Shown here in pieces: positions 1 to 64,000 of a stretch of DNA of 64,000 nucleotides. Both the position numbers and the translations under genes were made by a program. Source of the DNA: Isoetes taiwanensis (lineage: Eukaryota > Streptophyta > Lycopodiopsida > Isoetales > Isoetaceae); assembly GCA_021234155.1 (NCBI GenBank), contig JAJEKV010000061.1, positions 3,373,950-3,437,949 on the forward strand. Direction: 5' to 3'. A model generated the notes under the pieces. That model ran no database searches, was not told the DNA's origin, and saw nothing but the letters and a program-made list of their open reading frames with translations. Position 1 is the stretch's first letter. Each line of letters opens with the position of its first letter.

Positions 1-595
1 AAAGTCCCCCAACATCTTCTGAGTCTGGGTCTGCTTCTGCAACACTCTGCAGAAATGCCTGCTTCAGCTGCATCTGCTCCTCAGCATAGCTTAATAAGTC
101 TTTCCCTTTTGCTTTATCCTTTGCTTTATGGATAGACTCCAAGTCCTCACCTTCTGGGCCATCTTCTAAAAGATGCTTTGCAACCACATCCTTCAAGTAA
201 ACACCTTTAGTCGTTCCCTTCCCTTTAGCCTTGGCCAGTTCATTTTCTCCTTTCTGCTCATTTTCTTCCTCTTCGTCATCATCGTAGAATTTAACAGCTT
301 TAGAATAAATGACAGGATCACGCTTCCTAATTTTCACTAGAGTATCAAGGATTTGTACCTCGGTTTTTTCAGAAAGCACTCCATCCTCATCCTCTTCTTC
401 GTCCTCAGAGTCAGATTCTGAGTCTGAGTTTAAAACCAGCCCCTGTTTCTGCAGCTCTTCAAGACGATGAAGATCTTCACGCTTTTTATTGTGCTCAAAA
501 CGACGAGCATACTGTTCATTCACCTTGAGCTCATCCACACTGCCATCATCGTCTCCTTCATCGAGCAGGGACTGCCGTCGACCCACCATAGCCAT
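1..595 (-). CDS. KRI1: KRI1-like nucleolar ribosome-biogenesis protein, N-terminal part
   Basis: An uninterrupted minus-strand frame of 198 codons runs from ATG at 595 off the left window edge. The protein opens with a short leader, then an EYARRFEH-type block (here EQYARRFEHNKKRE, about residues 28-41), an acidic Ser/Asp/Glu run, a block with LVKIRKRDPVIY, and a second acidic run followed by Lys-rich sequence. The RRFEHNKKRE block and the IRKRDPxIY block between acidic stretches are what I recognise from KRI1 proteins. In yeast KRI1 is nucleolar and needed for 40S subunit assembly with KRR1; that role is inferred here. The ATG at 595 is followed two codons later by another ATG; I chose the first. 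No intron is seen in the visible part. A telo-box just upstream fits a ribosome-biogenesis gene. The C-terminal part lies outside the window. Confidence 0.75.
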   Translation of the reverse strand, partial: MAMVGRRQSLLDEGDDDGSVDELKVNEQYARRFEHNKKREDLHRLEELQKQGLVLNSDSESDSEDEEEDEDGVLSEKTEVQILDTLVKIRKRDPVIYSKAVKFYDDDEEEENEQKGENELAKAKGKGTTKGVYLKDVVAKHLLEDGPEGEDLESIHKAKDKAKGKDLLSYAEEQMQLKQAFLQSVAEADPDSEDVGGL

Positions 596-603
596 GAAAG
601 TTT

Positions 604-611
604 TAGGGTTT
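604..611 (-). promoter_or_regulatory. telo-box upstream of the KRI1-like gene
   Basis: The minus strand reads AAACCCTA about 10 bases before the start codon of the KRI1-like gene. In plants this motif is common in promoters and leaders of ribosomal-protein and ribosome-biogenesis genes. The position fits a 5' UTR or core promoter; function is inferred. Confidence 0.55.
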
Positions 612-658
612 TAATTTCTGATACTGCTCACCTTCTCGTTATAGTTAAGAGGGAAAAC

Positions 659-702
659 ATCCAACTCTAATCACACATCCAACCCTAATCACACATCCAA
701 AC
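659..702. repeat. short tandem repeat, 18-bp unit
   Basis: Two and a half copies of CATCCAACYCTAATCACA (659-676, 677-694, partial 695-702) lie upstream of the KRI1-like gene. The minus-strand reading gives repeated TTAG(A/G)GTTGG, close to the telo-box. It may be a small slippage array in the promoter. Confidence 0.6.
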
Positions 703-1760
703 AAAAGGAAAACATTCACACCATTGGATCGAACCATTCGCAGCCATCCAAGTGGCATGAAACATGGCCATCTAAGTAGCATGAAACAAAACTATAGCAC
801 TATCATCAAACATATATAAAGCAGTTTTGCTTTTTTCTTCGGTCCGCTTAAAAAAAAATTTATTTTCTCCCCATCCTCAATCAACTCTCTTTAATTTTGT
901 TCTGAAATTCGCCGCCATGAAAATTCGTGTTTGGGTGTCGCTGCCGGTATCACAATTCACAAGGAATTCCTGAGAAAGGATTCATAAATGCCTTTGTTTC
1001 TGGCTCACGGGACTTCCTGGTTGTCTCGGATATGGAATCCTCGATGCAGCAAAACATGGCCGAGCCTTCAATTGTGGAATACGAATCTCCTTTTAGGCCA
1101 TTTAGCATTATAGTTTGTCTTCTCAAAGGTGCATCTTAAGAGGTTCTCTTGAAGGAAGATATTATGTTTACAACTCCATGGATTACTGTCACCAGCTTAT
1201 TTGCAAATAGAGCATACCAGACAGCTTAGTCGGGTAAACATCTACTTCTATCTTTAGACGCTCCATGGCCTGTATTTTATGAGTGACTGGTTGTTTCATG
1301 AAACGTTCTATGATAGATAGAAACTTGTGAATTGGCATTTTAACGAGGTTATGCAAGTATGTGTTGATAACCGTGGAGATATCACTCCAACAATAGATAA
1401 TCTATAAAAAGAAAAGCATTAAGCAAGTATGCTTGCTAATCAATAGTCTTCTGCCATTTAATTTATATCCACAAATGTATTATTGCAGGCAAGACAGTTA
1501 ATTTATAGCCACTTATTTGCTAAGTGTATGTATTATTGCAGGCAAACTGTGGAACAAAGGAGCAACAAAAGTTAAGGTTTATGGTTGTATGCAAAATTGT
1601 CATTTAAGAATTTGCATAACATTGCCAGTTTTCATACCATGCTTCAGTCATTGTAAAACATCCAGGATACTCCACATTTCAGATATGATCATAGTAGCAA
1701 AATACTTTGCAGGCTTAGAAACCGATATATCTAACAGTCACGTATCAGCTTCTTTAACCA
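703..1760. other. spacer without a recognisable gene
   Basis: AT-rich spacer. A TATATAAA-like string near 813 on the plus strand and an ATG in good context (GCCGCCATG at 911-919) open only a short frame of about 18 codons. A neighbouring frame (927-1139, about 70 codons without a true ATG at its start) matches nothing I know. I do not call a gene. Confidence 0.5.
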
Positions 1761-1887
1761 ATGCCAATTGCGATTTCATGTGAGTTAATGCCAATCACAG
1801 AGGAGGGGAGTAAGGCAAGAGGGTAATGCCAATTGCGATTTCATGTGAGTTAATGCCAATCACAGAGGAGGGGAGTAAGGCAAGAGG
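1761..1887. repeat. 65-bp tandem duplication, two copies
   Basis: The sequence starting ATGCCAATTGCGATTTCATG at 1761 recurs at 1826 with a 65-bp period, and the two copies are essentially identical through AAGGCAAGAGG at 1887. The near-identity indicates a recent duplication. The unit also contains two internal TTAATGCCAAT-like strings. No coding role is evident. Confidence 0.85.
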
Positions 1888-2395
1888 CTTTCGGAAAAGT
1901 GGGCAACATAGGCAAGGCATCCTAACTAGGGAGGGAGTGAGGTTGTATCAGGATAATTCAAAACTGCGTGGTTTTCACCATAAATTGATTAATTTGACCC
2001 AGTAAACAAGTGAGTTGATGGGGCTTTTGGGTTGACCAAGTCAATTTTAACATGTTGAATCCAATTCAAAACTTCTGAGGGACAATTCTAGGTTAACACC
2101 ACAAGGGACATTAAACAGTTCTTGAACTAAACCTCCCTTATGAGTACTCATGCACGGGCTATCCAACAAGAAGCATATGCTTTACAAACAAGCTTCCATG
2201 CTAACGACTTTGCGTTCATTCTCAATGGAAGATCGCTTTTCCCACTAACGTGTTTGTTTGGCAGAGATCATTTAAGCGAATTTTTGGTGCCTATAAACCT
2301 TCTGAAATATCACTTCTAACTTCCTTGCCCACTATTCTCTTCCTTGTACTGGAGTGAGCTTGATTCATGGTAGCATTCCCTACCAGTAATATGCA

Positions 2396-2803
2396 TTGTT
2401 TCAGTATATACATTGGCTTGATGAAAGGCTGCCGCCATTGACTTGGACCACTTACAAGGGCTGCACTGTGACAACAGAAACACTATCACATCTGGGATTG
2501 CACCATAACGACAACTGCAAGGAATTTATAATGTCCATCTATCAAACTGTAGAAGCTATTAGACGAAGCGGCGCACATAAATATTTTGTCTGCAAACAAG
2601 ATAAATGTCTAGCAACTCCTAATAAAGCAACTGTGGAAACTAATGAACCACAGAAATGTCACCATCATCTAAATTGCATAATATGGAGTAGCGGAAGTTT
2701 CATGCTCAAGAGGACAATAAGAAGGAAAAGGGATTTTGATCTGGGGATTAATTTTACACCATATTATGGCCATCTGCCTATTCATGTTTTTGGAATAATA
2801 TAA
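2396..2803 (+). CDS. hypothetical open frame, probably not a gene
   Basis: A 135-codon frame in AT-rich spacer. The product has scattered Cys/His residues (for instance CKQDKC and KCHHHLNC) and a basic RTIRRKRD string, but I recognise no domain, signal peptide or membrane segment. The frame begins at a non-ATG codon, and no TATA box or splice context supports it. Length alone is weakly suggestive in such AT-rich DNA. It could be a decayed exon or chance. Confidence 0.12.
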   Translation: MFQYIHWLDERLPPLTWTTYKGCTVTTETLSHLGLHHNDNCKEFIMSIYQTVEAIRRSGAHKYFVCKQDKCLATPNKATVETNEPQKCHHHLNCIIWSSGSFMLKRTIRRKRDFDLGINFTPYYGHLPIHVFGII

Positions 2804-3599
2804 ATACAAAACCTATAATAAGAAAGAGTTACAGTTGCTAATGAAAATTGGTACACATGGGAATGTAGATGGCAAAGCTGCATATTTAGGTTGGCATAAG
2901 AGTATGTAACAATAACAAGGCTAACATACATAATTATGCAGATCTAAAACTAAAATCTCACCACTTTCAACCCTTTATTGTTTTGTTCTTATCCCAGTGA
3001 AGCCAACCGTTCCGTATAAATTTCTTTCGTTCCCTGAATCAGGATGCATTTTTGGAAGTGAGCATTAACATACAACTCCTTTGATGGGCCACAAATGCAC
3101 AAAACAAATTAGGTCGGGGATGCAAGACAACCCTGTCTAAGAGAGTCAATCAAAATGCACAGAAACGCTTCAAGTGCAAACCTTGCTTACTTGTAGGCAG
3201 CACAGTGTCGCCACCTGTATGTGGATGCCCAAATGTTATGGTGCCCCAAATCGAAATGCCCTACTAATGAAGTTAAATTCCGAAGCAAATTCCGGAAGCC
3301 CACCCTCACCTGGCAGATATTGAAATCTGGCATAGCTAGCTACCACTCAAGTTGCCGGCAAAGCGAGCGACTTGTTGGGTAGCATAGCGGCGGCCGGCGG
3401 CCAAGGAAATCTAGCGAAATAACAATTCGACCCAGACAAATCTGCCAAAAAGCAAATATTTGTCTTGCTTTGAAGAAGTTGTGAACCAAACTCATTCTTC
3501 TTATGGGGCTAAAAAACAAAGTTGTCTTGGTGTGGGCACTTCAACTTGATGCATGGGGCCTAGGGACAACTAAATCAACTTGACACCATGATTTCGGTT
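2804..3599. other. spacer upstream of the dioxygenase copy
   Basis: Nothing gene-like is visible. A GC-rich string (GCGGCGGCCGGCGGCC, about 3388-3403) stands out from its AT-rich surroundings. The last 100 bases probably hold the promoter of the dioxygenase copy. Confidence 0.4.
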
Positions 3600-3608
3600 C
3601 TATATATA
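3600..3608 (+). promoter_or_regulatory. candidate TATA box for the acireductone dioxygenase copy
   Basis: CTATATATA lies about 78-86 bases before the ATG at 3686, followed by a CT-rich leader. Spacing suits a plant core promoter. Its presence argues that the copy may have been transcribed, or that it was not made by retroposition. Confidence 0.45.
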
Positions 3609-3685
3609 CCCACATTCTCAACTCTCCAAAGTTCATCTTATTCTTGTTCAATCTGACTATCTTCTTCTTCTTCCTCATTGCCGAT

Positions 3686-4310
3686 ATGGGTTTTGATGGA
3701 GGCTTTCATCCAATCTCCAAAGCAGTATCTCTTGTTGCATGGGAGTATAATCCTGCCGGTGGTGAGGATCAAAGGTCCGCCCACCAATATATCCCAAAAC
3801 GTACCCGGTCTCCATGGAGCATTTGAAAGCTTTGGGGGTGCTTTACCGGCATTTGGATGCCAAAGAATCGAAAATAACCCAGATCTTGATAAGATCAAAC
3901 GAGAGCGAGGATACAATTACTCTACAATCAAGACGGTTAGCCGTGAAGCATTGCCTGATTTTGATGACGAGATTAGGGGATACTTTGAGGAACATACCCA
4001 CAGCCAAGAGGAGATCCGCTTCATCCTTGAGGGCAGTGGTTATTGGGATATCCGAGACCAAGATGAGAAATGGATCCGCTTCTATGTACAGAAAGGAGAT
4101 GTGCTTATTTTGCCACCAGGAATGTTCCATCGCTTTACTGTGGATAGAAATGATTACATCAAGGCACTTCTCTTATTCACAGAAGCACCAGCCAGAACAC
4201 AAGAATCCAGATCGGAGGAATTAGCTGTTAGGAAGCAATACATTCAAGAAGTCCTCAATAAGATGCCAAAGTCCAAATATTACCAAGGACAAGCAATGAT
4301 GGTGCAATGA
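3686..4310 (+). pseudogene. ARD: acireductone dioxygenase (ARD) copy with two frame breaks
   Basis: Acireductone dioxygenase acts in the methionine salvage cycle on an enediol intermediate, using a cupin-bound metal. Here the match runs through three frames. The N-terminal part (AWEYNPAGGEDQR) starts at ATG 3686. The next part (LKALGVLYRHLDAKESK) is one frame over from about 3814. The remainder, from NPDLDKIKRERGY to the stop at 4308-4310, is in the third. The first break looks like a two-base TA insertion near 3790; the second lies near 3870. The catalytic cupin part is intact: EEHTHSQEE supplies the H-x-H and E ligands and GMFHRF the distal His. Length without introns (about 205 residues) fits plant ARD. 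No intron is visible, so this may be a processed copy or a single-exon gene with two recent lesions or assembly errors. Confidence 0.8.
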
Positions 4311-4868
4311 CCATTCATTTAGTGGGATGACTTATACACCATAATAATGGAAATGGAAACTTTTATCATATCTCTTGTTAAGTTTAGTTTACTCGACAAG
4401 TGATTGGGTTTCTTTTTTTTTCAATTATTCTTTCTTTTGGCAGATAATATGAAATGGTCCAAAAGTTAAGGTTCAAAATTTTTCAAAACTTAAGGTTCTT
4501 AATTTTAACCTTTGTAGGAGGGGAAAAAAATCTAGGTTGCAAGCTCAATAGCATGCAGCGGCATCATTTTAGAAATGCATAGATCCAACTCTAACATGCA
4601 ATTTCGGTTGTCTGACTTACAGAGCGTAATTGGTTTATTTTGCAATGTCAACAGAGCTTTGTGTTTTCTTGGTTCTTCTACATCTTATCCATGCCCTATC
4701 CAAACTCTATATATGAGACCATTGATTGTTTGTAGACAAATTGTTATAGTTAGACAAGTTGACTTGTATTTTATTAGAGCAACTCAATAGCTCAAATTGA
4801 TTTAATATTTCTCTACTTGCTGTCATCGGGAAACCTAATGTTTAAGAGGAAAAAATAGCAAAATGTGC
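4311..4868. other. 3' flank of the dioxygenase copy
   Basis: AT-rich sequence, probably the 3' untranslated region followed by spacer. No further gene, array or clear element is seen before the MITE. Confidence 0.4.
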
Positions 4869-4871
4869 TAA

Positions 4872-5128
4872 GGGCGAAATCACACTTCTGCCCAAACCCA
4901 AAGATTTTGGACGGGCAATATTGCCTGCCTAAACTTTTGGCATGCATTATATTTTTGCCACGTGGACATGTTAAGATCTTGCCCATTAAATTCAATGGCC
5001 ATTTAAATTCGAATTTCTTTTCTGGTTTGGACAGGCTCCAGTGTGATAGGATTGTGTTGGATAATGCTCGATGGTGTCTTTCTAATTTTTTATTTATTTG
5101 GGCTTGGGCACAAAGTGTGATTTCACCC
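4872..5128. mobile_element. Tourist/Harbinger-like MITE, 257 bp
   Basis: The left end reads GGGCGAAATCACACTT and the right end is its reverse complement with one mismatch (AAGTGTGATTTCACCC). The similarity extends about 30 bases inward with small gaps (CTGCCCAAACCCAAA against GTGCCCAAGCCCAAA). The element is flanked on both sides by TAA (4869-4871 and 5129-5131), the 3-bp target site typical of PIF/Harbinger and Tourist MITEs. It has no coding capacity, so it is non-autonomous. The good TIR match suggests a fairly recent copy. Confidence 0.85.
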
Positions 5129-5349
5129 TAAAATGAAAATTACCCACTTGGACCCTCAAAATTCCCACAAATAACATCATTGCATTTAGAGACATAAAGA
5201 ATCTCAAAAAGATTTATCCACTTGGACCACACCAAAGGTCATTATAATGATCATTCCACTTGCACCATAGAACAACAATGATCTAATCTATTGAATCCAT
5301 TGCATTTAAAGATATAATATTGCATTTAGAGATATCAAAAGTCATTATA

Positions 5350-5910
5350 GTGATTATATAACATCCTGTACATTGGCCAATCTCAAACCTGTGACCTCGA
5401 GTGTGGTGGACTTGATGTCTTACAATCAATTAGAGACATCAAAAATCATTAAGTCCATTGCATTTAGAGATATCAAATGTCGTTATAATGATTACATAAC
5501 ATCATGTACATTGGCCAATCTCTAACTGTGACCTCGGGTTTGGAATGTCTTACAATTAATTAGAGACATAAAAAATCGGTAGAATGATTAATGTAATATC
5601 AAATACATTGGCCAATCTCGAACCTGTGACATCAGGTGTGGTTGATTTAATGTTCTACAATCAAATACATTGACCAATCTCAAATCCGTGACCTCGGGTG
5701 TGATGAATTTAATGTCTTACAACCAGACCATACAATCTCAGGTGTGGTGGTTTTAATGTCCTACAATTGAACCATGCACATCACTGAACTATTCCTACCG
5801 CTGCACCTTGCAACATCACATACATTGGCCAATCTCGAAACCGTGACCTCGGGCGTGGTGGATTTAATGTCCTACCATTGGACCATGCACCAAAGTGCAT
5901 CGAATTGATT
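5350..5910. repeat. degenerate tandem repeats with a recurring core
   Basis: A core of the form ATTGGCCAATCTCGAACC-TGTGACCTCGGG-TGTGGTGGATTTAATGT-CTACAAT recurs at about 5381, 5510, 5603, 5665 and 5828, with half units between (for example near 5735). Copies are separated by variants of TTAGAGACATCAAAA and diverge by substitutions and deletions. The reverse strand carries GGTTCGAGATTGG, which loosely resembles a tRNA-type B box, so a decayed SINE cluster is possible. No reading frame is preserved. Confidence 0.6.
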
Positions 5911-5951
5911 TTTAATGTCTACAAAAACCAAATGTATTTGCTAGAGGGGGC

Positions 5952-5983
5952 GCATGCATGTCTCGCATGCATGCATTGCATGC
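5952..5983. promoter_or_regulatory. cluster of CATGCATG (RY-like) motifs
   Basis: Overlapping GCATGCATG, CGCATGCATGC and TTGCATGCC strings fall within about 32 bases. CATGCA is the RY motif bound by B3-domain factors in seed plants. Downstream, a CT-rich stretch could be a leader, but no convincing coding region follows, so a regulatory role is speculative. Confidence 0.3.
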
Positions 5984-6842
5984 CTTCTCTGGTTGGGAGA
6001 TCGCTATATTAGGCGAGGTTCTTCATCAACGTCTCATCGGCGCTTCCTCTTCTCTCTCAGCAGTACCTTATTGAGGTTTTTGTCGTTTTCATGCGAGCCC
6101 CATTCTAGAATAGGTATAATAAGTTCCTTACTGTCTAGGATTCAAAAGAACTCATCTCCAAGGGAAAAACCTTGAAAGTAATGAGCCTACTGAGGAGTAT
6201 GGTACATATCAATTTGTCTAACCTTAGCATCGTTGCTCAAACCATTGTGTACATTGCTCAAGCATCTCTAATAACAGTTTTAGATGTCTGTAGAAGCACA
6301 AGTAGAAAGCAATGTCTGGGTCAAGAAAATTGCAGCTGTTGGTCGTAAAAAGCTAAACAGATCCAGATTATACAACATTCATCTTCTAGAGTTTGGAGCT
6401 GACAGCACATATCTCTTTTTGTATTGGGTTCCATAGGCAACTTGGTCTCCGTGGACGATAAAAATCAATTCAGTTTTTTTAATTTGGACTTTGTTGTACA
6501 GAGATAGAATCGAGATTGTAATTGTTCATAGAGGCTACTTCAACCGCTAATGAGATTAATTCAAAATCTAATTGGGCAACTATGAATCCTCCACAAACGA
6601 AGTTGCGAGTGCATCTTCTAGCAGGTGATCAAGAAAGAGGAGGAAATCCTATGAGAAGTGGTCATTGATAAGAGATGACATGCTGGAATGGATTTGCAGA
6701 CATTTTGCAATGTCCCGAGGCATGACCTTGAGATGATCATGGGAGAATAAAACTAGGGAATTTAATAGACATCAAAAATTTTGTGCCAATCGTGAACTTG
6801 AAATTTCTGTTACTTTAATTATCATAACTATATAATAAACAT
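5984..6842. other. spacer with a retroposon-type tail near 6431
   Basis: No gene is seen. The string TTGGTCTCCGTGGACGATAA followed by A-rich sequence (about 6440-6465) resembles strings near 27085 and 28056 and probably marks a short or 5'-truncated retroposon tail. Confidence 0.35.
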
Positions 6843-8650
6843 GTGTTGCACATGTATGGAGTAATTCAGACATTGCAAGATGCTCAGCTTATACTTGAGG
6901 ATACCCGTGACCCTTTATGGATGTCTGCTGATGATACAATTTTGCCATGTTCATTGCCTGATGCTAAGAAACCTGTCTCAACATTTGGAAGGAAACTCAC
7001 TCAATTTTGTGATGTCTTTGGGGTGGTAATTTGTAATGGCTTAAAGCAATGGCCACACTCTAAAAGTGTTACATACATATAGGATACGTAGGGAGGTGGT
7101 ACTAGTATTGTTGATTATGTCATTGCCCAAGTGCAAGCCTTCGAATTGGCACAAGGCATAAAGATGAAGAGATAAATTTTGACCACTATCCACTTTATGT
7201 CCTTAAAGTGGCAGCTTACACCTCTTCAACCCATTGTTGTCCATACTCCTGCTTCTCGCATTCACTTGACCTATTCTAGATCTTCTGTATATGCTTGACC
7301 TTCTTCACTTGAAGGTATTTTGAATTACTCAACTCTTCAAGAACGTAATGCTGCATTTGCTGATGCTTTGCTTACTTTTGTTGTCTCTTGCTTTGGTATA
7401 TGCGCTTCTAGTGCTGCTCCGGCTAGTAGAAAATTGTTTCCTATAAATGCATGGTTCAATGCAGAATTCAAGCAGCTTAAAAAACACTTGTGAATGATCA
7501 TTGAGCCAGATACACATCATAATGCCATCAAGAATTATACGTTTGTATTGAAACGCAAGAAGGCACAACTCTCTCTCTTTTTTTTCTTTTTTTAAGAAAA
7601 AAGGACGGATTATATTAATTATAACTTAAAATATACAGGATGAAGGCTCAGAGCCATTACAGTAGAAATAGAGAACTGTCAAATGTGCAGGTCAGAAAAA
7701 ATTCTCAAAACCAAGTCTGGACACAGAGCTGAGCATCATAGCCAAATTCAAGGATTGATAATTGAAGCAGGGAGGTCGGAACAACAGGGAGATCTGGGAA
7801 TGAGTGGATGGCAGAGAGGGGCATAGAATAGTAGGGTGCAGTAAGCCAATTAATCTCTGCCCATGAAGGGGTGTGCAGAAGCAATTCATTAAGTAGGCAT
7901 ACTTTGTTATTGAGCATCAGAAGCAAATATTTGAATTGCTGGTACTTGAGTCTTGGACCCTCTGGCGCAAAATATTATATCGAACACATCCTACTCTTTG
8001 ACATATTTCTATGTAGCAATGGGATGAGCGATTGATCCAATTATATGATCATCCTGGGATTCTTAATTTTGTGCCTCATTTGGTAGGTATTCTTCAATTC
8101 ACAGAGGAGAAAGTCAAAGAAGGTCTGCGACATCTATCCAATGGCAAGTCTCCTAATCTTCAAGGTTTGCAAGCAGAATTGCTTAAATGGGAGGATACGC
8201 TATTGCTTCCAATCATCACTGCTCTTTCAAATCAAGCTTTGCAAGAAGGATTGCCAGACTTTGGCTATCATTAAGGTCGTACCAATTCACAAAGCAGGTG
8301 ATAAGAATGACGCTTCGAATTATCACATGACCATGGTCAATTCCATATTTTTCAAGCTCCTAGCCAGTATTACTGAAGCAACTGACATCATGTGCAGAAT
8401 ATACAGGTGTACATGTTATAGGATAGGCAGGCTTTCATCCAGGTCATTCTAGGATAGACCATATTTTCACATTGCACATGCTTATTGAACGTAGTCGAAG
8501 CTTGAAACGAGACCACTATATATGTTTTGTGGATTTTACTTCTGCCTTTAATACAATACCTCCCTAGCTTCTTTGGCAGTGCTTACAAGCACTTTGGATT
8601 CCACAAGACCTTCAAAATGTAGTTTATTGACTTTATGGAAGGGTCTTTGC
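6843..8650 (+). mobile_element. LINE fragment: endonuclease end, linker and reverse-transcriptase start (broken)
   Basis: Translated fragments follow the order of a plant LINE ORF2. About 6960-7130 is the C-terminal endonuclease (FGRKLTQFCDVFGVVICNGL, then SIVDYVIAQ). About 7310-7570 is the linker (NAAFADALLTFV, KLFPINAWFNAEFKQLKK). About 8030-8560 is the N-terminal reverse transcriptase (FTEEKVKEGLRHLSNGKSPN, VVPIHKAGDKNDASNYHM, GFHPGHSRIDHIFTLHMLI, CFVDFTSAFNTIP). Several stops and frameshifts break it. It continues in the same direction for about 50 bases beyond the copia element (LYGRVFA before, KLPTSGTQITSNIG after) and then stops. The YADD half of the enzyme is absent from this fragment. 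Confidence 0.75.
7583..7930 (-). mobile_element. probable retroposon insertion inside the LINE
   Basis: A T-rich run at about 7583-7602 on the plus strand, followed by about 330 bases unrelated to the LINE, separates its linker from its reverse-transcriptase part. Read on the minus strand this is a short open stretch (SWAEINWLTAPYYSMPL and beyond) ending in an A-rich 3' tail, as expected for a 5'-truncated non-LTR retroposon. I could not define a target-site duplication, so the right boundary is approximate. Confidence 0.4.
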
Positions 8651-9353
8651 TGTTGAATTTAATATGTATGTGCTAGCTTATTTTTCTCCTTATCTCATGT
8701 TCAAAGCTTAATGCATTACAATACAAAACATCACAAGGTTAATGCAAGACAACCTTCACACTATTCACTTGTATTTCAAATCCAAAAAACTCGTCAATAA
8801 TACAAGTAATAAGTTCCTCCAACAACTATAATCCTTAACTAGTCATTAAACCATTGAAGAAGAACACTGTGGCTCGGGCATTGACTGAATCCCTGTAGCT
8901 TAGTTGACCGGAGTTCCTTGAGGCCTTACCGCATGAAGATCCACCATACTTATATATCATTCACCGTTTTAGATCCTATATATGCTAAAACTGGACAATC
9001 CGGCGGTTATGGTAACGGATAAGCTTGCCTTCCGATCTTCATGTATATCCCACAGTCAAAGTTTAAACTTTCGACCTCTGACGAATTATCCCACAGGCCT
9101 AGCTCGAAAATAATGCACCATGACCATTGAACTTTAGTTTTTTCCTTTTCTTCACAACAAATACCCTTGCAACAATGTCTCCATGTTAGCCACTAAATTC
9201 ACACTCTAAATATTGTTTGACTGGATCATGCAACCACAGGGGAGCCAAATTGTGGTCCCTAATCCCCTGAATCTTTGATATTCCCTGTTCATCCAGTTCA
9301 CCTCAGATTTTAATGATAACAACTCAAATATCACATGATTCCTAATTCCATCA
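8651..9353 (-). repeat. 3' LTR of the copia element
   Basis: 703 bp, TG...CA ends on the plus strand. Compared with the other LTR it lacks an 11-bp segment near 8734 and carries a different short string near 8985. The stop codon of the pol frame (9351-9353) overlaps its inner edge. Confidence 0.93.
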
Positions 9354-11453
9354 TTCCCCCTTCATGTGATATTCCCTGTCAACACATTGTAATAATTTCC
9401 TTATTTCCTGAAACCTGGATAATGGCAGTGCTTTGGTAAAAATATCTGCTCTTTGATCAACTGTACTAACATATGTCAAATGCACTTGATTTTTCCTGAC
9501 CATATCTCTGATGAAATGAACTTCCAACTCAATGTGTTTTGATCTTTCGTGCAGAATGGGATTTTTTGACATGGCAATACAACTAGTATTATCACAATAA
9601 ATAATGGTTGGTCCTCTTTGAGCAAAGCCAAATTCAGCCATAAGTCTTCTTTCCCAAATTAGTTCCTTTGTCAACAGGGCTGCTGAGTTGTACTCAGCTT
9701 CAGCACTAGATAAGGCAATGCTGCTTTGCTTTTTACACTTCCAAGCAACTGAGGCTCCACCTAACAGAATAACATATCCTGAAGTAGATTTTCGTTTGTC
9801 TAAATCTCCTCCCCAATCAGCATCACAATAAGCCTGCAATTGTAAGTTGGTTTCATTAAATACTATACCAAAATGCATTGTACCTTTCAAGTACTTGAGA
9901 ATCCTTTTTGCTGCATTCCAGTGTCCTTTTCCAGCCTTGTTATTGTACCTACTGAGAATATTAACTGCAAATGCAATGTCAGGCCTAGTACAATTGGCTA
10001 CATAGGACAAACAACCAATCAAACTTCTGTAAGGTATTTTCTCCATTTGTTTGCTTTCAGTTTCTGTCTTTGGACTCATATCTGCAGAGATTTTGTGACC
10101 AGGAACCATAGGAGTATATGCCTTGTTGCAATCTTCCATATGAAATTTCTTCAGCATGTTTTGAATGTGCCCTTGTTGACTCAAAGCTAATATCTTGTGA
10201 TTTCTGTCCCTGTAAACATCTATGCCCAGAAACCTTTTTAATTCTCCAAGATCACTCATTTGGAAACGTTTCTTCAAGATATCCTTACAATGATTTAGTA
10301 CTTGAGTTCCCTTTGATATCATAATATTGTCATCAACGTATAAAGCAATAATGCACCAGGCATCTCCCATTTTAAATCTGTAAATATTACCATCATAATT
10401 TAGCTTCTCAAAACCTTGTTCTAAAAGATATCCATCCATACATTTATACCATTCCCTAAGAGATTGTTTAAGACCATAGACTGCTCTATTCAACTTCCAA
10501 ATTTTTCCCTTTGCCTCTTCAAATCCAGGTGCAGGTCTTAAATAAATTTCCTCCTCTAATTTAGCATTCAAGAATGCTGTACTTACATCCATATGATGGA
10601 TTTCAAGGTCACAAGCATTTGCAATAGCTAATAACATTCTCAAACTATCTATCTTTACCAATGGTGATAATGTTTCATCAAAATCTTCCCCTTTCTTCTG
10701 TGTAAAGCCCTGTGCAACAAGTCTAGCCTTAAATTTCTTTGTATTTTTGTCTGCTCCTGGTTTTATTCGATAGATCCACTTGCTTCCAACTATATTTTTA
10801 TCACAAGGAATATCCACTACTGTATAAGTGTTTGTTCTTTTGAATGCTCTCATTTCTTCTTCCATAGCACATTTCCAGTTCTTTCCATTTATGTCTTGAA
10901 CTGTCTCCATATAATTTTGTGGAATTTTGTCTGTTTCAAGTATCAAAATGTCAAATACATTATTAATTTCTCCTACCTGAGATCTAAGCCTTTTACTTTT
11001 TCCAAGTTCAGTTCTACCATGAGACTCCAAATTATGTTTGGCTTCTTCTGCCAACATTTGAGCTTCAGTTCGTTTGGGTTTTCTTTTTGGTCTATCAATT
11101 TTACCAACTTCTGCCTCTTGGTGTTCAATCTCTTGTTCAACACCTGATTCCACTTCTGACTCAGCAACATTACTTGGAATCATTTCTGACTCATTATCAG
11201 AGTCACTTAAGTCAGCCTGCTCCAATTCTTGAGTTCTTTCTTCTTCACTTATTGACTGATTTGTTTCTGTAGTACCATCTTTCCTTTCATTTTCATATGG
11301 ATCTTCAGTATTAATCTTGGGAATTTTTCTATAAAATTTATTTTCATTGAAGACCACATCTCTACTCACTATAATTTTTCTTCTAGCAGGGTCATACAAT
11401 CTGAATGCTTTTGAGTTAGAATCATACCCTACCAGATAAGATATGTATATCAT
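9351..11453 (-). CDS. copia pol: reverse transcriptase and RNase H
   Basis: A 700-codon open frame. Residues about 1-45 continue the integrase C-terminus (LVGYDSNSKAFRLYDPARRK). An acidic spacer follows. The reverse transcriptase begins near KWIYRIKPGADKNTKKFKAR, has LVAQGFTQKKGEDFDETLSP and HMDVSTAFLNAKLEEEIYL, and keeps the catalytic YVDD (in IIALYVDDNIMI). The RNase H has AYCDADWGGDLDKRKSTSGY, the SSAEAEY glutamate motif and the terminal HIELEVHFIRD. All catalytic motifs expected of the two enzymes are present, so this part could be functional. The frame starts after a frameshift near 11440 that separates it from the integrase core. Confidence 0.92.
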   Translation of the reverse strand: MIYISYLVGYDSNSKAFRLYDPARRKIIVSRDVVFNENKFYRKIPKINTEDPYENERKDGTTETNQSISEEERTQELEQADLSDSDNESEMIPSNVAESEVESGVEQEIEHQEAEVGKIDRPKRKPKRTEAQMLAEEAKHNLESHGRTELGKSKRLRSQVGEINNVFDILILETDKIPQNYMETVQDINGKNWKCAMEEEMRAFKRTNTYTVVDIPCDKNIVGSKWIYRIKPGADKNTKKFKARLVAQGFTQKKGEDFDETLSPLVKIDSLRMLLAIANACDLEIHHMDVSTAFLNAKLEEEIYLRPAPGFEEAKGKIWKLNRAVYGLKQSLREWYKCMDGYLLEQGFEKLNYDGNIYRFKMGDAWCIIALYVDDNIMISKGTQVLNHCKDILKKRFQMSDLGELKRFLGIDVYRDRNHKILALSQQGHIQNMLKKFHMEDCNKAYTPMVPGHKISADMSPKTETESKQMEKIPYRSLIGCLSYVANCTRPDIAFAVNILSRYNNKAGKGHWNAAKRILKYLKGTMHFGIVFNETNLQLQAYCDADWGGDLDKRKSTSGYVILLGGASVAWKCKKQSSIALSSAEAEYNSAALLTKELIWERRLMAEFGFAQRGPTIIYCDNTSCIAMSKNPILHERSKHIELEVHFIRDMVRKNQVHLTYVSTVDQRADIFTKALPLSRFQEIRKLLQCVDREYHMKGE
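9354..9363 (-). other. polypurine tract of the copia element
   Basis: The minus strand reads GAAGGGGGAA directly before the 3' LTR, the expected place and composition for the plus-strand primer in reverse transcription. Confidence 0.8.
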
Positions 11454-12342
11454 CCAACTTTTTCCTTAGTTCTTCAGGAACATGTACAAAGCATAAACAC
11501 CCATATGCTTTTAATCTATCATAAGAAGGTGACTTACCTAACCAAAGCATTTCTGGAATTGCACCCTTAATACTTGATGAAGGTAACAAGTTTTGAATGT
11601 AGACAGCTGTCTTCACAGCTTCATCCCATAGATAATTTGGTAAACCAGAATACTTTAACATGGATCTCACAGCATCAAGCAAGGTCCTATTTTTCCTTTC
11701 TGCAACTCCATTTTGTTGTGGTGAGTATCTGCATGTTAATTGCCTTTTGATTCCCCTGTTTGCACAAAAAGCTTTAAATTCATCAGAGATATATTCACCT
11801 CCTCTGTCTGACCTTATGCACTTTATCTTCCTTCCAGTTTCTAGCTCGGTTTCAGCAGTAAATAACTTCAAAGCATCACTAGCTTGGTCTTTTGTTTTCA
11901 AAATATAACACTTGTTTTTTCTACTGAAATCATCAATAAAGCTCATAAAATATTTATGTCCACTCAAACTAGTAACATTTATAGGACCACATAAGTCTGT
12001 GTGTACCAAATCTAAAATGCCCTTTGCTCTTTTGTGTGACCTTTTAAATGGCAATCTTGTTTGCTTTCCAAGTTGGCAGCCCCCACATAAAAACTTTTCT
12101 TTTTGTACTTTGGCAGATATTAATCCTTTTTCCCCAAGTCTTTTAATTATTTCAGCATTTACATGACATAATCTGTTATGCCACATTTTCACATCTGAAT
12201 ATTCCACAAGATTAATTTCATGAAGATGCTCCATATTAAATCCAAAAAGATTACCAACTCTTTTGCCAATAAACTTTAATTCACCATTAAGAAACACTTT
12301 ACACTGGATCTGTTCAAACAGTACTTTATATCCCAAATCCAC
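11422..12342 (-). CDS. copia integrase with pre-integrase zinc region
   Basis: A 306-codon frame. The gag-pre-integrase region holds the HHCC zinc residues (HNRLCHVNAE and CGGCQLGKQ). The integrase core follows, with the catalytic acids in VHTDLCGP, CIRSDRGGEY and SPQQNGVAERKNRTL. Upstream, an in-frame TAG at 12343-12345 separates it from the protease frame. Downstream it ends by a frameshift near 11440. Both lesions look like decay of a single polyprotein. Confidence 0.9.
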   Translation of the reverse strand: MDLGYKVLFEQIQCKVFLNGELKFIGKRVGNLFGFNMEHLHEINLVEYSDVKMWHNRLCHVNAEIIKRLGEKGLISAKVQKEKFLCGGCQLGKQTRLPFKRSHKRAKGILDLVHTDLCGPINVTSLSGHKYFMSFIDDFSRKNKCYILKTKDQASDALKLFTAETELETGRKIKCIRSDRGGEYISDEFKAFCANRGIKRQLTCRYSPQQNGVAERKNRTLLDAVRSMLKYSGLPNYLWDEAVKTAVYIQNLLPSSSIKGAIPEMLWLGKSPSYDRLKAYGCLCFVHVPEELRKKLDDIHILSGRV

Positions 12343-12345
12343 CAG

Positions 12346-12843
12346 CTAACATACGGATATGAGATTTCTAACAAGACTGGGCACACACAAAACATCTCTC
12401 AATTTTACAATTTTTCCATTTAAGTCAAACAACTCTAAAACTCCAGTATCTTCTATTTTCTTCAAACCTCCATCACCAAGTTGCACATGTCCTTCCTTCT
12501 TTTCCAAATCTTTAAGCATATGCAAGTCACACATCACACTTTTTTCTGCTCCTGAATCTATAACAACAAATTGGTTATTATTTTTCCTTGGAAATTCTGA
12601 AACATTGCAAGTTAAATTCTTCCTTACCTCCAAGGTGTCATCCTCAAGTTCACCTTCACTACTATCTTGCTTCTCTACCACATTAATACTTGAGCCTCCT
12701 TTGAATTTTTCCCTGCCCCTACCACCTCTATAAGTTCCAGAAGATCTCCCTCGACCTCTTCCCTTTTTAGGGCTTGGGCAATCAGAAGCAAAATGACCTT
12801 TACCTTCACAGTTGAAACATCTAAATTTTGTTGGGACATTCAC
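12346..12843 (-). CDS. copia second zinc knuckle and aspartic protease
   Basis: A 165-codon frame starting inside a CCHC knuckle (CFNCEGKGHFASDC), followed by a Gly/Arg-rich linker and the protease active site VIDSGAEKSVM, then a CVPSLVRNLISV end typical of copia protease. The preceding gag frame, one register over, ends just after its own CCHC knuckle. A stop (TAG) separates this frame from the integrase frame, which is in register. Confidence 0.88.
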   Translation of the reverse strand: MNVPTKFRCFNCEGKGHFASDCPSPKKGRGRGRSSGTYRGGRGREKFKGGSSINVVEKQDSSEGELEDDTLEVRKNLTCNVSEFPRKNNNQFVVIDSGAEKSVMCDLHMLKDLEKKEGHVQLGDGGLKKIEDTGVLELFDLNGKIVKLRDVLCVPSLVRNLISVC

Positions 12844-13633
12844 TCTTTAGATGACCATATTGATTGCATGCATAACAAGGTCCTACTTTTCCTCTTGAAA
12901 AACCACCTCTTTTAGTCTTACCTGTATACAAGACGTCTGCGGATTGATCAGCTTCCTCCTGTGTGACAGCAGACTGCTCAAATTCAGTGCGTATCATTCT
13001 GATAGCATGCTCCTTGGACGTGGCTACATTTCTAAGCAAAGTTGCCAAGTGATTATTGTGAGATACTGCTCTTGCCAAAGCTAATATTTGATACTGCGCA
13101 TTCAAGATATTTCCAGCTCCCTCAAGATCTGCAATAATAAAATCAAATCTCTCCAAAAAATCAGTCAAGTTATCTTTCTCAAACAACTTCATTTTCCTTA
13201 ACTGTTTTTCCAGCACATCTATTTGTGAAGAACTTTTTTGTTCATAGTATTTTATCAAATAATCCCACATTTCCTTGGGCTTCATACCTCGAAGCTTCAG
13301 TTTCAAGGCAGTGCCTACCTTACACATAATTATGGCCTGAGCCTCCATAATCTTAGCTTCATCTCCTGCTCCAGAACTCAGAGAAGTTGCCCTTGCAGTA
13401 GACACACCTTCACCTGAAGTTCCCCCTGCACCAGATTGAGCATTACTGCTACTAGCAGCAGGACTTGAACCACCTGAGCTAGTTGCAGCTGTTACTGGAC
13501 TACCATCAAACAAATACCACAAATTTTCAAACTCCAGCACGCCTCTAATACTCTCCTTCCAAATTTGAAAGCCTCCATCTCCCTTAAATACTTCAATTGC
13601 ATTCAATAAGTTAGCACCAAATCTTGTTGTCAT
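12821..13633 (-). CDS. copia gag
   Basis: A 270-codon frame starting ATG at 13633, 19 bases inside the primer-binding site. It begins with a gag N-terminus (GDGGFQIWKESIRGVLEFEN), has a Ser/Ala/Gly-rich linker, the UBN2-type core (WDYLIKYYEQKSSSQIDVL, LTDFLERFDFIIADLEGAG) and one CCHC knuckle (CYACNQYGHLKSEC) at the end. It assembles the particle and binds RNA. The frame stops after the first knuckle and the next frame opens with a second one. Confidence 0.9.
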   Translation of the reverse strand: MTTRFGANLLNAIEVFKGDGGFQIWKESIRGVLEFENLWYLFDGSPVTAATSSGGSSPAASSSNAQSGAGGTSGEGVSTARATSLSSGAGDEAKIMEAQAIIMCKVGTALKLKLRGMKPKEMWDYLIKYYEQKSSSQIDVLEKQLRKMKLFEKDNLTDFLERFDFIIADLEGAGNILNAQYQILALARAVSHNNHLATLLRNVATSKEHAIRMIRTEFEQSAVTQEEADQSADVLYTGKTKRGGFSRGKVGPCYACNQYGHLKSECPNKI

Positions 13634-13651
13634 ATTGACTAGAACCTGGAT

Positions 13652-13663
13652 GCTCTGATACCA
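13652..13663 (-). other. primer-binding site for initiator tRNA-Met (copia)
   Basis: The minus strand reads TGGTATCAGAGC one base inside the 5' LTR, the standard plant initiator-methionine tRNA primer site. Confidence 0.93.
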
Positions 13664-13664
13664 A

Positions 13665-14377
13665 TGTTGAATTTAATATGTATGTGCTAGCTTATTTTTC
13701 TCCTTATCTCGTGTTCAAAGCTTAATGCATTACAATGCAAAACATCACAAAGTGTATCAAAGGTTAATGCAAGACAACCTTCACACTATTCACTTGTATT
13801 TCAAATCCAAAAAACTCATCAATAATACAAGTAATAAGTTCCTCCAACAACTATAATCCTTAACTAGTCATTAAACCATTGAAGAAGAACACTGTAGCTC
13901 GGGCATTGACCGAATCCCTGTAGCTTAGTTGACCGGAGTTCCTTGAGGCCTTACCGCATGAAGATCCACCATACTTATATATCATTCACCGTTTTAGATC
14001 CTGTAATGCTAAAACTGGACAATCCGGCGGTTATGGTAACGGATAAGCTTGCCTTCCGATCTTCATGTATATCCCACAGTCAAAGTTTAAACTTTCGACC
14101 TCTGACGAATTATCCCACAGGCCTAGCTCGAAAATAATGCACCATGACCATTGAACTTTAGTTTTTTCCTTTTCTTCACAACAAATACCCTTGCAACAAT
14201 GTCTCCATGTTAGCCACTAAATTCACACTCTAAATATTGTTTGACTGGATCATGCAACCACAGGGGAGCCAAATTGTGGTCCCTAATCCCCTGAATCTTT
14301 GATATTCCCTGTTCATCCAGTTCACCTCAGATTTTAATGATAACAACTCAAATATCACATGATTCCTAATTCCATCA
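13665..14377 (-). repeat. 5' LTR of the copia element
   Basis: 713 bp. On the minus strand it carries a TATATAAG box (about 13975-13983), the probable promoter of the element RNA. It is almost identical to the 3' LTR. Confidence 0.93.
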
Positions 14378-14998
14378 TTTGCTAAGCTTCCAACATCGGG
14401 TACACAAATCACTAGCAATATTGGAGATGGCAAGCGCGAGAAGAGGGTACCTGTCATCATCCATGTGATGCGCCGTTTTGATATAGTGGAGATGGCGCTT
14501 CATGGCAGAACATTGAAGAGGCCAAAGACCTGTCTCGTGTAAAAGAATAGCATAGAGCACCATAGTTTTGACTCCTAGGCTATAAGTGAGAAAGGACTTT
14601 TGCACCGTTCGAAGCTCTCCCGAGCACTAGCAGTAATGGCAGACCCCCATACTTCAGACCTATATAGTAAAACAGGTTCTACCAAATGAATCTCTGCATG
14701 AAAATAATTGTTTTCCATTGCATAGAGTGCTCTCCAGCCAACAGTCATACACTTGGTAATATATTGTTCTCGAAGTGTGTTCTTACATAACTTTACTTCA
14801 AGATACTTGTAGCTATCTACAACTTCAACTTCGTGGCTATCATAGTGCAAAGTTGGAACAATATGCCGAGAAGATTGAACTACCAAGAGCTTGGTCTTTT
14901 GAAGATTAACTCGCAAACCTGTGTTCTCAGAAAACCATACAGAGCATGTAAGTGTTGCTGTATACTAGCAGCGGTATGTGCCATAAGCAAAACATCAT
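14378..14998 (-). mobile_element. LINE fragment: 3' half of reverse transcriptase and C-terminus
   Basis: The minus strand encodes LRVNLQKTKLLVVQSS, VVDSYKYLEVKLCKNTLRE and MTVGWRALYAMENNY, the block that follows the YxDD motif in plant LINE reverse transcriptases. The C-terminal domain follows in another frame (ETGLWPL, AMKRHLHYIKTAHHMDDDRY). Stops and frameshifts show it is dead. The fragment continues on the other side of element G1 at 25637. Its left end, near 14430, abuts the plus-strand LINE fragment. Confidence 0.75.
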
Positions 14999-16914
14999 TG
15001 TTGCCCCCAAAGGGCAACATACTAATTAGTGGTTTATGCATTGAAGTTAGGACAAGTCATTTTGGGAGACTAAGTCAAAGAAGAGCTTGTTAGTCAACAT
15101 CGATGTGGAGGTCAAAAAATATCTATCTTCAAGGTCAACTTCCATGGGAGGTACTTCATTTGAGGTCAAAGTTAGTCAAAGATATGCTTTATAAGATTCT
15201 GGGTTAAGAAGATTGGAAGATGCTTTTATGAAGATTGGAAGATTTGAAGACCCCCATGGTGATCTAGATTTTTTTGCCTTAATTTATTCCCATCTCCACC
15301 TTTCTATACCTTGCTCCATTTTTGCCTTGATTCATCATCTCTTTCTCCCTTATCTTGCCATAAGACCATTCCCATCTCATATTTCTACCACATTTCCTTT
15401 GTCTTGCCATAAAAAACATGACTTTGACCCTTTTTTCCTAGTGCAAAACCAAAAAAACTTAGGTTTATTTGGAAGAAGCATTTCATCCATTTCTTAACTT
15501 TGAAATATTTGGCCTTTATTTTTGAAAAAATAAATCCTACCATGGAGTATTAGAATCCTAGGGGAATGATTTGGGTATCACTTTAGATTCCCTAAAGATG
15601 CTTCATGCCACGTGGCAAACTCAGATATGCCCCCTAATTCTTGGAAAGCATCTCCAAAAGATGCCTAAAAGATTCCTAAAATTCTAAGGTTTGATTTTTC
15701 ATTTAAACCTTTGAAAATTGAATTTTTAAAAGGCCAGAATCTTGAAAGATACTCGAAAGATGCTCGCGAGATTCCCTCGAAGAACCCTAAAATTAGAAAG
15801 ATCATTCGAATCGGCCGGATTCCTCCATTACTGCCTTCAATTCCTCCTGAATCTTTGTTTCTCGCTTCCTAGCTACCCAACAAACCCATAATTAATGCCT
15901 AAGATTCTGGATCCATCAAAATTTGAAAATAAATTCGGGGTGATCGGCACAAAACTTTTGAAGGCCCAGACGCGCTCAAATTCGACATTGACCAATGCTA
16001 AGCATGATCTGAAGAGTTCTTGAAGTCCCTGAGCATTCCTCGATTAGATTTGCAAAGATCTGATTGACGTTATCCTCTAAAATTATTCTATGACCTATGA
16101 TTGATATTTTACAGTATTTGAAGTCCTGAAACATCATCATCTATTGTTATTGTGATCTACTTATCTTCATATCAATGAAATTTGACTGCCAAGTTGACAA
16201 ATCTGCTTCTAATATCCTTCTTAGAAATTTCTTGTCTCAAAATATTCCACAGTAAATTCTCGAGTGTCCCAAAGTGTTATTGGCCTACTTGCCATTCATC
16301 CTTCAGTCATTTAGGAACTATAGGCTTTGAAAAAACTAGAAAATATCATACATAGCTTGAGTTAGAAAAATCAACATTCTGTTTTGATTATTTTTTTACT
16401 GTATTTTGCCAAATCCAATTGCAAAAAATACTTCCAGATCTCCAAATGGAATTTTGACTGCATGTCTCCATTGCTCGTTACCATTGTGATATAATTGCTT
16501 TGAAATTTCTCAAAAATATGCTTAACAACTCCAAATCTCTTTTTCCTGATCACTGTTTCACAGTTTGACCTTTATTGACCAAGTTTTGACCTCACTTTGA
16601 AATCAAATATCTCTCAGATTTTTAGCTTGACTTGGTCAGAGACTCCACCATTGGGTTCTCATAACTTTTTGTGCTAATCTGAAGCAGCTGACTCAGAAAA
16701 TCAATCCATTTTCGATCACTACAGCCATTTGAGTAAAGACTCCATTTCCTAGAAATGGGAAGGGTATGAAACTTTGAGTTTTTTGAACTTTTCTCTGGAT
16801 TTATCTTGTATAGACTGATCACCTTAAGTGATCTGGAGGTTCTAACCCCAATTTGAGTGTGAACTTAAGTTGGTTCCTTGTGGTTGACCTTTAAAGCCAG
16901 GTTGGGGGTCAACA
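14999..16914 (+). repeat. 5' LTR of G1
   Basis: 1,916 bp. The first bases form a perfect hairpin (TGTTGCCC, 5-nt loop, GGGCAACA). Relative to the 3' LTR it has an extra segment of about 47 bp near 15118-15165 and lacks a 9-bp duplication. Otherwise the copies differ by scattered substitutions. Confidence 0.93.
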
Positions 16915-16955
16915 TCTTGGAGGTTCTACCGAGATCTTCCTGGATCTCAGAAGTC

Positions 16956-18293
16956 ATGGCTCCAAAACAAAAATTTCTAGCAGAACAAGAACCATTAGAG
17001 GATATTAATGCATTAGATCATTGCAGAGAAAGACCATTGCCCTCAAGTTTATCAACTAGTCTGCTTCAAAACCTGCCATATCAGTTTGAATTGAATGTCC
17101 CCGTTCCCTTGCCTACCTTTGATTCCAATATGAGTGCTAACAATTTCTTGAGAACATTTGAAGATTACTATAGGGATTATGGCTTTAAAAAAGGGTGCAA
17201 GCTTTCAGAATTTGAAAAGTGCTTCAAAGAAGAGAGTGAGGCTGGTGCTTGGTTAACTTATGAGAAGTTAATGGGGACCACCTCATGAGATGAGCTTATC
17301 AAGAAGTTCTTGGATAGGTTTGGTAAGTTGGCTGCCCCAAAAGATTTGGTTAATGAATTGCAAAAATTTTCTATACATGCAGGGGAAAGTGTGAATCAGT
17401 ACAAAGAGAGATTTAGTACATACATGAACAGGTGCCAAAGAGCTCAGGTCACAATTCCAACCCTTTTTTTAGTCACTGCTTTCATCAATGGTTTGGGAAG
17501 AAGACCAGATATCCAAAGAAAGCTGCTCAAGATCCAAGCTGCTGAAGGTTTTGACTCTATATACAAATTTTTTGCCAAAACCACTGACCTTACTCAGATG
17601 CTTTCTACTTTGCCCGACAAACATCATGTTTCCTATCATAACCATGATCCTTTCTATCCTGATGCCACTGATGCACAGTATGACCATCACCCTCCCATTC
17701 CAGCATATGCCATACAGAAGGATAAGAGGAAACCTAAAGAGGAGGAAGCTGATTCTCAAGTTGCAGAAGTTAAGACAGATCTATCTAAAGTCATTGAAGC
17801 TTTAGCAGAAGTAACCAAACAACTGGTTGAGCTCAAGGCTACAAGAACAGGTAGAACTTATCCTGAATGTATTCATTGCAATAGGAACACACATCCAGCA
17901 GAAATTTGCTATTGGCAAGTGTGTCCCAAATGCAATAGGAAAGGTCACTTTGGAAGGGAATGTCCTATTTGTGCTTTTTGTAAAGAAATTGGCCATACTG
18001 ATATCAAATGTGTTGTTAAGGAATACTTTGCTAAGCAGGAAAAGGAAAAGAGGCCAGAACCCAAACCTTCTGTGAGGTTCGCTGAACCAAGTACTTCTAT
18101 AAGGTTTATTCAGGCTACAGAGGTTCTCAAAGCTGAAGAGGTTATGGTAGTGCAAACCAGAAGTATGAATGAGGCCAATGTGCATGTTGAATCAAGTAGG
18201 CCTCCTACTACCAGGACTTCATTTCCTCCACCACCTGTGGCAGAATCGCCTACCCAAGTAATAGCTCCACCTCCACAGCAAAATATATGGTAA
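16956..18293 (+). pseudogene. G1 gag with zinc knuckles, one in-frame stop
   Basis: The frame begins ATG 16956 (MAPKQKFLAEQ) and runs to TAA at 18291-18293, broken by a single TGA at 17286-17288. The core contains FLRTFEDYYRDYG and WLTYEKLMG before the stop, and KKFLDRFGKLAAP and SVNQYKERFSTYM after it, typical of retrotransposon gag. The C-terminal part has two or three Cys/His knuckles (CIHCNRNTHPAEIC, CPKCNRKGHFGREC, CAFCKEIGHTDIKC), followed by a Pro-rich tail. Three knuckles in a row is more than usual for plant Ty3 gag. A frameshift near 18300 separates it from the protease. Confidence 0.85.
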
Positions 18294-18324
18294 GAAAGGC
18301 CAAGATCTCGATGAAGTTGATTTT

Positions 18325-19049
18325 TTGCTCAAAAACTCTAAGATAAGTGTAGACCTCTTCACCTTGTTAAAGATTGCACCTAGTTATAGAAAAAGAGTAC
18401 TCCAGCAAACTGGTAGTGAGGAATTAAATGCTTGTGTAAGTTTTGCTGATGCCACTAACCTTGTTTTAGCACAGAATGAAGAAGACCCTGGGGCATTCAC
18501 GTGTTCAGCTGCTTTAGGAGGATATACCTTCTCAAATGTATTACTTGATGGAGGATCCCCCCTAAACATCATGCCATGTCATATTATGAAGAAGTGTGAC
18601 TTTGAAGTGGACAAAAAAGCCTCCATATACTAAGATCCTTTTATAATGCCAAAATTACTCCTGTTGGTGTGGTGACTAAAGTGCATGTTAACACAGAAGG
18701 CATAACTGTAGCTGCTAACTTTATTGTAGTGGCTTTTGAAGATATAGGGGATGAATCTGACATTTATGATTTACTTTTAGGGAGGAGATGGCTGGCCAAT
18801 GTAGATGCTAGACCAGTCTGGTCTCAAAGAAGGTGCACCATCTCCAATGGCTCCCAAACTGCTACAATCTACAACCAAGATGGCTCATATGGTTCCAAAG
18901 GGGAGGTAAACCTTGTTAAGGAAATGTTAATTGAAGAACCCTTGGGATCTTATAGAATAAAAAACACAAGACCAAAGAATTATGAAATGGTCCCTTTTAT
19001 TATGGAATGTGCACTCCCCAGCAAACAAGGCCCATCAAGATTTTTATAG
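18325..19049 (+). pseudogene. G1 aspartic protease (frameshifted)
   Basis: A first frame (18325-18633) ends in the active-site region VLLDGGSPLNIMP. The rest of the protease fold (YDLLLGRRWLANVDARPVWS) is in another frame from 18669 to the TAG at 19047-19049. The active site reads D-G-G rather than the usual D-T/S-G; the LDGGS form is seen in several plant Ty3 groups. The frameshift lies near 18640. Confidence 0.75.
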
Positions 19050-19440
19050 TTTGATGGAGGTATCTCTAAAAAATTAAATGTTGCATTGTCTGCTGCTATT
19101 TTGAAAGATTCCTCCCACAAACTCTTAGCCAAGGTAGGAATAATCTTTCCCCAAGTCACTTCTAATGTAGCAGAATATAAGGCTTTGATTGCAGGTCTTC
19201 AGGAAGCCAAAGCTATGGATATTGCTAACATCCACATCTATGGTGACTCACAACTAATTTGTAGACAAGTTTGAGGAGATTATCAAACAAAGAATGCAGA
19301 TATGGAGCTCTTGAAGAATCAAGCAATGGGAGTACTCTCGAGCTTTGCCTTATGGGAGATCACTCATATCCCAAGAGAGAAAAATTTGGAAGCTGATGCT
19401 TTATGTAGAGAAACTCTCATGTCACACCTAACTGAGGGAG
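19050..19440 (+). pseudogene. G1 extra RNase H domain upstream of reverse transcriptase
   Basis: Right after the TAG ending the protease frame, in the same register, lies an RNase H-type domain. It has FDGG (first Asp), NVAEYKALIAGLQEA (Glu), IHIYGDSQLICRQV (second Asp) and IPREKNLEADAL (last Asp). A TGA at 19272-19274 interrupts it after CRQV. These D-E-D-D positions are what archaeal and cellular RNase H enzymes use. A normal Ty3 RNase H also follows the reverse transcriptase, so the element had two. Placement before the reverse transcriptase is notable. Confidence 0.75.
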
Positions 19441-21030
19441 CTATTCCAGAAGATGATCTTGATGCTAGTGAGGTAAAAGCACTCTGCCCCATTTTAACCA
19501 TCAATGCATCAGAAGAAAGGGACACTGAGGAGATTACAATCACAAAAAATGGTAAGACTAGAACTCTATTTGTTGGAGATTTGATTGAGTATCAAAATAG
19601 GGAGAACATACAAATGTTTTTTGAAGAAAGGAAGGATGTATTTGCCTGGGACTATTCTGAGCTCACTGGTATCAAAACTGAGGTATGCCAATTTGAAATT
19701 AAGATCAAAGAAGGTTGTAAACCTGTTTTTCAAAAACTGAGAAGAATTAATGCTTCATTGATGGGACTAATCAAAGATGAGTTGGATAAAATGCTAGATG
19801 CAGGTGTTATCATTGAGATCATTAAGCCAGAATGGGTATCTTGCATTGTGCCTGTGGAAAAAAAAAGTGGTGCTTTAAGAATTTGCATTGATTATCGAGA
19901 TCTCAACAAAGCCAACCATCAAAGACTGTTACCCTTTGCCTTTTTTAGAAGAAATCTTATATGCTGTAGCAGGTAAGGATGTGTACTCATTCTTAGATGG
20001 ATTTTCAGAACTCAATCAAATCAGCATTAAAGAGGAAGATCAGCCAAAGACCTCCTTTATTACCCCTTGGGGAACTTATGCAATGAAAAGGATGCCTTTT
20101 GGATTAATGAATGCACCTGCCACCTTCCAAAGAGCTATGGATATTATCTTCAGACCTATGTCTCCTCAAGAATTCAGGGTTTACTTAGATGATCTTTGTT
20201 TGGGATCCCATCCTAATGACCATCTGGAATTGCTTGCAAGAATATGCTCTTTGTGCAGGGATTCTGGAGTCAACCTTAATCCAAAGAAATGTATCTTTTT
20301 TGCATCCAAAGGGCAACTTTTGGGGCATGAAGTGTCCAACAATGGTATACAAGTGGCACAAGAAAAGGTTGAAGCTCTCAAAAAACTGGTACCCCCTAAG
20401 AATTTGAAGCAAGTTAAAAGTTTTATTGGCATGACTAGTTTTCTTAGAATGTATATTTCTAACTTTGCTCATATTATAAGTCCTATTTCTAAATTGACAA
20501 GAATAGGCAAGTTCTCCAAATCTGAAAGCAAATATATCCCTGTCACATGGTCATCAGATTGCCAAGAATCTTTTGACTTCCTCATAAAGTCCATTTGTGA
20601 AGCTACCCTTTTGAAGAAACCTGATTTGGATATGCCATTTGAGGTATATATTACCATTACTAAGAGGGCTATAGGTTTAGCTATTCTGCAGGACAAACAT
20701 ACCATAGTTTTTGCTAGCAAGCAATGGAGCTCAACTGAAGAAAGGTACACCAGATTGGAAAAGAGTGCTGCTGCTCTTATGTTCCTCATTGAGAGACAAG
20801 GTCACATACTCTTGAAAAGCGCTGTCCAAGTTTACATGAAACAAAATCCAACGGGATTGTTATTTGGTAAAGCTACTTCCAAACCAAAAATTCAAAGATG
20901 GGCTTGTAAGTTACAGACTTTTGATATTTCCATTAAAGAACTACATCAGGTAAAAAGTCCTAGTCTTTATTTGCCCTACATTTTCTTTGACCATGAAGAT
21001 GCAGTAGAGGTTGTTGACTTTGTGGATGCT
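19441..21030 (+). pseudogene. G1 reverse transcriptase and RNase H
   Basis: The reverse transcriptase starts near EVCQFEIKIKEGCKPVFQKL and has SCIVPVEKKSGALRICIDYR. A frameshift at about 19905-19920 follows. The second frame continues through TIKDCYPLPFLEE, MPFGLMNAPATFQ and the catalytic YLDD (in EFRVYLDDLCLG), then the thumb (HEVSNNGIQVAQEKVEALK). The Ty3 RNase H covers about 20600-20960 (FEVYITITKRAIGLAILQ, TRLEKSAAALMFLIE), but its first catalytic Asp and the DH motif look altered, as expected when a second RNase H takes over. It sits in frame with the integrase N-terminus. Confidence 0.85.
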
Positions 21031-22938
21031 TTAGCTTATTTGCAGGCAAATGATGAAGAGCAGGTTCAACAGGGTTGGCAGCAACCTATTAGGAACTTTC
21101 TACAATCCAAAGAGATGCCCTCAAGTCTGACTTCGAGCCAGCAAAGAAGATTTAAGGAAAAATGTAGGAAGTTTAAAATGATTAATGATATTCTATGTAA
21201 AGTCAACAGGGATGGACTATTGCTGAGGTGTGTCAGTGAAGAAGAATATGCCTTGATCATTAAAGAAATGCATGAAGGAGTATGTGGAGGACATTTTGCT
21301 GGAGACACTACTGCCAAGAAAATTCTCAGGTCAGGATACTATTGGCCTACAGTTTTTAAAGATTGTTATACTGCTATAAAGTTGATGGAAATATTCACCT
21401 CATAATCCTACAAGGTTAGTATATGCCATGCAAATAACAATATATGTTGAGTACAAGGTTATTTGAAGAGTACTGGGATATTTGTGGAAAGCCAATTCCT
21501 CAGATTTGTCCTGTGGGATATTATCGACGATCTGGAATACCAAGATAGGAAAGAAAATCAGGACCCATAACCGCCGGAACGTTGTATATAGCCGAAGAAA
21601 CATTTGTAGAATGGGATCGACTGCAGGAGGAGATTATTTGAGCTTGAAAAGGATCGAAATGCCGGAAGTCAAGATGGCTACAGTGAACGGGTCAATGCCC
21701 GATGAACAGTGAATTTATGCTACAGTATTCTAATGGTTGAAGGGCCATTATCATTATCCTAAGACTATTCTAGCTATTTCATTATTGACTAGGATCTTAT
21801 TATCCTAGGACTATTCTAGAATGGTATCTAGTATTTTGAATGATGATATTGTGAATATGATCTAGTAAAATAAGTGACCATCTCTTGGCTTTTACTAAGA
21901 TCTTCATTGGAACTCAAATTGTTGTAAGAGTGCAAATCTTGCTAGATATTTATCTTGGGGTGTATTATCATTAAAATTTCATCAAAAGTCTTGTCACAAG
22001 TGCCAGATATTTGGCAAAAGGATCCTCCTCCCAGCTGCATTGAATCCCATCATTTCCCCAGGACCTTTTCAAATATGGGGGTTGGATTATATTGGTCCCA
22101 TTAACCCTCCTTCTGCAGGACAACATCAGCATATTATTGTAGCTACAAACTATTTTACTAAGTGGGCAGAAGCTATTCCTTTAAGACAGGCCAATGCCAT
22201 TACAATTGCAAAGTTCTTACATGGGTATATTTGTGCTCAGTTTGGTATTCCTTTCCAATTGCACTCTGATAGGGGTACTCCCTTTGTGAATGAAGTTATT
22301 GCTAAGTTGTTGACTATTCTTAAGGTCAAGCATACTAAGAGTTCTTCCTATTACCCCCAAGGTAATGGTCAAGCAGAAGCTACTAATAAAGAGTTGATGA
22401 TAACCAAAAGGATTGGCACTTTAAATTGGTGGATGCTCTTTGGGCTTATAGGGTCACTATTAAAGCAGCAACCACTCACACACCCTTCAACTTAGTTTAT
22501 GGCATTGAAGCTGTGCTTCCAGTCGAGCTTGAGCTCCCATCTCTAAGGTTAGCCCATAAGCTATGTTTACCCTTTGAATATGCCTTGCAGGAAAGATTGG
22601 ATACCCTTTTGCATTTAGAAGAATACAGGATGGAGGCTGAGAATGCTAACCTGCTTAAAAAAGCCAAGGATTTAGTTGCTTTTAAAGCTGCTCATAAAAT
22701 ACAAGGAACTTTCAATGCATGAGAGCTAGTTCTAAAATGGAATAAGTCAAGGGAAGACTCAGCTAGTAAGTTTGAAAATCTTTGGGAAGGTCCCTATGAG
22801 CTATTGGAACCTGTAGGCACCAACTCTTATTGGCTGAAGGAACTAACTTCAGGGGTGCCACTACCAAATCCCATCAATACTATCCACTTGAAGAGGTACT
22901 GGGACCAACATATATGTTTGTCCCTTTTTATGCTCTAA
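21031..22938 (+). pseudogene. G1 integrase split by a solo LTR
   Basis: The N-terminal zinc region has both His residues (EMHEGVCGGHFAGD) and reads to CYTAIK, where a solo LTR interrupts it. The partner Cys pair resumes at about 21990 (CHKCQIFGKR). The catalytic core follows with WGLDYIGPI, LHSDRGTPFVNE and YYPQGNGQAEATNKEL, giving all three acids. A frameshift near 22430 and another near 22722 precede the C-terminal region (FENLWEGPYELLEP), which ends at the TAA at 22936-22938. No chromodomain is visible, unlike elements A and B. Confidence 0.85.
21383..21984. mobile_element. solo LTR (602 bp) nested in G1 integrase
   Basis: The insert starts TGATGGAA and ends TTTCATCA, giving TG...CA ends with a short TGATG/CATCA inverted repeat. 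It is flanked by the 5-bp duplication AAAGT (21378-21382 and 21985-21989). It carries no open frame, primer site or second LTR, so it is best read as a solo LTR left by recombination. Removing it restores the integrase zinc region in sequence order. Confidence 0.85.
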
Positions 22939-23775
22939 AATTTAGAAAAGTTATGATTAGAGTTGAGATTAGATAAGCTAGATTTCACTTTGCTTTTGGT
23001 TTCTAGATTAATGCTTTAGTTGAGTTCATGTTTGCAGCTAGCCAGAATACTGAGGATATACTATCAAACAATTCCAGGACAAGAATCTCTACTAATGATT
23101 TATCAAGTGTCATATGCAGGAGCACCTTTCTTCCATCTACACTCATCTGCCTTACAGTGGTCCTACTATCCATCTAGCCATCTATTCTTCTTTCCATTCC
23201 TTTAACAACACTCTGCAAATTCAGCTTCACCATCATAGCAGAGTTGCAAGGATTAAGATTAACTCATTTATGTGTTTCCATGACAGGTGCACCCTTCTTC
23301 CATCTATATTCATCTGTCATAAGTGCTCCTGCCATTCATTTCAGCCTTTTATCCCTGTTCTCATTTCCCAAGAGCACTCTGCACCTCACATCATCATAGC
23401 AGAGTTGCACCTTTTTCAAGGAAGGCTACACATTTTCTTGTTTTGGCGAGATCATCACACTAGCACATCCATACACTCCTCACACTTCATTCACACCATC
23501 TCCTTATCATTCTCATACTTATTTTTCATCCTTATCCACTCATCACACTCTATTCATACCATATTACCACCATATTCACACTCATTACACTCACTTCACC
23601 TCATTACCACTACATCATCACCACACCCACACTCATTCCATCAATATTTGCACCCTACACTTCACCCCACCATGCTCTCATTTGCACACTCTGGTATGGT
23701 TTGAAGACCCCTCTATGCATTCCTTTTTGGCATTATATGGCTGAGGGGACCAGCCATTTTCTTGTTTTGGCGAGA
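22939..23775. other. G1 3' untranslated region
   Basis: CT- and CA-rich sequence between the integrase and the 3' LTR. The string CATTTTCTTGTTTTGGCGAG occurs twice (about 23430 and 23753), the second directly before the LTR. A short purine run (GAGGGGA, about 23742) is the best polypurine-tract candidate but is not adjacent to the LTR. Confidence 0.5.
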
Positions 23776-25636
23776 TGTTGCCCCCAAAGGGCAACATACT
23801 AATTAGTGGTTTATGCATTGAAGTTAGGACAAGTCATTTTGGGAGACTAAGTCAAAGAAGAGCTTGTTAGTCAACATCGATGTGGAGGTCAAAAAATAAA
23901 GTTAGTCAAAGATATGCTTTATAAGATTCTGGGTTAAGAAGATTGGAAGATGCTTTTATGAAGATTGGAAGATTTGAAGACTCCCATGGTGATCTAGAAT
24001 TTTTTGCCTTAATTTATTCCCATCTCCACCTTTCTATACCTTGCTCCATTTTTGCCTTGATTCATCATCTCTTTCTCCCTTATCTTGCCATAAGACCATT
24101 CCCATCTCATATTTCTACCACATTTCCTTTGTCTTGCCATAAAAAACATGACTTTGACCCTTTTTTCCTAGTGCAAAACCAAAAAAACTTAGGTTTATTT
24201 GGGAGAAGCATTTCATCCATTTCTTAACTTTCAAATATTTGGCCTTTATTTTTGAAAAAATAAATCCTACTATGGAGTATTAGAATCCTAGGGGAATGAT
24301 TTGGGTATCACTTTAGATTCCCTAAAGATGCTTCATGCCACGTGGCAAACTCAGATATGCCCCCTAATTCTTGGAAAGCATCTCCAAAAGATCCCTAAAA
24401 GATTCCTAAAATTCTAAGGTTTGATTTTTCATTTAAACCTTTGAAAATTGAATTTTTAAAAGGCCAGAATCTTGAAAGATACTCGAAAGATGCTCGCGAG
24501 ATTCCCTCAAAGAACCCTAAAAGTAGAAAGATCATTCGAATCGGCCGGATTCCTCCATTACTGCCTTCAATTCCTTCCGAATCTTTGTTTCCCGCTTCCT
24601 AGCTACCCAACAAACCCATAATTAATGCCTAAGATTCTGGATCCATCAAAATTTGAAAATAAATTCGGGGTGATCGGCACAGAACTTTTGAAGGCCCAGA
24701 CGCGCTCAAATTCGACATTGACCAATGCTAAGCATGATCTGAAGAGTTCTTGAAGTCCCTGAGCATTCCTCGATTAGATTTGCAAAGATCTGATTGACGT
24801 TATCCTCTAAAATTATTCTATGACCTATGATTGATATTTTACAGTATTAGAAGTCCTGAAACATCGTTATCTATTGTTATTGTGATCTACTTATCTTCAT
24901 ATCAATGAAATTTGACTGCCAAGTTGACAAATCTGCTTCTGATATCCTTCTTAGCAATTTCTTGTCTCAAAATATTCCACAGTAAATTCTTGGAAATTCT
25001 CGAGTGTCCCAAAGTGTTATTGGCCTACTTGACATTCGTCCTTGAGTCATTTATGAACTATAGGCTTTGAAAAAACAAGAAAATATCATACATAGCTTGA
25101 GCTAGAAAAATCAACATTCTGTTTTGATCATTTTTTTACTGTATTTTGCCAAATCCAATTGCAAAAAATACTTCCAGATCTCCAAATGGAATTTTGACTG
25201 CATGTCTCCATTTCTCGTTACCATTGTGATATAATTGCTTTGAAATTTCTCAAAAATATGCTTAACAACTCCAAATCTCTTTTTCCTGATCACTTCACAG
25301 TTTGACCTTTATTGACCAAGTTTAAACCTCACTTTGAAATCAAATATCTCTCAGATTTTTAGCTTGACTTGGTCAGAGACTCCACCATTGAATTCTCATA
25401 ACTTTTTGTGCTAATCTGAAGCAGCTGACTCAGAAAATCAATCCATTTTCGATCACTACAGCCATTTGAGTAAAGACTCCATTTCCTAGAAATGGGAAGG
25501 GTATGAAACTTTGAGTTTTTTGAACTTTTCTCTGGATTTATCTTGTATAGACTGATCACCTTAAGTGATCTGGAGGTTCTAACCCCAATTTGAGTGTAAA
25601 CTTAAGTTGGTTCCTTGTGGTTGACCGGGGTCAACA
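23776..25636 (+). repeat. 3' LTR of G1
   Basis: 1,861 bp, ends CGGGGTCAACA followed by the ATCAT duplication. It lacks about 47 bp and a short terminal segment relative to the 5' LTR and has a 9-bp duplication near 24990. Confidence 0.93.
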
Positions 25637-25930
25637 ATCATCATCATACATAAGTTCCCTGATGATATAGTGTGCTAAATGTGGTCCTCTGCCACCATGG
25701 TGATCAAGGCATTCTTCCAATTGATCAATGTACAAGACAAAGAGTGTAGGAGATAGAGAGCAACCCTGACATATGAATCTCCCCAGTGTTTGAAATGATG
25801 TTGAAAAGAGAATTTTAATGCATGGTTTGCCCGCTGATCTGTGCAATCGAAATGCTGTATGATGTGTGCTAGTTCTAATCCTAAGCTTTTGCAACAATAT
25901 CTCGATGGTCATTTTTCTCGGAAAATGTGA
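25637..25930 (-). mobile_element. LINE fragment: reverse transcriptase up to the YxDD motif
   Basis: The minus strand encodes LLQKLRIRTSTHHTAF, a FICQGCSLSPTLFVLYIDQL block (the conserved QGCxLSPxLF motif) and then ELMYDDD, the YxDD catalytic motif, which stops exactly at the G1 insertion. The reading continues on the other side of G1 at 14998. The 5' part of the LINE beyond about 25930 is missing. Confidence 0.8.
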
Positions 25931-27101
25931 GATGCAGTTACCTTAGCCCAAGTTAAAACTTGTCATTATTATGCACATATAAATACCAAATTACACTCAA
26001 GTTATAACTTGAATGACTTTATCAAGCATAACAATACTTGAAAATGCAACCAAGGTGCTAATAAATTTCAAATATTTATCAATCTGTCATACAACCTATT
26101 AGCTTTTCGCTTCAACATAACTTAGTAGCTTTGGACCAGCCTTTCATTCTCTGGACAAAAATAATCTTTCATGGTCAATCAAATGTAAGAATCCAGATCT
26201 TCCTGCTAGCAAGAAAGAGGGATAGGAAGGGGCACATACAATTTTCTTTCTAAAAGAGTAGATTATGATATTCCCTGTTGAAGCTGAAAGCAAATAATTT
26301 TCTTCACCTAGTCCTACAGGCTTCATTCTTCTCCTTATAGGCTGGCATCCGGAGGGATCTATCCTTTTGGCATGTCTTAAGAAAGACAAAGCACAGGCCA
26401 AAGAACAACCTCGTTAGAGGATAAATGCTGCAGGATTGCCACCGAAAGAAAGAGAATAAATTTTCCAATAGATCTTTTCCTCTGCTTCTACTAAAATCAA
26501 AATCATGCAGCCCTGCTAGTCCAAAGAGCCAATTTCCCTCTTCAATCACCTCCAATGTGATAGTCGACAGAAAGGAGGATGGCCGCTGCTCTAGCCGACT
26601 AAGAACAACGCCTCAACCGTCCAGAAAAAAGCTTGTAGCTATTGCATCAATTCACACAAGGTCCCACAAGCTACAGATTGAGACAAGGAGATTGGAGCGG
26701 TCGCAATTGCCATGAGAAATGAAATTATGTGCATGTTGCCAGTTACAGGCTATTGAAGATGAAAGCCATACTCTGCTAAGATATCCTATTTTTGAGATGG
26801 TCAGGAATTGTTATTTGACTTTACATTCCATTCCACGCTCCCACAACTTCTTAGAGCCCCATCTGTGCATGACTTGACATTGTACATACTTGAGGTTCTA
26901 GATGAGCATCTTCAATTACTGAGCTCTCAGTAGTCATCATGGCCTACTTATATTTTCTTCTTGCTTGTCTAGTATCATCATTACTGCAAAGGTTTTTCCC
27001 TTGAAAACCTTTCGCGAGGGTTTTTTAATCCTAGTAGTAATGGTTATGCTAGGCCATTGAGTAGGTCCCATGGCCTTTTGGTCTTCGTGGACGTTAAAAA
27101 A
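25931..27101. other. spacer ending in a retroposon-type tail
   Basis: No gene is recognised. From about 26960 to 27101 the sequence resembles the end of a non-LTR retroposon: a CTTTCGCGAGGG string, then TTTTGGTCTTCGTGGACGTT and an A-run, directly followed by the pentanucleotide array. Confidence 0.4.
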
Positions 27102-27172
27102 TCTACTCTACTCTACTCTACTCTACTCTACTCTACTCTACTCTACTCTACTCTACTCTACTCTACTCTATT
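27102..27172. repeat. (CTCTA)n microsatellite
   Basis: About 14 near-perfect copies of CTCTA directly follow the A-run of a putative retroposon tail. This suggests either a tail-templated array or slippage after insertion. Confidence 0.95.
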
Positions 27173-27252
27173 CTATGAGAGTGTATGATACATTTGGAGT
27201 CCAACATTTCATATGAATATGTTTTTAAATTGCCTTTGTTAACAGGGCAAAA

Positions 27253-27540
27253 TCAGAAGGTGGCGTTTGGCATATTTGAGCTTTCTTTGACATTAAAAAA
27301 CTGCTTCATATTTCCCTTCGGCCCTCTAAGTTGACATGGCTCTTGAAATATCGAATGTGGCCTTTCTTGGAAGACACCCCCAGAAACCTTGATTTGAAAA
27401 TGGGCAAGCCATGTCTTGAAGAGTTCCATGGTCATCCATGCATTTGACTGCATTGCTTGAACACCCCCTTCTTCACACCTATTGATAGTGTGCCTCATGC
27501 ACCCTTCCATGCAATTATCTTCAAACCCCTAACTTTGCCA
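27253..27540 (-). pseudogene. pogo/jerky-like DDE transposase fragment
   Basis: A minus-strand stretch encodes CEEGGVQAMQSNAWMTMELF followed by KTWLAHFQIKVSGG, resembling the segment of pogo-superfamily (CENP-B/jerky-like) DDE transposases just before the second catalytic Asp. The expected D-GH-SH block is not visible. It is short and isolated, so it is a relic. Confidence 0.45.
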
Positions 27541-28243
27541 GCCTGTATGCCAGTTTCATCTGCATTGCATATCATGGATGGAGGGAATTAGAATTCATCA
27601 TAAATTCCCTTGAGATTCGAGTAGAATATATCCAGATTGTCCTAGTTCATGGCTAGTCCATGAGCCCATTCCAAAGTTTGTGCACTCCTCAAAAAAATGT
27701 GGGGATGCCTTTATTTGATAGCTTCCAACACTTATTATCTGGTAGTCCCATGCTTGTGGATATCTCTTCATTACTGCACAACTGTGTTGCCTTCTCTTTG
27801 GCTAGTAACCACGATGGCTAAGGCTGCCCTTTCCAAATCCCAAGCAACCAATTCCTCTTCTTGCTGGGTACTGAGCACATGAGGATGCTTCTTTTACTTG
27901 TGAGTGATCCTACCATACTTTTCTTCATTCTTCTCATTTGAACCCATCTAATTGTTTGCCCCAAACCTGCCTTGTTGCTAGTTCTATTCTATTCTCTCTT
28001 TATCTCTTCAATCACTTCTCTAGGTTTATTGTATCCTTTGTTTGAGTCTAATAGGCCCTTTTTGTCTTCCTGGTCGAAAAAAACCAATTCAATTTCCAAT
28101 TCTCTCTATCTCTTCATTCTATCCTATTCTCTCTATAACTCTTCACGGAACTTCATTGTTGAATATTATATTCTCTCTCTATATTTTGTCTATTCTGTCC
28201 ATTCTTTATCTATTTTTTCTCTAGAAAGGGAGAGAACACTAGC
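27541..28243. other. spacer with a second retroposon-type tail
   Basis: No gene is seen. CCTTTTTGTCTTCCTGGTCG followed by an A-run (about 28060-28085) resembles the tails at 6440 and 27085. The following CT-rich sequence has degenerate TTCTCTCTAT repeats. Confidence 0.35.
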
Positions 28244-28735
28244 ATGAGAAATGGTCGTATTTTCTACCTGCAAAGAGAGTATAGGATCCATTTTGCACCA
28301 TTGCCTGCACACACCTCTCATAGGTTACAACCCTTTGGCATTGCCTGCTTTGTCCCTTTCAAAGATGCATTCAAGAGGTTTAGGTGTGAGTACACGGTGA
28401 TAAGGGACAAGCAAGAACTAAAAGAGCGAAGAGATTGCTGAGTTAATTTCTAATGCAATAGAGGTATGAGTGGTCTTATTTGCATCAGTAGTGCAGCATT
28501 TTGTGAGAGACTGAAAATGGAGAAGGCAACGAGAGCTAAAGTGGAAAGTATCAAGGTAGAAAGATTATAGAGGAAGAAGGTTGATGCCATCAAAAAGAAG
28601 GCAATGAAGGAAGAGGACAAGACGAGAGCAATGGCAAGAAGAGAAAAGAGAGATAATAGAAGGAAAGAAAATGCCCAAATGGAAATTAGCACCAAAAGGT
28701 TCAGGGAATTTCTACAGCCCATGGACAGTCAAGGG
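28244..28735 (+). pseudogene. pogo-like DDE transposase C-terminal fragment
   Basis: The frame from 28244 encodes RIHFAPLPAHTSHRLQPFGI followed by ACFVPFKDAFKR. The PxHTSHxLQPxDV-xFxPFK pattern precedes and includes the third acidic position of pogo-like DDE transposases; the usual Asp is Gly here (QPFGI). A Lys/Arg/Glu-rich C-terminal stretch follows in another frame to about 28735. It faces the opposite way from the fragment at 27253. Confidence 0.55.
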
Positions 28736-29671
28736 TGACTTCCATATTTGGATTCCAAAGGTCTACTAATCTGGCTGCCAAAAAACCAGGAACAAAATGA
28801 AGGCTAGGTCTGGAAGGAGCCCCCTTGCAGTAGAAGGTCAGAGTCCTGGCCAGGCATATGACGTTGAGGAATACGTGCCGTAGTTAGGCACTAAGGGACA
28901 CCACATCAACATTAATGGACACATCCCATTAGTGAGGCAGTGAGACCAATTCCAAACAAGATTGCCACAATTATATTTCCTTGTAAGAGATAGGATCTAG
29001 CCTTATACAAGAATTTAGGTCCCCAAGCTTCAAGATTGGTTGAGGATAAGGATTATGATGGCAATGTCAAAAGGATGGATGCTCTATCATAAGCAAGAAT
29101 TCATTAATTAGAGAAATTTCATTTTCTCGTTTGACAACAAAATAGGTCGCAGTCACCTCGGACAAACTAAAAAATGGTTGTATGCAACCAGAATGACGCG
29201 TTAATAATTAGTAAATCAGCTTGAAAAAATTACAATCGTCGAAAATTGCCTGTACAGATATAGCCTTTAGGTGTCATAACTTTAACTATGGGGTTCAAGA
29301 AGCATCATCAGTGGTCCCAAAGATCGCCACGACGATATTTGGGACAAGAAGGCAAGGGAAAACATAAGGAGTTTACTGCTTGCCATTACATAATATTGAT
29401 CTTAAAAATAGACAGATCTTGTCTACATAATCGCCGTCGCGATCTTTTAGACAAATGTATTCATGTAAAGTAGACAGAATTCACAAAGTATGTATTGGAA
29501 AAGAAGCATAATTATAAAAAAGGTAAGTATAATTATTAAAAAACTTTACATATAGATTGATAGGATTAAAGCATGGCATAATCGTGAAGGCGCTTTTACT
29601 GAGTTTCTTTCATAGAGTCTGCATCAACGCCTCATCATCATATTCGAAGGAAACACTGCGTTTTCCTTGCA
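28736..29671. other. spacer without recognisable content
   Basis: AT-rich sequence with only short open stretches. I see no domain, repeat array or element boundary. Confidence 0.4.
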
Positions 29672-30999
29672 TCAGAGCAACTCTTGAAGTCGTGCCGGCC
29701 GAGAAAAATCAAGAACACAACTGTTCAGTGGAACCAGCTCCTTCACCATGTAGTAAACATATGATGTTTTTGCCTGGCTCTTATGGATGAAGTCGCATTC
29801 CATTGCTGCCCAAGAGAACTTGGATTTACCTGTAAAGTACTCCAAATATTTTTTCTTTGTTTTTATGTCCACCTCTTCGGCACCAGTTAATGGATATTTT
29901 GGAAGGTGCGTGCTTTTCAGTGCATTGGTCACCTGAGTCAGCCGTAGCTCCAGTTTAGGCTTCACATGCAACACACGAGCCTCACTTCTGTTTATCGTGA
30001 CATGGGTGACGTAGTATTGGAACTCCTTAATATTTTTCTTGCTCTCTTAGCCTTGTTCTTCGTAAGCCTCAAGGGAAACATGAGAACTACCTTGAATCTG
30101 ACTTTGACTGTACGTGCAGTTTGGCAAATGGACGGATCTGAGGAATAGGATGATATGATAAACTTTGGCTTTTGTCACGCCTGCAATCCTGCTAAATAAA
30201 TCTGTGTACTTTTTCACTTCCCATGGTGTCGTGAAACTATGCATGTCAATAAAAATCATTGTGGCATTCTCCGACACCGGTGCAGAAACAGGAATATCAG
30301 ATTTGGTGACATGCTGCACGATGTTCCTCTTCTCTTTCAGTTTCCTTGCCTCTTTTGGCTTTATAATAGCGATAATAGCTTCCAAAAAAGCACTGGGGAG
30401 ATTGCCTTGCACTGATTCTTTATTATAGTTGGCCTTAATATAGTCGAAATCTGTGTTGGCTATATCCAGCAATCGTTGCTCAGAAAGATTTGGAAAACAT
30501 GTAGCTAACTCCTCAAAATTTCTGTATTGCTTCTCAGATATACAATTGACGTAGGACAATATTTCATGATGCATCAGTGACAGTGTTCTGATGTCCAGGG
30601 CCCTCTGTCGGCAATCGAAGCATCCTGTATAACCAGATTGAACTTTTAGAAAGACTTCGCCTTCGAGGATTCCATCCATCAGTTGGCTGACCTCGGCATT
30701 ATTCATTCCTCAAAGGTATCTTAGGGAAGTTTTGTTAATAAGAAAACTCCCTAGAAGGCTTATCTGGCAGTTCCCCATGATCATCAGTCAGCTTCCGTGC
30801 TGCCCACTTGTTAACAACAGCTACAAACTTGGACCATGATTCTTCTTGCATGAAAAGGAATTGCTTTTCATCCTTAAGTTCTTTAACCTTCAAAGTTGTA
30901 GCTATTTTGACAAAATCCTGTAAACAACAGCTGGTCAGGATCGCGACGACGATCTTCTTTAGCTTAAAATAAAAACTAACCTTCCAAGTAGATGATACT
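29672..30999 (-). pseudogene. unrecognised multi-exon gene remnant truncated by element B
   Basis: Three coding blocks lie on the minus strand. One (30735-30920) reads DFVKIATTLKVKELKDEKQF and is preceded by a good intron: donor AAG|GTTAGT at about 30978, acceptor TTGTTTACAG|G near 30919. The second (30047-30706, ATG at 30706) encodes about 219 residues, including a CFDCRQRALDIRTLSL segment and MIFIDMHSFTTPWEVKKYTD. The third (29672-30035) includes ELVPLNSCVLDFSRPARLQE. The IFID...PWE and VLDF strings faintly recall motifs IV and I of amino-methyltransferases, but key residues are absent and I do not assign a function. Frame changes separate the blocks. The upstream exon is cut at 31000 by the LTR of element B. 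Confidence 0.4.
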
Positions 31000-31722
31000 T
31001 GTGACGTTTCAACACAGTATACAGTCCCAGGACATATACTGTACTGCCTCGTCATGCGTACACGCCATCCCGACTGACGTGTACGCCAACGTGTAGCCAA
31101 GCAAGTAGCACCCTAGGGGGCAACTTGCAAGTATGCACACATTTACCTATGTGTACACAATTATCCATGTGGACACTTTATGCCACTTAGTTAATAAAGG
31201 CAAGTGGGCCACACCATTTATCCCACATGCTCTAAGGGATAATGGGAAACCCTAGCCCTAATCCTTAGTCTATATAAGTATAGGAAACCCTAACTTTCTA
31301 TTTTCGTCCATAGCCTTCTAGAACTCTGTTTTGCTTGATCCAAGAGCCCATCTCGCCTCCCAAAATCTGTCTGAGCAGCCTAGCTCAGCAGTTTCCCTTT
31401 CTAGCTTCATCTTCGAGTAGATCTATAGCATGGATGCGTTCCGAGCAGGAGGAGCAAGCCAAGGATCAGGTATTTTGTCAATTCAATAGTCTAATCCGCC
31501 TCCCAGACATAGAATAAGTAGGTTTAGCTTATTGAATTGCCCATAGCAGCCATCTAGATCTCTAGATACCAAGCCATAACTAAAGAACCTAACTCTGTGA
31601 TTTAGATTAAATCTCATTCTTTAGTTCTTCTATGATATGTATGTGATAATGATCTATGTGGACTCATTGTATTGGGAAGGGGGGTAGAGGCCTTAAAAGC
31701 CTAGTAGTATGATGCTCCTAGC
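31000..31722 (+). repeat. element B 5' LTR, left half
   Basis: Starts TGTGACG. It matches the start of the 3' LTR at 63136 over about 270 bases (GCACCCTAGGGGGCAACTTG and flanks). A TATATAAG box at 31271-31278, downstream of AAACCCTA-type strings, is the likely element promoter. It ends at the CTAGC target duplication of element A (31718-31722). Confidence 0.88.
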
Positions 31723-33339
31723 TGTGACGCTCGTCCCTGAATATATACGACACCCGGCCGTATACATACGGGGACTTTCCCCTCCCATGGCAACCATCTC
31801 GCCATGAGCAGGGCCCTCTGTCTATCCCGGGCCATCTATAGATAGATGCCCGAGTGAAGGACACAGAGGGGTCATTCGGCCCACGCCTTCAATGGGACTC
31901 CTAAGTTGCGGAAGCATGAATACATGTTAGCACACAGCATAAATCATATATAAATAACCACCACAAAGGGTGGCACATCCATCCAAGTACTAATGGCAAA
32001 GAATATACATTAAATACTAGAGAAAACACCCCAAAACTCATGGTTCTGCCCCAGCTCAGACTCCAGTGAGGATCGACTGACGGCTAGGCCTCAAGAGATC
32101 AGCAGACCGAATCTGGACATGGCGTTGGCTGGCATAGAACATCGGCTAGGGTTGTCCACTCCATCCGCCCCTCCTGTGCACACTTTGCAGATGGGTCGAT
32201 TCATGCTATGGCATCACTATAGCCTTCCGGAGACGCAGACTCAAGGCATCACCCTTCGAGCCTACTCCAGGGTTCATGAAACCCTAGTCCGACGAGGCAG
32301 GTCAGGGAAGTGTCCCCTTCCAGGATCGCAGTGGTTCCATGGGTGAGCTAGAGAATACGCGTCGCATCAGCGACCCCGCATCCGCATGCCGACTTACTCA
32401 CCCTAAATCTACTCAAAAGTGCGGGTGCCCCATACAGGTCACACCTCTCGCACCCGTGGAGTGTCGAGACCCATACCCGCCCTCTACGCGGACGGCTATC
32501 GCCTAGCCCACTGTAGGAGTCTCGTGAGCCTTTTTGTGTTCGTGCAAGACCCCACCCCCACTTCACCATCAAGGCCCCTTCTCTGGTGCTAAGCCATTCC
32601 ATAGCATCTATGACCCGGTGATCTCCTGTACACAGGCCGCACTAATGGGAAATACAGGGATCTACCTAGGAGCATACTACTAAACATGGCTCAGAGGTCT
32701 CTAACCCCCCTTAATTCCCCCATTCCAACAGTAATACTATGCAAAGAACTATCAATCCATCCTTTAAGAGCAAGAACAGAATCAAAGATAAAGAGTACTC
32801 ACCTTTGCAATCAAGGGTTAGTTCCTACATGTAAAGCACAGAGAGAACAGAAGAAATGAACACAACAAGTGCCCAACACGGGGCGCTACTCTAGAAACAT
32901 CAAGCTATACTAACCACCCACCTGAGTTCCTCGCTAGATCCATTATCGCTCGGTAACTCCATCTTCCCCTGACTTGGGCGCCAAGAAACCGGACGCCGAA
33001 TTGGACACTCAAAGAAAGTTGGGCGCCAAAGAACTTGGCGCCAAGAGTCGCTCCTCCCCGGTCGAATTTGTGGTACATGGGATAGGGGTCAAGTTAGATG
33101 ACCCAAATTAGCATCCCCATGCTGGCCAATCGAAGTCAGCCAGGTGGCGCCTTCCTAAATATTCAATTAGCTTAATTAAGTTAATTGGACAATTATCCTT
33201 TAATGATTAATTTAGCATAGCTAAATTAATCCTTTTTAGGTCACCCCCCTAGGTTAAAATACCCCATGGTGGCGTACCTTTACTAGTGAACGTGTCAGTA
33301 TATTTATACGTATCCCGTATAAATACATGGAACGTCACA
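31723..33339 (-). repeat. 3' LTR of element A
   Basis: 1,617 bp. Compared with the 5' LTR it carries an extra segment near 32985-33065 (with GGCGCCAAG repeats), otherwise the two are very similar. A segment around 32130-32215 is the reverse complement of a segment in the B LTR near 45245-45330, consistent with related LTRs in opposite orientation. Confidence 0.93.
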
Positions 33340-33352
33340 TTCTCCCCCCCTT
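33340..33352 (-). other. polypurine tract of element A
   Basis: The minus strand reads AAGGGGGGGAGAA directly before the 3' LTR. Element B has the similar AAGGTGGGGAGAA at the same place. Confidence 0.85.
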
Positions 33353-33980
33353 AGAAATAATGCTGTCCTCAGCATTGGGGTTAGTTAACCAGGGACAGTT
33401 AACCGAAGAAACTGAAATACGAGAAAGTATACTTAAGAAAGGAAGATAATTCCTTATTTTGGACAGTAGTACATTGAAGTTTGAAATATATCAGAGTTTA
33501 AGCACCAAGGTGCATTTCACAGAGTTATCATCAAAAAAAGTTTAAGGACCGAAGTCCAATTTGAAACATCACAGTGACAAAGAAAACAATGCATGTAGAC
33601 AAAATGAAACTGAAGAAGTTGGGCCATCAGCAACCCTCTATACATGGGCAGGTCACGAACTGCTTACTGGCCTGCACATGTCAATGTCAGTATATAATAA
33701 TAATATAAATAGATTGTGGTTGAAGGGACTACCCCCTATAATAAATAAAAGAAAACCCTATCTAGAAGGGAACCTATCATGTCTATGGTTTGCAATTCAT
33801 TGCGGCATAAGGAATGGTGAAGTTCCCATTATAGCCGAGATGAACGCGGCCTATGAACTATATGCTTTCCAAGCAATTCGTGGTCATGTCAACATCAACA
33901 ATACACCACGTCCTAGAGAACACAAAGGTGATCTCATCATCGGTAACCATTATTATTTACGATGCATCTACCCCTCTAGA

Positions 33981-35213
33981 TCATGGCTCTCGGCGAATCA
34001 AGCTTTCAAGCTTACCGCCGGCTGCGGGGTTGATAGCATCGTTGATGGTGTGGCCTTGAGATTCCCGCATGAAGTCCGGATAGTGCTTGTCAAGGTCTAT
34101 CTTCATCACCCAGGTAGCATCCTCAACTGGCAAGTGTTTCCACTTAACCAAGTATTGCAACATTTGAGTCCTTCTGGTTTGTTTATAAGCTCAATCAAGA
34201 AGAGCTTCAGGCACTATCTCCAGTTGCTCTTCTGTCATTTCTAGGAGGGTTGGGGTATCCAAGACCTCCTCTGGATCAGGGGTATGTTGCTTCAGAAGAC
34301 TCACGTGAAAGACCTTGTGGATCTTCAAGTGGGGTGGCAAATCCAAACGATATGCCTGTTCTCCAACACGTTCAGTGATCTTGAACAGCCCAGCCCATCT
34401 GGGTGCGAGTTTCTTGCAGTTACCAATCTTAAGCTTGGCTTGTTTTACCTTAATCTTGAGCCAAACCGATTCGCCCACCTGAAAGACTCGTGGGGTTCTA
34501 TGCTTATCCGCGACACTCTTCTGACGAATGCGTGCAGCCAACAAGTAACCGCGAACTTCTTCAACCAAAGCTTGCATTTCCAAGAGGAGTTTTTGAGAAA
34601 CCTCCACCTTAGAAACGGGATTATGCCATGTGTCTGGAGTAAGGCATTGATAACTATAATTTATCATGAAGGGAGACATTCTGGAAGACTCCTGTTTCAT
34701 GCTATTATAGGCAAATTCGACCAAGTAAATATAGTCAGCCCATTGTGATTGCTTACTCCACACATAACTTCGTAACATATCTTCTATAATGCGATTTGTA
34801 CGTTCTGTCTGACCATCCGTCTGAAGATGATATGCCGTACTCATAGCAAGCTTGGTTTGGATGGTGGTAAAGAAGTCTTTCCAGAATGCACTTACAAACT
34901 TGGGATCCCTGTCGGATACTATAACTCGTGGCATTCCATGCAATCTGAAGATCTCCTTTGTGAACAGCAAAGCAATATCGAAAGCTGTATCTGTAGTACG
35001 ACATGGCAAGAAATGAGCCATCTTCGATAATTTGTCGACCACTACCATCAATACATCATAACCACGGAGAGTACGTGGAAGGCCCACAATAAAGTCCATG
35101 GTTATCACTTCCCATTTGGCATTGGGCACGTCTAGAGGTTGCAATTCCCCGATCCGCAAATCGCCAGCCTTGGTTTGTCGAACACCCCGACAATCGCTTA
35201 ATATACTTGGCAA
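33981..35213 (-). pseudogene. element A integrase core and chromodomain
   Basis: The frame from 35213 covers the integrase core with WEVITMDFIVGLP (first Asp), VIVSDRDPKFVSAFW (second Asp) and YHLQTDGQTERTNR (Glu), then the C-terminal GPY-type region (KLAPRWAGLFKITERVG, KIHKVFHVSLLK). After PEALLD an in-frame TGA (34191-34193) precedes the chromodomain, TRRTQMLQYLVKWKHLPVED and ATW, which ends at 33981. In other chromoviruses this module binds modified histone H3 tails and steers integration. The HHCC zinc region lies upstream in other frames (35458-35198), so the integrase is broken. Confidence 0.85.
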
Positions 35214-35541
35214 TGTCCTTCTTCATAGAAGGCCGTAAATAACCGGAGCGGATCTTGAAATAGGTTTTCATGAAACCCCGCATGTCCCACTATAGGGTCA
35301 TTGTGTGTGTCATGCGTAATAAGCTTACGCATTACACCTAAAGTCTCGTGTACACACAACTTATCTTTGTGGTATAAGAAATTACCCTCTTTCTTATATG
35401 AATGGAAAGCTTCACGCTCCTTATCTGCGTGCCTCCTTAGCCGCACTATCCCACACATCTCTAACTCGATCCGTGGCTAAGGTCTCCGCTTTATCTATTT
35501 CCCAAACTCACCGTGAGCGTGGAAATTGCATTACAATGGGT
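35214..35541 (-). pseudogene. element A integrase zinc region, frameshifted
   Basis: The minus-strand stretch 35458-35198 encodes KEREAFHSYKKEGNFLYHKD and THNDPIVGHAGFHE, the region carrying the two zinc His residues in Ty3 integrase. The following FxxxYYWPxM and CxxC parts are scrambled by frameshifts. The same stretch is intact in element B (60870-61130). Confidence 0.65.
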
Positions 35542-36003
35542 TCACGCTACTGTGGGATGGCGTGACAACGCATCGGCAACCACATTGTGTTTCCCAGGCT
35601 TATACATAATCTCAAAATCATACTCCTCCAAAAATTCCATCCATCTTCTCTGACGGAGGTTGAGATTTGGCTGGGTCGATAGATAACGGAGACTCTGATG
35701 ATCCATATCAAGGTGGAATCTTCTACCAAGAAGGTAGTGTCTCCATATTCGCAAAGCGCGAACGACAACCAACAATTCCTGATCGTGGGTAGGGTAGCGC
35801 TGCTCTGTGTCATTCATCTTCTTAGAATCGTAGGCTATAACCCTTTCTTCTTGCATGAGAACTCCGCCGGTAGCAATCTTACTGGCATCTGTTGCTACTA
35901 TCTTGTCCTTTTCCGGATCCGGCAATGTGAGGACGGGTGCTGATGTCAAAGCATCCTTAAGTTTCTGAAAACTGTCCTGGACCTTTGCTTTCCAATGTTT
36001 CAT
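35542..36003 (-). pseudogene. element A RNase H
   Basis: The frame encodes the Ty3 RNase H. VATDASKIATGGVLMQ carries the first Asp, NDTEQRYPTHDQELLVVV the Glu, HLDMDHQSLRYL the second Asp and NVVADALSRH the last. It degrades the RNA strand during reverse transcription. It ends at a TAG at 35542-35544. A frame change separates it from the reverse transcriptase frame (overlap near 36000). Confidence 0.85.
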
Positions 36004-37120
36004 CCAATCCTTGACTTTCTCATGCTTCGTAAGGTCGGTAAGAGGTGCTGCAGTTTTTGCAAAATAACAAATTTTCGGTAATATCCTGCCAATCCCAAGA
36101 AACTTCGGACCTCTGACACATTACCAGGAATGGGCCAATCCTTAACTGCCTCTATTTTTGCTGGATCCGTAGCAATTCCTTCGGCCGAAATAACATGGCC
36201 TAAATAGTCCACCTTTGGGGTGGCAAACTTGCACTTAGAGAACTTGGCAAAGAGCTGGTGACGTCTTAACTTTTGTAGGGCCAAGCGAAGATGGTTCTCA
36301 TGCTCCTCCAGTGTCTTACTATAGATGAGAATGTCATCAAAGAAAATAACAACAAAATCATCTAAGTATTGGCGGAAGACATCATTCATTAACCGCATAA
36401 AAGTTGCGGGGGCATTAGTTAATCCAAAAGGCATAACGGTAAACTCATAGTGCCCATATCTAGTGCGAAAGGCAGATTTATGGATGTCCTCCTCTTTAAT
36501 TCTTATTAGATGATATCCGGAGCGTAAGTCAATCTTTGAAAAGTACACCGATAATCAATACACATCCTCAAGGAGCCATCCTTCTTCTTAACAAAAAGGA
36601 TAGGAGCGCCAAAAGGCGAAACACTAGGACGAATGAAACCTAGGTTTAATAACTCCTGAAGTTGCTTTTTAAGCTCTGCCAATTCAGGGGGACTCATACG
36701 GTACGGGGCCTTACTGGTAGGCTTAGTACCTGGTTCTAAAGCTATTTCACATTCTACCCCTCTAAAAGGAGGAAGTTTCTGGATCTCATCTGGAAAAAGA
36801 TCACTAAATTCTCGGAGAAGATTAGCAATGCCCTCTGGCAAGGTACCAATTACTTGCTTCTGTTTAGCATCTGACTCAATGGAGGCAAGTCTAATGACGC
36901 AAAGGAGCTCATCCTTGCGTACAGCTTTATCTAACTGTCTGATGGACATGGACTGCATAATGGGGTTTAAAGGATCACCTTTTATAGTTACGCGGGCTCC
37001 ATTAGCTTCGTTGAAGGTAACCTCTCGTTTCTCGCAATCTATATTGGCCTTTGCAGATGCCAAGAATTCCATACCAACAATCAGATCATATTTGCCAATA
37101 TCCATTAATTCGGCACCCAA
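36000..37120 (-). pseudogene. element A reverse transcriptase (two frames)
   Basis: The first frame (37120-36506) holds the protease end (LMDIGKYDLIVGMEFL), a linker and the reverse-transcriptase start ([36 protein letters not shown]). A deletion or frameshift near 36540 leads to the second frame (36548-36000) with [33 protein letters not shown] and the catalytic FDD ([13 protein letters not shown]), then [17 protein letters not shown]. The usual Y/F-x-D-D is present as FFDD. About 60 bp of the palm (the DELLDQL part) appears missing at the junction. Confidence 0.87.
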
Positions 37121-37447
37121 TGCAATCGGTGCACCGGCAAATGTGATTTTAAGGTTAATGCGACGGCCATGAGTATGTCCGATCTTACCACCGGGCTAAA
37201 GTGACAGCTTCTTTCCGGGACCTTAAAGTCTCAAGCCGCAATACCGGGCCATTCTAGGAGAAGCAAAATTATGTGTGTACCCGTATCCATCGTAATTATG
37301 AAAGGTTTGTCGCCTACTTGACCTATGGTGGAAATAATGGCAGTTGACTTTCAGCATTGCCGGTTTCAATGGTCGCAAGGATATGGGACTCACCGCGGAA
37401 TGTATTCGGGAGCCCCCTCCTCGACGGGTGGTGTAGACCGAGGTCAT
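37121..37447 (-). pseudogene. element A aspartic protease, degraded
   Basis: THNFASPRMARYCGL near 37230-37270 marks the protease just after its active site, and the start (DTGT-type) is changed to DGYGYTHNFAS in the visible frame. The element B counterpart reads LIDSGSTHNFASPRMVEML. The A copy is frameshifted around the active site. Confidence 0.6.
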
Positions 37448-38640
37448 CCCAATCGAGGCCGGCCATGGCCACTAGGGCAACAAGCGGACATAAGGACAAT
37501 TCTGCATGAAGTGCCCTGGACCGCATACACCTGTAGCATGCCTTATCTCTACGAGCCGTTCTCGGCCTCTTTGGGAATAGATCGTAAGGTTTCAACTTCC
37601 TTACCGACATTGTTCGGTTTATCGGGCATGCTGAATGTGACTTTCTTTTCCTGGCGGCCGTAAGAGTTCTGCTGAGAGGGCCCCGGACTTGGTGAACGAC
37701 CCTTATAAGGTGTGTATGGGCGTGGCTGGGAGTAAGATGCTAGACGTTGGTACTGGCTTCGCGGCGTGTCCTCTTCAAGGCTCAATGCCTTAGCCTCAGC
37801 CTCTGACTTCGGGTCTATGGCCTTAACCATTCGCTTAATTGATGGGGCCAACCCTTCAATATAGCCCTCCACCGCCCTCTTTTCATTCATACCCGGCACA
37901 TACAGCCTCAGGCGCATGAATTCATCTGTGTAGGCCTGGACTGACATACCCTTTTGCTCCAACCTGTAAAAAGTTTGAATCTGTTGGCATTTGTGCGCAC
38001 GAGGCATGTAATGCGACTTAAAAGCTTTGGCAAACTTCTTAAACTTGCATCTGCTCCTGTTTAGATGCTTAGCCCTTCCACCAAATATGAGCAGCCCCTG
38101 TAAGGTTTGTAGTGGCAACCTTTCCTGTATCTTTCTCCGTCATCCCATAGGATTTGCCAAACTCCTTCATCTCGTCCAACCAAGACTCTGCGTTCAGGCC
38201 GCCTCTAGGTTTCCCATCAAACTGAGCCAATTTTCTGTTCTTCCAAATACTAGTAATGGCGATATCAACGGTTTTACGGTACTCCTTGTCGTTGGCCTTT
38301 GGATGATCACCAGACGATATAGAGGACTCTGAAGACACAGAGGTGGCTGATTGGGAGGATGTGGCACTATCCGTGGACGGGCTTCGACGACGTTTGGAAC
38401 GGTGCCTCCTTTGTGCGGGTACTGCACCTGGTGCCGGTGCGGGGGTGGACTAGGTGGTAACGGAGGTAACTCCGGTCCGTCTTCCTGCATATGCTGTGGT
38501 GGATTGGCGTTTAGCACATAAGCCTGTAACTCGACTAATTGCCTCTTCATCAACATAAGTTCTTGCTCAGGTGTTAGTCTACTGGCATTCGAGGGTGTCT
38601 GCCAGGCGGCGTTACATGCACCGTCTATATTGACCATAAA
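37448..38640 (-). pseudogene. element A gag, frameshifted
   Basis: The start ATG at 38637 opens a frame with MVNIDGACNAAW, a Pro-rich stretch and then a frame change. The core (38338-38069) has AESWLDEMKEFGKSYGMTEK and AAHIWWKG. The next frame (38118-37549) has KKFAKAFKSHYMPR, MRLRLYVPGMNEKRAVEGYI and a Ser/Pro-rich tail. A CCHC knuckle starts (KACYRC) near 37545 but is broken. The core matches element B gag (58020-58400) motif by motif. Confidence 0.8.
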
Positions 38641-38888
38641 AAAATATAAGCAGAATTACAGTGACATCAAGTCTCACAAACAAGATCATTTCGGGTAGTA
38701 TTAAGAGAGAGTAATAAAGAGAGTACAAAAGAAAAGATCTTTATTATAAGTCAAAGCGATAGTTACATTGGCGGTCATTACATTGAAAGTAGTTTCAAAA
38801 ACTTAAAGTTATATAATACAGAGGTAGATATTATACATTGGGCAATTCTTAACTCACACACAAACATAGAAAGCTGCGGGGACCGGGC

Positions 38889-39377
38889 CTAGGGCTGCGC
38901 AAAAGGGTACAAGATAGAGTAGCGAACGCTCTCCCGCACAGCCCTGACTACCTTGTAGCGAGCCCAGGCCTGGATGATAACAGGCTGGTAGTCTAACGTG
39001 GGGCTAATGATAAGGAGATTAAAGAGCCTTCTTAGCGCATAGAAAATCTGCCACAAGTGATCGTTGGCGTCGGCAAAAGCTTCATGCCTTGTCATTTCCC
39101 AGTAATCCCATGTTCGACGAAGAGTTTGTTGTAAGTCCTCAAAGGCCCGTTCTCGGAGAATATTGACTACTTCCAAGCCTTTAGCTGAATCATAGGGCTC
39201 TCCTTCTTCTTCAGGTTCCCCTGCGTCGTAATCATCATCCCACTCCGGGTACTCCCCATACCGTTGGCCATAATCCTGGTCGGGAGGTCCTTGATCGTCC
39301 CGTCGTATGTTACTGGTGATTTCTTCCTCGATGTCTACGAGCTCATTGTCTGCAAGACGGCAAGAATGAATATGCAA
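38889..39377 (-). CDS. element A accessory ORF5, acidic, unrecognised
   Basis: A 162-codon minus-strand frame between the small ORF4 and gag. It has an acidic N-terminal half (DDQGPPDQDY, PEWDDDYDAGEPEEEGEPYD) and a helical C-terminal half rich in Arg and aromatic residues (LRRTWDYWEMTRHEAF, QAWARYKVVRAVRESV). I recognise no domain. It ends with the stop at 38889-38891, about 250 bases before gag. No clear counterpart is seen in element B. It could be the end of a longer accessory protein. Confidence 0.4.
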   Translation of the reverse strand: MHIHSCRLADNELVDIEEEITSNIRRDDQGPPDQDYGQRYGEYPEWDDDYDAGEPEEEGEPYDSAKGLEVVNILRERAFEDLQQTLRRTWDYWEMTRHEAFADANDHLWQIFYALRRLFNLLIISPTLDYQPVIIQAWARYKVVRAVRESVRYSILYPFAQP

Positions 39378-39567
39378 TATCGAACAATTCCCTATAGTTC
39401 AACTCTAAAGAAGAGAGATAAGCAGTGACGGAAAAAGACAATTCAATGGTTTTCAACAGTACAAGTAAACATAAGAAAATAGTATGTAGATTATATGATG
39501 GCCCATTAAAGGAAATGCCAATCAAAATTACATAAAACTGAATACAATTGTCTGATAAAATCTAGAA

Positions 39568-39759
39568 CTAAGAGGTCGACCCTTCAACATCTTGCGCTTG
39601 GGTATCAAACTCGTGCTCGGCCTGGTGTCGCGGCAAGTAATACACTAGGGTTAATTGAGGAGGCAAACATGAAGCTATCTCGGAGGAACATTTGTAGCTA
39701 ATGGTGCCGCAACCAGCAGACTCAAGTTCATCCAAGAGCCGATATCGCGGGTCAAACAC
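39568..39759 (-). CDS. element A small accessory ORF4, unrecognised
   Basis: A 63-codon minus-strand frame (FDPRYRLLDELESAG and onward). No domain is recognised. It lies in a stretch (39380-40126) that looks like decayed coding sequence, since neighbouring frames continue with stops. It may be one exon-like remnant of a longer accessory ORF. Confidence 0.25.
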   Translation of the reverse strand: MFDPRYRLLDELESAGCGTISYKCSSEIASCLPPQLTLVYYLPRHQAEHEFDTQAQDVEGSTS

Positions 39760-40126
39760 CGCAATGGCCGATCACGATTTACCGTGATGACCGCCTCGTG
39801 TTAGTGGGCAACTTCTTATGGCCTACCGTCACGAAAAGTGCCCTAAGTGCCCATACACCCGCCCGCTTCAGCAATTGCTTTGGCAAAGAAGAGGACTTGC
39901 CTACTTGTAAAACCGACAAGAAGAACCGGGTAATATGGCATTTCAAGCCCCTCAACAAATGGATGGGTTAAGGAAGCCAACTCGATTCAAAGTTCTACGG
40001 GCAGCCCTCTTCCTTAACAAAATCTTTGTCCTCCCCGAGCGCATCGGCCTTCATCACATAGATCCTCCATAGTTGGGTCGCCTTCCACCTTGACTACGAC
40101 ATCGCTGATATTGGGAACATGTGGGG

Positions 40127-40954
40127 TCAGAAGCGGGAAAGTCGACTTCGTGAATTGAGGATCGAGTACTCAATCATTAACTGCCATAACGATAATAGAG
40201 TGTTGATAGGCTCAACATCAAGAGGATGATAGTTGAGCAGTCGGTGTATCTCCGGCACGTAGACGGGTCGAGAATAATCGATGAAGTCATTTTGACCCTG
40301 ACAATACTCGGCCAACTCATAAAGGAGATGAGCCGTCTTTTGCTTGCCCTTATTAGCGATATGCTGGTATGCCCATTGAATATCGCTCAGTAACAAGTAA
40401 TCCTGATCCCCAACCTTTATAGTAGGAAGCGAACCCAAGCCGACAAGTGCTTGGCCCTTACTACGAGGTAAAGGCTTCTCTGCGGCCAATTTCTTCCATC
40501 TTACAAAGTCGGCATAGCTTATCTGTTCATCCTCTTCAGGATCTGGGGGAAGTGGAGCCTTGGCTTGCTCCAGGGCCGTGTCGGTACTATCAATATACCT
40601 ATCCATGATAAGGGCAAGGGCAAACTGGGCCTCAAAGTATAGCTGATTAGAGCCGAGGTCAAGAATGGGGGCGTGCTTAGCACGTCTGACAATGCCCCTA
40701 AGAATGGCATCGCCGTGACGGTCATCCCCAAACATCTGCCATAAAATATCCTTGTGGAGATAGGGTTGAGGCGGTTCGCCCAAAAGTTCTGCCTGCGATA
40801 ATATTTCCTCGTTGTAAAACTCAAGGAAGGCATCATAATGAGGGTGTGCCCGCATGTTGTCGACAAGATCAACCTTGCACTGCAGGAGGGGGTCTAGAAG
40901 AGGGTAGGGGATCCCACTGCTCGCCTCCCATGTACCAGGCAAAACGTCCTTCAT
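40127..40954 (-). CDS. element A accessory ORF3, shared with element B
   Basis: The frame is open from 41107, but the likely start is ATG 40954 (MKDVLPGTWEASSG), giving about 275 residues. The protein looks globular and acidic, with a proline-rich acidic bend (PLPPDPEEDEQISYADFV) and a distinctive VGDQDYLLLSDIQ block near residue 190, followed by HLLYELAEYCQGQNDFIDYS. Element B encodes NGQEYLLLSDIQ and YLLWQQPDLDDFIDRE at the matching place after its H3-like gene. I know no family for it. On the minus strand a TATTTAAA string at about 41035 and a CT-rich leader precede the ATG, suggesting its own promoter. It is uninterrupted, unlike gag-pol. Confidence 0.6.
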   Translation of the reverse strand: MKDVLPGTWEASSGIPYPLLDPLLQCKVDLVDNMRAHPHYDAFLEFYNEEILSQAELLGEPPQPYLHKDILWQMFGDDRHGDAILRGIVRRAKHAPILDLGSNQLYFEAQFALALIMDRYIDSTDTALEQAKAPLPPDPEEDEQISYADFVRWKKLAAEKPLPRSKGQALVGLGSLPTIKVGDQDYLLLSDIQWAYQHIANKGKQKTAHLLYELAEYCQGQNDFIDYSRPVYVPEIHRLLNYHPLDVEPINTLLSLWQLMIEYSILNSRSRLSRF

Positions 40955-41245
40955 AATCCATGAGAAGGAAGAGGCGAAGAAGGAGGAGCGAAAACGAGAA
41001 GGATGACTGAAGAGAATGACAAACCCTAAGTGAATGTGACTTTTTAAATATTCAGGCACGGAGTTCGAAGCGCCAGCTAATTTTTTTTTTTTTTTTTTCA
41101 TTACCATTATTATGATTATTATTGTGTCCCATTCGGAACCTTAGATAACAATCACAAGAAAAGAGATTTGATTATTACACTATGAAGGGAAAACTTGAAC
41201 TTAATTATATATTGATATACAAAAAAAAAGTACAACTTAACACTC

Positions 41246-41725
41246 TCACGGCCGTTCCCCATGGATCCGGCGTGCTAACTGTAGATCCTTCGTCATTATG
41301 GTGACACGTTTAGCATGAATGGCACATAAATTGGCGTCCCCAAAGAGGGCCACCAGATAAGCTTCGGCCGCTTCCTGAAGCGCGAGGATTGCATGCACTT
41401 GAAACCGTAAATCGGTCTTATATTCTTGGGCAATTTCCCGGACAAGGCATTGGAAAGGAAGTTTGCGTAGCAGAAATTCAGTGGACTTCTGGTACTTCCG
41501 ATGATTTCCGCAATGCCACCGCACGGTTTTGTGCCGCCGATGCTTTCTCTTTGGTTGACACCACCCCGAAGTTCGGGGGCTCCCGGGAATAGTTTTCCCC
41601 GCTTTGGCGAAAAGATCTTTGGAGTGCCGGGCCTTTTCGGATGATTTCATCCCGCTGATTGTCCCTCTATTAACTTTGGTGACTCCACCAACTTCATTGT
41701 CTGTTGTTTTCTTGAGTTGATCCAC
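41246..41725 (-). CDS. element A histone H3-like protein
   Basis: A 159-codon frame (first codon GTG; no ATG start is obvious). Residues about 76-159 are an almost canonical H3 histone fold: [17 protein letters not shown] (alpha-N and alpha-1), [29 protein letters not shown] (alpha-2), [13 protein letters not shown] and [13 protein letters not shown] (alpha-3 and C-terminus). By eye about four of five positions match plant H3. The N-terminal 75 residues follow the H3 tail in spacing ([25 protein letters not shown]) but are strongly diverged. A VALRK string just before the fold appears only in another frame, so a small frameshift lies near 41490. There are no introns. It sits between ORF1 and ORF3, in the same register as ORF1 and its coiled coil. 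In the cell H3 pairs with H4 in the nucleosome; whether this protein did is unknown. Confidence 0.88.
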
Positions 41726-41799
41726 TGCAAAATGTTATGGCCGACTTACGGGACCGTGATATATTTATGATGTTTTCAATATGGAAAAAAAAAAATATG

Positions 41800-42046
41800 A
41801 TTACTTGGAGATGGCGTGTCTTGACGGGTCCCACTTCTCGCTCTTGTTTCCTAAGCCGCCTCTTAAATGAAAAAATGCCTCGGTTGCTTCTCTGGCTATC
41901 CGCTCCGCTTCATCTTGCATTCTTTTCCGAGCTTGCTCCTGTTCCACTTGCTGTGCATGGAGGGTATCTTCACGGAGCTTAGCAGCCTCCTCTGCCAAGT
42001 GAGTTGCCCTCTATGACTGTGCCTGGAGTGTTGCCTGCTCCTCTGC
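41800..42046 (-). pseudogene. element A coiled-coil segment between ORF1 and the H3-like ORF
   Basis: In register with ORF1, separated from it by a stop at 42047-42049 and another near 42013, this stretch reads THLAEEAAKLREDTLHAQQV and EQEQARKRMQDEAERIAREA, a long charged heptad-like helix. It ends with a stop at about 41801. Element B has a similar charged coiled coil upstream of its H3 fold within one frame, which suggests that A once had a continuous ORF1-coil-H3 frame. Confidence 0.5.
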
Positions 42047-42691
42047 TCATTTTTCCCTGGCTATCCGGACGTCTGTTCTGCGTTTAAGCTCCAAGAAATA
42101 CCGTGGGGGATTGGCCTGCATGTCCTGCTCGACAGCCCGCTGGAACTGATCGGTGAAAAATGGGGGTGTTCCGGCTTCCCAAATGATTCGATTAGTTTCC
42201 TCCTTATACGAAAAAGATGGGATGGTGTAGGATCCACCATTAAAGAGACACATCCCATTACCAAGATAACGGTACTCTAAAGCTTGCGCAGCAGGGTCAT
42301 CAGCTGCAATCCATCGTCGGTCAGCTTCTTGCGCCATTTGAAGGATCTTATGGGCCTGCATCTGTATGGCCTCGGCTTCAGCCTGCTCATCCCCTTCTGG
42401 TGGATAAAACCGTGTGTAGTTCTGGACGCCATCTTGCTCTTCAATTACGGTGTAGGATTCCCGGATGGCGTTAAGCTTATATACGAAGCGCTCATTATAG
42501 CAGAAGAGCGGGTATGGTATCCTAACCCCTTCATAAAAACGTTTAACAAAATGTTCCAATAACTCCTCAGTTTTGGCTTCCTCTTCTGCCGATAGGTTTG
42601 GGCGTGGCAAAAGTTCGGCCATCAGAGAAGTTATGGGGGATCTAGAATAGCGAGGCATGCGCTTGTATACTTGCTTGGGTTCCTCCATCAT
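42047..42691 (-). CDS. element A accessory ORF1, unrecognised
   Basis: Starting at ATG 42691 (MMEEPKQVYKRMPRYSR), the frame gives 214 residues. It could start further upstream at a non-ATG codon. The protein is mixed helical/beta, with YPLFCYNERFVYKLNAIRES, an acidic PEGDEQAEAEAIQ helix and PPFFTDQFQRAVEQDMQANP. I recognise no family. It is the first gene after the 5' LTR and leads in the same register into a charged coiled coil and the H3-like ORF. The upstream leader (42700-43280) holds a near-duplicated GC-rich segment and a T-run. Confidence 0.5.
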   Translation of the reverse strand: MMEEPKQVYKRMPRYSRSPITSLMAELLPRPNLSAEEEAKTEELLEHFVKRFYEGVRIPYPLFCYNERFVYKLNAIRESYTVIEEQDGVQNYTRFYPPEGDEQAEAEAIQMQAHKILQMAQEADRRWIAADDPAAQALEYRYLGNGMCLFNGGSYTIPSFSYKEETNRIIWEAGTPPFFTDQFQRAVEQDMQANPPRYFLELKRRTDVRIAREK

Positions 42692-42899
42692 GGAAGGGTG
42701 GGCGCTGAGTGGCCGCTTAGGGTAGGTAGACGAGGAACGAGGTCGCAAGCAGAAAGGGCTATGGCGGAAGAGAGCTTCAGATCCGGCGGCTATGGCGGCT
42801 AGGCGGAGCACAAGGGAGCAACAAGCGTTAAGAGAATAAAGGAGAAATATTACCCTTAACTTAAATTTAAATTTTTAACCTAAAAAATAAAAACTGGCG

Positions 42900-43115
42900 G
42901 AATGGCATTTTTAGGGCTGCGGGCAGGCCCTATCCCGACTTCACTTCGGCCGCCAGAGGAGCGTCCGGTACCCCCGCTCGCGATTAGGGTTAGGTTTTTT
43001 TTTTTTTTTTTTTTTTTTTCCAGATTAGGGCTGCGGGCAGGCCCTACCCTGACCTCGCCACTGTCGCCAGCAACACCTGAGTACCCCCTGCCCGCCAATT
43101 AGGGTTAGGGTTTCG
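42900..43115. repeat. duplicated GC-rich leader segment with T-run in element A
   Basis: A segment with AGGGCTGCGGGCAGGCCCTA occurs twice (about 42914 and 43028), each followed by a CC(C/T)GAC(T/C)TC string and TTAGGGTTAGG. The copies are separated by a run of about 25 T. The core is nearly palindromic (AGGGC...GCCCT) and could fold. Confidence 0.7.
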
Positions 43116-43281
43116 CGCCGGGTACACATCCCAAAATTATACTTGACCCACATTAAATTAATCATGATAACATCTACTATACTGCCCAAATCTCAAGCTA
43201 CTCCAAAAATCCACAAACACCAACTAGCGATCTAACGAGTTAGCATGTGGCCGGTGCAGTAGTTTGATTTCCCAAAACCAT

Positions 43282-43293
43282 GCTCTGATACCA
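43282..43293 (-). other. primer-binding site for initiator tRNA-Met (element A)
   Basis: The minus strand reads TGGTATCAGAGC one base inside the 5' LTR. Confidence 0.93.
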
Positions 43294-43294
43294 C

Positions 43295-44837
43295 TGTGAC
43301 GCTCCCTGAATATATACGACACCCGGCCGTATACATACGGGGACTTTCCCCTCCCATGGCAACCATCTCGCCATGAGCAGGGCCCTCCGTCTATCCCGGG
43401 CCATCTATAGATAGATGCCCGAGTGAAGGACACAGAGGGGTCATTCGGCCCACGCCTTCAATGGGACTCCTAAGTCGCGGAAGCGTGAATACATGTTAGC
43501 ACACAGCATAAATCATATACAAATAACCACCACGAAGGGTGGCACATCCATCCAAGTACTAACAGCAAAGAATATACATTAAATACTAGAGAAAACACCC
43601 CAAAACCCATGGTTCTGCCCCGGCTCAGACTCCAGTGAGGATCGACTGACGGCTAGGCCTCAAGAGATCAGCAGACCGAATCTTGACATGGCGTTGGCTG
43701 GCATAGAATATCGGCTAGGGTTGTCCACTCCATCCGCCCCTCCTGTGCACACTTTGCAGATGGGTCGATTCATGCTATGGCATCACTATAGCCTTCCGGA
43801 GACGCAGACTCAAGGCATCACCCTTCGAGCCTGCTCCAGGGTTCATGAAGCCCTAGTCCGACGAGGCAGGTCAGGGAAGTGTCCCCTTCCAGGATCGCAG
43901 TGGTTCCATGGGTGAGCTAGAGAATACGTGCCGCATCAGCGACCCCCGCATCCGTACCCGACTTACTCACCCTAAATCTACTCAAAGTGCAGGATGCCCC
44001 ATATGGGTCACACCTCTGCACCCAGGGAGTGTCAGACCCATACCCGGCCCTCTACGTGACCGGCTATCAGGCCTAGCCCACTGTAGGAGTCTCAGGAGCC
44101 TTTTATGTTCGTGCAAGACCCCACCCCCACTTCACCACTGCGTCCCTTCTCTAGTGCTAAGCCATTCCATAGCATCTACGACCCGGTGGTCTCCTGTACA
44201 CAGGCCGCACTAATGGGAAATACAGGGATATCTACCTAGGAGCATACTACTAAACATGGCTCAGAGGTCTCTACCCCCCCTTAATTCCCCCATTCCAAGA
44301 GTAATACTATGCAAAGAACTATCAATCCATCCTTTAAGAGCAAGAACAGAATCAAAGATAAAGAGTACTCACCTTTGCAATCAAGGGTTAGTTCCTACAG
44401 GTAAAGCACAGAGAGAACAGAAGAAATGAACACAACAAGTGCCCAACAGGGGCGCTACTCTAGAAACATCAAGCTATACTAACCACCCACCTGAGTTCCT
44501 GCTAGATCCATTATCGTTCGGTAACTCCATCTTCCCTGGACTTGGGCGCTCAGCTGGGTCGAATTGGTGGTACATGGGATAGGGGTCAAGTTAGATGACC
44601 CAAATTAGCATCCCCATGCTGGCCAATCGAAGTCAGCCAGGTGGCGCCTTCCTAAATATTTAATTAGCTTAATTAAGTTAATTGGACAATTATCCTTTAA
44701 TGATTAATTTAGCATAGCTAAATTAATCCTTTTGAGGTCACCCCCCCTTAGGTTAAAATACCCCATGGTGGCGTACCTTTACTAGTGACGTGTCAGTATA
44801 TTTATATGTATCCCGTATAAGTACATGGAACGTCACA
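43295..44837 (-). repeat. 5' LTR of element A
   Basis: 1,543 bp, TGTGACG...CGTCACA. It lacks a segment present in the 3' LTR (near 44550 here), otherwise nearly the same. A 75-codon plus-strand open stretch (43688-43915, and 32119-32346 in the other LTR) is antisense to the element and not a gene. Confidence 0.93.
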
Positions 44838-45686
44838 CTAGCCAACCCTCTTTAATGCACTATTAAATTCGGCCTGTGTACAAGAACCACACCTGGTTGT
44901 GGGTGAAGGGGCCAGACTGGCTTACAAGGAGGTTCATGTCCTGACTCGTAATCATGTCCCTCTGGTAGTAAAGCCTATCGGGGACTATTGTGGACTAGAC
45001 CTAATGCTCTGCCACTGCGTGCGGGCTTTGCATGGGTTCGACACTCTTGGGGTGGTGCACACCTTCCATGGAGTTCAGTCGAGTACGGGCAGTGACCCTC
45101 TAGTCACCTTGAGTCAGCATGCCAACCTCTGGTGGGAGCAATCCCTACCTGCCCCATCGGAACTGGGGAGATGAAACCCAGGAATAGCCCCTCTGGCTAT
45201 GCATCCGGCGGGCTGCAGTCAAGTCCCAACACTTTTCAACCTACTCTGCAAAGTGTGCACAGGAGGGGCGGATGGAGTGGACTACCCCAAGCCATGTTCT
45301 TATGCCAGCCAAATCCATTTGCCATGAATTCTGTCTGCAATGACCTCTGGAGTCCCAAGCCGTCAGTCATCCCCTTTGAGTCTGAGCCTTGGGTAGGATC
45401 TCCATATGTGATGTGCTGATCTCTGTCTATACAGATATGTGGGGAGCCATCCTTCGTGATGGTCATATGATGTTGATGTATTTGTGCTTACATGTATGTT
45501 TACGCTTCCGCAGCTAGGTAGACCCTAAAGGGAGACAGGGTAAAATGACCCCTTCATTCTTCCCACTGGAACTCATCAAGGTTGCAGTGACACGTGGAGG
45601 ACCCTGTATTAGCATGGAGCTGGTATGGGGGATGAACTCCTGTTTGTATACGGTGAGAGCACCGTATACGAGTAGGGGACGTCACA
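44838..45686 (+). repeat. element B 5' LTR, right half
   Basis: Resumes with the second copy of CTAGC and ends GGGGACGTCACA. Together with 31000-31722 it gives about 1.57 kb, the same size as the LTRs of element A. The segment near 45245-45330 (GTGCACAGGAGGGGCGGATG) matches the element A LTR in reverse complement. Confidence 0.88.
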
Positions 45687-45687
45687 G

Positions 45688-45699
45688 TGGTATCAGAGC
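45688..45699 (+). other. primer-binding site for initiator tRNA-Met (element B)
   Basis: TGGTATCAGAGC lies one base inside the B 5' LTR. This proves the LTR boundary and the plus orientation of B. Confidence 0.93.
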
Positions 45700-45898
45700 A
45701 ATGTTCTTGGTGACCAAGAGCAAAGCACTGACCATACTCCCAGTAGTACTAACTTAGTAGGATTCTCAAACCTCGAAAAAGTGGGAATTTTTTATTTTTT
45801 TTCTCATTTTTTGTAGTTATGCTAAGCTAGTAACAGTTAGAAGAATTGAAAACCAAGAAAAACTAAAGAGTTGAACAAAATTTTGATTTAAGGTAAAA

Positions 45899-47130
45899 AT
45901 GTCTCACGTTATGCGCCAGAGCACAAACCTACAGGGTATTTTTTAGTGGCCCCGGCGGGCCAGTTGGCCACACATTCATATTTTTTCAGAAATAGTTGGC
46001 TACGCCAGAGTAGGATACGTTCATGCCCTGACCGAAGGGTAGTGGCCATTTCAAAACACGAGTTTGTACATTTTACTCATTTAGTAGCCAATTCGATATT
46101 TACTAAATTCGGCTAGGCGCAGGGTGTGGCCAATTCGACTTTTTGTACGTGGGAAAAAACTTATCGAGGTAGCCAATTAGAACCTAAGGTAAATTTTAAT
46201 GGGTAAGGGGGTGGCCATATTACATCTCGACTATATATCCATCTAAGAATCGTCACTTATAGTCCTCTAGGATTAGGGTTTCATATATATTTTTTAATTT
46301 GACCGAGCTGGCATCAGAAACTGCCCTTTCATACAGGTTTAATTTATTCTACCCTGTCGAGCCTGTGTTTTTTCTGTATGCATTTGTTTCATTGTTCATG
46401 TGAATATAAATATAAATGGGATGTTAGTCTCTGAATATGAATGGGATAATAATTTTAATATTATATTTTATTGTCATTTGCAGAGCACTCCCGATTTGTA
46501 TCCACGATTTGGTTGAGATGGAGATTCATCTCCACCTACAATCTAAGCTTTAGATTCATCAATTCAGGCTAGTTTTTACCCTATTCAGTTGTGCAAAATT
46601 ATTCAGATGTGCAGAAGTAGTTGTTGATGCCAATCATCAAATTTATGCAGCATGGAGGGAGCTTCACAAAAGAGAATAAATGAGTTCTTGGGCCAAAGCG
46701 GCGCATCACTATATCATCGTCTACGTCCACTTTCATAGGCCAAATTTAGGGTCTTGATGAAGGCTATGAATTTGCAGATGATAAGGACTATGATCCAAAG
46801 CAATTTGAATGTATTATTTGGGGAAGATGCCTAGGTGGTTGTGGCCAACGTCGAGTTTTCACTACCAAAGCATGTTCTTATCTTAACCAACACAAATTTG
46901 CTCGTAGCCAATTTGTTAATGTAGCAAAATAAAAATATCATAGTTGCGCCAGTTCAGTTACGCCATCTTAGAAAGAAGGTGCAAAATATTGCGAGGCCAA
47001 ACTACGCCAAGTTATTTATTCTACATGGCCAGTAGCCAGTTGTTTCTGGCCCTATAAAAATATAGGGCGCTTAAAAAATACCCTGCAAACCTAAATCTTA
47101 GGTTAAACCCTGGGCGCACACCGTGAGTCA
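45899..47130 (+). repeat. hairpin repeat 1 of element B, split by a hAT-like element
   Basis: The left arm (TCTCACGTTATGCGCCAG, from about 45901) and the right arm (CTGGGCGCACACCGTGAGTC, ending near 47129) are inverted repeats. They are now over 1.1 kb apart because the element at 45932-47085 landed in the loop. Three intact copies of the hairpin lie downstream. Confidence 0.75.
45932..47085. mobile_element. non-autonomous hAT-like element, 1,154 bp
   Basis: The ends are CAGGGTATTTTTTA and its reverse complement TAAAAAATACCCTG. They are flanked by the 8-bp duplication CAAACCTA (45924-45931 and 47086-47093). CAGGG ends with 8-bp duplications are the hAT signature. The interior has a short stretch (about 46650-46930) encoding MEGASQKRINEFLG and, in another frame, CLGGCGQRRVFTTKACSYLN followed by QH. 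That spacing resembles a BED-type zinc finger, so it may be the remnant first exon of a transposase. Confidence 0.85.
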
Positions 47131-47272
47131 CTGGCCGTAATCACCTTGAAACATGATGAATTTTAACAAGATAATATGATAGATCGAGTTTTAAGGTAAG
47201 AATTAGTTAGATTTGTATGTCACACCCCTAGGAATATGCCTAGAAATCATATAATTTAGTAAAAAATGCCAA

Positions 47273-47341
47273 ATGTCTCACGGTATGCGCTAGAGCCTTG
47301 ATCTAAATATTAGTTCGGGCTCCCAGCGCACATCATGAGTC
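47273..47341 (+). repeat. hairpin repeat 2 of element B
   Basis: Left arm TGTCTCACGGTATGCGC and right arm CCCAGCGCACATCATGAGT can pair over about 15 positions with few mismatches, with a loop of about 25 bases. It lies 100 bases upstream of the TATA box of the H3-like gene. Confidence 0.8.
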
Positions 47342-47443
47342 AAATGGTTTAGAAAACTCTGAAGTAAGCATATGTTTTAGGTTAATAGGTGCTTTGACAC
47401 ATGAAAAAGGGTAACTTAGAATTTGACTTTAAATTACCCAAAC

Positions 47444-47451
47444 TATAAATA
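47444..47451 (+). promoter_or_regulatory. TATA box of the element B H3-like gene
   Basis: TATAAATA, 109 bases before the ATG at 47560, is followed by a C/T-rich initiator-like stretch. The same TATAAATAG-plus-pyrimidine arrangement recurs before the next accessory ORF at 49430. This supports separate transcription from the LTR transcript. Confidence 0.6.
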
Positions 47452-47542
47452 GACCTAAACCCTCCCTCCCCCTCATTTGTAGACTTCCTGTTTAGAAAAT
47501 TGCTCCGCTTTTTGAGGCAATTTTTGGGCGCCCGACCTTCGA

Positions 47543-47556
47543 TTGACGTGACGTAA
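47543..47556 (+). promoter_or_regulatory. TGACGTGACGT motif in the H3-like gene leader
   Basis: Two overlapping TGACG motifs sit immediately before the start codon. Paired TGACG motifs are as-1-type sites for plant TGA/bZIP factors. The location downstream of the TATA box is unusual, so it may be chance. Confidence 0.3.
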
Positions 47557-47559
47557 GAC

Positions 47560-48824
47560 ATGGCGCGCACCAAACAGACCGCTCGGGTTCCTCGACGAGG
47601 TGAAACAGCCAGCGCCCAAGTGCAGCAGATGCTTCGGGAGGGACTTCTCGCAGGAGGAGGCCAGTCTTCATCAGGCGGGGAGACCACTTCGGAAGAGCGG
47701 CACGAGCAGGGATCCGAGCAGGGATCACAAGAGAAGCTGGCCGACATCATCGACCAGGAGTTAGAGGTGCAGTCAGAGGGCTCGACAGAAGTACTCGAGG
47801 AAATCGAAGAGGACGACGAAATCCAGAGAGTGGTCGAGCAGATGGACAAGGAGAAACAGGAAAGGGCAGAGCAGGAGCGGGAGGCTAAAGCACAGGAGGA
47901 GCAGAGGGAGCCCACTCCCGAGCCAACAGTGGAGGAAGAGCTCGAGGCCTGGATCAGGATGCACGAGGCGAAGGAACGACGCCGCGAGAGGAAGGCCGAG
48001 AAGAAGAGGAAAAGGGAAGAGGCAAAGCAGGCTGAAGCCAAGAAGAAGCTCAAGGGCAAACACGTGGAGGAGCCCAAGAGGAAGACGAAGAAGACGCCTC
48101 GGACCAAGATCGTCATCGAGGAATGGCCAGCCGACCAGCCCGTCTCCTCCGATGATTCAGTGATGAGGATTTTAATCCTAACCTAGAAGGAGGGAGCTCC
48201 TCTAAGCCCCCAGATGAGGAGTGGATAGACCAGGAGCAGGCAGAGCAGGACCAACAGGTACAGGTGCCTCCGCCCTACCCGACTTGGGAGAAGGACAAGG
48301 ACCCGAAGAAGCTGCCCCGGCCCGCACGAGAATCATACGTGGTAGACCACATCAGGGTCTACCAGAAGAAGTTAAAAGCACACCAAGAGTATATGAAGAA
48401 GTGGGAGGCCTACAACTCCTACTATCAGGCGAACAAGGTAACCTTTGTCGCAGGTGGAAGGCCATCAAAAAAGCAGACTCTTAAGCCGCCTCCTAAGAAG
48501 CCCATTCCCCCGAAGAAGCCAGTGAAAAGGAAAGCCAATTCGAAGCTGAATCGAGCAATCCGGGAGATCCGACACTTCCAGAGAAGCTATGGCTTCCTAA
48601 TACCCCGTGCACCGTTCGCCAGGCTGGTGAAGGAAGTTGTGCAAGAGTTCGACACCGGCATGAGGGTAACAGGCGAGATGCTGCTAGCTTTGCAAGAAGC
48701 AGCGGAGCAGAAGCTAGTGCAACATTTTCAAGATTCTACAGCATGCACGGTACACGCCAAGAGGGTGACCTTAATGAAGAAGGACATGCACCTAGCCAGT
48801 CACATTAAAGGGGAACCTCATTAA
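47560..48824 (+). CDS. element B histone H3-like fusion protein (one frameshift)
   Basis: The first frame (47560-48186) begins MARTKQTAR, identical to the first nine residues of histone H3 including K4, then leaves H3 (VPRRGETAS). It continues as a Gly/Ser-rich stretch and a long Glu/Lys/Arg coiled coil (VVEQMDKEKQERAEQERE, HEAKERRRERKAEKKRKR) with Lys-rich, nuclear-localisation-like runs. A one-base frameshift near 48165 shifts to the second frame, which passes an acidic stretch and PPPYPTW. It reaches a Lys/Pro-rich linker (PPPKKPIPPKKPVKRKAN) and then an H3 histone fold from about 48555: [62 protein letters not shown], to the stop at 48822-48824. About half of the fold positions match canonical H3, ungapped. 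The region is clearly more GC-rich than its flanks. No intron is seen. It sits between the 5' LTR and gag, as in element A. Confidence 0.9.
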
Positions 48825-48963
48825 TTTTGTAAATAACAAATTTTGTGAATACAAAGTGTTTTGATGTAAATTATGAGTGCATAATTGTTGTTAATTAGGT
48901 TGAATTAGCAATAATTGCCTTTTGTTTTAGTCAAATTGGACATTTTAAGGTCAATTAATGAGA

Positions 48964-49032
48964 AATGTCTCACGGTATGCGCCAGGACCCAAAACTAAAC
49001 TTTGGTTTGGCCTCCCAGCGCACACCATGAGT
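48964..49032 (+). repeat. hairpin repeat 3 of element B
   Basis: TGTCTCACGGTATGCGCCAG and CCCAGCGCACACCATGAGTC pair over about 17 positions. It lies 140 bases after the stop codon of the H3-like gene. Confidence 0.85.
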
Positions 49033-49167
49033 CTTTCACACCCAAACTAGTCCCAAACATCTCCAAATCGGCCAAGTAAGGGGTCAATCTTGCATATCTC
49101 GGTGAGATCATCATATTTTTACCCTTACTTCATCTTGTTTAGATAAGTTTTGACCAATTAGGGCCAA

Positions 49168-49235
49168 ATGTCTCACGGTATGCGCCAGGACCCCAACCTA
49201 AACTTTAGGGTGAGCCCCCAGCGCACACCGTGAGT
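49168..49235 (+). repeat. hairpin repeat 4 of element B
   Basis: TGTCTCACGGTATGCGCCAG and CCCAGCGCACACCGTGAGTC pair almost perfectly around a loop of about 30 bases. Together with repeat 3 it precedes the promoter of the next accessory ORF. Confidence 0.85.
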
Positions 49236-49429
49236 CCTTTCACCATTTTCTCTAGCATGCCACCCCCAATTGACCTCAAGTTTGTTGCAATAGGTTCATT
49301 AGATAGTCCTATTCATGCTCAAACCCTTAAATTAGCTTTTCAATTCCCATTTTGACCTCCAAATAGGTGAGATTTGCCCAACCCCAAGATTTTTCCAAGT
49401 CATCCAAAAATTAGGGTTTTCCCCTTGTC

Positions 49430-49437
49430 TATAAATA
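49430..49437 (+). promoter_or_regulatory. TATA box before element B accessory ORF3
   Basis: TATAAATA followed by GGCCCCCATTCCTCCC, the same layout as at 47444. It suggests the ORF3 module has its own promoter. Confidence 0.55.
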
Positions 49438-49769
49438 GGCCCCCATTCCTCCCTTAGCATCCTACAAGTTTGCTCCCGACCTTTTAGGCGATCTTTCAGC
49501 TCCCTTAGGCAAACGACAGATTTTAGGCAAACGGCAGATCCATTTTCCAAGTTTTCCAGAAGGAGATAGATGTCCAAGCCACTCTGCAGGCAACCCCAGC
49601 CTATATGCAAGACATGACAGAGTTCCAAGCAAGGGTAGGACCGTCCTTAGTACAGCTTCCCTCTTGCACATGATATTTTGTTCCCAGGCAATCCCTCCAT
49701 TCAGCCTTAGGTGATGTCCCCAACATTGCCAAATATCTGACCAACAAAGCGGCTAGATTGCCAGACTAC

Positions 49770-50124
49770 ATGGTCTTGACCGCTAATAGGACCAAGTATT
49801 ATCACAAGCCTAGCCCCCATCATCATCAACGGCCAGGAGTACCTGCTCCTAAGTGACATCCAGAACCTCCCCGAATGCAGAGCCAGGGAGTATCAACTTG
49901 ATGAGTTGTTGTATCTTCTGTGGCAGCAACCAGACCTAGATGACTTCATCGACCGGGAGGCTTCCGACTTCCCAATCCAGGTGAGAGAAGCCGACATCTA
50001 CACCGGGGGTTCGACTTCCGATATCCAGGCGTACAGCAGCATCCGGCAAATGATGGAAGCTCGGGATCTGCCGTCTGAAGAAGAATTATACGCCATCCAA
50101 GAACGGAGACCACAAACATTTTGA
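49770..50124 (+). pseudogene. element B accessory ORF3-like, degraded
   Basis: An open stretch reading NGQEYLLLSDIQNLPECRAR, then DELLYLLWQQPDLDDFIDRE, to the stop at 50122-50124. The YLLLSDIQ and DFID blocks match accessory ORF3 of element A at the same relative place, after the H3-like gene. Upstream sequence (49560-49770) has matching-looking pieces in other frames broken by stops (for example NIAKYLTNKAARLPDYM), so the N-terminal half is decayed. No known family is recognised. Confidence 0.55.
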
Positions 50125-50274
50125 TGCCGAGTTCTTCGACACCAGCTCCCCCAGAGAGAAGAGGTGAAATCGACCTGAGGTGAATCACATCGACAGTCAG
50201 GGACTTTGGAGACCTCACAGAGATTGACGTCGACGAATATGCGGCAAGACATAGAGCCGGCATCTGACCTGACG

Positions 50275-50696
50275 ACGAATCAACAGCAGCAGGCAGGGAC
50301 AGGTCGCTAAGGTACTATCTTCCTCTACTGATGGATGGAAGGATAGCAGTCATACACTGCAAGTTCAGCCCAAGGGGCGAGGAAGGAGTGTTCATGCTCA
50401 TCGCACTCTCAGGCTTTGGTAGGCATGCTCGACTGCTCCCAACAGTTGACCATGTCATCCTAGTCAAGAGAACGATGGCACTTGACATCTTCGACTTCGC
50501 CATACCCTATCGACGGCAGGGAAGACTAGCAGTGACCGCGGCCTACACTTCCGACCGCAGGGTAGAAGACTTGGTGCAAGCCTTGCAGGGCGGGTCGTCA
50601 ACGAACATCCTCAGGAACTTGGGACGCTCGGTAGGAACGGCCCAAGTTAAGAAGTTTCTTCAGGATAACCCATCCTACCGGCGATTCCAAGAATAG
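50275..50696 (+). CDS. element B accessory ORF4, unrecognised
   Basis: The frame reads from at least 50305 (RSLRYYLPLLMDGRIAVIHC) through ATG 50331 to the stop at 50694-50696, giving 121 residues from the ATG. It has a hydrophobic GVFMLIALSGFGRHARLLP segment and a basic C-terminal half (IPYRRQGRLAVTAAYTSDRR, VKKFLQDNPSYRRFQE). I recognise no family. It may be the C-terminal part of the same ancestral protein as the ORF3-like block. An AATAAA at 50723-50728 shortly after the stop could be its polyadenylation signal. Confidence 0.4.
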
Positions 50697-50769
50697 TTAG
50701 ACTCTTGATCCCGGAGGCATTGTAATAAAGTTATTATCATAACATATATATGTTCTTATGTTTGTCCTC

Positions 50770-51070
50770 CTGAATCCGGCCGTTGATTCGAGATCCTACG
50801 GCTCACGTGGCTTTGGGACATATCCTACGGCCCAGATGGCTTGGGAGTTTGTGTCCGATTATATATAAGCGATCCTACGGTCCAGGTTGATCCGATCCTG
50901 ATCGTCGGTCCGAGATCCTACGGCTCACGTTGCACATATGTAATTGCTAGTGGTGGGTTCCGGAAAGTTCTTTTATATACGCCCGCCAGATCCAGGCCGT
51001 CGGTTTGCTCCCATGCGATCTCAGCCGTTGCACTTGGTGGCTTCTGGGAGGTTCTTGGTGGTCCCCTGTT
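50770..51070 (+). promoter_or_regulatory. promoter-like region with repeated ATCCTACGG motifs
   Basis: GATCCTACGGCTCACG and variants occur four times between about 50791 and 50930, followed by GATC-AGCCGTTG-type strings near 51018 and 51075. A TATAAATA lies at about 51374. Such ATCC-ACGG-C arrays are common in plant promoters and LTRs. It may be the promoter of a captured gene or part of another, unbounded element. Confidence 0.4.
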
Positions 51071-51275
51071 GGCCGATCTTAGCCGTTCATTTATTTGGGG
51101 ATCTCTCACTTTTGGACAAAAGTTTTTTGTATTATGAGAGGATCGAACTTGTGGTGGCATGGTTTGCACACGGTACCTCTTAACCAATTTAGCTTACCTT
51201 TATTCTCAAATATTTGGTGCTTTTTTTACTGTTATGGCTCGATTTGGTCTGACATTCTAGGTTATTCTATAAGTT

Positions 51276-51360
51276 TTTCTAGGTTGCTCTATAATGACCT
51301 GGAGAATTGTCGAAGATTTTCTAGGTTGTTCTGTAACGACCTAGAGAATTGTCGAAGATT
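51276..51360. repeat. 42-bp tandem repeat, two copies
   Basis: TTTCTAGGTTG(C/T)TCT(A/G)TAA is followed by GACCT(G/A)GAGAATTGTCG, repeated head to tail with a few substitutions just upstream of a TATAAATA box. Confidence 0.75.
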
Positions 51361-51556
51361 GTATTTGGGATAGTATAAATACAAGTCATTTTATTTTTCA
51401 GTGGTTTTGCAAATTGTTGTAATTTTGTGGAGGGAGTCGTGGATGGAGGCGCTACTGTCATCATTCATGGTCGCGGAGGGAGTCGAATGGAATCCGGCCG
51501 AGTTGAGCGGCTGTAATACTTACTTATGTTGAGCCGTTCCGATCAGGTGGATCGAG

Positions 51557-51800
51557 GTAATTGATGGTTTGTGTGTAAATAGAGAAATTAGTGGTTGGCA
51601 TTCTGTATAATTTGGATGTTGAATTTGATTATTGCAGTAAGCAAGGCACCGGAAGAAGCAGTTGGACCGTTCATAGGAAAGAAACAAGGTAATTCAGGGT
51701 TTGTGTGTAAATGGGGAAACTAATGCTTGCGATTCTGTATAATTTGGATGTTGGCTTTGGTTATTGCAGAAAGCAAGGCATAGGAAGAAGCAATACGGCC
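51557..51800 (+). repeat. tandem duplication of an intron-plus-exon-like unit, about 131 bp
   Basis: Each copy starts at a GT donor-like GGTAATT, has GGTTTGTGTGTAAAT and TCTGTATAATTTGGATGTTG, ends the putative intron with TTATTGCAG, and continues with an exon-like AAGCAAGGCA(C/T)(C/A)GGAAGAAGC. The copies diverge by several substitutions. The structure suggests duplication of a small exon with its preceding intron. Confidence 0.65.
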
Positions 51801-52717
51801 TCGGAATTTCCTGGCCACATGGCCACTCGGCCATTTTTCTGGCCCATAACTCCTCGGGAGAGGACGTTATCGGCCTTAACGTCCTTGGCCGAGGCATTTG
51901 GCAGAGCCGCCATAGCCAAGCTTGGCAGCCCGCACCGCAGTCCGGCAAGAAAAATAAACAAAATAAACATTTGGCGACGCAAAGGGCTGCGGGGCACCTT
52001 GTTGCCTACTTCAAAAAGATCCGTTCTAGAAGCATCTGAAGCCTTTCTACTCCGGCCATTCTTTCCTTCGTGTCCTTCGCTTGTAGCTGCAACAGAGTTT
52101 CTTCCATTTCTATGTCGGATTTGCACAAGATAGTAAGCAAATGTAATACGGCTTCCAAATCCTCAGATCTATGCAGAACTAACAGTTTCAGGATCATTCA
52201 TCCAGCTCTTAGGACAAGGCGATCCCTCTGTTGTAGCGTCCCCGTCGCAAAACAATGGCCATTGATTAGCCGGAAAGTATAATTCTATGTTGGGAAGTTT
52301 GAAGCAAAAAATGGTCAAATGTAAGTCTTTGTTTTCTGTTTTCAAATCGCAACAGGTTGCAGCCACGAGCAAGGAGCCGAGATCGCTTTTCTGCTTTCAA
52401 ATCGAACAGTGGCGCAATGACGCAGCAAGGAGCCGGATTTAAACAGAAAGCAGGGGCCGGATTCGGATTTGCACGCGTGGGAGCCGATTTTATGGATTCA
52501 AACAAAGGGGGAGCCGGATTTGTTTACTTTTTAGCTCGGCTTTGCTTACTTTTTAGCTCGCCATTCAAGGGAAAGAGAGAAGCCGCTAGAGGCCGCCTAG
52601 AGGTCTGGCTATGGCTTGGAGGTCTGGCTATGGAGGCCGGAGGCCTGGCTATGGCGGCCATCTGCGCAGGATCTGCCATGGCGGAGTGCAGCCCAGAAAA
52701 ATAGCACAAAATAGCAC

Positions 52718-52770
52718 GTGGCAGCAGAGGATGTTATGGACATAACATTCTTGTTATGGACATAACAATT
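52718..52770. repeat. tandem TGTTATG-GACATAACA palindromes
   Basis: Two near-identical copies of a palindrome (TGTTATG, G, ACATAACA) lie about 20 bases apart, then a related GTTACTGGATATAAC. They could form hairpins or bind a dimeric factor. Nothing else is known. Confidence 0.6.
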
Positions 52771-54450
52771 TTGGCCGAAATTGTTACTGGATATAACCTC
52801 CTAGAATAGACGGCTGGGATTTAATCCTACAGCTAAATGCAGAGGCCAAGGACGTTAAGGTATGTAAGGAATCTTGATTTATAGCGTTATTAGTTATTTG
52901 AGATATAGCTATGGCAAGCTTTCTTTGTCTGCTATGGTTTGTAAGGCCCATGGGCATGATTCGCAGGCTCTAAAATAGGGGCCTAGTTGATTGCCACAGT
53001 AGAGCCAAGAACCAGAAGCTGATTCTTCTCTGTGCTTGGCCTTGACATACGAATCCAAATTCTTAAGGGCGCTAAGGTAAGATGCTGTAATCTCAAATCT
53101 TTCTGTTCATTAGCTTGAATAGCACTTGAATTTTCTTTAGTAGATTTTGCTTATTAGAAAGCAGAGTCTCTAGCTGGATCAAATGGGTCTATCACAGCAG
53201 CTTGATCGACCTGAGCAGCTCTGCTGCATGTATAGCGTAAGTGTCGTATTTATTACTCCTGTGCTGGATTTGAATCATGGCTTCAATTCAATTGAGGCCA
53301 AATTTCGCTCTTTCCTTTCTCTTTCAACATGAAGGCATCTCTTTCAACATGAAGGCAGACAGGAGATGGCGGCTATGGAGCCCATCATTGGACACGTCTG
53401 TGCGCTTGATTTTTGGTCGGATTTGCTCTTTCTGCAACTATGGGAGCTGACAACAGCACGCTCTAATCATATAATCTTTTTCTCGGAGAGTTTTGGCTTA
53501 GATTTGGGTCAAATATAGTTCAAATATTTCTGGACTTGAACTCTGGCTTCTAGGTTTTGTGCAAAAGCGGTTATGGATGCAGAGGAAGGCTTCAGTACAA
53601 TGTTATTGGGTCGTTGTTTTTGCAACACGATCTGGCATATTTTCCGATAACTATGAATTTGAGCTTTTTCTGTCAAGGCTCGTGACAATGGGCAGCAGGG
53701 ATTTGCTTCTGGAACTTTATTATTTGGTGGTTTATTTCTGGCTTTGAGCAAAGATGGTTTGTTTCTGAACTATATGGATTGACTCCATATGCAAGATTGA
53801 TTTCCATCGTGCAAGCAGAACTGTCACACGGTTGACGTTTTCACATAGGACACTTCATTAATGGCTTGAGAGGGATGTGCCAAACACTCTGTTTGCACCA
53901 TATCTAAGAAAATATTTTACTTGCCAGGATCTGTTTTTGCTCTGTAGTTCAAAAATTATTTTATTCTTTGACATTTTTCTCTCCAAGGACTTCATGGGAT
54001 TCATTAATATTGCAGGGAGACGCTTGAAGGTTGCAGATGCATCAAAGTATGGTGATGCTGGTTATGGGAAGGTATCCTCATCAGGTGTGGTTATTATTTG
54101 CTTTGTTTTTTCCTTGTTGGCTTGGTGAGGATGTAGTATAGATCATCAGCTACCTCTGTATCTCACATTTAACATATATACTGGATGGACAATGTTTGAT
54201 TCGGAAACATGCAGAAGTATCCATCTCATCTCTTGGGCAAGTATGAAATAGGTTTGGGAATGCAAATTGGGGTGATTTGGGTGCACTACAACTGATTCTT
54301 GCCACTTTTAATTGCTTAGAACAATGCAAGGGGTCTCCAAAGAAGGCTATTGCGGAACTAGCTGCTGGCCATAATGCACGCTTGCCCAGTCCCACATGGC
54401 TGGCTTAATCTGCCTGAGAGACTGCCTTCTTATAGAGTCCATGCTTGGTA

Positions 54451-54652
54451 CCATGGTTTTTGTTTGCCATGTTTTCTTACTTTCATACTTGATCTGTGAA
54501 CCAGGTATGAGAAGTGCACTGTGTTTTTGATTTCTGCAATCCTGATTCCTTCCATGGTTTTTGTTTGCCATGTTTTCTTACTTTCATACTTGATCTGTGA
54601 ACCAGGTATGTGAAGTGCACTGTGTTTTTTATTTCTGCAATCCTGATTCCTT
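54451..54652. repeat. 101-bp tandem duplication, two copies
   Basis: CCATGGTTTTTGTTTGCCAT at 54451 recurs at 54552 with a 101-bp period. The copies are about 97% alike, differing by a few bases (for example TATGAGAAG against TATGTGAAG), so the duplication is recent. Confidence 0.9.
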
Positions 54653-56492
54653 TGAAGCACTTATCTGGCAAAATATACCCCAGATGTGGATTGCCTTTGA
54701 AAATAATTTGCTAGATGTCTGTTGCTCAAGGCCTAAACACATTTATTAAAGTACATAGTATAGAATACTCTGGATGTCATATTTATAAAACAAGGAGGAA
54801 ATTGATCGTCATTGTTCTGTTGGAAATTAACCAAATGCAGTTGAAAGCCATTCAACTGCAGCTGTGTACACAGCTGCATGGTTCTGTTTTGCAGGAAAAG
54901 AGAGATATTGATATGGAAATAAAGGGAATTCAAAAAGATTTCTCTTTGGAATATTTTCCAGGTCAAGCTATTCTATGATGCATAGCAAAGACAAGTTTGC
55001 TCACTTTTGTTCATGGTTGAATCTAATCAATTGACTATGATGCCAAATTATGCTGCAGAAGGGTAATTTCCTATCATTATAAGGGAATAATGGCAGGTTT
55101 GGCTAATGAATAGCTTCTTTCCGAACTAGGTGCTAATGAAGATGCTGTAACTAAAATCAATACAACCATTATTCTGAGTGTGTTCACTCCCTGTTAGGAC
55201 CAAGCTTTGTTTCCTTGTCAGTTCTACTAATATATCAATTCTACATTTGCACTTATTTCGTCCTTATTTCTCCTGAGTTTCTTTCTTTCAGACGGATTTG
55301 GTCATCGTTTATTCGGCATCTTACATTTAGCATTTTTGGCCTTCTAGAAATTTTGGTCCTTCTTGGTGAGGGGCGGATACTTTTAAGCATACGGTTGTCC
55401 CAATACTTACTCTGTGTCCCATTTTGCCCGAAGATGTTAAAGGCCAGGAAAAGGGACGTGAAAATTGGTTATATGACAAGACTTAAGGGCGTGAATAAGA
55501 ACCAGAAGAGAAATGGTTTTTTCATGGTGTAAAAGATCAAGTCTCACAGGGTTATTATAAAGTGACTGCATACTAAAAGTCCATGTAATGCTTATGATAT
55601 GCCATTGTTGCTAATGAACCTAAATTCTATGCGAAAGCCTTCCTAGTGAATCGTGTTTAGAGTATTTTGATGCTAATATGTTTTAAGGGGGGCTTCCTAA
55701 TTCTAATTCAAATTTTGTTAATCCAAATGTTGATGTAAGTGGAACACCGGTCTCCCATTATATAGAAATTATTTTGAGCCTTCCAATATGTACGGAAGGA
55801 GCACTTAATGCCAACAATGTCAAGATGACTTTTCTTTGAACAATAACAATAATTTTAGGCATCACAATTTCAATGCTTCAAGTTTTGTTAATCCAAATGT
55901 TGATGTTAGTGGACACCCATTAATCTGAGACCATATAATGGTTATCCAGCCCCACATTATTGGCCTTCCAATGTTCATGGGGCTCGAAATGTTAATGGGC
56001 CCAATAACTATAGGTCGCCCCGTAGAAATAATTTTGCCGCTTCCAAATACGTATACTTCAAACAAGGAGGAGGCTTTCCAATTTCAATGGTTCAAGTAGT
56101 ATACCCATTTATGTGCCAAGCTAATGTATTATAATATTTTTCTTAGTTCCAAAAGTGTTCAAAGGAAAGCTTGGACTGGCCCAACACATTAAATCACATC
56201 TAGCTAGAAACTAAACTTCAAATTTAAAAAAGCTTCAAATTAAAAAGCACAAAGCCAACAAGATCCACCGTAGCACGTGAGTTAACCCCTTTTTTTTTTG
56301 CGAGAAGCTTCAAAATAAAATCTCTTGAATGTTCACCTCGGACCTAGAATAGCAACATATGTAAGCACCTCAAACCCAAAATAAAAAACTTAAACTCTAA
56401 TTGCTCTATAATGTTCTTGAGGACGTAGAAGAATGTTCAAACTGGAACATGCATCGTGATTCTAGTTCTAAATGTTGTAGAACAATCTAGGG

Positions 56493-56755
56493 AGTTCTAG
56501 AATGGTTTTTTTAGAACTCTACTTTAGAACATTCTGGAATCTTCTAGAAGTTCTAGAACTTTCCAGAATCTTCTAGAAGATTCCAGTATGTTCTAGAATA
56601 TTTTAAAACTTTTGGAACATTCTAAAAAGTTTTAGAATGTTCTAGAAGATTCTGAAAACATTTTGGAATCTTCTAGAAGTTCTAGAACTTTCTAGAATCT
56701 TCTAGCACATTCCATTATTCTGGAACTTTGTCGAATGTTCTAGAACATTCAAGAA
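56493..56755. repeat. array of TTCTAGAA palindromes
   Basis: TTCTAGAA occurs about ten times in 260 bases, mixed with variants such as TTTTAGAA and TTCTGGAA. The arrangement creates many nTTCnnGAAnnTTCn strings, the heat-shock-element pattern. It may be a simple satellite that happens to be palindromic. Confidence 0.75.
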
Positions 56756-56769
56756 AGTAAAGAAATCTC

Positions 56770-57340
56770 ATAAAATATAAGGAAATCTATGAAAGCCTAA
56801 TGGAATCTTGGAGAACCTACTGGAATCTTCAGGGTATATAAGGGAATTGCATGAAATGTAATAGAATCTAAGGGAATGTCATAAAATCTAAGCAAATCTA
56901 AGTGTATTTACAAAAATCTCATAGAATTTGGGGGGAATCTAAAGGAATCTTAATAATGTCATGGAAATCTAGGAGAATGTTGATAGGATCTAAGAGAAAC
57001 TCATAGACTCTAAGGAACTCTAAGGGAATCTCTAGAGCAATCTCATGGAACTTGAGGGGAATCTAAGGGAATCTTCGCAACATCATAGAATATCATAAAA
57101 TCTAAGGGTATCTGAAGGAACGTTGATGCAATCTATAAGAATCTTCATAACCTCTAAAGGAATCTACATAGAATCTCGGAGAATTTGCATGAAATGTAAC
57201 AGAATCTAAGGGAATCTCATAAAATGCAAGCAAATGTAAGGGTATTTACGGATCATATAATCTGAGCGAGGAATGTCATAGAATTAAAGGGAATCTAGGA
57301 GAATCTTCATAACATCAACTCCAAGAGAATCTCAGCTTGC
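56770..57340. repeat. degenerate minisatellite, core AATCTAAGGGAATCT
   Basis: A run of degenerate units of roughly 20-27 bases with GGGAATCT, CATAGAATCT and CATAAAATCT alternating over about 570 bases. It has no reading frame and grades into the TTCTAGAA array on its left. Confidence 0.7.
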
Positions 57341-57542
57341 ACCGTAAGAACATGCTAAAATTGGAACTTGCACCGTAGAAACATGCACCGTAGAACGTGC
57401 TAATTTTCTTGTATATATATATAAATACATTTTCTTTCGCACTCTAAATGTTTTATTGATGTATTTTGTTCCACAACTATATCAGCAAACACATGTAATG
57501 CAACAAAACAAATGAAGCTAACCATAAGGCCATGATCTACTT

Positions 57543-58838
57543 GTGTATGCAGCTAGAGGTCCAGGAACAGCCGAACAAGAACGGCGAGTCCATAGAGATG
57601 AACAGACGCCGGCCAGGAAGCACCCGGCAAGGAACTTGTACGAAGAACTCGGTCCCATGACCCCCGAAGAGGAAATGACGCAGATGAGATCGGACCTTCA
57701 AGAAATAAAGGCCTTTTTGGCAGCACAAGCAGGAGTTGGCCCAGATGACAACGTCTAGTTGCCGCAAGCACCACCTCGAAAGGCAGGAAAGGATAAGAGG
57801 AAGAGCAAAAGAAGGAGGTCCCCTAGCACGGAATCCTCTGACACGAGCTCGGATTCGGACTCTGATTCCGAGGAAGAGGTGGAACAGGTGCAGGACCGTA
57901 GGGATGGCAGGCCCAAAGACACAAAGACTTCAGACTATCAGAAGAAGGTTGACTCAGCGCTCAGCAATGTATGGAAAGCAAGAAAGTTGGAGTAATTCTC
58001 GGGAGATAACAGGTCCGGGATGGAAGCAGAGGCATGGCTAGATGAGATGAGAGAGTATGGCAATGCCTATAGCATGAAAGACAAGGACAAAGGCAGAGTA
58101 GCTACAGCCAACCTGAAGGGAGCAGCGAGGATTTGGTGGAAGGGCCATGCCAAAGCACATGGCCTAAACAGGGACAGTTGCAAGTTCAAGAAGTTTGCTA
58201 AGGCATTCAAGCATCACTACGTGCCAAGGTAACATAAGTGTCACATGATACAACAGTTTTACCGATTGCAGCAGGGCAACAAATCAGTTCAGAAGTACAC
58301 GGAGGAATTCATGAGACTCAGGCTTTATGTGCCCAAGTTGAGCGAAAGGCACGCAGTGGAGGGTTATATAGAAGGGTTGAACGAAGAGATCTGAAAGCTA
58401 GTAAGAGCAATAAACCCTAAGACGATGTCAAAAGCGGAATCCAAAGCAATAAGCTTACAAGGAACGGGACCTCAGAACAGCGGACAGAAACAGTAGTAGG
58501 GCAAAGCAGCGGGAAGCTATAGCCCTAGAGGGGCTAGTCCAGGTCCAACAAAGGCTCCATATAGTGGCAATTATGGGAAGCAGCAGGAGAAGAAACAGGT
58601 GTCCTTCAAGGATAAGCAGGAAGGGTCAAACTACTCGAAAGCAGTGCGGTCCTTTTTGCAAGCAATGCCCAAGGAGAAGAGGCAGGAGTGCATTGAGAAA
58701 CAGCTTTGCTTCAGGTGCTTCCAGCCAGGCCACAGGACAGCAAATTGCCCTTTTGTCATGAGTGCGGCATTAGTGGAGTTGGGTGGATGGGACACTCCCT
58801 CTGACGACGACAGCGGAGAAGCACGCGACTTCATTTAG
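57543..58838 (+). pseudogene. element B gag with zinc knuckle (stops)
   Basis: Pieces in order: PMTPEEEMTQMRSDLQEIKA, then after a stop a Ser/Asp-rich linker (STESSDTSSDSDSDSEEE), AEAWLDEMREYGNAYSMKDK, AARIWWKGHAKAHG and KKFAKAFKHHYVPR. After another stop come MRLRLYVPKLSERHAVEGYI and a CCHC knuckle (CFRCFQPGHRTANC), ending near 58838. Four or more in-frame stops and frameshifts break it. The acceptor-like TGTATGCAG just before 57552 suggests the gag region may be reached by splicing from the leader. Element A gag is clearly related. Confidence 0.82.
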
Positions 58839-58856
58839 GGTGAGTGTCACATTTTT

Positions 58857-59600
58857 GCTGTCATAGATTCAGAACAAGCAGAAAATCAGTATCAGGTGAT
58901 CTCTACAATAGGGAAGGCCAAGACCAAGTCTTTTATAGTCCTGATAGATTCGGGAAGCACCCACAACTTTGCGTCCCCAAGAATGGTTGAGATGTTGAAG
59001 CTCAAGCCATTGAAGTCAAAGCCGAGACCCGTTGTGTTAGCAAGCGGAGCAGTGAGACACACGGCAGGCAAGAGGATAAACTTTGACATCGACTTGCCAG
59101 GAATCAACATTCAAATGGGGGCAGAAGTCATGAGCATCGGGAAGTATGATTTGATCATAGGAATGGAGTATCTTGGACCAACAAGAGCCATCATTGATTG
59201 TGGGAAGCGGAAGGTGACCCTCATGGCGCCCAACGGCAAAATCATAGAAATTACATGTAAGGAAGTTGTTCCAATCATGCAGTGTATGTTTAGTAAGCGG
59301 CTGCTCAAGTGCATAAAGAGCGAGCAGATAGCCTACATCTTCAAGCTTCAGATCGAAGAGCCTGAGTCAGAAGAAAGCAAGGAAGATAAGGTGCTTAGCA
59401 AGTTGCCAAGGCAGATAGCTAAGTTGATCAAGGAGTTCCATGATCTCTTTCCAGACGAGATCAAGCAGCTTCCTCCTTACAGGGGAGTCGAGTGTGAGAT
59501 AGCACTCAACCAGGCAGTCTGGCCGACGAGCAAGGCTCGCATTGTGATGACGACGCAAGAGCTGACCGAATTGAAGAAGCAATTGCGGGGAGTTGCTTGA
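58857..59600 (+). pseudogene. element B protease and start of reverse transcriptase
   Basis: The frame has the protease active site VLIDSGSTHNFASPRM and the flap/end region GKYDLIIGMEYL. A linker (LPRQIAKLIKEFHDLFPDE) and the reverse-transcriptase entry RGVECEIALNQAVWPTSKA follow, ending at a TGA at 59598-59600. Catalytic D-S-G is intact. The next frame continues the polymerase without loss. Confidence 0.85.
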
Positions 59601-60403
59601 CCTAGGGTTCATTAGACCTAGCGCCTCACCATTTGGAGCACCCATTCTTTTTGTGAAGAAGAAGGATGGCGACTTGAGGATATGCATAGATTACGTGCGG
59701 TTGAACAAGCACACCATCAAGAATAAGTATGCACTCCCAGTTGGGCGACTGATGGATCAGCTCCAAGGGGCTAAGGTTTTCCAAGATAGACCCGAGGTCG
59801 AGGTACCATCGATCGATCAAGGAAGAAGACGCCCACAAAACAAAGATTCGTGACTGTACGGGCATTACGAAGTTCACAAGAATGCCATTTGGTTTGTCAA
59901 ATGCCCCAAAGAACGCTCATGAGGCTTATGAACCACATCTTCGTGGAGTTTTGGATACTTTTGTGATAGTATTATTTGATGATATTCCGTGTACAAAGAA
60001 ATCCGGAAGAACACGCATAACACCTAAGGAAAGTGCTAGAGAAGCTAAGAAGGCACCCGCTTGTTCAAGTGCCACTTCGCAATGTAGAGAGTAGAGTACC
60101 GGGTCATGTGATCTCAAAGAGAGGGATTTCGACGATGTCGCCAAGATTGAAGCAAATATACGCTTGGCCGGCCGCCAAGAACATCCACGAGGTCGGCTTT
60201 CTTTGGCCTAGCGGTGGTACAACAGAAGTTCGTGAAGAACTTTGCAAAAAAATAGCGCCCCCACGACCCATTTGACGAGGGCTTTAAAAGTGAAGGATTG
60301 GGCGCACCATTGGCGTAAGAAAGCCCAAACGGATTCGAGATGTTAAAGGAAGCTTTGACAACCGCCTCGCCTTAACCCCGCCGCACCCGAGAAGGACAAG
60401 CTT
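59593..60403 (+). pseudogene. element B reverse transcriptase, frameshifted
   Basis: [20 protein letters not shown] and [20 protein letters not shown] start the palm. Frame changes near 59790 and 59870 follow. MPFGLSNAPKNAHEAY and FVIVLFDDIPC carry the catalytic DD (LFDD), and HVISKRGISTMSPRLKQI belongs to the thumb in another frame. At least four frame changes make it inactive. The segment 59780-60400 is the most damaged part of the element. Confidence 0.8.
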
Positions 60404-61147
60404 GTGGCGACAGATGCAAGTAAGATTGCCACAGGTGCAGTGCTCATGCAGGAAGAGCGGGTAGTAGCCTATGACTCCCGAAAGATGAACGACGCCGAGA
60501 CGCGCTACCCGACCCATGATCAGGAGTTGTTAGCCATTGTCAGGGCACTAAGGATTTGGAGGCATTATTTGCTGGGGAGGAAGTTTCAGTTAGATACTGA
60601 TCACCTGAGCCTTCAATATCTTTTCACCCAACCACTCCTCAACCTAAGGCAAAGGAGGTGGATGGAATTCCTTGAGGAATATGATTTTGACATAGTGTAT
60701 AAGCCCGGCAAGCTTAATGTTGTTGCAGATGCCCTTTCTAGGAGACCATTCGGGACGAGAACGCATTGTAATGCTATATCAACTCTTTCGAGTGAGTTTG
60801 GTAAGAAAATTGAGGAGACATTGCCGTTGGATGGTGATTTCAAGGAAGTATGGGCAAGCCTCACTAAGGAGGCTAGAACAGATAAGGAACGGGAAGCCTT
60901 CAAACATTATAGGAAGGAAGGCAACCTGTTGTACCATAAAGATAAGTTGTGTGTGCCCGAATCATCAGGTGTAAGGAAGTTGATTCTCCACGACACCCAC
61001 AACAGTCCAATAGCCGGCCACGCAGGATTTATGAAGACATATTTCAAAGTGCGCAGCAGCTATTATTGGCCAGGGATGAAGAAGCAGATAGCCCGCTACA
61101 TCAAAGAATGTCAGCTGTGTCAGCAGACGAAGGCAGTGCAGCTTTGA
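60404..61147 (+). pseudogene. element B RNase H and integrase zinc region
   Basis: A clean 247-codon frame. RNase H: MATDASKIATGAVLMQ, RYPTHDQELLAIVRALR, FQLDTDHLSLQYL and NVVADALSRRP with all catalytic acids. The integrase N-terminal zinc region follows (ILHDTHNSPIAGHAGFMKTY, YYWPGMKKQIARYIKEC, QLCQQTK), giving H-H-C-C. It ends at a TGA at 61145-61147, and the core continues after a frame change. Confidence 0.88.
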
Positions 61148-61159
61148 ATTCCAGGGGCA

Positions 61160-62298
61160 TTGGAACCTTTAGCGGTGCCGAACGCTAAGTGGGAAGTCAT
61201 CAATATGGACTTCATAACAGGGCTCCCGAAGACAGCAAGAGGGAAAGATGCCTTGATGGTTTGGTCGACAAGTTGTCGAAGATGGCACACTTTGTGCCTT
61301 GCAGGACTACCGACACAGCCGTGGATACAGCGGCTCTCTTCACCAAGGAAATCTTCAGGCTCCATGGCATGCCGAGAGAGATCATCTCCGACAGAGACCC
61401 GAAGTTCATGAGTGCCTTCTGGCAGGATCTTTTTGCGACGATTCAGACGAAGCTGTCCATGAGCACGGCCTATCATCCTCAGACGGATGGGCAAATAGAA
61501 TGAACCAACAGAATTTTGTAAGATATGCTACGAAACTATGTCTGGAACAAGCAGAGTATGTGGGAAGAGTATATTCACTTGGTTGAGTTCGCTTATAATA
61601 GCACCAAGCAAGAATCATCCCAGATGTCGCCGTTCATGATCAACTACGGCTACCAATGTCTAACTCCAGACACTTGGCACAATCATGTGTCAAAAGTAGA
61701 GGTTTCGCAACAAATGTTGGCCGACATGCAGCAGCTGGTAGAAGAGGTCCGGGGATATCTTCTTGCAGCAAGAAGTCGACAAAAGAGAATCACCGACAAG
61801 CATCGGACGGTCAGAGAGTTCCAGGTTGGCGACAACGTCTGGCTCAAGATCAAAGTGAAGCAGGCGAAGCTCCGCATCGGAAATTGTAAGAAACTTGCTC
61901 CAAGGTGGGCTGAACCCTTCAGAATAGCCAAGAGAGTAGGTAACCAATCCTACAAGTTAGAGCTGCCAGCACACCTGAAAATCCATAAAGTCTTCCACGT
62001 GAGTTTGTTGAAGAAGCATACTCCAAATCCAGATGAAGTCTTGGGCACTCCAACGTTGTTGGAAATGACAGAAGAGCAGCTGGAGATAGTTCCAGAATTG
62101 ATTCTTGATAAAGCCTTCAAGAAAACAAGGAGATCAGAGTTTCTCCAATATTTGGTCAAGTGGAAACACTTGCCGGTGGAAGACGCGACATGGGTACTTA
62201 AGAAGGACCTAATAAAGCAGTACCCACAGTTTATGGAGCAATGGGATGGCAAGGTCATCTCCGAAGAAATCGGCTCAGGCATGTCGATTTGTGCTTAG
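61160..62298 (+). pseudogene. element B integrase core and chromodomain
   Basis: The catalytic acids lie in [30 protein letters not shown] and [10 protein letters not shown]. The last is followed by stops near 61501 and 61519. From 61525 the frame is open to the end: the GPY-type region (KKLAPRWAEPFRIAKRVG, LKIHKVFHVSLLKKHT), then PELILDKAFKKTRRSEFLQY and LVKWKHLPVEDATWVLKKD, a canonical chromodomain, ending at TAG 62296-62298. The aromatic positions expected in the H3-binding cage (Y/F, W) are largely present (YLVKWKH, ATW). This is the clearest chromodomain in the window. Confidence 0.88.
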
Positions 62299-62328
62299 AT
62301 TAATTTCTTCTGTAGTTAAGATTAATCT

Positions 62329-62365
62329 ACGCATGCAGCCTATGCTAGGTATAGGTTGCATGCGT
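62329..62365. repeat. hairpin in the element B 3' untranslated region
   Basis: ACGCATGCAGCCTATGC and GTATAGGTTGCATGCGT pair with two mismatches around a 3-base loop, 30 bases after the integrase stop. It could act in 3' end formation or RNA packaging. Confidence 0.65.
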
Positions 62366-63120
62366 TGTTACCGATGATGAGACCACTACGGTGATCTTTA
62401 GGACGTGGTGTAATGTCATTGTAGGCATGACCGCGGTTTTGCTTGAATGAGCTGGAAGGTAGATTAAAAAGTCTACTTCCATCCCACGGAGATAAGAGGC
62501 CATTCAGAAATGCATTGATAGGAAAGCACCTCTAGTCAATGCCTACGGGAAGGACGCCACCTTCATGCCCAAGGCAACTAAAGGTGTAGGCATGAGTGTC
62601 ATCCTAGGCATTATAGGGCGCTGTCTCCACGGCCACGATGGAAGAAGCATCCTCTTCCTATGCCGGGAGATTAGTCATGCATTCATTTAGTTAATTAGAG
62701 GGGCGGTTACCTTATAATCATAATTCTATTAATAATTAAAATGGTACTAACGTAGTGTCGACCTGCATGCCAATAGAGCTCTCCGGAGGGCAAGGAGGTC
62801 GAGCTACGAAGACTTGCAACACAAATTTTGTTGGAATGTGTTGCAAGGAATGAAGAGTACCTCGAAGGATAATTGTATATGAAACTGTTGAATTTTGATA
62901 AACTAAAATGTTGTGTTAAATGAGGCAAATAAGTACCTTATTTTAATGAAGTTACGAATTGATAAGTTATTGGATAATGTAAGGACGTAGTAATGTTTTA
63001 AAAATAGGTAATCCTAATAATTGTGTAAGTATAATAGTAATAAATTGTATGCATCAAGTTGATTGCAGGATAAGAAGATCCCAAGGTGGGGAGACCCACG
63101 ATGCTGCGGACATCATCATT

Positions 63121-63135
63121 CCAAGGTGGGGAGAA
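63121..63135 (+). other. polypurine tract of element B
   Basis: AAGGTGGGGAGAA directly precedes the 3' LTR start at 63136. The upstream CCAAGGTGGGGAGA also occurs at about 63081, a tandem duplication of the tract region. Confidence 0.8.
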
Positions 63136-63412
63136 TGTGTCGTTCCAGCACAGTATACGGTCCCAGGACGTATACTGTACTGCCTCGTCACGCGTACACG
63201 CCATCCCGACTGACGTGTACGCCGACGTGTAGCCAAGCAAGTAGCACCCTAGGGGGCAACTTGCAAGTGTGCACACATTTAATTATGTACACATTTACCC
63301 ATGTGTACACAATTATCCATGTGGACACTTTATGCCACTTAGTTAATAAAGGCAAGTGGGCCACACTATTTATCCCACATGCTCAAAGGGATAATGGAAA
63401 ACCCTAGCCCTA
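63136..63412 (+). repeat. element B 3' LTR, visible start
   Basis: Begins TGTGTCGTTCC and matches 31000-31260 with small indels. It is interrupted at 63413 by the solo LTR and presumably resumes with the CCCTA at 63996. Confidence 0.88.
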
Positions 63413-63995
63413 TGTTAGTCCTGTGCCTCCTGGTACAGGACTATTCATGCATACGTCAGACCAGGTCAAGCTCAAAGATCCTCAGTCAACCACAGGTCAG
63501 ACATCCAAGCCTCCACAGAAGACTAAGCAGGCCACGCAGCCAAAGCCTTTGGCTGTCAACAAGAGGCGCCGCTCAGACAAGTGACGGCCCGTCACCGCCC
63601 GCGTCAGCGTCAGCGTCATTCTAGGCACTTCAAGAGGCACCGCCAACATTCCTGCAAATCAGGCCTCCTTCCAGGAGTCGGCACCGAGATCAGTCAGAGT
63701 GTCTATATTGGGCCCAAGGCCATTGTACTATATATATGAGTAGAGTTAGCTCATAAGTTTTTAGATGAGTTTTGAGTCTTGTCTCCTTTCAGTTTTCTCT
63801 CTATTGCGAGAGCTCATGTATTTTCATCATTGATATCAAGGAAGCTTATCATCTTTCTCTCATTTGTTCTGTTCTCTTCTTTTTCTTCTCTTCCAGCAAA
63901 TCCCGCGTGACATAGTCCCCCGGACTCTCCTGTTAGATCCACGGGTCCTCACAGAGGGCTGTCTTCCAGGAGTTCCCGAACCCAGACCCCAAACA
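63413..63995. mobile_element. solo LTR, 583 bp, in the 3' LTR of element B
   Basis: Starts TGTTAGTCCTGT, ends CCCCAAACA, and is flanked by CCCTA on the left (63408-63412) and the last five bases of the window on the right. A TATATATA box lies near 63730. The first 30 bases form a hairpin (AGTCCTGT, 10-nt loop, ACAGGACT). Because the target copy follows the end directly, a solo LTR is more likely than the first LTR of a longer element, but only five bases support this. Confidence 0.72.
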
Positions 63996-64000
63996 CCCTA

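Follow-up and report, generated by a model that had tools for sequence, protein, structure and literature searches.

A histone H3-type gene kept under purifying selection in a clade of Ty3 retrotransposons of Isoetes taiwanensis

The window, by which we mean the whole 64,000-nucleotide stretch of Isoetes taiwanensis DNA that was analysed, contains two full-length Ty3 elements, A and B, each with both long terminal repeats (LTRs) and 5-bp target duplications. Each element also carries an H3-related gene between its primer site and gag. The features of the two elements are as follows.

31000..31722, + strand: element B 5' LTR, first piece, 97.2% (466 bp) and 89.9% (276 bp) identical to the 3' LTR, with the target duplication ATACT immediately 5'
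44843..45686, + strand: element B 5' LTR, second piece, 95.4% identical to the 3' LTR over 844 bp
45688..45699, + strand: element B primer binding site, TGGTATCAGAGC
47560..48183, + strand: element B H3 gene, 5' part, with the exact H3 start MARTKQTAR, V as residue 9, then a charged coil
48156..48821, + strand: element B H3 gene, 3' part, in a different frame, with a PPPYPTW linker with a long predicted helix, a Lys/Pro stretch and the H3 fold (48555-48815)
49780-50121 and 50268-50693, + strand: pieces of element B ORF X, between the H3 gene and gag, with relatives in stretches L040 and L042
57933..58676, + strand: element B gag (Pfam Retrotrans_gag and Ty3_capsid), matching that of element A
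58839..62295, + strand: element B pol pieces, comprising the protease/reverse transcriptase (RT) region, RNase H, integrase zinc domain and integrase C-terminus with chromodomain
63136..64000, + strand, continuing to about 65290 outside the window: element B 3' LTR, with ATACT directly after
31723..44837, - strand: element A, a full-length Ty3 element nested in the element B 5' LTR, with CTAGC at either side
31723-33339 and 43295-44837, - strand: element A LTRs, 95.3% (1267 bp) and 97.2% (282 bp) identical to each other
43282..43293, - strand: element A primer binding site, Met-type
42050..42691, - strand: element A H3 gene, N-terminal domain of type A, with a stop at its end, resembling by eye the N-domain of stretches L043 and L044
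41249..41554, - strand: element A H3 fold of type A, 75.5% identical to the type A query fold, stop-free, with a match to H3
34032..38284, - strand: element A gag and pol

Paired LTRs, a primer binding site and a 5-bp target duplication (CTAGC in A, ATACT in B) were found in both elements. The final five bases of the first piece of the element B 5' LTR are one copy of the element A target duplication. The gag, protease, RT, RNase H and integrase regions follow the Ty3 order, with the protease recognised by Pfam in L044 and by similarity in the window. The integrase C-terminus of element B matched the chromodomain family PF00385 at 8.3e-10; for the piece of element A tested, PF00385 was not listed. 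The primer binding site TGGTATCAGAGC is presumably of the initiator tRNA-Met type. The original prediction had placed the element B gene between a 5' LTR with its tRNA-Met primer site and the gag of a chromovirus. The position, the primer site at 45688 and the chromodomain are in agreement with this, with the correction that the 5' LTR is halved by element A. The element B gag sits about 9 kb downstream of the H3 gene, and breaks occur in the genes of both elements.

The 3' LTR of element B (63136-65290) includes about 584 bp that are absent from its 5' LTR. Elsewhere in the window, a Ty1/copia-like element (by eye) with LTRs 97.5% identical lies on the minus strand at 8651-14379, and an LTR element with 1.9-kb LTRs 95.3% identical and, by eye, Ty3-like pol pieces inside lies at 14999-25626. 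Two further regions we take by eye to be pieces of host genes, of the KRI1 type at 2-610 and of the acireductone dioxygenase type at 3657-4307.

The element B gene starts with an ATG at 47560 followed by ARTKQTAR, as had been claimed. Over 87 ungapped residues its fold (48555-48815) shares 51.7% identity with H3; it matches the Pfam Histone family at 2.5e-26 and has H3.2 and H3.3 as its top PDB matches (4e-25), so that the description of an ungapped and roughly half-identical H3 fold was accurate. The charged middle part and the Lys/Pro linker were also both present; a Pfam search with the 5' part (47560..48183) gave no hit. The likeness of tail and fold to H3 exceeds chance. However, the gene is not the unbroken one from 47560 to 48824 that had been proposed. 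The frame with the tail and the coil stops at 48184-48186, and the other frame is open from 48156 to 48821, so a frame break must lie within 48156-48183 and splits the window copy. The element A fold at 41249-41554, which the first description of the window did not report, occupies the same relative place as that of element B.

The I. taiwanensis assembly (1,658,258,908 bases in 1,110 contigs; 1.66 Gb) was searched for further copies. With the 219-residue 3' part of the element B gene as query, at least 150 matches were obtained at 69-100% identity, the window copy included. A canonical H3 query returned 15 host H3 genes at 98-99%, then at least 135 matches at 72-86%, many of them within open frames of 400-567 residues. 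The copies fell into two layouts. In type B, MARTKQTAR precedes the charged coil, and the PPPYPTW linker leads to a diverged fold. The type A gene has a new N-domain (about 200 residues), followed by a coil, then a linker, then a fold that closely resembles H3; of its six full starts, five read MANTKS, MAITKS or MAPTKS, and one reads MANTMS. In five of six stretches of 9.9 kb (L039-L043), a primer site lies 674-761 bp 5' of the H3 gene start, the starts in L042 and L043 being derived from several readings; in L044 no primer site was found within the 9.9 kb. In the copies read, the H3 gene is the first long open frame 3' of the primer site. An own gag-pol follows the H3 gene in four of the six stretches (L040, L042, L043 and L044). 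None was found within range in L039 and L041, where the sole RT match of L041 is on the opposite strand and side.

Whether other copies carry the gene had been proposed as a check, and the H3 gene does recur at a fixed spacing to gag. The pairing was examined with two independent lists of the best 150 matches, one to the H3 fold part and one to gag. Of the 150 gag matches listed, 38 are preceded on their own strand, at no more than 40 kb, by a listed H3 match, and for 26 the distance is 3,370-3,700 bp; among the same listed matches, two pairs were on the wrong side and none on opposite strands. We also took the first 12 of every eighth gag row, of which four were already paired with H3, and fetched the upstream sequence of the other eight. 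Six of these matched the fold where expected, several of the matches containing stops; in the stretches fetched for the other two, L092 (with the gene zone outside the stretch) and L097, no H3 was found. A large, old Ty3 clade in the I. taiwanensis genome thus carries H3 as a standing accessory gene. An H3-type tail and fold would also suit a host H3 or CENH3 gene, or a pseudogene, lying by chance among retrotransposons, to which we attach virtually no probability: the gene is located inside elements bounded by target duplications and recurs at a fixed distance from gag, and that recurrence refutes the reading.

The type A N-domain had no Pfam match outside the histone part and weak PDB matches only (E 0.011 to 0.5); a structure prediction from one sequence gave a pLDDT of 42.6, too low to be of use. 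ORF X lies between the H3 gene and gag in both types (49780-50693 in the window, 5909-7323 in L040, 5098-7139 in L043), with weak similarity between type A and type B (31% over 58 aa). A Pfam search of its relatives in L040 and L043 found no family above the cutoff. A paired inverted motif, GTCTCACGGTATGCGC ... GCGCACACCGTGAGAC, has seven matches with at most three mismatches at 45901-49236, compared with a chance mean of 0.13. It flanks the H3 gene on both sides, at matching places, in L039-L041, and was not found in L042-L044. More gene types than A and B exist: one branch (L050, L059) reads MARTKQTARIHPVV, then a stop, with mere traces of the fold, and another (L058, L064) reads MARTKQTARKYNERPTLS, the end of the fold being more H3-like in L058.

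In the genome, 1,934 places encode ARTKQTAR without a mismatch, the 15 host H3 genes included, and none encodes its reversed control; with one mismatch there were 2,667 places, against 11 for the control. Among 100 sites listed, at least two of them host genes, 54 spellings were used, and the degenerate positions differed in 58% of pairwise comparisons. An ATG stood directly before the peptide in all 20 sampled sites, and 15 of these had a downstream fold match. We also read 30 type B copies chosen by fold match and not by tail (7 top hits, 20 by rank and 3 for their long open frames). The tail was recognisable in 24, being exact with ATG in 14 and having one to four changes in the other 10. 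The residue after ARTKQTAR, residue 9, is K at 1,064 of the 1,934 places and V in the window's branch. From residue 10 onward, the type B copies read do not follow the H3 sequence; they keep residues 1-8 or 1-9, and not the canonical tail through residue 36. Type A has no ARTKQTAR tail as such, implying that the tail is not required in all lineages, and its MA.TKS start may be a worn MARTKQ. The original prediction of a captured H3 that kept both tail and fold is supported in type B; in type A the fold was retained, and the N-terminal domain is a different one.

We also considered the element's chromodomain as a reader of the element's own K9. By eye, the domain in element B (61522-62295) lacks the first and last aromatics of the cage, so its ligand is probably not H3K9me, and it looks like a type II chromodomain by the definition in PMC6317226. 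The idea was weakened by this appearance and by position 9 often not being K.

The fold showed strong constraint. dN/dS was calculated by the NG86 method on the copies as they stand, as a ratio of sums, with pairs of dS outside 0.05-1.5, saturated pairs and gapped folds left out. In the main sets, which were picked by protein similarity so that dN is biased down, the fold gave 0.023 for type A (15 rows, one of them, L050, a fragment; 77 of 105 pairs) and 0.086 for type B (37 rows; 236 of 666 pairs); host H3 gave 0.011 (15 genes; 34 of 105 pairs). The median dS of the fold was 0.67-1.16. Uncorrected pN/pS over all pairs was 0.108 (0.080-0.138) in type A and 0.159 (0.125-0.206) in type B. Differences at the first, second and third codon positions were 0.094, 0.051 and 0.358 in type A, and 0.18, 0.095 and 0.444 in type B. 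Six type B copies picked by the tail only, a set without the protein-similarity bias for the fold, gave 0.232, 0.111 and 0.541. A dN/dS below 1 across copies had been named as a further check, and values of about 0.02 in type A and about 0.09 in type B bear it out. By part, dN/dS in seven type A open frames was 0.075 for the N-domain, 0.25 for the coil, 0.27 for the linker and 0.016 for the fold; in eight type B open frames it was 0.24 for the first 60 residues, 0.17 for the middle, 0.147 for the linker and 0.063 for the fold. Constraint on the gene is thus strongest in the fold, in types A and B alike. Between L043 and L044 there are no residue differences in the fold at a dS of 0.65, and the gag-protease region gave 0.084. 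Between L040 and L042 the fold gave 0.128 and gag 0.062, so the fold is less constrained than gag in that pair.

The H3 gene is under purifying selection across the group. Its location in elements bounded by target duplications, its fixed spacing to gag and a dN/dS far below 1 together indicate an element gene under selection and not a chance insertion. The copies themselves are often decayed. About 67 of the 150 listed matches, counted by eye, have a stop within the 219-residue part. The original prediction had asked whether the open frame from tail to fold is conserved, with a dN/dS below 1. The dN/dS values are in favour; a frame without interruption over that whole span was present in only 3 of the 30 type B copies. 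Two of these three had been chosen for long open frames, and one of the three lacks an ATG. Such decay of single copies fits an old element family in which selection acts on the active lineages.

These stops and broken frames would also suit a functionless H3 retrocopy amplified with the element as a passive passenger, as in the fungal hAT transposons. According to the part of PMC6710886 available to us, H3 coding sequence was captured by hAT DNA transposons of dothideomycete fungi, which multiplied it into tens or hundreds of copies. RIP inactivated every hAT-H3 copy except the original in six Mycosphaerellaceae genomes, and in Pyrenophora tritici-repentis many copies are putatively functional, 12 of them identical and taken as recent (same source, also in part). 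The fungal and Isoetes cases have in common a transposable element with a captured and multiplied H3. However, the former are DNA transposons, in which the accessible part of PMC6710886 describes no new N-terminal module, and the latter are LTR elements with gag-pol, diverged families and strong selection. Unconstrained evolution of the copies, of the passenger type, was not what we found in Isoetes: fold dN/dS was 0.016-0.09 at the median dS given above, type B differences were concentrated at the third codon position (0.444, against 0.18 and 0.095), and the tail peptide was kept while its synonymous sites varied. A passive passenger is therefore a very remote prospect.

The origin of the two types was examined with trees and database searches. 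Type A formed a clade (99/93) that joined the Isoetes host H3 gene L009 (91/88). Type B was a single clade on a long branch (100/99), whose placement was without support. A single clade of type A plus type B was neither rejected (p-AU 0.068) nor demonstrated. A fold search of the protein database returned 12 and 107 H3- or CENH3-like proteins. The top four matches came from plants, at 46-60%, and three carry the name CENH3 or HTR12; among 20 of the 119 proteins inspected, none had the architecture of the element gene. The tail and coil part, a low-complexity query, found nothing in the protein database at E<=0.001, and a tblastn search of phages gave no match. No host CENH3 gene could be told apart from the element copies, and the two candidates that we read both turned out to be type A copies.

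The named best matches, together with a reduced tree in which a branch (96/90) has both type B and CENH3 on the same side, raised the possibility that type B is a CENH3 member, or that it is a descendant or an imitation of CENH3 that directs the element to centromeric chromatin. Plant CENH3 and type B share the MARTK start, a variable tail, the H3 fold and motifs such as REIRHFQ and VTLMKKD. However, loop 1 has 17 residues in 34 of 37 type B rows (3 not parsed), as in H3, compared with 18 in seven of seven plant CENH3-like proteins, which argues against CENH3 membership. The type B tail reads ARTKQ as in H3, and not ARTKH as in several CENH3s, and the larger tree gives type B no supported place. 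Repeats are also evenly spread in the I. taiwanensis genome, as stated in the accessible part of PMC8566536. We thus regard a centromeric mimic as highly unlikely, and lean towards H3 as the source of both types, by one or two captures.

Regarding function, we think it somewhat probable that the chimeric H3 pairs with host H4 and enters chromatin, a mechanism that we infer from the sequences. The gene product would be a chimeric histone in which an element-made N-terminal module is fused to an H3 fold; in type B the module would consist of residues 1-8 of the H3 tail, unchanged, and a charged coil, and in type A it would be a new domain. The fold would pair with host H4, H3.3-type chaperones would take up the chimera, and it would enter nucleosomes or tetrasomes at the element itself or at its target. 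The deposited tail, which has no H3-like sequence past residue 9, could bear an active K4 mark, and/or the chimeric H3 could hold the element's module on chromatin. As a result, the element might escape silencing or tether its integration complex. The type B fold adds a complication. It has P for R63 in 34 of 37 rows, mostly D, N or S for K79, and R129 in 1 of 37. R63 is presumably a DNA-contact residue in H3 and is lost in type B. With these changes, a type B nucleosome may be unstable or may not form.

The loss of R63 would also be consistent with a soluble histone mimic, or decoy, whose tail and/or fold draws H3K4 readers, demethylases, ASF1- or CAF-1-type chaperones or methyltransferases off host chromatin without entering nucleosomes. 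Residues 1-8 of H3 are those that H3K4 readers contact, and with an ATG-Ala start the N-terminal Ala would be exposed. The tail is kept over just these residues, with changes at position 9 and later sites. The influenza NS1 histone mimic is a short H3-tail-like peptide of a few residues with no histone fold. Type B resembles it in having an H3-tail-like peptide in a parasite protein, and differs in also having the fold. The fold is the most constrained part in both types and the tail is gone in type A, so a tail decoy alone would leave the fold unexplained, and we consider a decoy unlikely. The basic Lys/Pro linker and the long predicted helix, and the place of the H3 gene beside gag, could instead suggest a particle or nucleic-acid protein, whose coiled coil oligomerises and whose fold and basic linker pack genomic RNA or cDNA in a virus-like particle or pre-integration complex. 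This would not account for the H3 tail 1-8 or the kept interface residues, and seems quite unlikely.

H3 capture by transposons and gene capture by LTR retrotransposons are already known. In Ogre/Tat-type Ty3 elements an extra ORF is located upstream of gag, and to our knowledge none of these ORFs is a histone; an extra open frame in a Ty3 element is common to them and the Isoetes elements. In the accessible part of PMC6317226, most OTA elements are described as having eORFs. Chromoviruses, as described in the accessible parts of PMC3350952 and PMC6317226, share gag-pol, RT, integrase, chromodomain, LTRs and primer site with the Isoetes elements. However, no histone gene was found in those texts, whereas the Isoetes elements have the H3 gene and ORF X before gag. 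The DNA viruses xenomavirus, DSLPV1, sylvanvirus and others have single H3-like genes whose products are considered to act together with the histones of the host; the N-terminal tail is longer in some of them, and the genes are regarded as recent in origin (PMC9145170, accessible part). The alpha-2 chaperone site is altered to TAIL in two of the viral H3s (same source, in part) and to FAIL in 13 of 15 type A rows. In contrast to these single viral genes, the Isoetes genes form a family in retrotransposons, and their fold is preceded by a coil or by a new domain. A literature search of titles and the opening parts of abstracts, mostly outside subscription papers and bioRxiv preprints and with sources accessible in part, found no LTR retrotransposon with a histone. 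The word 'histone' occurs 0 times in the main text of a 2026 review of plant gene capture and 0 times in the I. sinensis genome paper. We believe that there is no precedent for an LTR retrotransposon in which a captured core histone has been rebuilt and retained under selection.

Taken together, there is perhaps an even chance that this clade evolved its own H3 variants, adding a K4-bearing tail or a new domain to host nucleosomes, so that a parasite would write its own chromatin state in thousands of copies over a long time. Transposon silencing rests largely on marks written on histone H3. The kept gene hints that parasites may supply their own chromatin protein, and, if this is true, a retrotransposon bringing its own H3 would be a direct molecular move in the silencing conflict. 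The family would also be a natural experiment on which H3 residues matter, with the tail of one branch retained only as far as the K4 epitope and constraint strongest in the fold, and the host would gain a new source of histone variants.
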